This document shows, piece after piece, positions 1 through 64,000 of a stretch of DNA of 64,000 bases (its first letter is position 1; each line of letters begins with the position of its first letter). The position numbers were made by a program, and so were the translations under genes. Below the pieces are notes generated by a model. That model did not search any database, was not told where the DNA came from, and was given only the letters and a program-made list of their open reading frames with translations. This DNA is from Cinnamomum chago (taxonomy: Eukaryota; Streptophyta; Magnoliopsida; Laurales; Lauraceae). The stretch covers positions 35,967,001 through 36,031,000 of the forward strand of contig CP142461.1 in assembly GCA_038049695.1 (NCBI GenBank), given 5' to 3'.

Positions 1-436
1 TATTAGTTGGACAAACTCAACTATAGTGTTGCTACAATTAGTAACTTGATGAATGTGTCAGCCAACTAATTTCATGTGCTTCTGGGCCTTAACTGCAAAA
101 AGAAATCAACCCCATGTTATATTAGAGCATCTCCAAGAGCTATTCCGTTTCTCCATATGCCTTTTAAAAAAATAAAGGCTTATGTGGCAAAAAAGGCATA
201 TGTAAATTTGGCATTTCACTTGGGCAACTTCAAAAGAGATGTCAAATTATTATTTTATTCTTTTTTCATTTAATCCTTATTTGCTTAATTACATATATCT
301 TACTTATATATAATGGGATTTGGTATGATTTAAATGTTATTAAAGTAATAAATTATTAAAAATTAAAAAATGCACAAATTGTACTTGAAACCCTTTTTTC
401 ATTGAAAATGTAAAATCAAATTACATAATATTATAG

Positions 437-1766
437 TCAATCACAAGCTTTTTCATATTGACCTTGGAAATGCCATAGGTGCTCCACCAGATCGGCTTGG
501 TGTTGAGAATGTGTTCTCTTGTCACGAATACGCAAGTAGTTTTGAATGAAATCCTGAAATTCTATAGTGTGGTCACATGACACAGGAAGGTCACTGCATT
601 CACCCTCTCGTGCATTGTAATCGGGTGGAAGACTTTGATCGCATTCATCTTCGATAATCATGCTATGCATTATGATGCATGCCTTCATTATATGCCGAAG
701 TGTTTGTCGATCCCAGAAACGAGCAAGCCCACGAATAATTGCAAAACGTGCCTGTAGCAATCCAAACGCACGCTCCACATCCTTTTTTGCGGACTCTTGA
801 GCTGTAACAAAATTTGTTGCCTTTGGCCCATTAGGACATGGAATTGTTTTGACAAATGTCGCCCACGATGAATATATGACATCAACAAGATAGTAACCAG
901 TTGTATATTCATGACCATTGATTAAGTAGTTGGCAAAAGGAGCTCGGCTTTTAGAGAGGTCGGTAAATATAGGAGATCGATCCAACACATTGATATCATT
1001 GTGCGATCTCGGTAGTCCAAAAAAAGCATGCCATATCCAAAGATCATACGATGCCACGACTTCAAGAATCAAAGAAGGCTCGCAGTGGTCTCCACGAGCA
1101 TACATGTCTTTCCACGCAACTGCACAGTTCTTCCACTTCCAGTGCATACAGTCTATGCTACCTAACATCCCAGGAAACCCGCGTCTCTCACATTCTGATA
1201 ACAATCTTTCTATGTCAGTATTATTTGGTGTTCTCAAATATTCGTTTCCAAAAACATCAATGATCGCTTGAACAAACATTTTCAATGATTTTATAGAGGT
1301 ACTTTCAGCAATCCTCATGAATTGTCCACAGCATCCGCCGCAACTCCATAAGTAAGCATCCTCACTGTAGCTGTGACCTTTTGAAGAGCTGATAAACCAA
1401 GACTGCCTGCACAGTTTCTTTTTTGTTGAAAGTATGGTCACGAGCCTCCACTGCATTTACAATTCAAAGAAAAAGAGGTCTGCACATTCGAAACCTCCTT
1501 CGAAATTGAGAAGCAGTGTAGACAGGGTTTTCACTGAAGTAGTCATTGTATAGCCTGTGATGTCCTAAGATTCGTCCTCTGTGGATGACTGTGTGACCTT
1601 GAATAGAACCACGATGCACTCTCGTTCTCCTTCGTAAGTTTTCTCTTTCTTCTTCCAAAGCAACCTTACACAACATCTGCAACTCTTCATCCGAATCGGA
1701 ATTTATAACGGTATGCCATAGCTCATCCGTCGTGTCAGAAGAGGAATCAGTATCATTTTGAGACAT
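437..1766 (-). pseudogene. Harbinger transposase (DDE_Tnp_4), damaged
   Basis: The coding region starts at the ATG at 1764-1766 (MSQNDTDSSSD) and ends at 437. The family enzyme cuts and pastes the element with a DDE catalytic triad. Visible motifs are GSIDCMHWKWKNC (first Asp), GLPRSHNDINVLDRSPIF (second Asp) and ESAKKDVERAFGLLQARFAI (Glu), followed by the usual KACIIMHSMIIEDE. The first part ends at RRRFRMCRPLFL with an in-frame TGA near 1464 where related transposases continue straight into IVNAVEA. The conserved stretch LGLSALQKVTATVRMLTYG (about 1325-1400) lies in another frame, and the frame changes again just before MRIAEST near 1320. I therefore count one stop and two frameshifts. The catalytic half after that point is intact for about 290 residues. 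Confidence 0.9.
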
Positions 1767-2057
1767 CTCCGAAGTGATGAACCAAAGATTTTCTTATTTT
1801 GGGATGAAGAGAAGTAAGAAGTTGTGGTGTAAGAATTTTTTCCAAAATGGTTTGTATATATGAAATATTCCAACGGCTAGTTTTCTCCAACGGCTAGTTT
1901 CCTCCAACGGCTATAAAATGGTTAGTGAAATGACAACTTTATAAAACTAATTCATTAATTAAAATAAAAGATACATATTAATTATAAAATACAATACAAT
2001 TCAGAAACCACCACCTAACCCTCCTCTCAGAATTTCAAGTCTTTTTTTAGCATAATA

Positions 2058-2994
2058 TTATTGTTGCTCCTCAGACATATTGGACGTATCCATACTCATG
2101 ATTTCCATCTCCATATGTATTTTCTTTAATTTCACCTTCTTCTCATCTTGCTCTATTTTTTGCTTAAGAAGCTCTAATTTTTTTTTCATCTCTTTCCTTT
2201 TTGGCATTCATCATTTTTTTAATGAGATCTGCAACAAGTATGGGCTCGTTGATAGTGGTTTGTTTCATCTTTCTTTTCTCAGCCTTTCTGCCTGGTGGTC
2301 TCGTCATGGGATCATAAGCATTGTTAATTGTCTCATCCTCCTCAATATTTATGGGAGTGCTTGGATCAGAAGATAATGAGTAGGCAGAAGTTGAAGATTT
2401 TGCTCTTTTTACGGATGTCTTCTCTAGTACTTGATGCTGCAGTTGTATCCACTTTGGTTTGTGCCTCAACAAGATCCAAACATGGTCCAAGGTGAATCTT
2501 GATCCATGTAGATGTTCGTAAATTTTTTTTGCTTCTGCAATCTGAAAATTAAATGAAAGCTCAAATTAAGAAAAAAAATTCACACACACACACATATATA
2601 ATTTTACCTTATCTTGTTCATTCGTGCTACTTTGATTTCTGGAAATCAATATGGCAAGACATCCACAAAATTTGTTGACAGAAGCTTGAATCTTTTGCCA
2701 TTGTTGTGACAACATTTTGTCTGTTGGATCACTGGGAAATTGCTTATTGTTGTGATAGTATTCTCCCACTCGTTCCCAAAAAGCCCCAAGTTTCTGCTTG
2801 CTTCCATGCACAGCATCCAATCTGGTGTTCAACCACGAACCGATGAGAAGACGGTCATCTTCTATACTGAAGCCGGCACCTCGACCAACGACCTTTTTGT
2901 TTGGGGCATTATCAGTAGGGAGTTCAGATGCCTCAACGAAAGATTGTGAATATTGGGTAGAAAAATTAGGAAATTGAGAGAATTGAGAATCCAT
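2058..2994 (-). pseudogene. Harbinger ORF2, Myb/SANT-like (NAM-associated) protein
   Basis: This is the accessory DNA-binding protein that PIF/Harbinger elements need together with the transposase. Exon 1 (2608-2994) encodes MDSQFSQFPNFS..., then a trihelix/Myb-like domain (GFSIEDDRLLIGSWL, AFWERVGEYYHNN). An intron at 2542-2607 has GT and AG ends in phase 0. Exon 2 resumes IAEAKKIYEHLHGSRFTLDH and runs through the proline-rich middle with PPGRKAEKRK to a lysine/glutamate-rich coiled tail. In that tail a run of nine A's near 2180 is one base too long. Without the extra base the frame continues KLELLKQKIEQDEKK to MSEEQQ and the TAA at 2058. The gene is thus one homopolymer slip from open. It is oriented like the transposase, about 290 bp upstream of it on the minus strand. 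Confidence 0.85.
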
Positions 2995-3711
2995 AGTGTG
3001 AATGAGGAAAAAAAGACTTCAAACACTCATAATTTATAGATATCCAAGCTCAAAAGTTTCACAAATTTTCACAATTTATAATTACCCATTAAAATTAAAA
3101 AAAGTAAAAAAAAAATGCAACTGCTATAAATCTGGCCGTTTACGTTCACTGTTGACTAACCATCCTCTTCAAATGCAATATCTCTGATGAAGTCTACTGT
3201 TGACTAACGACTATAAATCCAACGGGTTGAACCACTTTATATTATTATATTAAAAAAAAAAAAACAAATGAAGTCTACTTTTTGGTATGCCAAAAAAGGC
3301 ATACCAAGGCATATATTAAATGCCAGGTGGATTTACAGCCTCTGTTGGAGGACAACTTGCATCCCATTTTGTACCGTTTGACGTCATATCAACACTGAGT
3401 TGGACAAAAGGCATACCTATTGGAGATGCTCTTAGAAATTATAATCCACGACAACTTATAATAGATCAAAACTAGCCTCATGCTTTCTCCATCAATTACT
3501 AGGCTAATTGAAAGTCTAGCATTTAAGACATGTTTGTGTAATGATTCAAAAAAGGCATTCTGCAAACTTTTATGCTCTTTTCTTTTTGAAAAAAAAAAAG
3601 CCCTTTTTTCTAAAAGAAAGTACATATATTCCAAAAGAAGTAAAGAATAAATGAATAGGTGAAAGCAACTCCACTCACTTGCCGAAAGCCCACCTTTGAA
3701 AACCCCCTCTT

Positions 3712-4330
3712 TCTTTAGAGAATCTTATTAATTTTCACATATGGCCCTTCAAAATCTCTAAAAGCCATTTATTCTAGGAGTGTAATGGTTCGGTTAACTG
3801 TTCATTTTGGTTGAACCGTTAACCGAAACGTAACAGTATTCGGAAAAATCGTTAAAAACCGAACTACGGTTAACTGTTAAAAACCATAACCAAACCGTAT
3901 CCAGAAAATCTGTTAAAAATCATTTTGTCCAGTGTATACTTACATTTAGAATTATATACATATTTCATTTAGGCCCTTTATTTATTTTTTTATTAGTATA
4001 ATGGTATGGTTAACCGTATACCGGTTAATACGGTTCGGTTCGATTAATAACCTTGAGTCAATATTGAAAACCGTAACTAAACCGTGAAGTACGGTTTTTC
4101 GATTTTAATAGTCGTTAACCGTAATCGAATCGTGGAACACGGTTATTAACCGCGATACAGTTCGGTTAGATGGTTTTTTTATTTTTTTTATACCCTTACT
4201 TTATTCTTTAGAAAATTTTGTGAATTCTTACATATGGCCCCTCCAAAATTTCTAAAAACCTATTTTTTCTTTAGAAGATTTTTTAATTTTTTACATATGG
4301 ACCCCCAAAACTCTTAAAAATTTTACTAAA
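3712..4330. repeat. Three-copy ~62-bp minisatellite, split by a hAT element
   Basis: The unit begins TCTTTAGA and contains ACATATGGCCC, then CAAAATTTCTAAAA. Copies start at 3712, 4205 and 4268. After removing the inserted hAT element and one target copy, the spacing between the first two is 61 bp, against 63 bp for the next pair, so all three were one tandem array before the insertion. Confidence 0.75.
3775..4198. mobile_element. hAT-type MITE rich in CGGTT/AACCG
   Basis: The termini are TAGGAGTGTAA and TTATACCCTTA, imperfect inverted repeats of the common plant TAGGGGTG hAT type. The flanking 8-bp sequences ATTTATTC (3767-3774) and CTTTATTC (4199-4206) match at 7 of 8 positions, as expected for a hAT target duplication. 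The 424-bp interior is packed with GGTTAAC/CGGTTCGG words on both strands and has no reading frame. Confidence 0.72.
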
Positions 4331-7300
4331 TATTTTGAAAACTTCATCCATTTTTCATGTGGGAGGTTTTTTCTACATTGTGGCCACTCAAGAAAGAATA
4401 TTGGCGTCTGCCCCGAACTACACCCCAACTGAACTCCATGAGAGTGTGAGACACAACCTAGACGGAGGCAAAAAACACAACACCCACAAAACTAACATGT
4501 ATTCTCTATTTTCATTCCCCTTTCAACTTGGAGAAAGTGACTGCAAAGACATTAAAGAAAAAAGAACAAATTATAGCTAAGATCTGGGTCACAAGCCTTC
4601 CCAATCTTCTAACTTTGAATCTCTAAGCCCATGGAAAAGGAGCACCCTACAAAGGACGGTAGAGTCAGAGAATAATAATATATGGCTTGCACTTTGCCGC
4701 ATCAAATAGGAGCACAAAAGCTGCTTGAAATATGTCTTCAATTTGTACTTCCATTTCTCTTCATTTAAATATATAAATTGTTGACCACCTCCTTGGACAT
4801 GTAAATCAAACCAAAGTACTCATTCAAAGGCCATATCGACATATCATTTAGGCACAAATAAACATGATCATGCGTAATCGTAAATACAAATGAATCATTT
4901 ACATATATAAACCACTGCAGATAAACTATACCATAGTGGGACCCTATCTAAGTATAGCAATTAATGAAAACTGGCCTGCTAGCCCAAGAATGGACTCCCC
5001 GGCTGACACGCCCAACTTAACTCCCAACCTTAACCTGCAGCCATTAACTCATTCACGTTATTTTCAGAAAATGACTACATGAAGTAGTTTTCAATTAAAG
5101 CCATACATTAAAAGCTGGGATGCATTATCATGTAATGAAGGCACCGGCATTGATTTCTGTGGGGACACTGTAAAATTTTTTTTTTGTCAATTAGTAGCCT
5201 TTTACCACGTGCACGGGAGACTCAAAAGGATTACTAATTTTTATTGTCCACGCACACGAATTTATTGGGCCTCGAGGCTCGAACCACAGTGGTCAGTAAA
5301 AAAGGCTTTTATTAGGGGTCCGAACTCCGAATTAATTACTGGATAACGGCAAGGATGTCTGACTCTGACTTTTCATTTAATGAACGTGGATCGTACAGTG
5401 CTCAGTGTGCAGAGCATCCAATGAGTCCGGACTCTGGATAGTAACCCTATTGTCTCTTTTGGCCCTTTTAAGTGGGTTCGATAATTTATATTCCTTCCAC
5501 TGCCATATTCTGAAAATTTGTTTTTGATAAGAGTTTATCTCATATTTATAGATTATTCAGATTATTGATAATGTAATTAGCACAATGTTATGTTTCAAGT
5601 GTGGTTGTAAGTTTTCTTTCATTTCTAACCTTGTATTGTGCTTGGTTTGCATTGGTATAATCATTTTATACCTTCACCATTGTTCCGCAAAATTTCAGTC
5701 CTCCCACCAATTTTTTTTTTCTTTTTTTGAATATGGGCTGAGTGATGATAGTCTCACCAAAAAAAAATAAAAAAATTTGGATGATAGTACTGGGCGACAC
5801 TATGTCACCATGCACTGATATATTTTCACTTTTTTTTCACCCACTTTTTCTTCTTTTTTTTTTTCTTTCCATTCGTCTGTATAATTTTTCTTAAAAAAAC
5901 ACTATATCAAATCGCATTGGATCAACTCACCTCGCCATTTTCAAACATCTCAATGACAAGTATGTGCGGAGATGATGATAAAATCATAGTTACAATAAGA
6001 TACATGTTGCAATAGATGAAATGATGGCTTGTCCCATATACCCATGAAGGAGAAGACGGTCTTTACCTACATGGAAGAGATATTCCGGGCTCATTCTTCA
6101 ATTTCTCCTCTTGTATTTATGATCTTTTATCCCAAGAAGGGTCATAGAGGTTTGTTCTCCACACACTTTCTTTGATGGATAGTATTCAAAGTGTATTCTT
6201 TCAATAATTGAAGATAGACAGGGCACCAAAAGTGTATGGTGCGCAGCAGTCTATTTTTTAACAAGAATAGGAGAACGAAGGGAGTTTTAGATTTTAAGAA
6301 AATCAAGTAGAGCAACGTTAAGCTTTACACCTGCCAAATACGAGTGATGCTAGCATCGCACCCCTCGTATTTAAAAAAAATCAAATGGGGTCAGACATAC
6401 CCTATTTATGTGGCCCGAAGTATGGTCCTTTTTCGTGCAATGACCAACTCACGGGTTTTTTTTCCTTTAAAATCCTCTAAGTTTTAACTTGTTACCCATA
6501 AAAAAAAAAAGACTATCTTATGTCTCATTAATTATATAGTGAAAATTTCAAAAGTTTATAAAACTTTTGGCCCATTTTCAAAAAAGGTATATGAAGATTT
6601 GGGTATTTCATAAAAGTATAAAAGTTATACAAAATTCTTTCAATCAAGCCCTTGCCATCAATTTTTTGAGAAATAACAAAAATACCCTCCCCATATGAGA
6701 AACTTTTTTTTTTCTTAATATTTTTCCTCCCTAAAACTAGCCATCTTGATTTCGATGATCATAACCATTTAATTAAGGTAGTTTTTTAGTCATTTAGAAT
6801 TCTCTATTCTTAACCATCCACGCATAAATGCAGTTGAAGCGGGATCCACTAGGTCATTTGTGTTGGACTTTGATCTTTAAAAAAAAAAAATTTATTAAAT
6901 AAAAATTAAAAAAAATAAAATAAGAGTATTTTTGTCATTTCTCAAAAAAAATTTTTATGGAGAATACTTGATTAAAAGAAATGTGAAAAGCTTTTGTAAC
7001 TTTTTTTTAAAAAATTAATTATATATGTACATTAAAAATGTCATTAATCCCGTGCTCAATCCTATTGTGATACCAACTACTAGTAATGTAAAATTTGGAG
7101 ATATGGCACCGAGGACAACTTCCATTTTTAAAGATCTACACATCCCATTGAAATGAAGTGTGTGGGTGACGTGGATTATTTGATTTCACTTGCTCCCATC
7201 AGCAGATAGCAACAGGTTGAGCTAAATGGTTGACTTGCCTGACCCACTTCTATTTAGAGGGGGTTTGGTAATGGCTTTGTCTGATTTTCAGGCGGTTGGA

Positions 7301-7471
7301 TTTATGAATTGTGATTTTGAGTGGGGATTTTGGGTGAGTTGATAATTTGGTTGCCTGCACTATCCCATGCCATTTATAAGTATTTTTAATTTCTTTCCCT
7401 TTCTAATGGGCTCTAGAACACATATCATGGGTAGTAAAGTGGGTGGTTCGAAGATGATAATCTTAAGTGTG
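4331..7471. other. Gene-free AT-rich stretch
   Basis: I find no coding region, RNA gene or complete transposon here. The sequence has many A and T homopolymers, for example around 5160-5190, 5700-5880 and 6490-6900. Open frames are short, without recognisable motifs. The first part (4335-4580) has an 81-codon open frame that I do not recognise and do not call. Confidence 0.5.
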
Positions 7472-7700
7472 TTTTTTTGTTTATATCGGAGGGTTCCCAA
7501 CCTTTTGGGCTAAACTAATCCCTTCAGGCGAGCGTAGAGGGAAGCCGGATAAACACCCTTATGGCCTTAAGATGGTAGTACTAGTGGACTCAACATTTGA
7601 TTCCTAAAGAAGGGGGGAACCGGGGGTCGATACTAAGACATCTAGATCCGGAAGAGGGAGGAACCGTGGACCTGACCACTCGGCCAACCCCTTGGGGTTA
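7472..7700 (-). mobile_element. tRNA-derived SINE, Leu/Ser-like head
   Basis: Read on the minus strand it begins CCCCAAGGGGTTGGCCGAG (a tRNA Leu/Ser-like box A), passes a degenerate box B (GGTATCGACCCCCGG), and ends with the family tail GGGTTGGGAACCCTCCG and an A-rich stretch. Flanking sequences AATCTTAAGTGTG (7459-7471) and AATTTTAAGTGAG (7701-7713) match at 11 of 13 positions and are probably an aged target duplication. Same subfamily as the copy at 22325. Confidence 0.78.
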
Positions 7701-7713
7701 AATTTTAAGTGAG

Positions 7714-10433
7714 GGTTGTGCTTCCCAAATCCTCTTACACAATTAAGAAGCATTATTTTAATTATAATATCGAAAAGCAAAAAATTTATATTATAAAATC
7801 CAATGAGACTTGACCTGTGCATGACATGATCAGAGAGTGAGGAAGGCGCAAATGAGAGTACCATCTTCATCTTGTCCACTTGCCTGAGAGAATTAGGGGC
7901 TTGATTAGGCTCATTTGTATCATATTCTCTGGCCCAAACTTTAATAAGGGTGATTTACAATAATGAATTGGTCATGTTTTAAACAAACAACTATGTACTT
8001 CAAATAAAATCAATGCAGCAGTATGGTCGCTGTGTATAAAGTCAAAGTTGGCCTAATATCAATAACTAGGCATGTGATGTGAAATGAGTTAGATCCATCG
8101 AAGTTGGGTAGGAAAATCCTATTTGAAGTAGAGATGTGAGACATATTTCTCTTTTATTTTCTTTTGATGAGATCTCTTGAAATATTGGGTGGTATTAGAG
8201 TGGTTGGAGTTTCAAAGTAAACTCTTTAGTTGACTCAATTTGACTATATAAGACCGTTGATGATAGACTTTCTTAAATTTTACATCAAGCAAACACTAAT
8301 TACTTGCTTTTTTGTATTGAAATACATAGAAATTGAATAACATTTTCTTTTAAGAAAATATAATCAAAACAAGATACATTTGAAGCTCATTTTTTGGAAA
8401 TTAACCTTTGATCTTCAACAAATTAACAGGGCATAGGTTTTAAATCTCTCAAGAACTTTCTAAGTAAGAAATTAGTAAAGAAAGATGACATTACTCAAGA
8501 TTAAGACCCAATTTGTACCAAATCCCTTGCTACACTTCCTTTTCTTGAAGGGCTTTGACATCCTAAACAATTGAGCTAGTTGATGGAGTTATCATTTCTA
8601 TATTTAATGATGAGTTTCAGTCTATTTCATTTGAAAAATCTTGTATAGCTATTCTTTTCTACGATGAGGCCATTGAGAATTTTCAAAAATATGAGATCCA
8701 GTATTTGGATTTTGGCTTATTGGTAAACCCTTATCACAATCATGTATTTCTCAAGTATAGCAAGTGTTAAAAATCCCATGAAAAATGACCCTCCAAAATT
8801 CATCTCTTGTTTAAGGACTTGCCCGTTGACTTATTTTATATAGAGTCTCACACCAGATTAGTCTACTAGCTACACATGGACCTTAATGGATGGAATTGGC
8901 CTGGAAGCTTTAAGTCACATTGAGGAGGGTCTTTTTTTGCAATTTATTAGGCTTTACCCGACCTCACTCGATTTCTTATTGGACCGAGTCGGATTGCTTC
9001 TGGGCAAGGTTGACCTAATCCCTTATTAAGTCGAGTAAGAATGCTTATGAGCCAAGTTGGACCATATTGACTTAGAGGTTGAATCATATTGCTTCTGAAT
9101 AGTTGAATTCTTACAACTCCGATAATAAAAAGAAAAACCTCAAAATGCTTCAAAAATGTTAATTAATGTGATCATAAAAGAATTTTTCCACATATGCAAA
9201 TTCTTCCAAAAAATCTCTCGAAACAAACACTCCCCCTAAACCCTTTCAATTCAAATATAAGAATCTATGAATAAAGAGCTCACTACCACACTGGAGCTAG
9301 AAGAGAGTTTATCCGGTTTTTTTTTAGGTCCGGAGGGATTAGTCAAGTACAAAAAATTAAAAACTCTCTTAAAAGTAAAAAAAATAAATAATAATAATAA
9401 TATTAGTAAAAATATAAAATTAATTGACATCCCTTTTAAAAGTTAGCCCCATTCATTTGTTTGGGTTAGTATTTTAATAGGCTGGCAGGAGTGGGACTTT
9501 GAAAAATCCGCAGCTCCAAAAGGTCAGAATGACAGCAGTGTTTTGTCCGCGGCCCCAATAGATCCGTCACAATCAACGGGAGCGGGAGGGTCGTTTGCCG
9601 TCTGGCACGTCGTTTTCTCTGGTGTCGTATTATGCTCTCTTCCTATTGGAAAAAAAAAATTAACGGCAGTGTCGGCATGTAACGGAGACCTACGAAGTCT
9701 ACGACCTAAAGAAAAAAACACGACAAAAGAAATGATACGTTAGACCCAAACGTCTGTAGCAATTAATATTAGAACTTACATGATGAAACGTCAAAACTTA
9801 CGGTTCCTTCTTTTTTATTTAATGAAAAAGAATAGGGTACCAATCCTTAACCCTGACCTCTCATACAACCACAATCACAGAGATAAAGAATTTTGGTATA
9901 ACTTATGTTATTTTAGATTATCTAAGCAGTTTGGATTTACAAATGATCCTCTTATCCTGTGTTTAAAACTGCCCCAAATTTGGAGGGTGTGAGTTTGTGT
10001 GAGTTTAACATAGCATGGCATGTGGGCCGTGTGGGATTGTACAAGGTGTGGATTAAGTGATAGAAAGTTCAAAGCACAGCTACGTAATAAAGACATGCAA
10101 TTTAATTTAATTAGTCCAAACAATTGCTCGAGTGCCCACAAGATTTGTAAAAGACATGTTTTGGCTCAGCCCGTTTGATTAAAGGAACAGGCTTGAGTCT
10201 GAAGTTTACGGCCCATGTCGGGCTTGGGACGGTGTTTTTAGAGTTAGGTCGGGCCTAGATATGCCTCAACCCGGTCTAGCCTAGCCCATGAACACCCCTA
10301 GTCAAAGATCGCATGGATATCCACATCATAAACAAAAAGAAAAAAAAATTTAACGGTTTGGATTTACAAATGATGTAACCCTTTGTTTAAATCATCTATA
10401 ACTCATGGGAGTTTTTCCCCTAACGGGTGCATA
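7714..10433. other. Gene-free stretch with a CpG-rich patch and a hAT-like end
   Basis: No gene is supported. Between about 9545 and 9745 the sequence is unusually rich in CpG (CCGCGGCC, CGTCGTTTTC, TCGGCATG) against an AT-rich, CpG-poor background. At 10180-10300 there is a GGCCC/GGGCC-rich piece ending GGGTGTTCAT-type sequence (ATGAACACCCCTA on the plus strand), which looks like one end of another hAT-like MITE. I cannot find its partner end. Confidence 0.45.
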
Positions 10434-10972
10434 TAGGGTTGCAAATGTGTATCTGATTCTCCAATTACCCGGAAGTTCCGACCCGCAAAAAACTGAGTCT
10501 GGAACCTATTTTAGGTTCCGATTCATAAACGGGTCTAGATCCGAAACTTGATTTAGATTCCAATTGATAAACGGGTTCGGTTCCGGATCCATATAAGTTC
10601 CGACCTGTGGACCCGACATTTGAGCCCTTGATATTATAAATTATATCTTAAAATGAACTTCTTCTTCTTCTTTTTTAACATTTTTATGTATAATACTGGA
10701 GGTAATAAACTTGATGCACTGTTATAAGTTGAATGATATGCTTATTTTAATTTTTTAAAAAATGAAGTATACAGAAAAATTAAAATCAATTTTGAAACTA
10801 GATTTCAATCCTCTATGTAGACTCGGTTATAGGTTTTCCTATCGGAACTGGGTCTGGAACCAACAAAACAGATTCTGAGTTAAGATCCTATCGGAATTGA
10901 AACTGTCATTTAAAAAAGGGTCCGAGTCCAACCACTATGGTTTCGATCAAGAACCATCCCATTTGCAACCCA
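10434..10972. mobile_element. Likely hAT-like MITE
   Basis: The ends are TAGGGTTGCAAATG and CATTTGCAACCCA, an inverted repeat of about 12 bp. The interior is made of repeated GGTTCCGA/TCCGGA words (about 10470-10610) followed by AT-rich sequence. No clean 8-bp target duplication was found, and the right part has been caught in a tandem duplication, so the family call is tentative. Confidence 0.55.
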
Positions 10973-11292
10973 ACGTGCCCGGCTGGCACCAAAGGCAGGA
11001 TCCCTCTAAATTTCATGGGATCCCATGTTAAGCATAGCATCAATTTTGAAACTAGATTTCAATCCTCTATGTAGACTCAGTTATAGGTTTTCCTATCGGA
11101 ACTGGGTCTGGAACCAACAAAACAGATTCTGAGTTAAGATCCTATCGGAATTGAAACTGTCATTTAAAAAAGGGTCCGAGTCCAGCCACTATAGTTTCGA
11201 TCAAGAACCATCCCATTTGCAACCCAACATGCCTGGCTAGCACCAAAGGCAGGATCCCTCTAAATTTCATGGGATCCCATGTTAAGCATAGC
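10785..11292. repeat. 254-bp tandem duplication
   Basis: The segment starting ATCAATTTTGAAACTAG at 10785 is repeated head to tail from 11039, with only a handful of substitutions (for example TCGGTT against TCAGTT, and CGTGCCCGGC against CATGCCTGGC). The unit spans the right half of the preceding MITE plus about 66 bp of flank, so it is a local duplication after that insertion. The high similarity points to a recent event. Confidence 0.88.
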
Positions 11293-13265
11293 ATCAATCA
11301 AGCAGCTGCTTAAGAGAAAATCATCCCTAATTTTGATGGAGATGGATAGTGTAAATATCTTGTGATAACATCGATCGAGGGGAAAATTGTACGGAGGGAG
11401 TAGATTAATCATATGTCCAACACCACTTGGAAACAAAAGGTTGAGATTTATTTGTTGAATTTGTCTCAATAAATAGACTGTAGTAATGAGACCACCCACG
11501 TGAAGGTCTGTTGCAGGTCATGTGTAGAGTGTGAGGCCCACTTAAATAGGTGGTCTCCAAATGTATGATCTGTTGTCATTTTCATGCTGTAAGCATCAAC
11601 CCATTTGTCAGGGAAAACTTTGTGTCATTCTGCCTGTCTGCTCGTTCGAATGTTGGATTAAGAGTTTGGACAAAAGGATGAGCCATCTATCACAATTTCA
11701 AGACCGGACTTTCAAGTGGTTTGCCCAAAGGGCACACGGCCATATCATATTAAAATCTCACAAGCATTAACCAGGTATAGGAAACTTGCCACAAATTAAG
11801 TTGACACATGACTTTGAGTGACAACATTTTGGACAAGGGTCAAGTCAATTACACGAGAGACTGTATAAATGTCATCAGGAGAAATTTCTTTTATTTTTTT
11901 TTTAATATTTATTTCATATATTTTGAATTTATGAATTTATAAATTTGGATTTATTATCATGAGGTGATCTAATATATATTTATACTTTTACAACACTTAT
12001 TCTATTTCTAAACATCTTTAACAATCTCTATATGAAGAGGCAAGGTTGTAATAAATAGATGAGTACTCTGTTCATTTTATAAAATGTGGTGAATCCTAAC
12101 CTTTGATACTTATTTTCGTTAATACATGTGCATCATATAAGTTTGGGGTGAGATTTGAACACAATACATGAGCAGTAAACCCATGTCATGTGCCATTATC
12201 TACCATTTGAGTAGGTGAATCTCAGATTTTAGGGTTTTTATCATAATAACATCATGATGGTATGTAAAAAACCTGATTAGAATATTTGCAAAAGATTAAA
12301 AAACCAAATATAGTGATATAGGTATGCAACATCTCAAAACTAAAGAGTTTATCACAATTTATAGTATACATCACCTTGCATAGTAAACTCTCATGATCCA
12401 CACCCTAATTCATGCAAACATGAATGTACATGTGAGAATTAAACCCATATTTCTTTTAGCACCACTCTTTACAATTTTCTTTACAGTTTCTCGAGTGTTA
12501 GTATAATATAGTGCAATTTTCTTTACAGTTTCTCGAGTGTCAATACAATATAGCATTTACCTAAATGGGGCTCATCTTCTCCAAATCCAAGCTGTTTGCA
12601 TAATGTAACGTTGTTTTATGTTGACAAATGCTGCAATTTCACTTCAACTTGCATATTATCCATTATTAAATTGATCATATAACTCGTATGCAATTAAGTT
12701 AACTTGCTGCTCTCTTTTTTTCCAGAATCTAAAAGAATTTTCTTCTCACCCTAAAAACATGCATGTGACAAATCAAACAGTTTGTCTAAAATCTTAAAAA
12801 AGGTAGGTCCATTCATAGATTTAGATAATACTGCTGGTTCCAAACTAGTAAAATACAAATCACGACATAATGCTTAAGTTTCATTAGGGAGATTATCTAA
12901 ATGGAACGAGTAGAAATCTATTGCATGCCCCCACCTATTTAAATATCTAATCTACTAAAGTGAATACCTTACCTACCTATACATTGGTTGATCCCAAATT
13001 CAACTTCGATTAGAGTTGGTCCTATCCATAGATCAAGCTTCGCATGAGTAACACTTTAATTTTTTTTTCACCATGGACTCATATATTCGAGAAAAGAACC
13101 CGCATATGTGGGAAGTGGAACTTGCACTTTTGAGGGGAAGAACCTGCATATGAGGAGAGTGAGAACTTTGCATGTAGAGGACTAATTAAGGATGATCGGG
13201 ATTGATCTTGAGCTATCTGGGTGAGAAGTGAGTTATCAATTTGACAACCAGCAATAAAACCCTAA
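11293..13265. other. Gene-free AT-rich stretch
   Basis: Nothing coding is supported. The only structure I see is a two-copy ~53-bp direct repeat around 12465-12555, built on CAATTTTCTTTACAG followed by TTTCTCGAGTGT. Confidence 0.5.
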
Positions 13266-13573
13266 AAGGGCTTGTTTGGCAATTCTACTATTACATTTAA
13301 GTAAGATAAAGCCCCATTGTAAAAAAAAAAAATCTCACAAAAAGCACTTTAATTCAAATTTCCCACCATATCTTTTCAAAAAAAAGTAAAAAAAATAACC
13401 TCATTTCTCTACTAAAAGATAAAAAAAACTCCACTTTTTAATAAAAATAATAAAAAAGATTCTATCACAAACAACTAAAAATAAAATATCATCATAACTC
13501 ACTTATATTTTATTATTTCTTAAAAATAACATTTATTCCACTCAATTCTATTAATAAAGCTCCAGACAGACCC
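13266..13573. mobile_element. Tourist-type MITE (PIF/Harbinger)
   Basis: The left end AAGGGCTTGTTTGG pairs loosely with the right end CCAGACAGACCC, and the element is flanked by TAA on both sides (13263-13265 and 13574-13576), a TWA target. The interior is AT-rich with the phrase CTAAAAATAAAA followed by ATCATCATAAC. The same phrase and order occur in the better preserved copy at 41012-41312, so the two are one family. Confidence 0.72.
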
Positions 13574-13675
13574 TAAAATCAACACAATACGGGGACAAAC
13601 TTTTTATTGAAAAAAAATCAAAAAGATTTGAGCCATTTTGATTTTCAACAGATAAGCCCATTGTGAAATGGATCT

Positions 13676-13858
13676 TTTTTTTTTTTTTTTTTTTTGATAA
13701 CGTAGGGTTCCCAGCCCTTAGGGCTGGAATAATCCCTACGGGCCCAGGAGAGAAAGCCGGGTAAAATTCCCCTGTGGCCCCAGTGTGGTAGAGCAGTTTC
13801 GAACCCACAACCTCCGGGTGCAAACCGTAGTCCTAGGCCAACTGAGCTACCCCTCGGG
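13676..13858 (-). mobile_element. tRNA-derived SINE, TAGCTCAGTTGG head
   Basis: On the minus strand it starts CGAGGGGTAGCTCAGTTGG (canonical box A), then GGTTGTGGGTTCGAAACTG (box B), then the family tail (TTTTACCCGGCTT, GGGCCCGTAGGGA, GGGCTGGGAACCCTACG) and a long poly-A. Flanks ATTGTGAAATGGATC (left) and ATTGTAATTGATC (right, 13859-13871) look like an aged target duplication. The head differs from those at 7472 and 22325, but the tail is the same. Confidence 0.82.
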
Positions 13859-13873
13859 ATTGTAATTGATCTT

Positions 13874-16800
13874 CACGTAAGTAAGAAGCTTGACTGAGGA
13901 TGTAGACTCATTCTCCATATGGGATACCAATAAAATATATAATTAAGTGGCCTCAACCGTTCGATTGCAGGTGCACTGTCAATAGTACACCAACACCACG
14001 AAATAAAAGAATGGCCACATGGCCCACATGCCCAAAAAATATATATTCTCATCTGATCAGAACCGTGGCCCACTTGAACAGAAATTCCAGAATGGAGCAC
14101 GTGTAACCTGCCTGTAGAATGGAGGAGGAAGGACGTGGTCCTCGAGGCTCGACTTTTATGAGTTCCGTTAAAAGGACATGTCCAGACCATAAAATAGCTT
14201 GATCACGCCGCCGTACGGAGGGCGTTGATGGGGAGCTTTCAACCCCTCCCGAAGCAGAAGACGTCTCGTGATGTTCCTTGTGTCCTCTCCTCTCATCTCG
14301 TCCTCCTTTTGTTTATTTTTACTTTTTGCCTTCGAGCTGTGGGTCCCATCACTCCTGACCAGTCTCATTTTGCATTTGCTGTCCACGAGAAAGAGCACAG
14401 AACAACCAAAGGGGTATTTTGTGTGGGTATTGTATTGATATCTGTGGGGACCACATTCGCTGCGATAGCTTGCACGCCATCTACTGCACGCACTTTCCTT
14501 TCGCCCTGAATTGATAAAAAAATTTGAGGTAAAAAGAGATTTACTGTAGGAAATCGGACTGCGAAATTGATCGCCGAGTAAATCGGCGCAAATCGGCGCT
14601 CTTCAGTCTTCCCTCCTTTTACTTTACTTTTTCCTTCTTAAAATTTTGCAACATGTTGGAGATTTTTTTTGTCTTTTTGGTATTTATTGTGTGATGCAAT
14701 TTTGAATGCATGTTTGGTGGTTGGATCTAGGGGTGGGACGGGAGGGGTACTAGAGGGTGGCCATGATCCCTTTGAAATCTCAAAAGCCCCTTTTAAGTTA
14801 ATCGAAATTCCATCAAATTACGCATATTGGGCCCCTTCAAGAATTTTATTTTATTTTTCAAAGTAGCCACTCCAAAACACATTTCTTGGTTCCGCCCTCG
14901 TGCGGGATCCATCGGCTCGATTAACATGTTGCGACGCATAGTGGATGATGTGAATAAATTCATTTATTATCTTAATTGATTTATAATTTCATGCTTTATT
15001 CATGTGATGAGTAATAGCTTGTTTTATTATTGAACATAACTAATACAAAATGACATGATGGTTCATGAGATTAATGGGAGCCCATAGGTGTATTAAATGT
15101 GATTCATGTGTGTGGATGAGATTTACATACAAGAGACATAGATTACAGTTCTTATACTCAAAGTATTTTCACAATCAGTAATGAGACTGAGTATCTCATC
15201 TGAAAAAGTCATAGCACCTCAGTCACTATGAAATAGTGTGGTTTGTCTCAACCATTAGAGTGTAAGACTCTGGATTGTTGTGTTAGTATATTAGATGTAC
15301 TGAAGGACCATGAGTAGCACCTTATCCAAATATGTCTTTTGATTAAGAACTGCTCTCATAATTCTCAAACAATAAGCTTTTAATAATGAGATATTAATGG
15401 ATTCAATTTTCTACTATGCATTTATTTGAGTTACCAATGAGTGTGAGCCAACTATAGGTCAACACCTCGGTATCTTGGTATGTAGTAGTGAGACTGTAGG
15501 AACATATAATTCTCAAAATTGAATCTATCATTTAAGAGAGAAATATCCCCTTATGCCAATTAATGAAATTAATCATTGGTAAGTGTGCACTCATCTTAAT
15601 TAAGAGTTCATTTGATGGTAATGATGATTAATGTGATTAATTGGGCCACAAGGATAATAAGATGTGAACTTAATTTCGTTGGACAGATTTATTCCAATAG
15701 ATCCATGGATATAATAGATGGAGGGGCCTACTTCCAATAATTTGGAAGATTATGGTCTACTTGTAAATATTTCTAAGACTGTGGTGCAATTGCATTTATT
15801 TGCCAGAGTTATTTGTAATTAATTGTGGGGCCAGGGTTCACATGAGATGTGGGGTCCAGATCTTCAGTTTGAGACATATTCTAAGGAATCCGTAGTGGTC
15901 CCTATGTGAGCACTAAGAAGAGAAGGTTACTAATTCAATTGAAACTCTTGAGGAAAGAAGAATATGACATATACTATAATAGAAATAAGACTTCTAATTA
16001 TGGACCAAGAAGAGGTTTACCAAACCTATATTCATATGGAGATTTTATTACAATTCGACTTTTGTCCTTATAAACATAGAATCCTTGTGTGTCATTTTTT
16101 AATGTTCAATTACTAACGCATCAAGATATGCATACTCTCGTTGTAATTGACTTTGAAATGAACTTTAGATATTTTGAGCCATCATCTCTTTTAAGAATGC
16201 TAAATCTTTAACATTATAAGTTATACTTTCATTTAACCATAACATATATTTTTACTGTAAATCAACAAAACCTCTGATACTAAAAATTAAAAATAAATAA
16301 ATAAATCTGTCATCTCTCCAAGTTTTTAAAAATTATGATCTATTACTGTGGGAGCAGATATTAATTATCTCCTAGGGATGGGGTCTCTAATGGGTCCCAG
16401 CCCTCTTGTATGGACAAAAATGAATAGCGTGTGTAGGTGACTCAATTAGAATCTCATATATAGAACTTCGTTCAACTTGTCAACTTCCGCATTTGTATTA
16501 GAGTCAAGCAAGCACTTATTTAAGAAATTCCTTGGTTAAGTTACAATCATCCTACCTTGCATTGTTGGTCTAAGGATTTATCTAATAAAATAGTTTAGAT
16601 ATCAAAATCTGAAAACTACTAATTAAAGAAGATATGATCATAGTTTGACCATATCATTTTTCCTGATGTGGTTATGATTGATTTTAATTTTAAAAGGCAC
16701 ATGTTTGGATCTCTTGGATGGCCTCATTTTATTTTCATCATTAAGGTGGTAGCCATACCATGATTGATTTCAACTTTTGGTCGGGCCTCACCCAAACTGG

Positions 16801-18142
16801 TATTTTAGAAAAGAAAAACATATAAAGATTTTCTTTATTTTTTGAAAAATCTAAATTTCTTTCAAAGGAGATTTTGTACATTTTCCTTTTTTTGGCTTAG
16901 ATTGACTGTGAACATCTCAACACAGGATAGTTTTTTTTCCCCTATGATTATTGATATCTTAAGCCCCTTCACAAAAAAAAAAAAAAAAAGGTAGGATGTA
17001 CACAAATTAAAAACTAATTTTAAAGAATAAAACCCACCATTAAGGATGGTTAAATAACCCTTTAAAGTGAGCCCCACCTGATGAACGCCCTAGATCAAGA
17101 AGCACGTGGAGTACAATTCTAGGAATTGAGGTGTCCACACATGTGAGACCACCCCCAATTGCTTGCAGATATCTAAGATATACTTCCTTGATATGTTTTT
17201 TTTTTGGCAATCAACCTGGTACTTGTTAGTGAAACAGAACACAAGCAAATGATAAGCTAAAACTTATTGAAAGCTTTTATAATCAATGAGTTTGAAAAAA
17301 TTAATAGACAAAACAAAAATCTTTGGTATTGGTAACTCTGCTGACTTTCACAAATAGTCAAATGAGTTTTTGCATTTAAAAGGAAGAAATTTTTAAACCA
17401 AACAAAACGAGGAACAAACAACTACGTACAAATAGTCAAACGAGTTGATAAGCTAAACATTCAATACAGCCAGCAATGCAGGAGAGTTGGGTGACTAACA
17501 AGAGGGAGAAGATTTGCCATGTGATGAGTTGGGTGAATAACAACACATTTACAGCCAGACCTACATCCGCTGGATTTTCTAGATCAGATTTTTTTTTTAA
17601 CATTTTTGGCGAAGGATAAATTAGTGAATGGTTCTTTAACTTTGTCATTTGCATGCTCTAGTTCACAAGAAATTCGTTTAAGGCCCGTAGTCTACGTCAG
17701 CTAGAGGTCCTTAAATATGTCAGATCACACATTGTCTTGATTGATTTGCACTCGTAACTATCTCAATACGTCATGCATAACCGTTTGGATATGTCATGCA
17801 ATTTAAGCCCTTAATTCAAGCTCATAATTAGTATGATTAATTTTGAATGATTTGCCCTTATAATTCCTTGTAGATCACGTTTTGAATTTGAAATGGTAAC
17901 GACAATCGATTGTGAGATTCTTAGAGAATTTCTAAAAGAAATTCATTTGCACTCGTTCTAAGTGCGGGGGACAGATTCTGCGATCTTCAAGTCTTCAAAG
18001 TAGACTTTTGTGAGGGGCAGATTTTGCGACCTTACTAGTTTAATATAACATTTGCGATCCGGATCAAAGAAATAGGGTTCAGATGATTTTGATTTTGATC
18101 TATATCCCACAATCTTATTTCTTCTTCTTTTTTTTTTTTTTC
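13874..18142. other. Gene-free stretch with a CpG-rich patch
   Basis: No gene is supported. From about 14080 to 14610 the sequence is relatively GC- and CpG-rich (CACGCCGCCGTACGG, and CGGCGCAAATCGGCGC). It could be a promoter-like or transposon-derived patch. From about 14900 to 16100 the sequence has the look of diverged non-coding retroelement sequence, but I find no ends, primer site or coding remnant, so I leave it unassigned. Confidence 0.4.
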
Positions 18143-18330
18143 AATTTATCTGAGTTTTACACAAATTTATCTGAGTTCTAGACAAATTTATTTGAATTTT
18201 GAACAAATCTATCTGAGTTTTGAATAAATTTATTTGAGTTCTTGGACAAATTTATCTAAGTTATGGAATAAATTTATCTGAGCTCTAGAATAAATTTATC
18301 TGAGTTCTGAAACAATTTATCTCAATTTGA
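18143..18330. repeat. ~21-bp minisatellite, about 9 copies
   Basis: The consensus is AAATTTATCTGAGTTCTAGAC, one base over the longest run I quote elsewhere, so briefly: A3T3ATCTGAG plus a variable TTCTAGAC tail. About nine copies follow each other with 1-5 differences each. It is non-coding and preceded by a poly-T run. Confidence 0.85.
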
Positions 18331-19921
18331 GATAAGCAGATAGATAGAGTTCCAACACGATGAATGTTCACAAATGAGAAAATATTCAACTTACTTGTCT
18401 TGGAGTGAGTTAATGTTAATAATTTGTATGAGGAGATGTCTGGATTGGTCTAAATTCTGTATTTTAGGTTTTCAAAATCAAAGAAATCGCTTCTACAATC
18501 ACCAACTCGACAATGAAATAGTATTTTTGAAAAGGTTACGAATGCTTGATGTAATCTGCTTCCCCAATTCACTTTCCCGCGTTTTCATGCAATCAAAGTT
18601 CAAAACCCCTTTTTTTCGCTTTCATTCCTTTTTTGGCAACCTTTCGTGATTTTGGCCTGTGCGTTTTTTGAATAAAGGGATAAGAGGTGAAAATGGCATT
18701 ATTGACCTTTTAAGTTTATGAAATGGTAGCTAGGAGGGACCTTTGGCTGTATGAGATTAAATTGTGGACCGTTTGCAATAAAATCCAAAGTCGAGGGACC
18801 TCCGGCCAAACGCCCCTCTGGCAAATTCACACAAGTGCCCAAGTATCCCCTAGCATTTTGGAAGTTAGGAACTTGAAGAATTCAGAAGCCAAATGTGACA
18901 ATCCATAAGGCTGAATTTTCATAGTCTTACCAAATTAAAAAGGGAATTCTAATCGGTGAGGGACAGTTGCTGTTAGAAATTCCAAGATATGGAATTTGCT
19001 TTGGAAATTCCTCAAAACAAATGCCCCCACGTAATCACTAAGATGGACTTTTATCAAGTTAGATGTGTATTATGAGGGTTAATGATTAAGATTCATATGG
19101 ATTCGCTAAAACTTAGGAGAGTTTTCTCTTTTTTTCTTTCTTTCTTTTTTCTTGTGTATGTGCGCCACGATAACTTCGCATCTCACTGATAGTTTAGGGA
19201 TCAATCCCTGAATATGCCACTCTTCCCACTTGCGTGCCTTCTCTTCTTAAAGTGTGAGATTCCTCTTGTCATGTATGTGGGGGCTTTTGGGTCTCAGCCC
19301 CAAGGGTAGGGTACCAATTTATTTGTTTTTTCTGCATCCATCGTTTGGACACATTTTTCCTAGGGTCCCTTCTCCCTTGTGGGTAATTCTTTCCCATCAG
19401 AGGAAGAGAAATTTGTGGTCCTTTTATAGACTCCTACCCCGGTGTTTACTTTGAATCTCTTTGATGAAGGCCCATTTACTTATTACTAGCTATTCTTGGG
19501 AATTGATGAATTAGATATAGGGCTTCATATACCAGGCGCTTTCAAATCCTGCAAACCTAAATAACTTTACACAGATTTGGACTAGACCCATGGGTGGCTG
19601 AGGCTTGATTGACTGGCCCAATTTGGCATTTGCTTTAGTTTTAGAGCACGGTTCACACTTGAGTAATAGGCCGGGCATGACCAAGCCCACATACAGCCTT
19701 GATTAGGGGCTAATTCTTGCGAGAATCAGCCCTATAAACTTTAAGGCTATAGAAAATAGAAGTTGTGAAGTGAGTAATAAGTAGTCACAACCTTTGGTTT
19801 GTGAACCACTTGTCCAACCAAAAGGCTGACTTACCCGGTGCGTGGGGCACCTTATGGCGAGCACACTTTCTTGTGGGACCCACCAGGGGCACCACCTCGA
19901 GTCCCCACACTTGCCTATGTA
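18331..19921. other. Gene-free stretch
   Basis: No coding region or transposon end is supported. Short open frames (for example 18374-18649) have no recognisable motif. Confidence 0.45.
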
Positions 19922-20504
19922 CAGGGCCGGCCCTGGGCAAGGGCTGTAAGTGCCCTTGCCCCGGGCCCTTTTTTTGAGGGGGCCCAAAATCCCCCAAATC
20001 CCTTCTACTTTTTTTTTTTTTTCAATCATTTGGTGAGAGCAGGGCTCATCCAATGGATCCCATCGTCCTGGGCATCAATAGACTCATCATCAAATCATCT
20101 GAGAGTGCTTATTGCATCACTTATTTGAGCATCCATCAGAGGGGCCCACCAATGATATTTTATATTTGATGGCTGAAATTCTGAGAGAATCTGGTCTAGT
20201 GTTGGGATGATTTAGGGCTTTTTTTTTTTACAAATAGATCATCAAGCCTTCAGCCCTACACCCGTTCTTCTCATTTGTTAGTGGGGCTCACCAATGATTT
20301 TTAATTCCACATATATGATGCTTAAATTCTGGTTTGAGTTTTCTTTCTTCTCTTTTTTTTCAAATAGTTATACTTGGGCATCATCAACCCATTGCCAATT
20401 TTTCACATCAGTGGGACCCACCAATGATATTATCATATATGATGGCTGAAGAGGCCTAACTTTTACTCTTGCCCTGGGCCCTGAAAAATTCAGGACCGGC
20501 CCTG
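19922..20504. mobile_element. hAT-superfamily non-autonomous element
   Basis: The ends are CAGGGCCGGCCCTG and CAGGACCGGCCCTG; the second reads CAGGGCCGGTCCTG on the opposite strand, so the inverted repeat is about 13 of 14. The 8-bp target duplication CCTATGTA is perfect on both sides (19914-19921 and 20505-20512). Inside, the phrase GGG(A/G)CCCACCAATGAT recurs three times at spacings of about 130-150 bp, each followed by ATATGATGG-like sequence, so the interior grew by tandem duplication. No reading frame. Confidence 0.9.
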
Positions 20505-20512
20505 CCTATGTA

Positions 20513-21831
20513 TAGTGACAAAGGCTCGAATCATATATCATCTAAGCCACTTGATCAATCCTCGACAAATTTTCACCGTCCAAAATGAATGCAAGTTGAT
20601 CCACCGGTATAATTCATTTGCATGGGTGCTAAACTCAGGATCGGCGACCATCGTAAGTTGGGCCCCACTAGGTGTTTTGGCATGCGGACCTCACCTTTTT
20701 GTGAGCAATGTGCTCTACAGAGGGAATTCCATCGAGGTATAAGTTCCAGCAATTGTAGAATGATGTACATTAATTTATTTAAGGGCCTCACTAACACTAA
20801 GTTTGGCATAGGGTTAGTGGTAGATAAAATAAAGTTTCGATTTCAGCAAGTATGTAAGAAAATGGAAGTCAGTTTTTGTCATAAGACTATAAAAATGGAG
20901 TACTCTTCATTCTATCAATTTATGTAAAGAATAGCTCTTTTCTATCAATTCCGAAATTCATTGTGTATGTTTTGAGAATTTCTACTTTTCCCTTTTGGAT
21001 GCATAGAAAATCAGATTTTATCAAAGGGTATGGACTATGGAGCAATTGATAAAGGATGCAGTGTCACAAAATTCATTTCTGGGAATTATCATCTCCGGTC
21101 TGGGAAATGTTACTTTTATTCACAAATGTTGAGATTTCTCAAGAACTTGAGCTAAAATTTTCCAATAAATAGTGTAGAAAATAAATAGATTATTGATATA
21201 ACTTATATATTATACTGTTTTTACCATTTTATCCTGATAATATTGTAGTTTCATTTTGGATTTCTCAACCTTTTTTTTTAATTTACAGATGTTTTGAGAT
21301 ATTATGAGGGGATATATATTTCTTAATGATATTGCTGCACTTTCGAAATATCATCAAAAAAAAAAAAAAAAAAAACAAGAGTGTAGGAAAATCCCTTGTT
21401 TGATTGAGAAGAATTCTTTAGAGTGGCATTTCAAATGATAGTTTTGCCATGTAGAATCTGGAATTCTTCAGATACTCCAAAACACAAGAAATCTTAAAAT
21501 GCTTGCAAACTAATGTCCATGTTTTAGAATACCTGAGGATTTATAGCCAGCAAACAAAGGGCCCAAAGGAAGAAAGATACACAAGAACAAGAAATAGGGT
21601 AAGGGATGAGAATGACCATTTCTTTTATATATAAAAAATGGGGGATATTTTGATGGTGCCATGTTGTTGAAACCTTTTCACTTGATAAAAGCTAATCTTC
21701 TAAGTATATAGTATGCCAAGCTAGCATTGGGCTAGTTTGAAGCAACACTTTTAGAGCCATGTGCAGGCCTAGGCCTAATCTTCTGGCTAGAAATCTAAAA
21801 GGACATGGTGAACTTGTTGCACAGCTAATTC
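20513..21831. other. Gene-free stretch
   Basis: Nothing coding is supported. The segment is AT-rich with an A20-like tract near 21357-21375. Confidence 0.45.
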
Positions 21832-22004
21832 TGATGGGTAGCTTGGTTGGCCTAGGACTATGGTTTGCTCTCGGAAGTTAAGGGTTCGAAACTATGCTTC
21901 CACACAAGGGCTACAGGGGATTTACCCTGATCCCCCTGGACCCATAGGGATTAGTCCGGCTCAAAGAGCTGGGACACCCTCCGTTATAAGAAAAAAAAAA
22001 AAAA
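21832..22004 (+). mobile_element. tRNA-derived SINE, TAGCTTGGTTGG head
   Basis: It begins TGATGGGTAGCTTGGTTGG (box A, one change from TAGCTCAGTTGG), carries box B GGGTTCGAAACT, and ends with the shared tail (GATTAGTCCGGCTC, GAGCTGGGACACCCTCCG) and poly-A. Flanking TTGTTGCACAGCTAATTC (21814-21831) and TTGTTACAGAGCTTATTC (22005-22022) match at 15 of 18 positions, an aged target duplication. This is the same subfamily as 13676. Confidence 0.87.
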
Positions 22005-22324
22005 TTGTTACAGAGCTTATTCCTACCCACCAATACCATACTTGACAAAAATGGACTAAAAAATCTCAATTGGGCTCATTTCGGAATGTCAGATCCATAG
22101 TCTGGATCAGATCATGAATGTTAGGCCCAACAAATAAACAGACTGGGCTTGGACAAGCCATGGCTTTCAAGGCCTTTGTAGTTTGTACATGACCCATCCC
22201 ACAGGACAGGCCAATGAGATGAAAGGAGTGGATCAACATTGGGCCAGAATTGGCAACACTGCCTACCCATTATGTAGCCATCACAATTGGTCGGTCCCTG
22301 TTAATCCAATTGTCCTTCATCAAA

Positions 22325-22547
22325 AACCCCAAGGGGTTGGCCGAGTGGTCAGGACCACGGTTCCTCCCTCTTCCGGAGCTAGAGGTCTTGGTATCGACCC
22401 CCGGTTCCCCCCTCTTCAGGAGCCGAAGGTTGAGTTTACTTGTGCTACCACCTAGGGGCCACAGGGATTTTACCCGGCTTCTCTCTGGGCCCGGAGGGAA
22501 TAGTCCAACCTAAAGGGTTGGGAACCCTCCGTTAGCAAAAAAAAATA
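22325..22547 (+). mobile_element. tRNA-derived SINE, Leu/Ser-like head, young copy
   Basis: The target duplication AATTGTCCTTCATCAAA is perfect over 17 bp (22308-22324 and 22548-22564). The body starts CCCCAAGGGGTTGGCCGAGT, a tRNA Leu/Ser-like box A, followed by a degenerate box B (GGTATCGACCCCC), then the tail TTTTACCCGGCTT, GGGCCCGGAGGGA, GGGTTGGGAACCCTCCG and an A-rich end. Body length is about 223 bp. It is the best preserved of the four SINEs. Confidence 0.93.
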
Positions 22548-22564
22548 AATTGTCCTTCATCAAA

Positions 22565-25500
22565 CCAAAAATGGAAAATGAAAGAGATGTGGTAGTGATC
22601 AGTGGTTGGAAAGAGATTACTCTGATATACATCTCAAAAATATTCAAGGAAGCACATGAGCAGCAGCACTGCTGTCACATGGTCATGGGCATCTCTTGCA
22701 CCCTTTGATATTAGACCATATTCAAAAAGTCCAACGGCACATTACTTTATCGTACAAGTTGTCAATCTTTTATCAAATCTGGAAAGGAATATCCAACCTG
22801 ATGTAGAACAGCCCATCCTGTAGGCCCATTTCCACACCAACATATATGGTTCATTCACCCCCAATACACCTCCCACAGTTCCTATATAAAATTGTAAGCT
22901 CTTTGTGGGACCCATTAAGGCGCATGCTAATGGAAAAGTCTAATTGTGGGTTAAAAAAAAATCCCCATCGGATCATTATCATGTTAAGTGAGTCATAGTT
23001 GCAACCATTGATTTGAGGGCTTCAAAGTTCGATGATTTCTTTAGTTATAAGACTCAAACTAACGTTCAATACATCTCAGATAAGTGTCAAATTAGGATGT
23101 GGTTATTTGTTACCCACACTTAAATTGTTCGAGTGTCTGGGAAGTCCAGTAATGAGCTGGAGATTCTAGTTTCAACTCATTTGGGGCCTTACCCGATACG
23201 CAGTGGTGTTGTGTATATGGAATTTTATCAATGATCAACCGCAAGAAGGGTCGATGAGTTCCTCATCATCACAAAAAAAAAAAAAAAAAAACGTGTTAAA
23301 GGGTTGGATTGATGATACATGGGTCCCCACAAAGTGCTTAGATTATTACCTCTTATAAGAACCATTAGAGAGGTGCCACTCAGATAGAGATCTGTGTGTA
23401 TGCATGTACCTGCTTGTAATTTTACTTTGGTATGAAATACATGCATACAATTTTATTCTAGTGAGAACCAGCCATATATAATATTTGCACAAACCTTCTT
23501 TGGGGACTCACTTGAAACCTTACCAAACCTTGTGAAAATAATTAGATGGAAAGATTTCAATGAGATGTAGCATATAAAATATGAATAATTTTCATCATTT
23601 TTCTCTTGCTAGCAGAAAAATATGAATCATATTAGATTATCCTAACATGTTGATCTAGAACCTCATCTAGTCAATACAGACTCCCTTTTGTTTGATGAAG
23701 GTCATTATATCAATGGCGCCCCCCTTTATATAATAATTGGCCAAACTATAGCTCCATTTGTAGGGATAGGCATCTGTAGATCCATCATGTAACAAATATA
23801 AAGTTGTCATTCAATTCCTACTACTTATCAAATTAAATAAAAATTTAGACCATACATGATCGACATTTTATCATACCAGCCAAACCATTCCCAATGAGAA
23901 CATGTAGTCATGGTGGACCCCACAAGGTGTGGGGAACTACCATTGCAGTCCAACCTGCTGCACTGTATATTTCTCTTTAAATATAATATCTAATGACTGA
24001 CATACACCTTCCATCTTGCCCTTGAGAAGGGAGAAAGTTTGTTGTGCTGATTAGAATCATGACTGAGACATGACAGAAAGCAAGATTGTGGCATCATTGC
24101 TCATTGCTCATTTGCTTTCCCTTCTTCTCTCCATAAATGCAATGAAAGGAATGCACATTCATGAGTGATAGGGTATCCAACAATATTAAAGAAAAAGTAA
24201 AGTATAAATAAAATACTCCCTAACAGGCCCAATTAATGCTTTCCATGGAAGTAAGTACTCCTTGACAGTTTGATATTCTGATGATACATGTGCATGTATA
24301 CTGTTCTCAACCCTTTCCTCTTGTTTTTTTTTCTTTCTTTTCTGAGGGGTGCTTTCAAAGGAAGTGTTGTGCAGACCCACTGCATTAGAGAATGATTACA
24401 AGCAATTGCTGAAAATTTGCAGAGAAGGAAGATTGTTGGGTCAAAGTCAAATACCTTCACCCATGTGGAGTGCCCAACTATGGTTTATTTTAATATTAGA
24501 TTACAAACTTATCTTTTAGTTGCAAAAAGTAATCACATCTTAATGATAACTAGAATTATTATAATATGTTTTTAGTGCATAGTGTTTAATAGAACAGAGT
24601 CATTTGCATTAGGAATGATTTTTTAAAACAGAATCTATCACTCGTCAACCTGATAGTGGAATGTCATTAACAGACTTTTGAGCAATTGCCAACTCATTAT
24701 AGCTCATCAGATGAATGAATAACCTTGGGTTTAGAAAAAAAAATGGGCCCACTTGGATAGTCCAAGAGGAGATTTGAGTACTGTTGTCATTTGTACACCC
24801 ATTAATTGTAGTATGCAAAAATCTTCACCTACAAGGAGACCATGTCTGCATATTGTGCTTATGTGGCCTAGCTTGTAGAGCTCACTTGATGCATTCCTAT
24901 TGTGGGTGGGATAGATGGGAAGGTCTCCTTAATAGACAAGGATCATGTAAAAAATCAGCTGAATCAAATTATACTAATGATTGATTTAACAATCTTAAAG
25001 TTTAATAAAATTTGTCTTTTGACTTTTTTTTTTTTTGAGATATAATCCCAGTCGAGAGTAAAGGTTTGATGATAATAGAATTGGATATGGTGCTAGAACA
25101 CGGGGGGATATGCCCGTATAAAACGAGTTCCACTGATCTATGGTAGGCCCAAATGGGCCCTATGGAGCTGGGCCTTGGATGTAGTCCACCCCTAGGAGAA
25201 AATTCTCCTTGTACTATGCATTACAATTAAGCATGGTATAGAAATATAGGGCTAAGCATGATTTACAAACTCAGTTATGACTCGCCCCTGACTCAGATTA
25301 CCTTTCCTGGCAAGTCCAGTGAGTCTCACTGAGTACTTGGCCAGACTCGATTACTCCATGGGATACATGATTATTTTTAAACCTTTTTCACTTAAATTAC
25401 CTTTTCCCCAGTTTGATGCATCTAGTTCTTCCAAAATCCTCCAATTGGTAGGGATTCTCCTATTTTCTTTTCCTTTTTCTTTTTTTAATTTTCGTTTGCC

Positions 25501-26655
25501 TTTTTATAGATCCATGGAGTGGTTTCAGACACAAGTGAAATTCTACTTTTTTTTCTTTTTTTTTCAGAAATTAGAGAAAAATCTAAATTTGAGGATGTTA
25601 AAATCTCTGATGCCAAATGCTATTTGCAATCATCAAACATTAATGGGAATCAATGGTACTATCTAAATCTATGAGTGGGACAACCTTTTTAAGATTTTAG
25701 GCAGCTGATGCAATCTAACACCCCATTTACATGTTTCAACCTAACTTTCAAGTTAATTTGGTGGAAACAAACTGTTAGATTCGTCACATGTTCTTAGGTG
25801 AGATGGAAGAAAGAGAGCAACAAATTAACTTAATTACATACAAGTTTTGTAATAAGTTAATAATGGGTCATATGCGAGTGGGAGTGAAATTGCAGTATTT
25901 GTCAACATAAAACAGTCTTACGTTTATTTACCAAAAAAAACAGTGTTATGTCGATTATTGGATCGATTGTGTACTCGTTTTGCACCATTGATCAATTGGT
26001 TGGAATGGTGATTTAACCCTCCGTCATCCTACACAGTGGGGGAAGGCGCCAAGTGAGGGGGGCCTTATTAAGTTGCTAAAGTTTGAGGCTCTTAAAATTA
26101 AGGGCTGGGTGATCCAATTAAGCTGGATTTTTTAAACCGAAATCTAATCCACAGCAAGACATCTCCATCAGCCTATTCCTCAACTTATCATACATCCAAA
26201 TGGGCCACACAAATGGCTGAAACAACTGCCTTTACTACTGGGAAACACAAAAGGTACATCTCAGCCTGTCCAGCCTGTGAGGCCATCCTGGAAAGGTCCA
26301 GTCTATCCAGCATATACGGTTCATCTGAGGTCATAATTCATGAAGAATTTAGGGGTTTTTTTTTTTTTTTTTTTGGGTGGGGGGGGTGGGGGGGGGGAAG
26401 GGATTTTGGGGTTTGAAAGGTCTCCCCTTACTCACCTCGTATGCGAAAAAACAAAAAAAAAAAACGATCCAGTTTGTAGCTGTAGATAAAAGAGGGAAGA
26501 TGGGCCCCAGTTTGTAATGAGTATTATTAATGTGTATAAAGGGGTAGTAATGAGTACTAAGGGTTAGGATTCATCATAGGAAAAGCAGACCACAAGCTAG
26601 ACCAGTTATGAAGAGTCTGGTGGCTGTGCCTGAAAATTCTGCACATAATGACAGG
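22565..26655. other. Gene-free stretch
   Basis: No gene is supported on either strand. There are poly-A/T tracts (22950, 23270-23290, 25025, 25540-25565) and a T19 run joined to a G-rich tract at 26345-26400. Open frames are short and motif-free. Confidence 0.45.
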
Positions 26656-26989
26656 TAGGGATGGCAATGGGGCGGGTTTGATATGGGTTGGGATAAACCC
26701 TTCCCATCTTAAATTTATCTCATCCTAACCCAACCAGACCAGTGATAAAAGGTGAACATGCCAGGTTCTCTTCCCACATGCCAAAAGTCAATGCCTAACT
26801 CCACCCGCACCATATGAATTTTGTCTTTTAACTTTGATAATAAGTATAAATATACTATTTATACTGGGCGGGGCGGTTATAATAACAAAATCCAAAACTG
26901 CCTCGACCCAAGAAAACCACTATCAAACCTGCCCCTAATAGGAGAGGGCCGGTGCAGGTTCTGTTTAAACCCGACCCATTGCATCCCTA
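26656..26989. mobile_element. hAT-like MITE (TAGGGATGGCAATGGG type)
   Basis: The left end is TAGGGATGGCAATGGGG and the right end CCCATTGCATCCCTA, inverted repeats apart from one base gap. The interior has GGGCGGG/CCCGACCC words near both ends, as in many plant hAT MITEs. I do not see a convincing 8-bp target duplication, so it may be old. Confidence 0.65.
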
Positions 26990-29900
26990 ATCTGGCCCAT
27001 GTCGAACCCAGATTTAACTCATGGTTCCACAATTGAAAACAGACTCAGCCGGATAAAAAAAAAATGACAGGCTTACACAAGTTAGTCCAGCCCAAATGGC
27101 CTATTGATAGCCCTGGATTTAAATTATTAAATAGTTGAAGAACATCCCAATGCATGAAAATAAAATGAGGCTCATGTTGATGCATCTGGACCAAGGTGTA
27201 AGCCAAACCATGGAGGGGCACTTTTTTTGGGGGCATAATGGGCCATTGGACCTGCTCTTAGTGGGGCCTACTTAGGTTAGGGAGCAAAACTAGCCCAAAA
27301 CTCCCTGCACCCACTAGAGTTCCAACCTACCACTCCCGCCTCTTAAATGGACTTTTTGATTCTGTAATCATCAGGGCACCTGCTCAATTTCTGCCCAAAC
27401 CTATGAACCTTCATCTGCATATTTTTCAGGATGAGATTTTATGACCAAACCTTTCAATTTTCAACTCTCTATTTTTCAGGTTGAAATTTTATAACCATCC
27501 GAAGATAGCCAATGATATGCACTGATCGACAAGGGATGAATCCAGCTACTAATAACAGTGCACTGCACTTTCCTTTCATAATTAAAAAGGACTAGTCACA
27601 ACACGATTTATTGATAATCTGTTGAAATGCCAAACCACGCTTAAGAGTATGCTTAAACTTAAACAAACAAATCAAAGTATTAGGGACATGTGAAGTGTGC
27701 ATGGGTGCTCGAGTTCAAATCCCTTCTAAATAAAAAAATAACAATAACAATTAATTTTAAAAGAAAGTGTATAAAAATTCACAACTTACTTCCAATTACT
27801 AAAGCGAACTAGTTGTACAAATAAAATCTTTCAATAATTTCTCTAAAAGAAAAAGAAAGTACCATTCACAACTTAATTTCAACCGTGTGATGATTTTGGT
27901 GAAACATCACACTCAATTCCACTGTTCTCTGCAGTGTTGGCCATCCACTAATAGCTCAATGGTGAGGCATCTCCCCCTCCATAGGAATTTCAAAAATTGA
28001 TCCCGATTGTAGCTCTGTTAGTTAGGGACTTGGATAGCATGTGTGCATAGGTGCATGAGAATTTACCAGGGGAAAATGAGGGAGAAATACCACGGCGTTC
28101 TCTGCTAGATTGGGTTTAATCTCTGCAGACTGACAGTTGAGAAATTTAGCAACATATTCACACAGAAAAGAGCGCATTTAATGGCAATCAAGAGAACATG
28201 AATATTTACGAAGGCATTATAAGTTACATAACAAAAGGCAGTCTAGTTTACCATCAAAATGGCCATTTTGACCCTTCTTTTTTTTTTTTTCCCCAACCAC
28301 ATTATGTCATATGCAGTATGTTCAAGCTATTGGCGACCAGTGTCGTATCTTTCAGGCTCAGTCCACCACAGATATTTAAATTGAAACAAATCATTCATAC
28401 ATAAATATTGTTAAATGATATGAATTATAGATAACAGCCATAAAAAAGTTGGAAGGTGCCCACCATCACAAACAATGAGTTTAAGACATGTAAACTAAAG
28501 AAAGAAAAGGAGATGAATTGCTGAAAGATAAATTCTAGATGTGACATATGGAACGAAAAAATAGATGGAAACAATGGTGAGTATGCCACAAGGAACAATA
28601 TAGGTAGGATTCAGGAGTCTTCACTAATAAAATTCAAGTGAGCTTATTAGTTCAGGAATTGTCACACCAGAAGACTTCCATTACCAGGTGTGCTCGGATA
28701 TCTAAGAACCAAATTGCATGATATTTTAAATGTTATGAAGCCGAAATATTGGTTATCTATTATCCTCACATTTTCGGGTGGCACAAAAATCAATAACCAC
28801 AGTACTTAGGATATGGTTTTTCTGCCTTTTCCAGCTCAAATCAGAATCAGCAAGCAGAGTAGGTGGAAAAACAGTATCCCTCCTAATGTTTTTTTTATTT
28901 ATGTTAGCCAAATCACTTGCAATTTGAGGTATATCAATGCATCCCAATAAGCTTCATTTAACCGGTAAAGTGATAAATCCTAACAAGGGATGAGTAGAGA
29001 AGTAAACTCTAGATGGATATAACGTGGCTTCAACAACATTTATGATTGAGTAAAACTATTCAATATTTACCTTTGATATTTACCTCAAACTTCTATTCTG
29101 AGAAATTGCCTATTGTCAGTCACAGGTGAGCCCATTTCCTTTAATAGATCATTTAGCAATGACTGCAGGAGTTACAGATAAATTATTAATCCAACACAAG
29201 GTTGCCTACTGATCTGATCATAGGTGAAATCCAATCCCTTCGCCTTGCGCCAGGCTTGGTATCTGGCCTTAACAGAGATATAACAGCAAGTATCATATTT
29301 CTCATTTACCAGTCAAAACGATCTACAGATTTATTTTTAGGGTGCGTGAGTGACCTACAGTTGAAGAGTGGTCCCTTGGGATGGGTGCTCTTGGGTGAAA
29401 TCAATAATGGAAATCATATGCAAGCATTGTGAATGCATAGAAGAAAACAAGATCAAACCCACCTGGATAACAGTGCAGTTCACAAAATACAGTCATGGTG
29501 GACAGATTCACAAACTGAAGCAACAGCAGACCAACCTTAGTGTAATCTCGAATTCGACTGAAATTGATATGGACGGTTAATTGGCCATCCGATCTGTGTT
29601 TTATATTCCCAATCCCTCAATTCAAGAATGAGATCGAGAATCATTTAACAGAGCCAAATTTGAACTGCCAGACATCCAGACAAGGCCCAAAGAATGTAAC
29701 TGGAAGAGTCCAAAACATCTGTATATACCTTCATAATGTAACTGGAAGAGTCCAAAACATCTGTATATACCTTCATACTAACAGTATATTTGCCATGAGA
29801 TATGCAAGATTTAGTGTAATTTTTGGCATCTGACATGATTGCAAATATTCTACTGAGTTGCAAATGCATAATATTTGCCTTGAGACATGCAAGATTTAGT

Positions 29901-31811
29901 GAGATTTTTTCTAGTCCCAGTTAACATTTTATCCAATAAATATGATGTATGAATAAGATAATAAAAATAATAAATGATTAGAAAGGTGAAGCCAGATAAG
30001 ATGGCACAAGCATATCTGTGTTTTCCATCAACTTAAAAGTTATAAACAGAATGAAAATTTTCCAGATCCTGTATCAGCACAAGTGAATATCCCTGAATTC
30101 ACAAAACCAAGAGACATGTTGATTTATACTCTTTTTTAGTTCTTTTCTTTTCCCCATTTTTTGGAGCAGCATTGTTGTACAGGTATTCTTTGTCCAGATT
30201 GTAATGCCAGTGCATGCAAATTGTAAGGTTCAGAGTTAAAGATGGATTTACCAATTCATTTTCAGAAAATCAATCCAATCAGAAGTAGATAGGCACTATT
30301 GATCTGGGACACGTACTGGGAACTGGCGTGGAGGTAAGAAGAGAACACCATGTGAAGATGTGGACAGTGGAAAACCTCTTCTGAGCTTTACATTCTCCCC
30401 CACCGATCACCATGGCAGCCACTTCTGTAATTGCACTTTGCACAGTTGTATTCCCACTTAGTTTGGGGGTGATCTAAACAAATTCTCATACCCTGTAGAG
30501 AAGATGGAGGAATTTCCGAGAAGCATTGCACGACAAAAGATTCCAAAGCTTTAAGTTTTTTTGAAAATGTAGGACTTACAAGCAAAGCATATCTATTAAG
30601 TTACAAAAAAGATTCAGCAGTGATTTGCATATCCTTAGCATGAAAGTAAAGAGAATATGCAGTCGAGTAATTTTACATGTTCGGTTCACTTCGAGAATAT
30701 CCAAATCATTCAATATATGTGTCAAGACATGTTTATCCATGGAAGTCCATCATTCACTGCAACAATCACCATTTGGTTAGGATGAATTTTGAAAAATGAA
30801 GTTCAATCACATATTTATCAAATTTTTCGTACAATGGGCAAATATAGATCCACAACATCAATCCAACCCTAACTCTGTGTGTTGATAATGACACAATTTC
30901 AGGTCAATCAGAATAACTTTTAACTGTTAGAAATGCAGCATGTGAAAAAACACGGCTAAATTGTGTTTGTCCAATCAGTCACTGAATATAATTCTGATTG
31001 GGCAGAAAATTGTATACAGTTATGGGGGAGGAACCTGTGCATCTAATGGATATTCTGGATTTCCAAAAGATGGGCACCATTGTTTGCAGAAAATAAATAA
31101 AATAAATCATTCGTTTTTTTTCTTCAACCCAATGGTTTATAACTCAATATGGCTTCCTTTAGAAGAGCTGAAGCATGCTATAGGTAATCAAGGTGGATCC
31201 ACCACTTATTTAGATCTCTAGAATGTGGACCCTGCATGTATACATTCGATTTGACCTTACTTGACCACACCATATGGTCAACCTCATATAATCACTCCAC
31301 ACACACGCATTATAATACTGTTGAGACAATCCCTATTTAGTCACAGAAAGCTGTTTCTACTTCTTTTCCAAAACATTGCAAGAAAACTGAGAGGATTACT
31401 GAGTTTCCTAGGTTATACAGAGATGCATTATGCATGCTGAAAAGGGTTGTGTTAGCCTAATGAGTGTGAAAAGAAAGGACCGAAGATACATGAGGTCGTC
31501 ACCATCACTGTCATCATAGCCTATTCCATTCTATTCAGGGTCACCTTTGTGAATTTTGCTTTTCCAATTGCTCCATTCAAGGCCATGTTCCCATAACTCT
31601 ACTGTCAAACACGTCTTTCTTCATTAGTTCAGTCAAAGTTGGACTCTGAAATTAATATTTTCTTAGAGGTGCTTTCCTTTGCTGGGTTGAAAATGATGGA
31701 AGAATTAGGTGGGTGCCATTGTGGAGTTCTCAGTTAAATCTTTTTGCAAGGCCTTAGCTTCTCCCACCTCAGTTTCCCCTCCGCTCTACCTTTGACAGGT
31801 TTAACTCCTCC
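26990..31811. other. No certain gene; a few exon-like pieces on the minus strand
   Basis: No gene is confidently called. On the minus strand there are pieces that read like exons with plausible splice borders: about 28753-28947 (PQIASDLANINKKN), about 29215-29277 (ARYQAWRKAKGLDFTYDQI, after a TTAAG acceptor), about 29090-29165 (SLLNDLLKEMGSPVTDNRQF) and about 30490-30560 (LKALESFVVQCFSEIPPS, before a GTATGAG donor). I do not recognise the protein, and at least one pair of borders does not agree in phase, so this may be a decayed gene or chance. Confidence 0.25.
29693..29776. repeat. 42-bp perfect tandem duplication
   Basis: The unit starting AATGTAACTGGAAGAGTCC and ending ATATACCTTCAT occurs twice in direct succession (29693-29734 and 29735-29776) with no differences that I can see. 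Probably replication slippage. Confidence 0.95.
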
Positions 31812-32036
31812 TTAAAAGTGGAGGCATTCATAAGTCAGCAATTCCAGAGAAGATTTTAGCAATCTATAGGGGGAGTTTCTCCAAATGTGTCTCTATTGTG
31901 TTTGCTATCCCGGACCAAGAACAAATCCATTCACCATTTATTCAGTCAATATGTCTTTGCTATGGAAGTGTGGAACAACGTTTTGGCAATCTTCAGGCAT
32001 TGGGTGCAAAGTTGCAGAGAGCTACATTTGAGACGG
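31812..32036 (+). mobile_element. LINE remnant, zinc-binding RT tail
   Basis: In one frame the text reads LKVEAFI, then after a stop SPNVSLLCLL, NKSIHHLFSQYVFAMEVW and NNVLAIFRHW. This matches the zf-RVT domain that follows the reverse transcriptase of plant LINEs (pattern C-x2-C ... HLF..C..A..VW). One zinc ligand appears lost (SQY where SHC is usual), and a stop interrupts the frame. It is a truncated, non-functional scrap. Confidence 0.62.
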
Positions 32037-33618
32037 TTTTTCCTTTGTGGGGATGCAGGTTCTTTCAAAGGAGATGTAAGATTCTATTGAAGATGACAAG
32101 CCCAACCCATGTACATCCATGTTTTCTATGGATATTATTTGGGAAATTTTCAAAACTGAATTAGTTTTTAATAGATAGAAATGAAAAAAAATGGTAAATA
32201 TATAGTACTCCATTTGTTAGATCCAAGGAGTAGCTTGCAAATGTGTTTATGAAGGCACGTCCTAGAAATAAATCAAAGTGTATTCTTAGCAAGTTAGGCA
32301 TGGCCAATATCTATGCTCCAGATTGGAGTAGTGTCGAAAGAAAACTGGATCTGTATATAATTTATATTTTTTTTTGTCCTTATTTAAATATATAGTTTAT
32401 ATTTTTATTTTGTCCTTATATAAAATTATGTGACTGGCAGGAACTGTTTTTTAATTTCAAAGAAGTGTTTCACTCACAAAATATGTGCTAGTCCCAAAAT
32501 GGGACAATGCTCAAGCCATTTGACTCTCCCTCTGATTTGTTTCTCCTTTCTTCTCTCTTTCCATGTGTCCATCAACTCAATCCTACTAAAACCAAGATTT
32601 ATCAGACATCTCATTATTTCAAGTCACCAATCAATTTGCATGTGATAGATTTAGCAAAACAAAACAAACTAAGCATATCAAACATATCATTGGTTAAAGT
32701 CACATATAATGATATCAACTTGCATCTGAATTTGCTCAAACTTAATGACTTACAGAAGGCACCAATAACCTTGTGAAAGGCCTTTCTGCATCCTATGATG
32801 GGTTCATGGGCATACTCCAGCTGCACCAACCCTCTATAGTGCAGCAGCTGACACACAAGCCTGTGCTGCTAATGTTCTATTCTTTAAACCAATGCAAGGT
32901 TAGGGACACAGCTGGAGTGACTTTTCTTGCTCTTAGTTCGTTATGTCTGGCCATTTATTACTTTCTGCATTCCTTGATCAACCAAACTTTTTCTCACACT
33001 GGCAAAATGCAAAAATAACTTCAATGAATTCCCCACCCTTTTCCTTCTGTAAATGAAAGACAAAGTTCTCAATTTAAATTTATCATCAAGATTACAATCA
33101 ATGTCCCTTAACCTTTGAATTCATCCATTGGAGTCATGTCTACGTCCATTACATCACATAATTGAGAATCATCTGTTTATGGGAAATATGATCGTCCAAA
33201 GTCAAGTACCCCTAAAGAAGCTGGAGCAAGGCCTGCTTCTGCTTTTTATCTTTGAAAGAAGTATCTACCTTAACTCAAATCATTACGAACAAATAAATTT
33301 CTCATTTGGCAGTCTCCTCAACAACAATGATAATCATATACTTCAAAGTTATAACTGTTGAATCAGCTTCAGCTCTGAGTGACGAAATCAAAATCATGCT
33401 TTGTGTGTATCCATGCATGAAGAAGCTATATACCCAGATACAGGATGGGTATGGTAGGGACACGCCATGGATACTGCAGGAATGAAGATTTTATATAAAA
33501 TATATATATATATATATATATATGAAGTATCCGATATGATACAACATGATTTATTGCCTATTTTGAATTGAAGTGCCCAGGCATCAAAGTGAAGAAGTGG
33601 TAATCTTGGTATTATAGC
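32037..33618. other. 3' flank of the PPR gene, no other gene seen
   Basis: This interval lies downstream of the minus-strand PPR gene. It contains an (AT)n microsatellite at about 33496-33524 and short open pieces without family signatures, for example on the minus strand at 32614-32856 (EPIIGCRKAFHKVIGAFC), which I do not recognise and do not call. Confidence 0.4.
33436..33575 (+). repeat. Dispersed repeat, copy 1 (second at 59708)
   Basis: The text GGTATGGTAGGGACACGCC, ATGGATACTGCAGG, an AT-rich middle expanded into (AT)n, GAAGTATCCGATATGATAC and TTGCCTATTTTGAA aligns in the same order with 59708-59832. No tRNA promoter boxes or terminal repeats were seen, so the element class is unknown. 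Confidence 0.65.
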
Positions 33619-36285
33619 TCACCAGTAATCCCCGCACGAACAAAACCCATCCTTAAAATGATGGAATCTTCTAACATCCCTCACAACGATCTCCCGCTCC
33701 ACAATCTTTGAAATGTATTTGGTGGCCACATGGCAATCATTGCAAACACGAAGGTTCTTGGCAACCCGAATGGTTGTTCCTGGAGGAGAATTAAGGATGC
33801 CAAATGCTATGGCTAACCTCTCACTGTGCCCACATAGTAGCCACTCTTTTTCCTCCTCGCGCACATTATGAAGGACACATGAAGTGTCTGGAACATATCC
33901 TTCCTTCCTCATTTTCTCTGATAACTCCTCAAGTAGCCCATGGAGCTCTGCACTCTGTGGATGAGATTCATCCCCAGACATGAACTTGTGCACCTCATCA
34001 CTGGCCTCAATCCAACTGCACCCAGGTTCTTTTCTCACTCCCATTTCCTTCATGTTCTTCCTCACATCAAACGCTTTGTCCCAGAGACCGGCTGATGCAT
34101 AAATGTTTGAAAGGAGAATGTAGTGACTGGCCACTTTTGGCTCCAGATCAATGAGACTCCTTGCTGCAATTTCTCCAAGTTTTACATCTCCATGTATCCG
34201 GCATGCCCCCAGCAGGCTACTCCATGCATCAGCTAGGTCAAGGCCGGTGGGCATGGTCATGATGAGCCGGTATGCTTCTTCTAGTTGCCCTGCCCGACCA
34301 AGCAAGTCCACAACACATGCATAATGATCAGATTTAGGTTCCACATCATATTCCACTTTCATTCGGTGGAAGATATCTAGCCCTTGGCTCACCAGCCCAG
34401 AGTGGCTGCATGCAGCAAAGACTGCAATAAATGTGACCTCATTTGGGTTCACTCCATCAGTTGTCATTCTTTTTAGTAGCTTCAGTGCTTCTTCTCCATG
34501 TCCATGCATCCCATAAGCCATGATAAGAACATTCCAGGTGATTAAGTTTCGTTTGGGCATCAGGTCAAACACTCTTCTAGATAACATCAGGCAACCACAT
34601 TTTGCATACATATCGACTAATGCACTCCCCACTGCAACATCCAATGCTAGTTCATGTCGAACCGCATAGGCATGGATCTCTTTCCCCTTTGCCAGTGCCG
34701 CCAGGGCAGCACAACCAGGTAGAACTGTAATGAGTGTTATTGCATTTGGCTTATACGGGACACTTAAGCAATCATCATTATCATCATCCTCAGTGCTTTC
34801 TTTTGCTCCTCTTACTCTTTGCATTTCCTGCATTAGATGAAATGCTTCATCATGACATCCATTGATCACGCAACCAGTAAGCATGGTATTCCAAGAAATC
34901 AAGTCTTTTTTGTCCATGCTCTCAAATATCTTCCTTGCAACTTCCAACTTCTCAATCCTAGAATACATGTCCATAAGAGCATTCTGCACATACCGGTTGT
35001 CCTCAAAACCCCTCTTCACCACATATCCATGGATATCTTTTTTCCGGGAGAAAGCTTCACAACGAACACAAGCAGGCAGCACACTTGCCATAGTCGTTGG
35101 ATTTGGGCAAAGCCCTGCAACAGCCTCCATCTTCATGAAAAGCCTCAACGCCTCTTCATCAAGATCATTTAGCACATAACCGGCAATCATAGCATTCCAA
35201 AGCCCGATTCTGCACTCTGACATCGCATCAAACACTCGGCGACCACTTTCAATCTGTTTGCAATTGCAATACATGTCCACTAATGCACTGCCCACATAAG
35301 AATTTTCAAAGAGATTGTCAGTCCTCAAGACATACGCATGGATTTCCTTTCCAACATCCAACAATTCCAAATGGGAGCAAGCCGGGAGCACACTTGCTAC
35401 AGTGACCCCATCAGGCTTGATCCCCTCAACCACCATCAGCCGCAAGAGAGCCACCGCCTCCACAAAACGATCGCTCTGCGTTAACGAACTAATCATCGTG
35501 TTCCAAGAAACACGGTCACGGTTGTTAAACTGATCAAACAATACACGCGAATCAACCACCCTCCCCAATTTAGCATACATTGCCATCAGTGCATTACTCG
35601 TGAACGTCTTCCCATCGCAATCAAAGAAACCCATTCGCAACCCATACCCATGAACCTGCTTCCCCAGCCGCAACCCATCCCGCCCGCCAATGTGCGAGCA
35701 GGCAAGGGCAACACTAACAAGTGTGAACGAGCTCGGTTCCACTCCCTCCTCCTCCAAGCACCGGAATGCCTCCAATGCAAGGCTCCACTCCTCAAACCAG
35801 CACAAAGCAGCAATCATCGAATTCCAAGAAACCTGGTCTCTGTGAGTAATTCTATCGAACACCTGGTACACATCCCCGATATCACCGCATTTCCCATACA
35901 TGGAAAGCAGGGTGTTGGCGACCGTGGTGGACGATGAATGGTAGCCGAGTTTTACAGCGGCAGCATGGAGCTGCTTGCCGGAATTGAGGTCGTGGAGGCC
36001 GCCAGCTGCCTTGAGGGCGGCGGGGAAGGCGAAGTTGTCGGGTGTGATTCCAGCAATCGTCATTTCCAAGTAGGTGAGAAGGGCATCTTGGAAGCGGTTG
36101 GAGCGGGCGTGGGAGCTGAGTTTCCCGTTCCATGAGGCTGGGGATGGTCGTTTGGAGATTGGTGGGGAAGTGAGGTGAGGAGGGCATTGGAGGGAGTGGT
36201 TTTGAATGGGAGTTGGTTGGTTTTGGCGGGAAGAGGGAGAGAGGGGAGGAGAAGAGAGAGGGAGAGAGAGGAAATAGATGGGCAT
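33619..36285 (-). CDS. OTP84: DYW-type PPR RNA-editing factor, OTP84 orthologue
   Basis: This is a single-exon gene of 888 codons, from ATG at 36283-36285 to TGA at 33619-33621. It aligns along its whole length with Arabidopsis OTP84 (At3g57430, about 890 residues), for example DMYCNCKQIESGRRVFD, SRKKDIHGYVVKRG and PKRNLITWNVLIMAYGMHG. In Arabidopsis OTP84 directs chloroplast C-to-U editing of ndhB, ndhF and psbZ transcripts. The first ~50 residues are Ser/Pro-rich without acidic residues, like a plastid transit peptide. Residues ~53-690 are PLS-type PPR repeats. E/E+ follow, then the DYW deaminase domain from ~PDTSCVLHNV with HSE in GHSERLAIAFG, CNDCH, CSC and the terminal DYW. A low-complexity acidic loop (ESTEDDDNDD) sits between repeats. 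No damage is seen. The neighbouring giant MULE begins 2 kb upstream. Confidence 0.96.
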   Translation of the reverse strand: MPIYFLSLPLSSPPLSPSSRQNQPTPIQNHSLQCPPHLTSPPISKRPSPASWNGKLSSHARSNRFQDALLTYLEMTIAGITPDNFAFPAALKAAGGLHDLNSGKQLHAAAVKLGYHSSSTTVANTLLSMYGKCGDIGDVYQVFDRITHRDQVSWNSMIAALCWFEEWSLALEAFRCLEEEGVEPSSFTLVSVALACSHIGGRDGLRLGKQVHGYGLRMGFFDCDGKTFTSNALMAMYAKLGRVVDSRVLFDQFNNRDRVSWNTMISSLTQSDRFVEAVALLRLMVVEGIKPDGVTVASVLPACSHLELLDVGKEIHAYVLRTDNLFENSYVGSALVDMYCNCKQIESGRRVFDAMSECRIGLWNAMIAGYVLNDLDEEALRLFMKMEAVAGLCPNPTTMASVLPACVRCEAFSRKKDIHGYVVKRGFEDNRYVQNALMDMYSRIEKLEVARKIFESMDKKDLISWNTMLTGCVINGCHDEAFHLMQEMQRVRGAKESTEDDDNDDCLSVPYKPNAITLITVLPGCAALAALAKGKEIHAYAVRHELALDVAVGSALVDMYAKCGCLMLSRRVFDLMPKRNLITWNVLIMAYGMHGHGEEALKLLKRMTTDGVNPNEVTFIAVFAACSHSGLVSQGLDIFHRMKVEYDVEPKSDHYACVVDLLGRAGQLEEAYRLIMTMPTGLDLADAWSSLLGACRIHGDVKLGEIAARSLIDLEPKVASHYILLSNIYASAGLWDKAFDVRKNMKEMGVRKEPGCSWIEASDEVHKFMSGDESHPQSAELHGLLEELSEKMRKEGYVPDTSCVLHNVREEEKEWLLCGHSERLAIAFGILNSPPGTTIRVAKNLRVCNDCHVATKYISKIVEREIVVRDVRRFHHFKDGFCSCGDYW

Positions 36286-36592
36286 GGTCGTTAGTTGTTA
36301 AGTTAGTTATGACGGTTGGAAAAGATGAGTAGCTGCAGAGGAGATATGGAAAAGGAACAAGTACATGTATTTATCCGAGTGGTGAGAGCAACTGACTGAC
36401 CTGGTCCGTTCAAATGACCTGTGACAGTGCTTGAAACGATCTGGTCCGTCCAAATGACACGGAGAAAGATGAGTATCAAATCAAATGAAGGAGAAGAGCA
36501 GAGGAAGTGGGCGGAAGTGGAGGGGAGGAAGAAGAAGAATACGTGGTTCCGTGTCGCGCGGTGGCATGAGATCCTCTTGTCATCATGCATGC

Positions 36593-36599
36593 ATAAATA
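36593..36599 (-). promoter_or_regulatory. Possible TATA box of OTP84
   Basis: On the minus strand CCCTATTTATGCATGCATG lies about 310 bp upstream of the start codon, giving a TATTTAT element with an adjacent RY-like CATGCATG. A 5' leader of about 280 bases would follow. Only sequence resemblance supports this. Confidence 0.3.
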
Positions 36600-37779
36600 G
36601 GGTGAGTCCGGATCCTTTTGTCTCAGATAATTTCCGGGTTGATAGGGTGGAACTATAGGGATGTATATAGGACCTCATTCTCCAGTTAGCCAGAATTTCG
36701 TAGGATTAAAAACCGAGTTTTACTCCTTATTTAAGTTTTGATAAGTAAATATTGAATTTGAGCCCGGATCCTTTTTTGAACCTGGGACCTAAATGAATTA
36801 GGGTTTGATTTCTGGTTTCGTGTTTGGACAGTCTTTATAAACTAAGTTTTTTCCCTATCATTCTTCTACCTAGCCGTCCTCGTCTCATATATATAACTAG
36901 TTATAGTTTTAGTTCTAGTTTCATCATCTCATTAACGGATCCATCTTTTCATTAATAATTCCAGTTTCAAGTCCACCATCAACTTGAACTGGATCTAACC
37001 CATTTACATCCATAGATGAAATCTATGAGTGTACGATTGCTTTTCTATGAGGACCAGTGTAAAAATGAATTGACGTTTCCTTGATTTTACAAAAAGGAAT
37101 GCGGAAGAGGTTCTTTGTAGATCCGGCTTCCTACAGTGCTAATAAATATGCCCTATGGATTAGTGTAGCCTACATAACCACATATCCATGAGGTAGGCTC
37201 CCACTTTGATAATTAACACTCTAGGTCTTTAAACTCCTTAATGGAGTATTTTGATGATTTAGAAAAGTGGCTAACCTAATAGAGTTTCCTATTGCTATAT
37301 GACTTCATGATAAAAAAAAAAAAGGAATTGTCTAAGAAAGCCTATGAATAAAGTTTTTAGGGTTATAATTTCTCACTTCAACTATTGGCAATTATTCCAT
37401 CCTTTACTTGCATATCCTAAAGAAAAAGAGGAGTATAGTAAATTACCAACAAAAAAGATAACCACTTGATCAGCGATTCACATAGATTGAGGTTTGTCGT
37501 GTTTATATTCCAATTATATTTATTGTATTATTCCAAGAACTATATATATTGCGTAGATCCCATTAAGATTATGTTAATTAAAGATCATCAGGTTGATGAA
37601 CCACTAGGGAAAAGGAATAGGCCAACGTTGACATGAATAGAAATGAGCGATAGATATGAAAAATGGAACTTGTCCAAGGATTTTGCGCCGGATAGAACAA
37701 AATGGACAACTAAATTGATCAAAAGCCAACTCCAATATAGTTAAGACAAGGATTTGACGATGATGATGGTGATGGAGTT
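36600..37779. other. Intergenic sequence upstream of OTP84
   Basis: I see no coding region, RNA gene or transposon end here. Confidence 0.45.
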
Positions 37780-38045
37780 ATCCGAATGTGAGGTGATTTA
37801 TGAAGAGTAAATTGGGATGTTCGGGTGTGAGATGTGAAGAAGAGATGAGGATTATTTTCTATTTTTGGACATGAAGGTATTTGAATATGGGATGTGAAGA
37901 AGAGGGGTTGGGGTCGATTTTCTGGTTTTTTGAGATAGGGGTGTTTGGATGTGGTATGTGAAGAAAAGGGAATGAGTATAATTTTCTTGTTTTTGGAGAT
38001 AGGGATGTTTGGATGTTGGGTGATTTGATGAAGAAGGATTGGGTT
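37780..38045. repeat. ~62-bp minisatellite, 4-5 diverged copies
   Basis: The word GATGTGAAGAAGAG (or a close variant) recurs near 37831, 37891, 37954 and 38022, each preceded by GG(T/A)(T/A)G-TTTGGATGT-like sequence and followed by ATTTTCT. A minus-strand open frame across it (37859-38278) only reflects the repeat and shows no protein family. Confidence 0.7.
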
Positions 38046-39317
38046 GGGGGTGTTTGAGGGGCTGTTTTGGTGGTGGCTGATCTTGTGAAGAATAGTAAAT
38101 GAATAGGAGATTGGTTTTGAACTTGAGGTGATTTTAATAAGAACAAGAAGAAATGCGGGTTTTCAATTTTGAGGGTTTTGATGTAGAAGATATCTAGCAA
38201 ATTATATATATATAAAGACGGCAGACAACAACCCTTTTCACGAGGGTCATCAATTATGGAAGTTGATGACATCATCAACCAATTGACGATGTTATAAAAA
38301 AGAAAAAAGAGGATTTAACCGGAAAAAACACTTAATCCGCACGTGTTACGCAATCAAACACTTTAGCAAGTGGGGCACCAATTAGAGCAATTGGGCCCAA
38401 TTTTCATTTTTTTTACCAATTTGTCATATCGTCGGCGCCGACCTTATTTACACTGAATAAGATCAACGATGACCCTATCCGCGCACAGTTTTAGGGCTAA
38501 AATCCATGTTTCTTCTCATTTTTTTATATTCTCTTCTAGCCTATTGTCGAGACTGACCTTGGGCGAGTTACGAAAAGCGGTTGCTTCCATTTCCACAATC
38601 ACCAGCTTACAAACCGAATTCCTCAAGTGATTCTCGTCAGGCCCATCATTTTTTCCATCGTCCTTCATTTCAATCGACACTCCAGAGGTATGAATCTCCT
38701 TTTTGAATCCTTTTCAATATTTTTATATTTTCCCTCCATTTTGTTTTCCCGCCATCCCGCATATGATATCGAAAATGCATGGTTTGTTATCTTCAATGTC
38801 ATATTCAATTTGTACATTATTTTTTTTGCTTTGATTAGGGTTTGTAGATTCCAATTTTAGGGTATTTTCAGTTGAGAAGGATGATGGAGGATTGAGGTTT
38901 GTTTTAAGTGAGTTTGAGTGAGTTATTTTAATTTTCTAAACTTGAGGAAGTTGTATGTGGTCATAGAGTTACCTGCACCAAATAATTTTAATTTTCATCA
39001 CTCTAGAGTCCAGAGTGCATCAATCTGAAAGTCTCAGTGCTGTCGTTTTCCCTGCACGAGTGACAAATTCCTGAATACAGAAATTAATACCTCTTGTTCA
39101 TAAATTTTGGTATTTGGCCCATCAATAACTTGTGGTAAAGAGTCACAATGTGTTCATTTGCATGGTATTGAGATTTAAGAGTATACTCCCCCTCCAGTTC
39201 CCAGTTGAACATAATTAAACATCAACAGCGATCCCAAGTTATAGGAGCACAATAAGCATATCCATTGAGTAGCAATGAAAGAATAAAGATATATGTTAAC
39301 CATATAATTTTGCATAC

Positions 39318-39730
39318 CTATAAGGCATATGGCTGAGACTTCTTTGACACAGGACAAACTATTGCTTGACGTGTGCTCAACCAGAAAGGCCACTTTCCTT
39401 TATAATGTTCCACAAGCATTGCAAAGATATGTTCAACGGATCAAAGGATAGCCCTATGTATCATCACAGGTCACTCCATTTTAGCTTCATCCTCTGCTGA
39501 GTAAGTCAAGTTTAAGTGAGAAGGGAGTTGAAAGTCCAGCTGGCATATGTACATTCATCAATTAAGAAATAGAACGGACAATTGACAGGGAGTATGACTA
39601 CATTATATCATAAAACATAGAACCTGTAGTGTTGCACACTGGATTTTCCTCTTCAAAGCATCAAATACATTAATATCTATTTTTAGTCCATAAAATGCTT
39701 CATCTCCTTCATTGATTTGTACACAAAGAT
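39318..39730 (-). pseudogene. Captured threonyl-tRNA synthetase exons
   Basis: Two exons and the intron between them of a host ThrRS gene lie inside the left arm, antisense to the PMD gene. Exon i (39624-39730) follows a CTTTACAG acceptor and reads [18 protein letters not shown], then [13 protein letters not shown], with a GT donor after it. Exon ii (39318-39539) follows ATGCCAG and reads LDFQLPSHLNLTYSAEDEA, PVMIHRAIL, SVEHIFAMLVEHYKG and KWPFWLSTRQAIVCPV, then a GTATGC donor. These correspond to the class II core through motif 3 and the start of the anticodon-binding domain, closest by eye to the organellar-type enzyme (Arabidopsis At5g26830). Introns and splice sites are kept, so capture was from genomic DNA. 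At least two codons have become TGA (Arg before PVMI, Gly after HRAIL), so the copy is non-coding. Exon phases agree (107 and 222 bp). Confidence 0.88.
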
Positions 39731-40227
39731 CTGTAAAGAAAGAAATGTAAAGAAAGAACCATACTTATATAGGCAAACAGATTTACCCACACCTGTGAAA
39801 ATCCCGTAACAAAAGAGTTCCCAGATCCAAAAGATTATCTTGGGTCACTTTTCACTTTTCAAAAGTTGCCTATCATAGTGTGTCCCCTATTAGTAAAACT
39901 CTAAATTGGAATGGAGCTTATATTAACTTTCATATCTTATGTACTTGTAAACAAAGCAAGTTAGGGTTTTGAAATATGATGCATGTGGTGCACCACAACC
40001 ACATCACATCACACATGTGAGGGTATGGAAAATTATTGTCACTCCATAAAAATTATTTTTTAATGCTGGATCTCTCAACTGCTTTAATATTGTCACTAGT
40101 TCTCCTATCTTGATTTTACTATTTCAGAACATTGTTTTTTACTATTGCTGACATTTAAATTAATGTGCCATTGTAAAAATTACTTTTTACTATTCAATGC
40201 TATCATGTATAATTTGGATGTACACAA

Positions 40228-43200
40228 ATGTCTAAAGAGAATACCAGCAATGCTGAAGAGCCCCGCAACGAGGCTAGTACCTCAAATGCACAACCAGCAG
40301 TTCTTTTATGCGAGCAAGAGCATCGCATCTCGGCCGTTATTCAACGTGGTTTGGTATACTCTCTTCTATAAAACCAGTAATCAATTGAATTTCCTTTTGA
40401 TCTATGGCTAACGTTATTAAAACTTTCATTTTTCTCGTAGGAGTTGGGCACGTACAGATGCTTTCTCACTAACCCCGACTATAGGCAGTGGGACCTCAAC
40501 GAGCGACAGATGCAGTGGGTTGCCGATGCCGGACTGTATCATCTGGCTCAGATGAGGTGGATGAGGATTGACCATGCATTGATCATGGGGCTGATCAAGC
40601 GGTGGAGGCCGGAGACGAACACATTTCATCTCCCATTCGGCGAGGCGACCATCACATTAGAGGACGTAGCATACATCTACGGCCTACCTATTGATGGTCC
40701 GCCCGTAACGGGCCAGACATACACCCACTACGAGATCGATGATCTATGTCGGGAGCTTCTTGGTGTGGTGCCCCAAATGAAAGAAGACTACAATGGGGTT
40801 TCCCTTAAGTTCACATGGCTGGAACGCACTTCCGTCTCACTCCGGAGGAGTTGAGAGAGAAGGAGAAACCGAAACCAAAGGGAAAGAAGAAAAAAGGAAA
40901 AGGAGATGCGAAGAAGAAGACAACAAAGGCCGAGGATATATTTAAAACTCAGGCCTATTTGTTTTTTTTTTTTTTTTTTTTGTGGCGAGACAAATTCTTT
41001 GCAATTCTTCAGGGCGTGTTTGGATGTGTGGTGAAGTGAGGTGAGGTGAGGTAAAGCCTCCATTATCCAGACAAGAAAAGACAATGAGTCATATCAAAAG
41101 TACACAATTTCAAAATTCCCTCCATCTTTTAAAAAAAAAGTCAAAAAAACAACCTCCTTTCTCCACTAAAAGACAAAAAAGCTCCACTTTTCTATACAAA
41201 AAGTCAAAAAGATTCTATATCAAACAACTAAAAATAAAACACCATCATAACACCTTATATTTTATTATCTCTTGATGTGATGCTTCACCTCACCATACAT
41301 CCAAACAGGCCCTCAGGGGCACGAGGCCCCTTTTATATTTTAGAGTTGTTTAGGGAGTTTAGGCCCTATTCATGGGCCTCCGCTTGTTTAGCGAACTTGT
41401 ATAGAATGCTAAATAAGGGTGTATATTGGAAAGGGGTTCAGAGGCTTGAGATGCCCGACCCTACCGATGAGGGGAATGCTATGGGGAAGAAGTTTAAGTC
41501 TCTTTCTGGCCCCCTGCAGCTTCTTCAGGTGAGCTTGATATATTTCCCCTTCATACTTTCACTATTTATATCTTAATGTTCTAATGAATCACTTTCTTTT
41601 AACAAATATGAGCTTACACCAGAATGAAGATTGGTAGAGGTCTAAGTCCAAGCAACCGCTTAGATCATGACATACAATTTTCCCTCATGGTAACATGTGC
41701 GAACCGACATTTAGGAATGACCCATCTTACGACCTTGAGAGAAGTGCGAAAGCAACTCAATTACATTACGTCCAAAGAGGTAAAAAGATTTTATTTCAAT
41801 TTTCCACTAATTTTCATACTTACTTTAATGGTTCTAATTGACTCAATGCTTCATGCACAGTTTGAGTGGCAGCCGTATAAGAAATATGGAAAGGATTTTT
41901 TTAAGCATGTCAAGAAGGCTGACAGAGCACTCTTCACAACAGACTCTCCCCTTATCTCATACTGGGTGTTGGAGCGTCACCCTACCCCAAAGGTCATGAG
42001 GCAGTTTGGCTTGAGACAGACGGTGCCTCCACGCTTTGTCAGGCCCATATTGCGGAAAGAAAATAAGAAGAGATCTGTGACAGATTGAAGTCTAGTGAAT
42101 GAGGAGGAGGTGAAGTCATGGGAAGCTCGGGCAAACAATGTGCTCAAGAGAAAAGGAAAAAAATCAAAAGGGGGGGGGGGGGGGGCGGAGGATGAAGAAG
42201 AATACAAGAGATGGTATGAAGCGAATACCATCATGCATATTGGCCGTGTCAGGCAACGCGACGAGCCACAAAGGGATCCTCCCCCAAAGCCCAATGCCCA
42301 AGCTCCTACAGTCCCACAGACCCGAGTATGACGTTCACACATTTTGCATCCCTTACTTTGCTTCACATTGATTTAGTTAATATATTTTCTAACAGGATCC
42401 TTTCAATATGTCCAATGCAGGTCTCTCTCTTCCTCGACCACGTGGTACGGTCATACGATCGTTCGATCGCTGCAAATGTGGACCTACTCACCTTCATAAG
42501 TTCGATTAAGAGAAAGGTCAACAGATTTAGGTCCACATTTGGGACTACGTACCAGGACTATATCGAGACATGTAGTTCATCCGAGGAGGAAGTTGATGAC
42601 ACTCTCATAAGGATATAATTAATTTCGAGCATTTCATTTTGTGAATTGATGAATGTTTTTTGTGATTTTCTCACCATAATTTGCTTCATTTTGCAGACCG
42701 ACAAATCGCAAAAGCGTGCAAGGATTAAGAGGAAGTCCTCAAAAAGCCCCACTAAGAAGCATCGACCTAGTATCGAGGCTCCCTTGATGATAAAGGACTC
42801 CCTCGTCAAGGCGTCAGCCTCCCACACTTTGGATGAGGAGTAAAAAAACTGAAGTTGATGCCAGCAATTTTGACACAGCTTTTGGCGATGTGGATGACAT
42901 CCCTATCGAGGATCTTATCTCTGTCTCACTCGTTCCTCAAGGATACAACACTCCACCGAAGGGCACTAGCCAGGCAATCATTGTATCACCTACACAGGCT
43001 ACAATCGCTTCTTTGATATGGAGGTGCAAGCATATACCGAGGCTAAGGAAGATCCCGGATAGGTTTTTGGATTATCACCATCCATTGCCCCAAACGGGTT
43101 ATGTTCTGATGGATGTGGAGAAGGAACTGTTGATGGATTTCTTTAAATATTACACGCATAGGTAGCTGCAATTGTTGAAAACAGTTCTGTGGTAATGTAA

Positions 43201-44051
43201 TCTTTGTTTGGTTTTTACTAATTCAACATCGAAATACTCATTGCATTGACAGGAAAGAGGAGCTGGATATGATCATCTCGTGCGTCGATTCTAAGTCCCT
43301 AAGAGACTTATTGGACGAGGGCACTTGGATGGACTCGAGTATCATATATTTTGGGTTTGAAGTGCTAAGGGAAAGGTACAAGGATGCATACTTGGCTGAC
43401 CCTAGTATATGCATAAGTTCGATAAAAAATGAAAGTCACTTTGATTTTCTACTCACTTGGTTAAATGTCCTCTCTTGTTTGATGTCTGAGATGCTAGTCT
43501 TGCAGAGTTACTGGGAAAATGGTCTAAAGACTTGAGATGACATGGCCTTTAGACTAAAGGGAGAACGTGTAATGGACGCGATAGAGTGCAAAACTCTAGT
43601 CTACGAGATTCACGCTCACAACCATTGGTCCTTACTCGTTGGATATGTCAATGAGAGCCCCTGGGAGTACTATAACAGTTCAAAGGGAGAGATCTGAGGC
43701 CAAAAGACTTGTGAAAGATTCGTAAGTACATATTTGCTCCTCTCTTGGCAGCAAAATGTTTAGATAGTACATAAATTTTAAAATTGATATATCATGCAAT
43801 TTCACTTTGTTTAGACAGATATTGTGGCTTCAACAAAGATTTTTGGATCACGAGTGGTCGGTGCCTATGATGTGGACGATGACCACAAAGACGGACATCC
43901 CATTTCAAGACAATGAAAATGACTGCGGGTTGTTCGCCTGTGCGTTCGCGAAACATTGTAATATCGTTGTCCCATTGAGTTCATCCAATCAGACATCCCG
44001 TACTACCGGCGAAGAATTGTCATTGACATATTTGAGCAAAACTGGGTTTGA
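40228..44051 (+). pseudogene. PMD-ULP1 transposon gene, left-arm copy
   Basis: Exon 1 (40228-40353) encodes MSKENTSNAEEPRNEAS up to VIQRGL. After a GTATAC intron, exon 2 (40441-41528) begins ELGTYRCFLTNPDYRQWDL and carries the plant mobile domain (QMQWVADAGLYHLAQMRWM, EATITLEDVAYIYGLPIDG, PYSWASACLANLYRMLNKG). Exons near 41606-41779 and 41861-42329 finish PMD (HPTPKVMRQFGLRQTVPP). The later exons (42421-44051) give a C48/ULP1-type protease: HAHNHWSLLVGYV (His), TDIPFQ (Gln) and NDCGLFACAF (Cys), ending FEQNWV. Damage includes a one-base loss after FTWLER, a changed acceptor before exon 3 (AA for AG), stops near 42087 and 42841, further shifts near 43535 and 43965, and the MITE in exon 2. PMD and ULP1 genes are known MULE passengers; their job in transposition is not established. 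Confidence 0.82.
41012..41312. mobile_element. Tourist MITE inserted in the PMD exon
   Basis: The termini are GGGCGTGTTTGGATGT and ACATCCAAACAGGCCC (15 of 16 as inverted repeats), flanked by TCA on both sides (41009-41011 and 41313-41315), a TNA target. The matching place in the right arm (near 53312) has a single TCA and continuous exon sequence, an untouched empty site. Length 301 bp, no reading frame. Same family as 13266-13573. Confidence 0.95.
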
Positions 44052-44334
44052 AATGCTTTAAGGCTTAACCTCCCTCCACTCCCGGTCTTGCCCCCTGACT
44101 TGCAGTGAACTGTTCCTTGTGGTACTTGTGTTCTTCCAAATGCGTTGTAATGTAACTTGTAATTGAAATGATTATGCTGTGAATGTTGTGAATTTCTAAC
44201 TGTATGTTGGATTGATTTCTAACTTGTATATGAGATGTTGATTGAAAGTCAATTGAATGCATAGTTTGTCTTGTTACACCGTGTTGTTGTATTTTGATGT
44301 AAATGTCAAAGTCTCAGCATATTTTTTTTCCTTC

Positions 44335-45150
44335 TTCATACAACGTCATCACCGACCCTGTACGATTAAAAATACTCAAAATGTTACAACTTCATGATGA
44401 AAAATTAAGAAACCCGTGTCAGTGATGACCTTATTTACAGCGTTAAGGTCATCACCGACCCTGTAACACTTAATCGTACTGAAAAAGTTACAACTCTTGG
44501 TCAAAAAAAGGGAAACATGCGTTAGTGATGACCTTATTTTACAAATGTAAGGTCATCGCCGACCCATACTTAGAAAATTTGACACAAATATCCTGGAAAA
44601 GTTACAACTCTTGGTAAAAAAAAGGGAAACATGCGTCGGTTATGACCTTATTTTACAAAGGTAAGGTCATCGCCGACCCATATTTAGAAATTTTGCCAAA
44701 AGCCTCTTGGAAAAGTTACAACTCTTGATTAAAAAAAAGGGAAACCTGCATCGGCGATGACCTTATTTTACATAGGTAAGGTCATCGCCGATCCGTACTT
44801 AGAAATTTTGCCAAAAGCCTCTTGGAAAAGCTACAACTCTTGGTTAAAAAATAGGAAAACCTGCGTCGACGATGACCTTATTTTACATAGGTAAGGTCAT
44901 CGCAAACCCATACTTAGAAAATTTGACACAAATATCTTGAAAAAGTTACAACTCTTGGTAAAAAAAAAAGAAGGGAAATATGCGTCGGTGATGACCTTAT
45001 TTTACAAAGGTAAGGTCATCGCCGACCCTGTAATCAATTTTTTCACATTACTCCCCTGAAAAGTTACAGCTTCTTGTTAGAAAAATAGCTAACCTGCGTC
45101 GGTGGTTACCTTATTTAACACTACTAAGGTCATCACCGACCCTATAATGA
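44335..45150. repeat. Hairpin-unit satellite array, left arm
   Basis: About eight units of ~95-120 bp. Each unit holds an inverted pair, GTCGGCGATGACCTTA ... TAAGGTCATCGCCGACC, separated by about 8-12 bases, plus a linker with AAAAGTTACAACTCTTGGT. A transcript would fold into a stem of about 16 bp per unit. Units differ by a few bases. The same motif appears once near each outer end of the element (38428-38481 and 55930-55985). No protein is encoded. Confidence 0.93.
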
Positions 45151-45260
45151 TACATTCCACGTATATTAGATAAAAATCCATGTAGAATCTTTACGTTGCA
45201 TAACTGCATTACATCATCTTCGAGGAAAAAAAATGGGTTCCACACCTCTTTTTAAAAGAA

Positions 45261-46860
45261 ATGATAAATTATACAAAAGCATCCAAAAGTGCAAAACATT
45301 GTTTCAAAAGAAATGATAATATATACACAAACTTCCAAAAATGCAACAAAAAACAATACTTCCATGTTAATAAGATAACCCATAAACCACTCATGGGAAC
45401 TGCACATCGGCAAGCAATCGTGAAGTTAATAGCAAAGTTCATTGAAGAGAATGTGCGATGCAATAACGATCTTAGGCCAAAGGAGATCATCAATGAATGT
45501 CAAATTGAGTTTGGGACCCGCATTTACATATAGGAGAACATATATGGCAAAGGAGATTGCACTGTGCAAAGTGCGTGGATCGTACGAGGAGTCTTTTATG
45601 ATATTGCCGCTCTATTGCAACGAGCTTCATAGAACCAACCCCGGTTCGTACACTGCGTTGGACATCAGGGAGGATGAACGATTCAGACGCTTCTTTTGGT
45701 CCTTCGGTTTATGCTTAAGGTCATTCCAAACCTCTCTAAGGCCATTGATAGCGGTGGATGGTTCACACCTTCGTGGCAAATATCCTGGAGTGTTAATGGT
45801 GGCCGTAATACATGATGCAAATCATCAATTGTTCCCTATTGCATTTGCCTTTGTTGAAGCGGAGCAACGTGATAGTTGAGAGTGGTTTCTTGCACACTTA
45901 TCCTTGTCGTTGGGTGAGCCAAAAAATCTGACAATCGTATCCGACCGTCAGAAAGGTCTGATTCCTGCAGTACAAGTCATAATGTCAAGCGCAAAACATT
46001 GTTTTTGTTGCCATCATATAGCCGAAAACATAAAGGCGGCTGTCAACGACCATGGCATTATAAGAAAATTTTGGAGCATGGCTAGGGCATACCGACCTTG
46101 TGAGTACGATGCTTGCATGGACCACATCAAAAGTGTAGATGAGTGTGCATATAATTGCATTCATGCGATCGGCTGTCAGTTCTGGTCAACGGCATTTGCT
46201 CATGGACGCAAGTATGGCATGCTTACCAGCAATGCTGCTAAGTGCACAAATAGTCTACTGAAAGACACCCGAGTGCTTTCGATTGCAAAACAGGTGGAAG
46301 AGATACGTGCAAAACTCATAGAATTCTTTCAAAGACTGTCAACTCAAGTACAAAGCATCACTTCAATATTAACACCATACGCAGAGAAGTACCTAGCCAC
46401 AGAGATGGAAGAATCGCTAAGGTTGATGGTACGTATAGCGCCATTGAATGAATATCAAGTGCAATCTTTAGAGTATGTTGATGTAGTTAATCTAGATCGC
46501 GGGACATGCTCATGCCGCAAATGGGACGTGATTGAAATCCCATGTTGCCATGCTGTTGCCACCATGAAAGCGTGGAATATGAATCCATATGAGTATTGCG
46601 AGCACTAGTACCTCACAAGCATGTACCACAAAACGTACAGTGATGTAATTCATGCCACCCATGATAGAAAGCAATGGGAACAACATTTAACCACCAGGAG
46701 AGTCCTCCCACCATTGGCTACCAAGCAACCGGGTCGACCAAAGAAGAATAGGATCCGAGTTGAAGATCGACATCGCAAGCGAAGAGTTGTAACTTGTTCG
46801 TGTTGTAAAGAGAGGGGTCACAACCGTGGCAACTGTAAAAATCCGTCAATTCAACAATGA
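45261..46860 (+). pseudogene. MULE transposase (MURA-like), single copy, damaged
   Basis: The reading starts in the tip of the left arm (45261; an alternative ATG is 45393, almost at the palindrome junction). It runs HRQAIVKLIAKFIEENV and IRED-containing text, LIAVDGSHLRGKYPG (first Asp), LTIVSDRQKGLIPAV (second Asp), CFCCHHIAENIK (the C-x2-H motif), W..AFAHGRKYGMLTSNAA, then a SWIM finger (GTCSCRKWDVIEIPCCHAV), a basic PGRPKK patch and a zinc knuckle CSCCKERGHNRGNC. The N-terminal MuDR domain is not seen. There is a frameshift near 45528, a stop after EQRDS (45877) and another after YEYCEH (46606). In TSNAAKCTN, most relatives have Glu (AES.N) where this copy has Lys, probably the third catalytic acid. 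It is therefore inactive. Confidence 0.88.
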
Positions 46861-47193
46861 CGTTTATGGATTTTCTGTTTTGGGGACGCTCATGTAATTT
46901 TTTTATTTTAGGATATATTTTTTGGAAAGTTTTTTTTTTTTGTATGTATGTTTATGGGTTGTCTTATTAACATGGAAGTATTTTTTTTGTTGCATTTTTG
47001 GAAGTTTGTCTTTAAATTATCATTTCTTTTGAAATACTGTTTTACACTTTTGGATGCTTTTGTATAATTTATCATTTTTTTAAAAGAGGTGTGGAACCCA
47101 TTTTTTTTCTCAAAGATGATGTAATGTGGTTATGGCAACGTAAAGATTCTGCATGGATTTTTATCTAATGTACGTGGAATGTTTCATTACAGT

Positions 47194-50100
47194 GTCGGTG
47201 ATGACCATAGTAGTGTTAAATAAGGTCACCACCGACGCAAGTTAGCTATTTTTCTAACAAAAAGTTGTAACTTTTCAGGAGAGTAATGTGAAAAAAAATT
47301 CATTACAGGGTCGGCGATGACCTTACCTATGTAAAATAAGGTCATCACTGATGCAGGTTTCAATATTTTTTAACCAAGAGTTGTAACTTTTCCAAGACGC
47401 TTTGTCAAAAAAATCTAAGTATGGGTCGGCGATGACCTTACCTATGTTAAATAAGGTCATCACTGATGCAGGTTTCAATATTTTTTATTCAGGAGTTGTA
47501 ACTTTTCCCAGATGCTTTGGCAAAAAAATCTAAGTATGGGTCGGCAATGACCTTACCTATGTTAAATAAGGTCATCATCGACGCAGGATTCAATATTTTT
47601 TAACCAAGAGTTATAACTTTCCCAAGACACTTTGGCAAAAAAATCTAAGTATGGGTTGTAAGTCCTAGGATCCTAACCCTAGAGGGGGGGGGGGGTGAAT
47701 AGGGTGTGCTACAACTATGACCAATTTAGACCAATTTTAATTTCTTAACATAAACTAGTCACATGTGATGATTAACAAACAAAATGCGGAAGCTTAATGA
47801 AAACAATCACCACAAAGCAAGCACCATCACACAAGGATTTATAGTGGTTCGGCCTCAATGCCTACATCCACTACCGGCTTGTGATCCAACACCCCACCAG
47901 ATTTCCACTATTTATGCTTTTCAATAGGCTAAGCAATAACCTTTACAATATGTTTTTCAAGGCTTAGCAATAACCTTTACAATGATGTTTTTCAAGGCTC
48001 AACATCAACCTATACACTATGCTTTTATAGGCTAAGCAATAACCTCTTCAACCACAAGGTTGGTTATCTCACTAAGATAGTGTCTATAAACACTTGATGG
48101 AGATTCAATTAAGCTCATTACAATGCCTCTTAATTAGGCGGATATGGAAGTGAAAATCTAATACACACTCACACTATGAATGCAAAGATGAAAGCACATG
48201 AAGTGTGTGTGTGTGGTCCTCAATCATTTTGAAAATGAAAGCTCATAAATGTATGCCTAAGGCTTTTGAAAGTTTTAGCTCATAAAACATTTATGATTGA
48301 GGAGGTAATGCAAGTCACATGTTAAAAGTAACAACTTGTTAATGATGTCAAAGATACACAAGTTGTATGAAATGAATTAGCTCTAAACATGTGATGCATA
48401 GGGATGTCAATCAAATCAACAATGAAGCTCAAAACATAAAAATAGATTTGATTGAAAAGAGTGGACAAATCATATGTAATTATAAATACAACTTGAAAGT
48501 GATATACCTATCAAAGTAAGGCAAGTTGTGAAACTTTAAAACAATAATACACATATGATTTGTAAAGATGTTGAATCCAAAACATAAGATACATTTGAAA
48601 GAGATTTTCTTATGATGGAAAAACAACAACCAAAGATTCAACCAAGTATATGAATCATGTTACATATTTCATTAACATGATCTACTTAGATTTACCAAAG
48701 ATAAAGTACTACTTGGATTGAATCAAATGGTGATGCATCCAAAACAATAGATCTATTCAAAGTATAAAACATGTTAAGGATACAACACATCATAGTTTAT
48801 CATGTTACTAAAGATTTACCAATGATAAAATAAAACATGAAAACATATGATTTGTAAAGAAGTTGAGTCCAAAACATAAAATAGTTTTGAAAGTGATTTT
48901 CTTATGATGGAAAACAACAACCAAAGATTCAACCAAGTATAGGAATCATGTTACATATAATTTCAAAGGTTCTTTCATTAACATGATCTACTTAGATTTA
49001 CCAAAGATTAAGTACTACTTGGATTGAATCATATGGTGTTGTATCCAAAACAATAAATCAACTCAAAACATAAAACATGTTAAGGACACAACACAAACAT
49101 AGTTTAACATGCTAGAAATGATTTACCAAAAATAAAACAAAGCATAAAAACATATGATTAAGGAAAGTAAAGCCTACTTGGTGATTTAACTTCATTAATC
49201 CAAGTTTTAGCTTTCCTAATGCTCCCCTTCATCCCTTGGTTCTTTTCCCTTGAATATGCCTCAAAACCTCTCAAGGAGGGGCTTAAAATTCCCAACTTTT
49301 GGCAAAGGAAAGAACTCATATTTATAGCAAAAAGTGCCCAACGGCTAGTCCTCGGTCGACCTGCAAACAGGTCTCGGTCGACCGGGAACACACAACGGTC
49401 AGAAAAATGACCGTTGGGGCGCCAGGGCAACTTTCTGCCTGCAGTGTTCCCGGTCGACCGGGACCTCTGCGCCGGTCGACCGGCGACACTGCCGGGACCC
49501 CAAATTCCACTTTTGCAAGTTTCAAAGATTTTCTTTGTGGAACATTTTGGGCCATTAAATCAAGCTTAAAAACATGTTTTAAATCATTCTATGGGTTTTA
49601 AAACATGAACCATAAAAAGCCTAAAACATTTTGAAAGATTTAAAACTCATAGGCTAGCTTGATTTTCTAAAACTCTTTTCAAATCAAATGCATCCAAGAT
49701 TTAAAAGAAAATCATGCATAAATCAAAACTTTTACAACTCTTAAAAGCAATGCATGAATAAAACAAGATTTCAAGTTTATCTAAAACAATGCAAGTGTGT
49801 AAATCAAATTATGCTTGAATGATTATGCATCCATCAAATTGCAAGCTACAAAATCCCTAACATGGGTCGGCGATGACCTTACCTTTATAAAATAAGGTCA
49901 TCACCGACGCAGGTTTCAATATTTTAAGCCAAGAGTTGTAACTTTTCCAGTAGGATTTAGTGTTACAGGGTCGGCGATGACCTTAGCACTGTAAATAAGG
50001 TCATCACCGACGCAGGTTTCCTAATTTTTCATCATGGAGTTATAACTTTTCAATTATGTTTTAGTCCTACAGGGTCGGCGATGACCTTACCCTTTGTAAA

Positions 50101-50310
50101 ATAAGGTCATCAGCGACGCAAGTATCCATTTTTTTGACCAAGAGTTGTAACTTTTCCAATAGAATTTAGTGTTACAGGATCGGTGATGACCTTAGCGCTG
50201 TAAATAAGGTCATCACCGACGCAGGTTTCCTAATTTTTGTCATAGAAGTTGTAACTTTTCGAGTATGTTTTAGTCGTACAAGGTCGGTGATGACACTGTA
50301 TGAAGGGAAA
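47194..50310. repeat. Hairpin-unit satellite array, right arm, split by a solo LTR
   Basis: About nine units: four to five before the LTR (from 47194) and five after it (49863-50300). Each carries GGTCGGCGATGACCTTA ... TAAGGTCATCACCGACGC with a short loop and the linker GAGTTGTAACTTTTCC. It is the mirror image of the left-arm array. The LTR landed inside one unit, between AGTATGGG and TCGGCGATG. Confidence 0.92.
47657..49862 (-). mobile_element. Solo LTR, 2206 bp, LTR-retrotransposon fossil
   Basis: It starts TGTAAGTCC and ends CCTAACA (TG...CA), with a perfect 5-bp target duplication TGGGT on both sides (47652-47656 and 49863-49867). No primer site, polypurine tract or coding region is present, so it is a lone LTR left by recombination. 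On the minus strand it contains CTATAAATCC as a possible TATA element, which suggests minus orientation. Parts include an internal tandem duplication of roughly 310 bp (about 48540-49160) and GGTCGACCGG words near 49440-49490. Copia-like by general look only; family not proven. It is younger than the palindrome, because the left-arm array lacks it. Confidence 0.85.
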
Positions 50311-50603
50311 AAAATAATATGCAGTGACTATGACATTTACATCAAAATACATACAACAACACAGTGTAACAAAAGAGCTCAAACATCCAATATACAAACA
50401 TAGATTCAATCCACTTTCAATCAACATCCCATGTACGAGTTAGAAATCAACATCCAAAGTTCGGAATTCAAAACAATATTCACATCATAACGATTTCAAT
50501 TACAAGTAAAATTTCAACACATGTAGCACAGAGGAATTGTTCACTACAAGTCATGGGACAAGACCCGGAGTGAAGGGAGGTTAAGCCTTGGAGCATTTCA
50601 AAC

Positions 50604-53600
50604 TCAGTTTTGCTCAAATATGTCGATGACAATTCTCCGCCAGTAGTACGGGATGTCTGACTGTGTGAACTCGATGGGACGACAATATATGCAATGCTCC
50701 ACGAATGCACAGGCGAACAACCCGCATTCATTTCCATTTTCTTGAAATGGGATGTCCGTCTTTGTCGTCATCATCCACATCATAGGCACCGACCACCCGT
50801 GATCCAAAACTCATTGTTGAAGCCACAATATCTGTCCAAACAAAGTGAAATTGAATTATACCTCAATTTTGAAATTTATGTACTATCCAAACATTATGCT
50901 GCCAAGAGATGAGCAAATATGTACTTACGAATCTTTCAAAGGTCTTTTGGTCCCAGATCTCTCCCTTTGAATTGTTGTAGTACTCCTAGCGGTTCTCATC
51001 GACATATCCAACGAGTAAGGACCAATGGTTGTGAGCGTGAATCACGTAGACTAGAGTTTTGCACTCCATCACGTCCATCACACGTTCTCCCTTTGGCCCA
51101 ATGGCCATGTCATCCCAGTCTTTAGACCATTTTCCCAGTAACTCTGCAAGACAAGCATCTCAGACATCAAACAAGAGAGGACATTTAACCAAGTAAGTAG
51201 AAAGTCAAAGTGGCTTTTATTTTTTATCGAACTTACGCATATACCGGGGTCAGCGAAGTATGCATCCTTGCACCTTTCCCGTAGCACTTCAAACCAAAAA
51301 TATATGATACTCGAGTCCATCCAAGTGCCCTCGTCCAATAAATCTCTTAGGAACTTAGAATCGACGCACGAGATGATCATATCCAACTCCTCTTTCCTGT
51401 CAATGCAATGAGTATTTTTACGTTGAATTAGTACAAAACCAAACAAAGACTGCATTACTAATATTTATAGAAACAATTGCAGCTACCTATGCATCTAATA
51501 TTTATAGAAATCCATCAACAGTTCCTTCTCCACATCCGTCAGAACATAACCCGTTTGGGGCAATGGATGTGGATAATCTAGAAACCTATCCGGGATCTTC
51601 CTTAGCCTCGGTATATGCTTGCACCTCTATATCAAAGAATTGATTGTACCCTATGTGGGGGATACAATGATTGCTTGGGTAGTGCCCTTCGGTGGAGTGT
51701 TGTATCCTTGAGGACCGGGCGAGACGGAGATAAGATCATCGATAGGGATGTCATCCACACTGCCAAAAGTTGCATCAAAATTGCTTGCATCAGCTTCATT
51801 TTTTTGCTCCTCATCCAAAGTGTGGGAGGCTGATGCCTTGACGAGGGAGTCCTCTATCATCAAAGGAGCCTCGACACTAGGTCAAGACTTCTTAGCGGGG
51901 CTTTTAGAAGACTTCCTCTTAATCCATGCATGCTTTTGCGATTTGAAAGTCTGTAAAATGAAGCAAGTTATGGTGAGAAAATCACAAAAAACATTCATCA
52001 ATTCACAAAATTAAATGCTCGAATTTAATTATATCCGTTCGAGAGTATCATTAACTTCCTCATTGGATGAACTATATGTCTCGACATAGTCCTGGTACGT
52101 AGTCCCAAATGTGGACCTAAATCTGTTGACCTTTCTCTTAATCGAAGTTATGAAGGTGTGTAGGTCCACATTTGTAGCGATAGAACGATCGCATGATCGT
52201 ACCACGTGGTCGAGGAAGAGAGAGACCTGCGGTGAATATATTGAAAGGATCCTGTTAGAAAATATATTAACCAAATCAATGTGAAACAAAGTAAGGGATG
52301 CAAAATGTGTGAACGTCATACTCGAGTCTATGGGACTGTCGGAGCTTGGGCTTCGGGCTCTGGGGGAGGATCCCTTTGTGGCTCGTCCCGTTGCCTGACA
52401 CGACCAATATGCATGATGGTATTCGCCTCATACCATCTCATGTATTCTTCTTCATCCTTCCCCCCCTTTTGATTTTTTTTCCTTTTCTCTTGAGCACATT
52501 GTTTGCCCGAGCTTCCCATGACTTCACCTCCTCCTCATTCACTAGACTCCAATCTATCACAGATCTCCCCTTATTTTCTTTCCGCAATATGGGCCTGGCG
52601 AAGCGTGGCGGCACCGTCTGTCTCAGGCCAAACTGCCTCATGACCTTAGGGGTAGGGCGACGCTCTAACACCCAGTATGAGATAAGGGGAGAGACTATTG
52701 TGAAGAATGCTCTGTCAACCTTCTTGACATGCTTCAAAAAATCATTTTCGTATTTCTTATACGGCTGCCACTCAAACTGTGAATGAAGCATTGAGTAAGT
52801 TAGAACCATTAAAGTAAGTATGAAAAATTGAAATGAAATCTTTCTACCTCTTTGGACGTGATGTAATTGAGTTGCTTTCTTACTTCTCTCACAGTCATAA
52901 GATGGGTCATTCATAAAAGTCAGTTCGCCAATGTAACCATGAGGGGAAACTGTATGTCATGGTCTAAGCGGTTGCTTGAACTTAGACCTCTACCAATCTT
53001 CATTCTGATTTAAGCCCAGATCTGTTAAAAGAAAGGGATTCATTAGAATATAAAGATATAAATAGTGAAAGTATGAAGGGGAAATATATCAAGCTCACCT
53101 GAAGAAGCTGCAGGGGGCCAAAAAGAGACTTAAACTTCTTCTCCACAGCAATCCCCTCATCGGTAGGGTCGGGCATCCCACGCATCTGGACCCCTTTCCA
53201 ATATACACCCTTGTTTAGCATTCTATACAAGTTCGCTAAACAAGCGAAGGCCCGTGAATAGGGCCTAAACTCCCTAAACAACTCTAAAATATAAAAGGGG
53301 CCTTGTGCCCCTGAAGAATTGCAAAGAATCTATCCCGCCACAAAAAAAACAAAAAAACAAATAGGCCCGAGTTTTAAATATATCATCGGCCTCTGTTGTC
53401 TTCTTCTGTGCATCTCCTTTTCCTTTTTTCTTCTTTCCCTTTGGTTTCGGCTTCTCTTTCTCCCTCAACTCCTCCGGAGTGGGACGGAATATACGTTCTA
53501 GCCATGTGAACTTAAGGGAGACCCCATTGTAGTCTTCTTTCATTTGGGGCACCACACCAAGAAGCTCCCGACATAGATCATCTATCTCGTAGTGGGTGTA

Positions 53601-54092
53601 TGTCCGGCCCGTTACGGGCTGACCATCAATAGGTAGGTCATAGATGCATGCTACGTCCTCTAATGTGATGGTCGCCTCGCCGGATGGGAGATGAAATGTA
53701 TTCGTCTCCGACCTCCACCGCTCGATCAACCCCATGATCAACGCATGGTCAATCCTCATCCACCTCATCTGAGCCAAATGATACAGCCCGGCATCGGCAA
53801 CCCACTGCATCTGTCGCTCGTTGAGGTCCCACTACCCATAGTCGGAGTTGGTGGGAAAGCATCTGTATGTGCCCAACTCCTGCGAGAAAAATGAAAGTTT
53901 TAATAACGTTAGCCATAGATCGAAAGGAAGTTCAATTGATTACTGGTTTTATGGAAGAGAGTATACCAAGCCACGTTGAACAGCGGCCGAGATGTGATGC
54001 TCTTGCTCGCATAAAAGAACCACTGGTTGTGCATTTGAGGTACTAGCCTCGTTGCGGGGCACTTCAGCACTGGTGGTATTCTCTTTAAACAT
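50604..54092 (-). pseudogene. PMD-ULP1 transposon gene, right-arm copy
   Basis: Mirror copy of the left-arm gene. Exon 1 is 53967-54092 (MFKENTTSAEVPRNEAS to VQRGL, donor GTATAC). Exon 2 is 53099-53879, with PMD motifs intact (QMQWVADAGLYHLAQMRWM, FTWLERIFRPTPEELREKE). Later exons give RPTPKVMRQFGLRQTVPP, EEEVKSWEARANNVL, and the protease part HAHNHWSLLVGYVDEN, TDIPFQENGNECGLFACAF, ending IVIDIFEQN at the TGA 50604-50606. The exon 3 acceptor AG is kept here. Damage is mostly at other places than in the left copy: a stop in exon 2 (DYG-stop-WDL, near 53833), a frame change in the T-rich stretch near 53345, and a stop after DENR. Transcription would run inward, toward the transposase. Confidence 0.82.
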
Positions 54093-54259
54093 CTGTGTAC
54101 ATCCAATTATACATGATAGCATTGAATAGTAAAAAACAATTTTTACAATTGCATATTAATTTAAATGTCAACAATAGTAAAAAGCAATGTTCTGAAATAG
54201 TAAAATCAAGATAGGAGAACTAGGGACAATATTAAAGCAGTTGAGAGATCCAGCATTAA

Positions 54260-54797
54260 CCGAGAAGGCTAAATACCTTGTCTATATTTATACTATTTCA
54301 TTGACAACAATCTTTTGTTAGAATTTGATGCAAAAATATAAGGTTACAAATATTGATTCTTGTCTATATGTAGAAGCATTGCAAGTAAATGTTTTACTTT
54401 TGTACTTTATTATTGTTTCCCATGTTTCATGGAAAGTTGTTTCAAGGAAAGATGTTTGTCTTTCTACTTTATATACAGAGTAACAAGGGGCGTGAAAAGT
54501 ACTTTGCATGTAAGGGGTGGAGTCATAATATTTCTAGTAAATTCAAGAAGGAAAAGCGTGCATTTTGGTGAGACTCTATTTGTGTAAAGCAGACTATTGA
54601 GAGCTTTTCATCTTCTTTAGTGAACAAAGAGCTGTGAATCACCATTTGAAACCATGACTCCATTTGTCGATTTGGTTAGGCGCATCATGTTGATGAAATT
54701 TATATATATATACATATATATATTATATATCACTTATCATGTTAGTTGACAAAGTCAAGATTGAAGTCTTAACATGGTTTGACATTGTAAAGGCTAA

Positions 54798-54828
<31 letters not shown>

Positions 54829-55532
54829 TTTACTCCAGCTTAGGAGGTTGGGATCTAAGAGAGCCCACACAAGTAGAAAGAGGAAGCCCACAACATGGTG
54901 GGGTTGTGATTTGATTTAATGTATTTTTTTAAAACCGTCGGCTTAAAAGATGGAAAATCAGTGTCACTCATGAATCAAAACTATTACATAATGGCCAAAA
55001 TCACTTTAGTTTCAGTTGAGCTTGAAACCATCTCTTGTCTAGAACAACAATATGCTCCAAAAATTGTATGCTTCATAGAAACAGAAAATAGACTGATCTG
55101 AAGTTTCATACATTTTCATCACCATACATCATTGGATTAAATCACAATTAAGGATGCACTCACTAACCCATTAAACTTTGAGTTCATCTATAAATAGGGA
55201 AAAGTTTCAATTCTGCCATCAAGACTAGAATAATCAAATCATCATAGAAATAGATCGATCCCAATTCCCATCCCCATGTTACCACTAGGATTCATGGAAG
55301 GAGTTGGATCATTTACATGACTATAGTGCATACAAACGTAGATAGGAACAAGATATATCCCAAACAATGGTTCCCTATTAAATTGTGCCGAGTGTAGCAA
55401 GCCGTACAGGTGAATGCATGGATCTATCCCTGTTTCGCCTCCGCTATTGGCGCCATGTTACACGGTTTTACTTGGAATTCCACCTGTGATCTCACGACGA
55501 CGACTACTACCATAATCCAAAAAAATACACAC
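54260..55532. other. Private segment of the right arm, origin unknown
   Basis: This 1.27-kb piece occupies the same slot as the ThrRS capture in the left arm but shows no similarity to it. It holds a (CT)n microsatellite (54799-54828). On the minus strand, from about 55460 to 55240, an open stretch of about 70 codons reads HGANSGGETGIDPCIHLYG and NREPLFGIYLVPIYVCMHY without a stop. I do not recognise it. It could be another captured fragment or chance. Confidence 0.5.
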
Positions 55533-56128
55533 TGAAAATACCCTAAATTTGGAATCTATAAACCCTAATCAAAGCAAACAAACAATGTACAAATTGAATA
55601 TGACATTGAAGATAACAAACCATGCACTTCAATATCATATGCGGGATGGCGGGAAAACAAAATGGAGGGAAAATACAAAAACATTGAAAATGATTCAAAA
55701 AGGAAGGAGATTTATACCTTTGGAGTATCGATTGAAATCAAGGACGACGGAAAAAACGATTGAAATCAAGGACGAAGGAAAGAGAAGCACTTGAGGAATT
55801 CGGTTTGAAGGCTGGTGGTTGTAAAATGGAAGTAACCGCTCATCGTCGCTCACCCAATGTCAGTCTTGACGGTAGACTAGAAGAGAGAAAGAAAGAAATG
55901 AGAAGAAACAGGGATTTGAGCCCTAATAGTGTCCGCAGATAGGGTCATCGCCAATCTTATTTAGTGTAAATAAGGTCGGCGCCGATCATGTGAAAAAATG
56001 GTAAAAAAGAAAAAAGAAAATCGGGCCCAATTGCTCTAATTAGTGCCATACTTAAAAAAGTATTTGATTGCATAACACGTCATGATTAAGTGTATTTTTT
56101 TTTTTAATATATTATTAACGACCGTCCC

Positions 56129-56145
56129 TATAAATATTATATAAA
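56129..56145 (+). promoter_or_regulatory. TATA boxes of the phosphatase gene
   Basis: TATAAATA (56129-56136) and TATATAAA (56138-56145) lie 66 and 57 bases before the ATG at 56195, a normal distance for a short plant leader. The right end of the giant MULE (about 56104) is only some 25 bases upstream, so nearly all upstream promoter sequence now belongs to the transposon. Confidence 0.55.
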
Positions 56146-56194
56146 CGGTTAGGAAGGCTTGTAGATGGAACAGAGGTAGAAACTCCGACACACT

Positions 56195-57811
56195 ATGAGG
56201 GCGGCAATCCTCTGCAACTGCACCAACAATACAGCCATTTCTCCTCTTCTCTTCTCCAAAAGATCTATTTTTTCTTCTGCTTCTCTCAAAACCCTCAGAA
56301 ACCCTAATAGCAAACATTTCTCTCCTCGATCTCTCGCTGTCGAGACCGTTGAAAGCGAAGTCTCAGAAAACGCAGAGAAGAAATCTCGCCGTCTGATCCT
56401 TCTTCGCCATGCCGAAAGCTCCTGTGACCCTTATTTGAGAGGTGAATTGAACACCCAAAACCCTCGAGCTTATTTTTCTTTCTTTCTTTTTTTTTTTTTT
56501 TTTATGTGTGTTTTTGTTTCCAGTTGTTGATTCTCCATCCTCACTTTTGCTAAGGAATGAATGTTTTGAAGAGGTTCTGGAATTCTAGAGTTAGGGTTTT
56601 TATTTTCGTTCTGGAAACTTGGTTTTATCTTCGGAATCTCTATTTAATTTGTGGTTTTTTTTTTTTTTGTCTCTTGTAGGCTGATTCATTCAGAGGAGAA
56701 AATTAAGAAAAGTAATTTGGGTGTTTAGGAGTTAGGACCTGGGGCTTAATTGTCACTGAGGGATTGGGTAGCAACTTCTCTGTTGTGTTTGGGTTAAATT
56801 TGATGTATTATTAAGACAGTGCGTCTCTGGAAGTATATTGAGAATCAGAAGTGCGTTTAGGATTGCATTTCTAGAGTCTATAGCTATTTCTGGTTTTGGA
56901 GAGACCGGTTGAGACAACCCATGGATAAGCTTGGAAAGACGCAGACAAAAAAAATTGCAGATTGTTTTTATTAATTAATTTAGAGAAGGCTTATGATTGT
57001 GTGATGATGAGCTTTATTTGGCGAGCATTGAAGAAATAAATGCTTCCCCTAATGGGTTTTCATCTTGAATATTATGGGGTGGCGAGAGGGACGCAGTGTC
57101 CAGCTGGCATTGCAGGGGTAAAGTTCCATCACAATGGGGGAGGCAATTTATACTTTTTCACGGCCATTTCCCATCAAGGATTTAAATGAGATGAACTTCT
57201 TGGCGACCACGGAGGTGTTTGGGAGTTTCACTATATCCCTTTTAACTTTCTACTTGGAAGTGATTCCTTTAATGTTGTGGGTTAGTTTGACAAAGTGAGA
57301 GTTGTGTTTGGGTGATTTGTTAACATAGAGAACATACTTGAAGATCTGAGTGTGTCGATTTTGCTTTCTTTTCACCCATCCCAAGAGAAGTGCAAATTAG
57401 GTGGAAGGTTCTTTGGCTAAATATGGGGTTGGATAGGTAAAAGATGGTCAGACAAATTCCATTCCTCCATATAAATATATTATTTTATGGGATGGAGTAC
57501 ATGTACATGTTTATCTAACAGTATCCATCTCTTATATTTAATATGTTTTATTACTTCCATAAATGCAACGAATTTGTTTCCATTTAAAAAATCCTGATGA
57601 ATATAATAGGATTATATAAAGATGCGCAAAGGGGAGTAACATGTGAGCATAGTGTGTGGAGACTAGCGACGAAAATGACTTCCATATTATAGTTGATTTG
57701 CATTTGAAGTTCTCATTTAGAACATATTTTGAGATGGTATGGGAACATACAGAGGAAACCAAAAACAGCCCCTTAAAAACATATATAAAGTTTACACACT
57801 CAAGAAACTAG

Positions 57812-57849
<38 letters not shown>

Positions 57850-60800
57850 TTAACTACATTAAATGGAGTATTGAGAAAGGACATACTAGATTGGGGTTAT
57901 GTTTAAAAGTAGGAATCACAAAGATGACCCCAAATATGCGGGAATGATTATGATTGGTCAGCTTTTTCTTATAATTGGTTATTATCCATTTAAGCGTCAA
58001 TATCCTACTTAATGTATATAGTGTTCTTAAATGATGCAATCTAAATTGTTAGAAAAGGCTATTTTCTAAAACAATGATAAGCTTGGAACTTTGTAGAAGC
58101 AGTTTGGAGTTATGGAGAGTCATATTTTTCATAAAATGACCCGAACAAAGATAAAGACATACGGAGTCAAGTTTAGCAGTTTTGAGTAAGGAGGAGGATC
58201 TTGTCAAAATTGAAAACCAATTAGTTATGTTGCCATATGGGCATATGTTTTGACACCTGATAGGACAATTGTAGAAAAAATTAGAAGGCTTGATGAGGAT
58301 TTTTGCAGGGTGGGGAAAGTGTGTCTAAGCTAGTGGAATGTCATATGATTTTTGAGTGCCACCTCAATTAAAGGGTTACTTCTATATGATTATAGTTGCC
58401 CTATTTTATTAGAGCAAGGCTAAAATCTCGTGAACTCATGCTTATGGGGCTAACCTTTGGTCCATCCAAATGGACCAAACACATGACCCCTCTAAATTGC
58501 ACATGTCCACCAACTTTCGGTCAGATCCGAATTTACTGGACCGTTGGATCGACTATGTATTGATCCAAATGGACGATTGACCATTAAACTTTTTAGCCCA
58601 TATGGAGATGATAGAAATCACGGTTGTGGTTGATTTTTTGCAGAAAGGAATATCCCAAGGAGTCCTTGAAATCCCCCCCATCCCCAGGTGGGCCCCACCA
58701 CACGCTTGAGCTTACCTTATCCAAAGCTTGAGCTTAGGAGAGCCTTGCTCATTTTATTATATAGATTATAGAATGAATGCTGGCCAACAAATAAATAGTA
58801 AGTGAACATAAATACGTGCAACAAGATGCTCATGTTAAGGTGAATGTGTGGATTAAAGAGAGGATATAAAAAGGAATGAATATACGCAAACAATTCTGCG
58901 CGTGGCTCCACTTTAAAGAAGAAATCAAGGGATATTGTTTGAGATGATTTGTGCATGTGCCAAGAGGACTCAGAAGCAGAGAATGCAAAGAACTGAAGTA
59001 TTGCATGTTCAAGGTGATAGGAAAAGGGGAGGTCAATAAAGTATTGAAATAAAGTAGTTAGAAGTTATCTTAGATTGTGGAATGGTGGAGAACTTAGTTC
59101 TGTATAAGGATGTTGGAGAAATACAATTCACTAAGCGGATCCCGAATATAGATAGAATGAGGCTAAAATGATAACAATCTGATTTTATTTTTCATATTTT
59201 AGTTTTTTTTTTCTTTTTAAACATATATTATGAAGAAAATTTTTAAATGGTGACATGATTCAAACCTAGAAACCCCCTTTTTTTTGTAAATAAACCTAGA
59301 CCCCCACTGTTGCAACACCAAGCACCTTTTAACACATCATGAACATTCACAGTGTGAAAAGGGATCATGATCATTTACTTGCATAGGAATATTCATATTT
59401 CTCAATCTTTCTAAAACAAAAGCAGCTGTGGCACATTATCCCACAAATCATTTTGATTTTGCATGGCCATTTATAAGATCGTGAGTAAAGGGCATTTCAT
59501 TCTTTTGCAAATAATGACCTTGGCGAGTGAATGAGATATCTTGCAAAAATTCATACTGAAAAAATGACATAAATGGCCTGCCATAAACTATGCAATTGGT
59601 GTGATAGTTTATGGTTAAGGCATTATTTTCCTTTTGGGTGTCCTGAATGATGCATGCGAGGACTATACTGCTTCCATCTTGCTTTAACTGATTATCTAAT
59701 ATGGCCATGATACCCAGAACATGATGGATATGATAGACATGCCATGGATACAACAGGGATGTTAATTTTACACGTAAAAAATGAAGTGTTGGATACAATA
59801 TGGTACAATTTGTTGTCTATTTTGAAGTTTCTCAGTATCATGCTAATGCCGTAGAACAAAAAATAGATGACATAAATGGTTTCTATAGTTAGATTAGATG
59901 CCTCCATTGTTTTCTCTTTCCCCTCTTTTTTTTATTTTTTATTTTTTATCCATTCCTTCATGTTAGAATTTTCATTTGCTAATGGAACTGAAAGAATTAG
60001 TTTCATTGTTCATTTATCTTTTTGATACTTGAATTTAATAACCAGATTCTGTTTTGAACAGATCATGATCGCCCTCTAAGTAAAGCTGGACGTATTGATG
60101 CTGTAAACATTTCTCACCAGCTTCAACAGATGGGTTGGATGCCTGAACTTATTTTATCTAGGTTAGGATTTCCTTAGTAGGTAGTAAATTAAATTTCATG
60201 CGGTGGTAAATTATAATTTATGCGAAAATGGCTTCCTTTCATTTCCAGTTAAGAATATTCTTCTTTGTCATTCTTGTGTTATTGCAAATAACAGAGTGCA
60301 GAACCTGAGGTGGGACTAAATTACTGAACCTTCTTGGTGGTTTTTATGATCTTATAAGTTTGCTTCACTAGTTTCTACATGTATTAATTATTTGTGATTA
60401 CTATTTAGTCCAAATACACATCCTTCTTTACAATTCCTCAATGATTCATTGATGTAGTGATGCTGCTCGAACAAAGGAAACGCTTCGAATCATGCAGGAG
60501 CATGTGCTGGGCTTTCTGGAAGCTGAAGTGCATTTTGTAGCAAGCTTTTACTCCATTGCTGCAATGGATGGGCAGACTGCAGAACACCTTCAACAAACCA
60601 TCTGTGAATATTCAAGGGACGATATATTTACAGTGATGTGAGACCTGCGGTTATTTTCTTTAAACTTCATGTTTTATCTTTTTGCTCTAGAAAAAATATC
60701 TCATTGTCCATACCAGTGAAGGGGTGCCCTTTCACTATTGCATCAACTGTTAATTTATTTTTTTCTATCGAAAATAATGCGACGACCTAGATACATAGTA

Positions 60801-63217
60801 TACTGCATTGATTTAAAAACTAGCATCTGTGTTTAGCAGGTTTGTTATTTCATTATGGCTTACTTGAAGAACTTCCACTTGACCCAAACAGTGCAGCTTT
60901 ATTAGAATAGATACCTTAACTGTGTACATTTTTAATACAAGGACAGTAGAGTACAACACATTTATACAGTACAAAAATGTCCTAGGACCACTAGCCTTTT
61001 TTTTCTATTATTATTTTTAAACAAATTAGTACACTGGAGCACAATTTAGTTTTCCTAATTGGTCTGTCAAACAATTTGATTGTGCTTAATAGTATTATCT
61101 TAACCCTCGACTTGATGGGACACCACTAAAAAAAAACTTGACTTGGCAGTGCTCAATATCTCAACATTCATGTCGTGTGTGTTTGTGAATTACCACCTAC
61201 CAAAAGAATACTCTAGATATTTCTACACCATCTACATCATTGAAGATCACCCTGGAGTCTTTTAGATAATTCCAAACCCTTAAAGATCAGTGTCGATCAA
61301 TTTGGATCTTTCCATCCAGCCAGTCATGCGCATGTCCCACCACTTGAACAGTCTTGATGCCCTTGCTACTCTAAGAAGCCTTTGACACTTCTGTAAGGTG
61401 CAACATAGGGCCAGTGGGTGCAGGAGAGGTGCTCATTACTGGTGATGGTAATGTCTTGGTGATGTTCTCTAAGTATGCCAAATGAAGTGGAAGTGTTGGC
61501 TTTGCGCTCTGGGTTTTTGTTCCTTCTTTTTCATGTTAAGCTAGTTGTGGATAGTGATTTTAGGAATGATATTGCTTGGATCTCTTCTTTCGTGATGGAT
61601 CCTTTGTAATTTCAACTCCATTAAAGAACACCCTGGAGTCTTTTAGATAATTCCAAACCCTTAATGATCAGTGTCAATCAACTTGGATCTTTCTGTCCAG
61701 CTGATCATGTGCATGTCCCACCACTTGAACTGTCATGATGCCCTTGCTACTAAGAAGCCTTTGACACTGTCGTAAGGTGCAACATAGGGCCAGTGGGTGC
61801 AGGAGGGGTGCTCAGTAATGGTGATGGTAATGTCTTGGAGATGTTCTCTAAGCATGCCAAATGAAATAGAAGTGTTGGCTATGCGCTCTGGATTTTTGTG
61901 CCTTCTTTGCATGTTAAGTTAATTGTGGATAGTGATTTTAGGAATGATATTGCTTGAGTCTCTTCTTTCGTGATGGTTCCTTGGTAATTTCAAATTCTCT
62001 TAAATGAAATCAATTTGTCGAGTTCATTTGTTGTCTTTTTTTATTCAAGTGAGTTCATTTGTGTTGGGCAATTGGCTAATGGTTTTAGTGACTCCTAGGC
62101 TAAGAAAGGGTTGGAGCGTTGCTTTTTCTATATAATTTGTGGTTACTTTGGTATATATGGCTTTTAGACTTTATGTAATCCAATCTTCTGATTGGTGTTT
62201 TCTTTTGTATTCCCTGGTTTTAATGAAATTCTTTCATGCCGAGGGGAAATAAAAAAAAGAGAGGGTCTCTTAATATCATCATTGGTCTTGGTTCGCAGTC
62301 TTACTATTTTGAATGAATTAAATACTTGACATCTTCAGTGATGCGGCGGAACGAGGATTGATGTGGGGCGGCTAGGATAGAGATGGAAGAAATTAGGGAT
62401 AAGGGGCTTCACACCTGGGATTTCTCAGGCTTCGCGCTATTTCTTTCACAGGAAAGATTCCAGAGAGCAGAAAGCACTCAATTTCTTTTCATTAACCGTC
62501 TAATGAAGCCAATAGGCATTACAATGCTTTAAATAGAAAAAGAAATAACCCTAAAACTGATCTTGATCCTCTACACTTTGATGGCCGAGATTAAAACATC
62601 CACTTAAATAACTTAAAACAGAAATATAAAACACTCTAAATAAAAATAAACTAAACAACTGAATGGGCTGGGCCCAAAGGCTGGTCGACGTACAAATCAT
62701 GGGTTTGTCCTACGGCAAGTGAGTTTTTGAAAAATCTGGTTAAAATCATTGATTTAAGAAGAAAAGGTACTGAAACATTTTGAAAAAAAGATGTAGGCAT
62801 TTTAGGGTTGATTAGGTGGATAAGTTTGTCCCATTTGGGCTTCACTCAAGAGTCTTTGTGACTAGTCAAACAAGATTTTGCATCTATTCCAGTCTAGGAT
62901 AAATCATCTCTGTGCATATGTGGGCATGTGTGTATGGATGTGTTTTTAGTATTTTGACCACTGCCTGTATCAATGGTCCAAACACCATCCATTTTTCATT
63001 CATCAAACGAACTATATAAGAAATTATGCCGAAAGATAAAGAAAACACAGATTGTAGTTTTTCTTTTCTTTTTTCCTTTTAATTTGTTATAGTTTGCAGG
63101 TGCATGGGACATAACAGGGGCTGGGAGGAGGCAGCTTCAATGTTGTCTGGTGCAGCAATAGAATTGAAGACATGTAATGCTGCCCTACTTGAAGCTACTG
63201 GTAAATCCTGGGATGAG
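56195..63217 (+). CDS. Histidine phosphatase / phosphoglycerate mutase-like, plastid type (3' end outside window)
   Basis: Four exons are visible: 56195-56441, 60062-60161, 60458-60637 and 63100-63217. All junctions are GT-AG and phases agree. The text is MRAAILCNCTNNTAIS..., RRLILLRHAESSC, DHDRPLSKAGRIDAVNIS, GWMPELILSSDAARTKETL, FYSIAAMDGQTAEHLQQ, VMCMGHNRGWEEAASMLSG and NAALLEATGKSWDE. This is the SixA-like branch of the histidine phosphatase family (His in LRHAES, second His in MGHN), like Arabidopsis At3g52155. The first ~60 residues are basic and Ser-rich, consistent with a plastid transit peptide. The physiological substrate of this branch is not known. The last exon (family: AFAL.G.GGWKL) lies past 64000. 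Intron 1 is 3.6 kb and intron 3 is 2.5 kb, both transposon-laden. No damage is seen in the coding parts. Confidence 0.9.
56930..57240 (+). mobile_element. LINE reverse-transcriptase remnant in intron 1
   Basis: In one frame the sequence reads LINLEKAYDCVMMSFIWRALKK, quoted here as two parts LINLEKAYDCV and MMSFIWRALKK, and then a stop. It matches the (D/N)FEKAYD.V.W.FLW..L block of plant LINE reverse transcriptases. The sequence beyond is too decayed to assign. Confidence 0.6.
57811..57848. repeat. (TA)n(GA)n microsatellite in intron 1
   Basis: A run of TA dinucleotides passes directly into GA dinucleotides, about 38 bp in all. Confidence 0.95.
58412..58750. mobile_element. Mutator-type MITE in intron 1
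   Basis: The ends GAGCAAGGCT and AGCCTTGCTC are perfect 10-bp inverted repeats, extended with mismatches by TCAAGC/GCTTGAGCTT words. The 9-bp target duplication ATTTTATTA is perfect (58403-58411 and 58751-58759), the size typical of Mutator elements. The 339-bp interior has no reading frame. Its termini do not resemble those of the giant MULE. Confidence 0.88.
59708..59832 (+). repeat. Dispersed repeat, copy 2 (first at 33436)
   Basis: It aligns with 33436-33575 in the same order: ATACCCAGAACATGATGG, GACATGCCATGGATAC, GAAGTGTTGGATAC, TTGTCTATTTTGAAG. It lacks the (AT)n expansion of the other copy. Confidence 0.65.
61249..61993. repeat. 381-bp tandem duplication in intron 3
   Basis: The segment starting ACCCTGGAGTCTTTTAGAT at 61249 repeats from 61630 with roughly 90-95% identity by eye and a few short indels. 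Marker words GGGCCAGTGGGTGCAGGAG and TTTTAGGAATGATATTGCTT occur in both. No protein family is recognised. Confidence 0.9.
62040..62258 (+). mobile_element. Possible LINE 3' end with poly-A
   Basis: The stretch ends CCTGGTTTTAATGAAATTC and then an A-rich tail near 62245-62258, which looks like the 3' end of a 5'-truncated LINE. No coding remnant or target duplication was found. Confidence 0.3.
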
Positions 63218-64000
63218 GTAGCATTCTCAATCTGTTTAATAAAGTTTTTTAGAATTACTTGTTTATATCTACCCAGTTACATAAGATGCCCAAACATGAG
63301 AAAAATCTGGAATATGTAATGGATTATGCCCATCACACAGATAAACCTGACTGTGTCGATGCTTAGCAAGTTTTTTGGAGTATTAGTAAACTTTTGGAGT
63401 ATTTGCATTCTGCAGTGGTAGATTCAAAATGGCATCTGCTATACAATATGGGTTATGTGAAGTGGCCATGTTCTATATGGTGCCACTTAGGATTGGTGAT
63501 CCTAACTAATGCATGTATGATTCGAGATTAATTGTTTTTGTATTAAGACCTTACAGTTCCCTTCCTTTTTTTCCTTTTGATTTTTTTATCAAATATGTCC
63601 TCACAGTTCCATTCGTATCTACATGGTTTAAAGTAGTAGTATCGAGGGCTATGGCTTATTGGCAGGTCCGGAAACTGATTGGCAAAGTATACAAGAATTA
63701 TCTCTTGTAGTGGTTTGAAGATTTTTTTTTTTTTTTTTTTTTGCTCCCTCAAAAACATTTAGAATCTAGAAAAATGTAAAATGTTATTCTTTTTTGCATC
63801 ATGTTGTAGGTAGGTTATATAGCAATTGCAAGCCCCTAGCATGTCTGTGCCTAACCTGTTTGATTGATATAGGTTAAAAGGAAAAAGAAGGTTCAAACAA
63901 AACAGATATGAGAATTTGGAAATTAAATATGTTAGACCGAAGTTTGAATCATGTATATATCCTATTTCTTTGAACAGTGATTGAATTCTCTTTTCACGAA
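63218..64000 (+). other. Intron of the phosphatase gene, running off the window
   Basis: After the donor GTAGCATTC at 63218 no segment matching the expected final exon (AFAL..., GGWKL) is found before 64000, so this is intron. It contains a T-rich tract at 63721-63742. Confidence 0.6.

Follow-up and report, generated by a model that had tools for sequence, protein, structure and literature searches.

The region between positions 38320 and 56104 raises the question of whether a MULE can exist, and move, as a giant palindrome, or whether the symmetry seen here arose in another way from members of an ordinary family. The region lies in a window of 64 kb, by which the whole stretch of DNA analysed is meant. 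In content the window is plant DNA, with PMD domains, a PPR gene of the DYW type and plant transposons. An earlier sequence-only reading had described two 7-kb arms in mirror order, each with the same PMD-ULP1 gene and hairpin array, around a single transposase gene, and had offered as explanations both an inverted duplication of one element and an unusual family that moves as a palindrome. The features of the locus are collected in Table 1.

Table 1. Features of the mirrored MULE locus, from left to right (positions in the 64-kb window).
Feature	Position	Strand	Remarks
Outer end, left arm	38323-38872	+	about 550 bp; inverted match to 55531-56098, 84%; one motif copy at 38431
Left-arm-only segment, captured threonyl-tRNA synthetase gene fragment	38873-40059	-	two exon pieces
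Left PMD-ULP1 pseudogene	40060-44050	+	PMD exons 40441-42330; Ulp1 C48 exon about 43813-44050
MITE, 301 bp	41012-41312		left arm only; TSD TCA
Left hairpin array, 7 units	44342-45150		motif scans, unit comparison; hairpins z -7.9 and -6.8
Inner unique part, left arm	45151-45387		14 of 233 sites differ from right arm; end is junction J1
MULE transposase remnant	45388-46860	+	MULE domain, SWIM, zinc-knuckle-like stretch; 5' part missing
3' untranslated side of transposase	46861-46949	+	runs uninterrupted into right arm at junction J2
Right inner part and 4 hairpin units	46950-47656		arm homology, unit comparison
Solo LTR, TG...CA, 2206 bp	47657-49862		inside right hairpin array; TSD TGGGT
Right hairpin array continued, 4 units	49863-50295		motif scans, unit comparison
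Right PMD-ULP1 pseudogene	50592-54259	-	antisense to transposase
Right-arm-only segment	54260-55531		unrelated to left-arm segment
Outer end, right arm	55532-56098	-	arm homology; two weak motif copies

Self-BLAST of the window confirmed the mirror order of the arms. The left arm (38323-45387) and the right arm (56098-46950) are inverted copies of each other, connected by the inverted matches 38323-38872/56098-55531 (84% identity), 40060-41014/54259-53309 (93%), 41313-44810/53314-49849 (88%) and 44676-45387/47656-46950 (87%), with E values of 0 to 2e-173 for the four. The length of 7 kb claimed for both arms holds for the left one (7.1 kb) but not for the right one, which measures 9.1 kb because it contains the solo LTR. 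Moreover, each arm harbours about 1.2 kb between its outer 550 bp and the PMD gene without homology to the other arm (38873-40059 versus 54260-55531), and the homologous portion is therefore only 5.6 kb out of the 7.1 kb of the left arm. The centre between the arms, 1562 bp long, is single-copy within the window.

In the arm core (40060-44060, both inserts excluded) the arms are 92.2% identical, with 286 differences at 3668 sites (7.8%). These differences are evenly distributed: the longest identical run is 75 bp, compared with 76 +/- 16 bp in shuffles, the variance of the difference counts between subdivisions of the core is at chance level, and there are no conversion tracts. The noncoding part of the core (78 of 1063 sites) is not more diverged than the exons (206 of 2595). 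Two stretches differ about twice as much as the core, namely the outer 340 bp, with differences at 56 out of 340 sites (Fisher p 6.9e-7), and the flank 3' of PMD-ULP1, with differences at 47 out of 264 (Fisher p 4.5e-7). The divergence of the latter is not explained by a single duplication date. Transversions make up 27 of the 56 differences in the outer 340 bp (38323-38663 and its right counterpart) and 22 of the 47 in the 3' flank (44061-44340 and its right counterpart).

The single transposase gene reported for the centre was recovered as a truncated remnant, in which a MULE domain (PF10551, 5.9e-17), a SWIM domain (PF04434, 9.5e-7) and a zinc-knuckle-like stretch are recognizable. The combination of a MULE-domain DDE transposase with a SWIM zinc finger is that of the MULE superfamily, in a protein that is broken by an in-frame TGA (45877-45879), a TAG (46606-46608) and a frameshift near 45535. 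When 38300-46952 was searched in six frames, with matches accepted up to E 1, no other part of a transposase was found besides this central stretch, on which a weak Transposase_mut match (E 0.08) also falls. Plant MURA proteins normally have a further N-terminal DNA-binding region before the MULE domain. Here the left-arm homology ends about 120 codons ahead of that domain, and at junction J1 (45387) it adjoins the 5'-truncated transposase directly. The second junction, J2, lies about 90 bp past the transposase stop. Since J2 is placed like an undisturbed 3' UTR and the transposase is cut at J1, J1 is the abnormal joint. In the right half the transposase (+) and the antisense PMD-ULP1 gene (-) follow each other in the standard plant-MULE order, so that this half appears to be the normal 3' half of a MULE.

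Relatives of the coding regions were sought as well. The transposase ORF (45880-46608) gave 12 pattern stretches in viral contigs and 87 in genome contigs, none of which was confirmed as a relative, and the PMD ORF gave 66 in viral contigs, again with none confirmed. Comparison of the transposase ORF with solved structures returned only three weak unrelated matches (best E 0.013).

That the two arms contain the same PMD-ULP1 gene was also borne out. The PMD domain (PF10536) is detected in the left arm (2e-30 and 1.1e-11) as well as in the right one (4.7e-30 and 1.2e-12). The Ulp1 C48 domain (PF02902) is detected in the left arm with an E value of 5e-5 and 23.7 bits, above the cut-off of 20.7, although in a longer read-through piece it scores 18.9 bits, below this cut-off; the right-arm C48 exon and its antisense orientation are assigned by homology to the left arm. 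Both copies are dead. With exon frames and borders set by eye, 20 stop codons were found. Three of them were not regarded as inactivating, namely 40438, an intronic stop of the left arm at the acceptor site, 42329 (both arms, past the exon 4 donor) and 50600 (both arms, the natural end). Of the 17 internal in-frame stops that remain in the frames examined, five are in the left copy and 12 in the right, and none is common to both arms; the count omits short stretches at frame changes (a poly-T near 40960, a G-run in exon 4 and a few others). Exon 1 of the right copy has no stop in the correct frame. Frameshifts common to both arms were considered for exon 3 and rejected, as one frame is open throughout this exon barring arm-private stops.

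Comparison of the two copies over 861 aligned codons (212 differences) showed a stop in one arm at 16 codons and in both arms at none. Under neutrality 9.3 +/- 2.9 one-arm stop codons are expected, and 1.4% of the runs reach 16. The dN/dS ratio between the arms is 0.57, against 0.71 +/- 0.11 in the neutral simulation, where 9% of 400 runs gave this ratio or a lower one, and the differences at the three codon positions (58, 74 and 74) show no significant bias (p 0.28). A simpler Fisher test of synonymous against nonsynonymous sites gave p 0.0005; the simulation was preferred because it includes the transition excess. Weak constraint may have acted prior to the death of the copies. Taken together, the private stops and the near-neutral change indicate that both copies derive from a gene whose frame was still open throughout the stretches examined, and that they then decayed with little or no constraint.

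Motif scans in both arms corroborated the mirrored hairpin arrays. The arrays are built of the 16-base motif GTCGGCGATGACCTTA, mostly in inverted pairs. With up to three mismatches, all 34 matches in the 64 kb fall inside 38320-56104, 31 of them in the arrays and three at the outer ends, the latter at 38431 on the left (two mismatches) and at 55940 and 55971 on the right (three mismatches each). The Y form of the motif, with up to two mismatches, has 32 matches in the window versus 0.01 expected. The exact 23-base motif occurs neither in the viral nor in the prokaryote collection. In single-strand folding, three array hairpins reach z values of -6.8 to -8.1, and the folds of the outer ends are weaker (z -1.3 left, -4.2 right). 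There are seven full units on the left and eight on the right, and only two pairs across the arms are mutual best matches, L7 with R8 (91%) and L6 with R7 (89%). Units L2-L5, R1, R3, R5 and R6, eight of the 15, are nearest to units of their own arm; the seven nearest to the other arm include L1, closest to R3 and R1 (86 and 85%), as well as R2 and R4.

The segments private to each arm differ in content. The left-arm segment is similar to Thr-tRNA ligase (phmmer 3.6e-26) and to the Pfam family tRNA-synt_2b (1.1e-6, exactly at the cut-off). Its two synthetase stretches are contiguous in the protein yet lie about 80 bp apart in the DNA, and are therefore probably exons separated by an intron; the fragment is a typical MULE gene capture of the Pack-MULE type. 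The six frames of the right-arm segment gave no family match above the curated cut-off and one sub-threshold match, RP854 (E 0.009). As for the inserts, the MITE of the left arm, which we take to be Tourist-like, has its empty site intact in the right arm, and self-BLAST found a MITE-like sequence also at 13340-13521. The solo LTR carries an internal near-tandem duplication of about 300 bp (48551-49159, 86%).

The outer ends, defined solely by where arm homology stops, carry no TSD above chance. At the exact ends the best 9-mer has four mismatches out of nine, and 1284 of 2000 random pairs do better. Within 20-30 bp of the ends the best 8-, 9-, 10- and 11-mers, with 1, 2, 2 and 2 mismatches, are at chance level, being equalled by 344, 513, 320 and 144 of 600 random pairs, respectively. 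The 11-mer, whose two copies lie about 24 bp and 36 bp beyond the respective ends, was rejected as a TSD on account of these 144 random pairs. No 8-11 bp TSD of the kind that MULEs have was thus found around the whole. Some 95 bp separate the right end from the first ATG (56195) of an open frame that reads rightward, has no Pfam match and presumably carries a histidine-phosphatase-like motif. The nearest identified gene on the left is a leftward 892-codon PPR-DYW frame (33619-36297). If these two are the sole neighbours, no flanking promoter is aimed into the element, and any transcription would start in the outer ends of the element itself. Directly left of the left outer end there is a degenerate minisatellite of units of about 60 bp (37828-38044).

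Our leading explanation, held with somewhat less than even confidence, is that the locus is a dead compound of an ordinary plant MULE family, formed by two head-to-head insertions that were fused by a deletion. An intact element of the family would consist of the 5' end, a forward transposase, the hairpin array, a PMD-ULP1 gene in the opposite direction and the 3' end. Two such copies would have inserted in opposite orientations, with their 5' ends facing, between the PPR gene and the probable gene from 56195. One later deletion would then have taken the transposase of the left copy, both 5' ends, any intervening DNA and the N-terminal part of the right transposase, leaving a pseudo-palindrome in which two 3' halves flank a single transposase stump; the same deletion would also account for the loss of both inner TSD partners. 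It is from the observed arms, truncation, arm-private decay, arm-specific segments, lack of a TSD above chance and confinement of the motif to the element within the window that we infer the two insertions and the deletion.

Two insertions are favoured because the right half has the published layout of a MULE, because the transposase loses its 5' part exactly at J1 while J2 falls in the 3' UTR, and because no TSD links the outer ends. They are favoured, furthermore, because different 1.2-kb segments lie between the same homologous borders, as would be the case in two members of a subfamily, because array units seldom pair across the arms and eight of them are nearest to their own arm, because divergence in the outer 340 bp and in the flank 3' of PMD-ULP1 is about double that of the core, and because the gene was open at the split, none of its stops being shared. 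Given the even core divergence, the near-neutral dN/dS and the one-arm stops, the two copies would have been near-identical in the core on landing. Against two insertions it must be said that a single duplication explains the near-identical core at least as well, that seven of the 15 array units are nearest to units of the other arm, that facing copies of the same family in one intergenic region require coincidence or local preference, and that no 5' end of the family survives at the locus.

The published layout is that of MUDR-group elements and of ULP-carrying MULEs of the KAONASHI/KI-MULE type. In the excerpts of the descriptions available, PMD is antisense in most MUDR-group elements (PMC6446971) and ULP lies downstream of the MULE transposase in either orientation (PMC2528002). 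The locus shares with them the MULE and SWIM transposase and the antisense PMD and Ulp1 gene: in the right half the transposase is on the plus and PMD on the minus strand, and an antisense Ulp1 C48 gene is part of the element, as judged by PF02902 in the left arm and by homology in the right. In these excerpts, however, there is one such gene per element, whereas the locus has a mirrored pair and has lost a 5' half.

Inverted duplication of one element, as suggested by the sequence-only reading, is a live rival to the two insertions, possible but less probable. Aberrant repair, be it of the gap left by excision or through template switching in a fold-back, would have recopied the PMD-ULP1 side in inverted orientation and joined the second copy inside the transposase, and the 1.2-kb segment of one arm would have been replaced later. 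The even, near-neutral divergence of the core and a gene open at the split suit one event, and there is a published case, maize Mu killer (Muk), in which, according to the excerpted report, both TIRs stem from the same MULE end and partial copies are inverted (PMC3440606). Nevertheless, gap repair would be expected to preserve the TSD, and a local fold-back has no reason to end at the element boundary. Nor does a duplication predict two different segments between the same borders, the twofold divergence of the outer 340 bp and of the 3' flank, or array units that mostly lack one-to-one pairing. To account for the segment, for the arrays and for the lack of a TSD, a duplication would need extra events.

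The comparison with Mu killer deserves attention, since the earlier remark that no described family with exactly this layout was known turns out to be too strong: Mu killer is similar, though its transposase sequence is in the arms (PMC3440606, in excerpt). As described there, Mu killer is an internally deleted, partly duplicated MULE between two genes, and like the locus it has both outer ends from the same element end together with an inverted duplication. At the locus the outer ends are likewise copies of each other, and they adjoin PMD-ULP1. The excerpt places the mudrA side in the duplication, which extends 1.298 kb into mudrA in each half, so that the arms carry partial transposase copies. 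In the locus, on the other hand, it is the PMD-ULP1 end and not the transposase end that is doubled, over a homologous arm of 5.6 kb that is about 8% diverged, and one transposase stump is central. Mu killer silences, whereas the locus is known here from its DNA only. Among the matches listed from the open-licence literature of PubMed Central there was no MULE of palindromic form whose arms each contain a whole accessory gene.

The view that the locus acts or once acted as a natural trans-silencer in the manner of Mu killer, aimed at the accessory (anti-silencing) module rather than at the transposase, seems improbable. Transcription that set out from either PMD-ULP1 promoter and ran on through the 1.56-kb stump would yield a long hairpin RNA in which PMD-ULP1 and the arrays are represented, and the resulting small RNAs would disarm every live copy of the family. 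A caveat to this view is that silencing by Mu killer was tied, in the excerpted report, to short antisense transcripts and not to read-through from a flanking gene (PMC3440606). If the arms do yield small RNAs, the locus would add another case of a MULE that a rearranged copy of itself has silenced.

A family whose members transpose as giant palindromes, with terminal inverted repeats of 7 kb, the second explanation offered by the sequence-only reading, is very improbable. The similar sequences that end both arms and the symmetrical layout would be in its favour, but there is no TSD above chance, the arms are unlike each other in the 1.2-kb segment, the make-up of the arrays and the outer 340 bp, and the transposase is cut at J1; lacking its 5' part, this copy would therefore be movable only in trans. 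FARE and other foldback elements (Tm1 etc.) resemble the locus in their long modular inverted repeats, and FARE also in a MULE-domain transposase (PMC3169594, in excerpt). The arms of foldback elements are repeat modules, not multi-exon genes as in the locus, and Tm1 has 9-bp TSDs where the locus has none above chance. An assembly artefact is the least probable of all, as nothing beyond the symmetry itself speaks for it and a read echo is excluded by the arm divergence of about 8%, the arm-private stops, the MITE in one arm, the solo LTR with its TSD in the other and the 1.2 kb of each arm unrelated to the other, although the divergence and private inserts do not count against a mis-join of two real loci, or haplotypes, at J1.

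Returning to the two fused insertions, the transposase of the live family would have moved the element, and PMD-ULP1 with the hairpin arrays would have been an accessory, anti-silencing system, a role proposed solely from the parallel to VANC proteins and the tandem motifs that they target. In the excerpts consulted, VANC targets are tandem motifs in noncoding regions whose copy number varies between related copies (PMC5735166, PMC10398659), some VANC genes carry a Ulp1 domain (PMC13317346) and some VANDAL-group members carry PMD (PMC6446971). The locus resembles VANDAL elements in having, within the window, a short motif in dense noncoding arrays with a copy number that changes between copies (PMC5735166, in excerpt); it differs in that its motif forms hairpins from inverted pairs. 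The VANC domains DUF1985 and DUF287 were not found in any of the three plus-strand frames of the left-arm gene, where only PMD and Peptidase_C48 were detected. The comparison with VANC is therefore functional only, even though some VANDAL-group members have PMD.

The locus is thus a useful specimen, most likely of two dead copies of an ordinary family rather than of a new kind of mobile element, and it illustrates that two decayed copies, or one botched copy, of a single MULE can mimic a giant palindromic transposon. It may serve as a test case for whether inverted loci like Mu killer recur in nature, and for whether PMD-ULP1 genes are paired with hairpin arrays against silencing, as VANC is with its targets.

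Elsewhere in the window, a transposon which we take to be of the PIF/Harbinger type lies on the minus strand at 437-3018, with a Plant_tran ORF (437-1456, 2e-92) and a NAM-associated partner ORF (2164-2565, 1.5e-13). Two-copy tandem duplications are present at 61238-61993 (about 375 bp, 90%) and 10785-11298 (260 bp, 98%).
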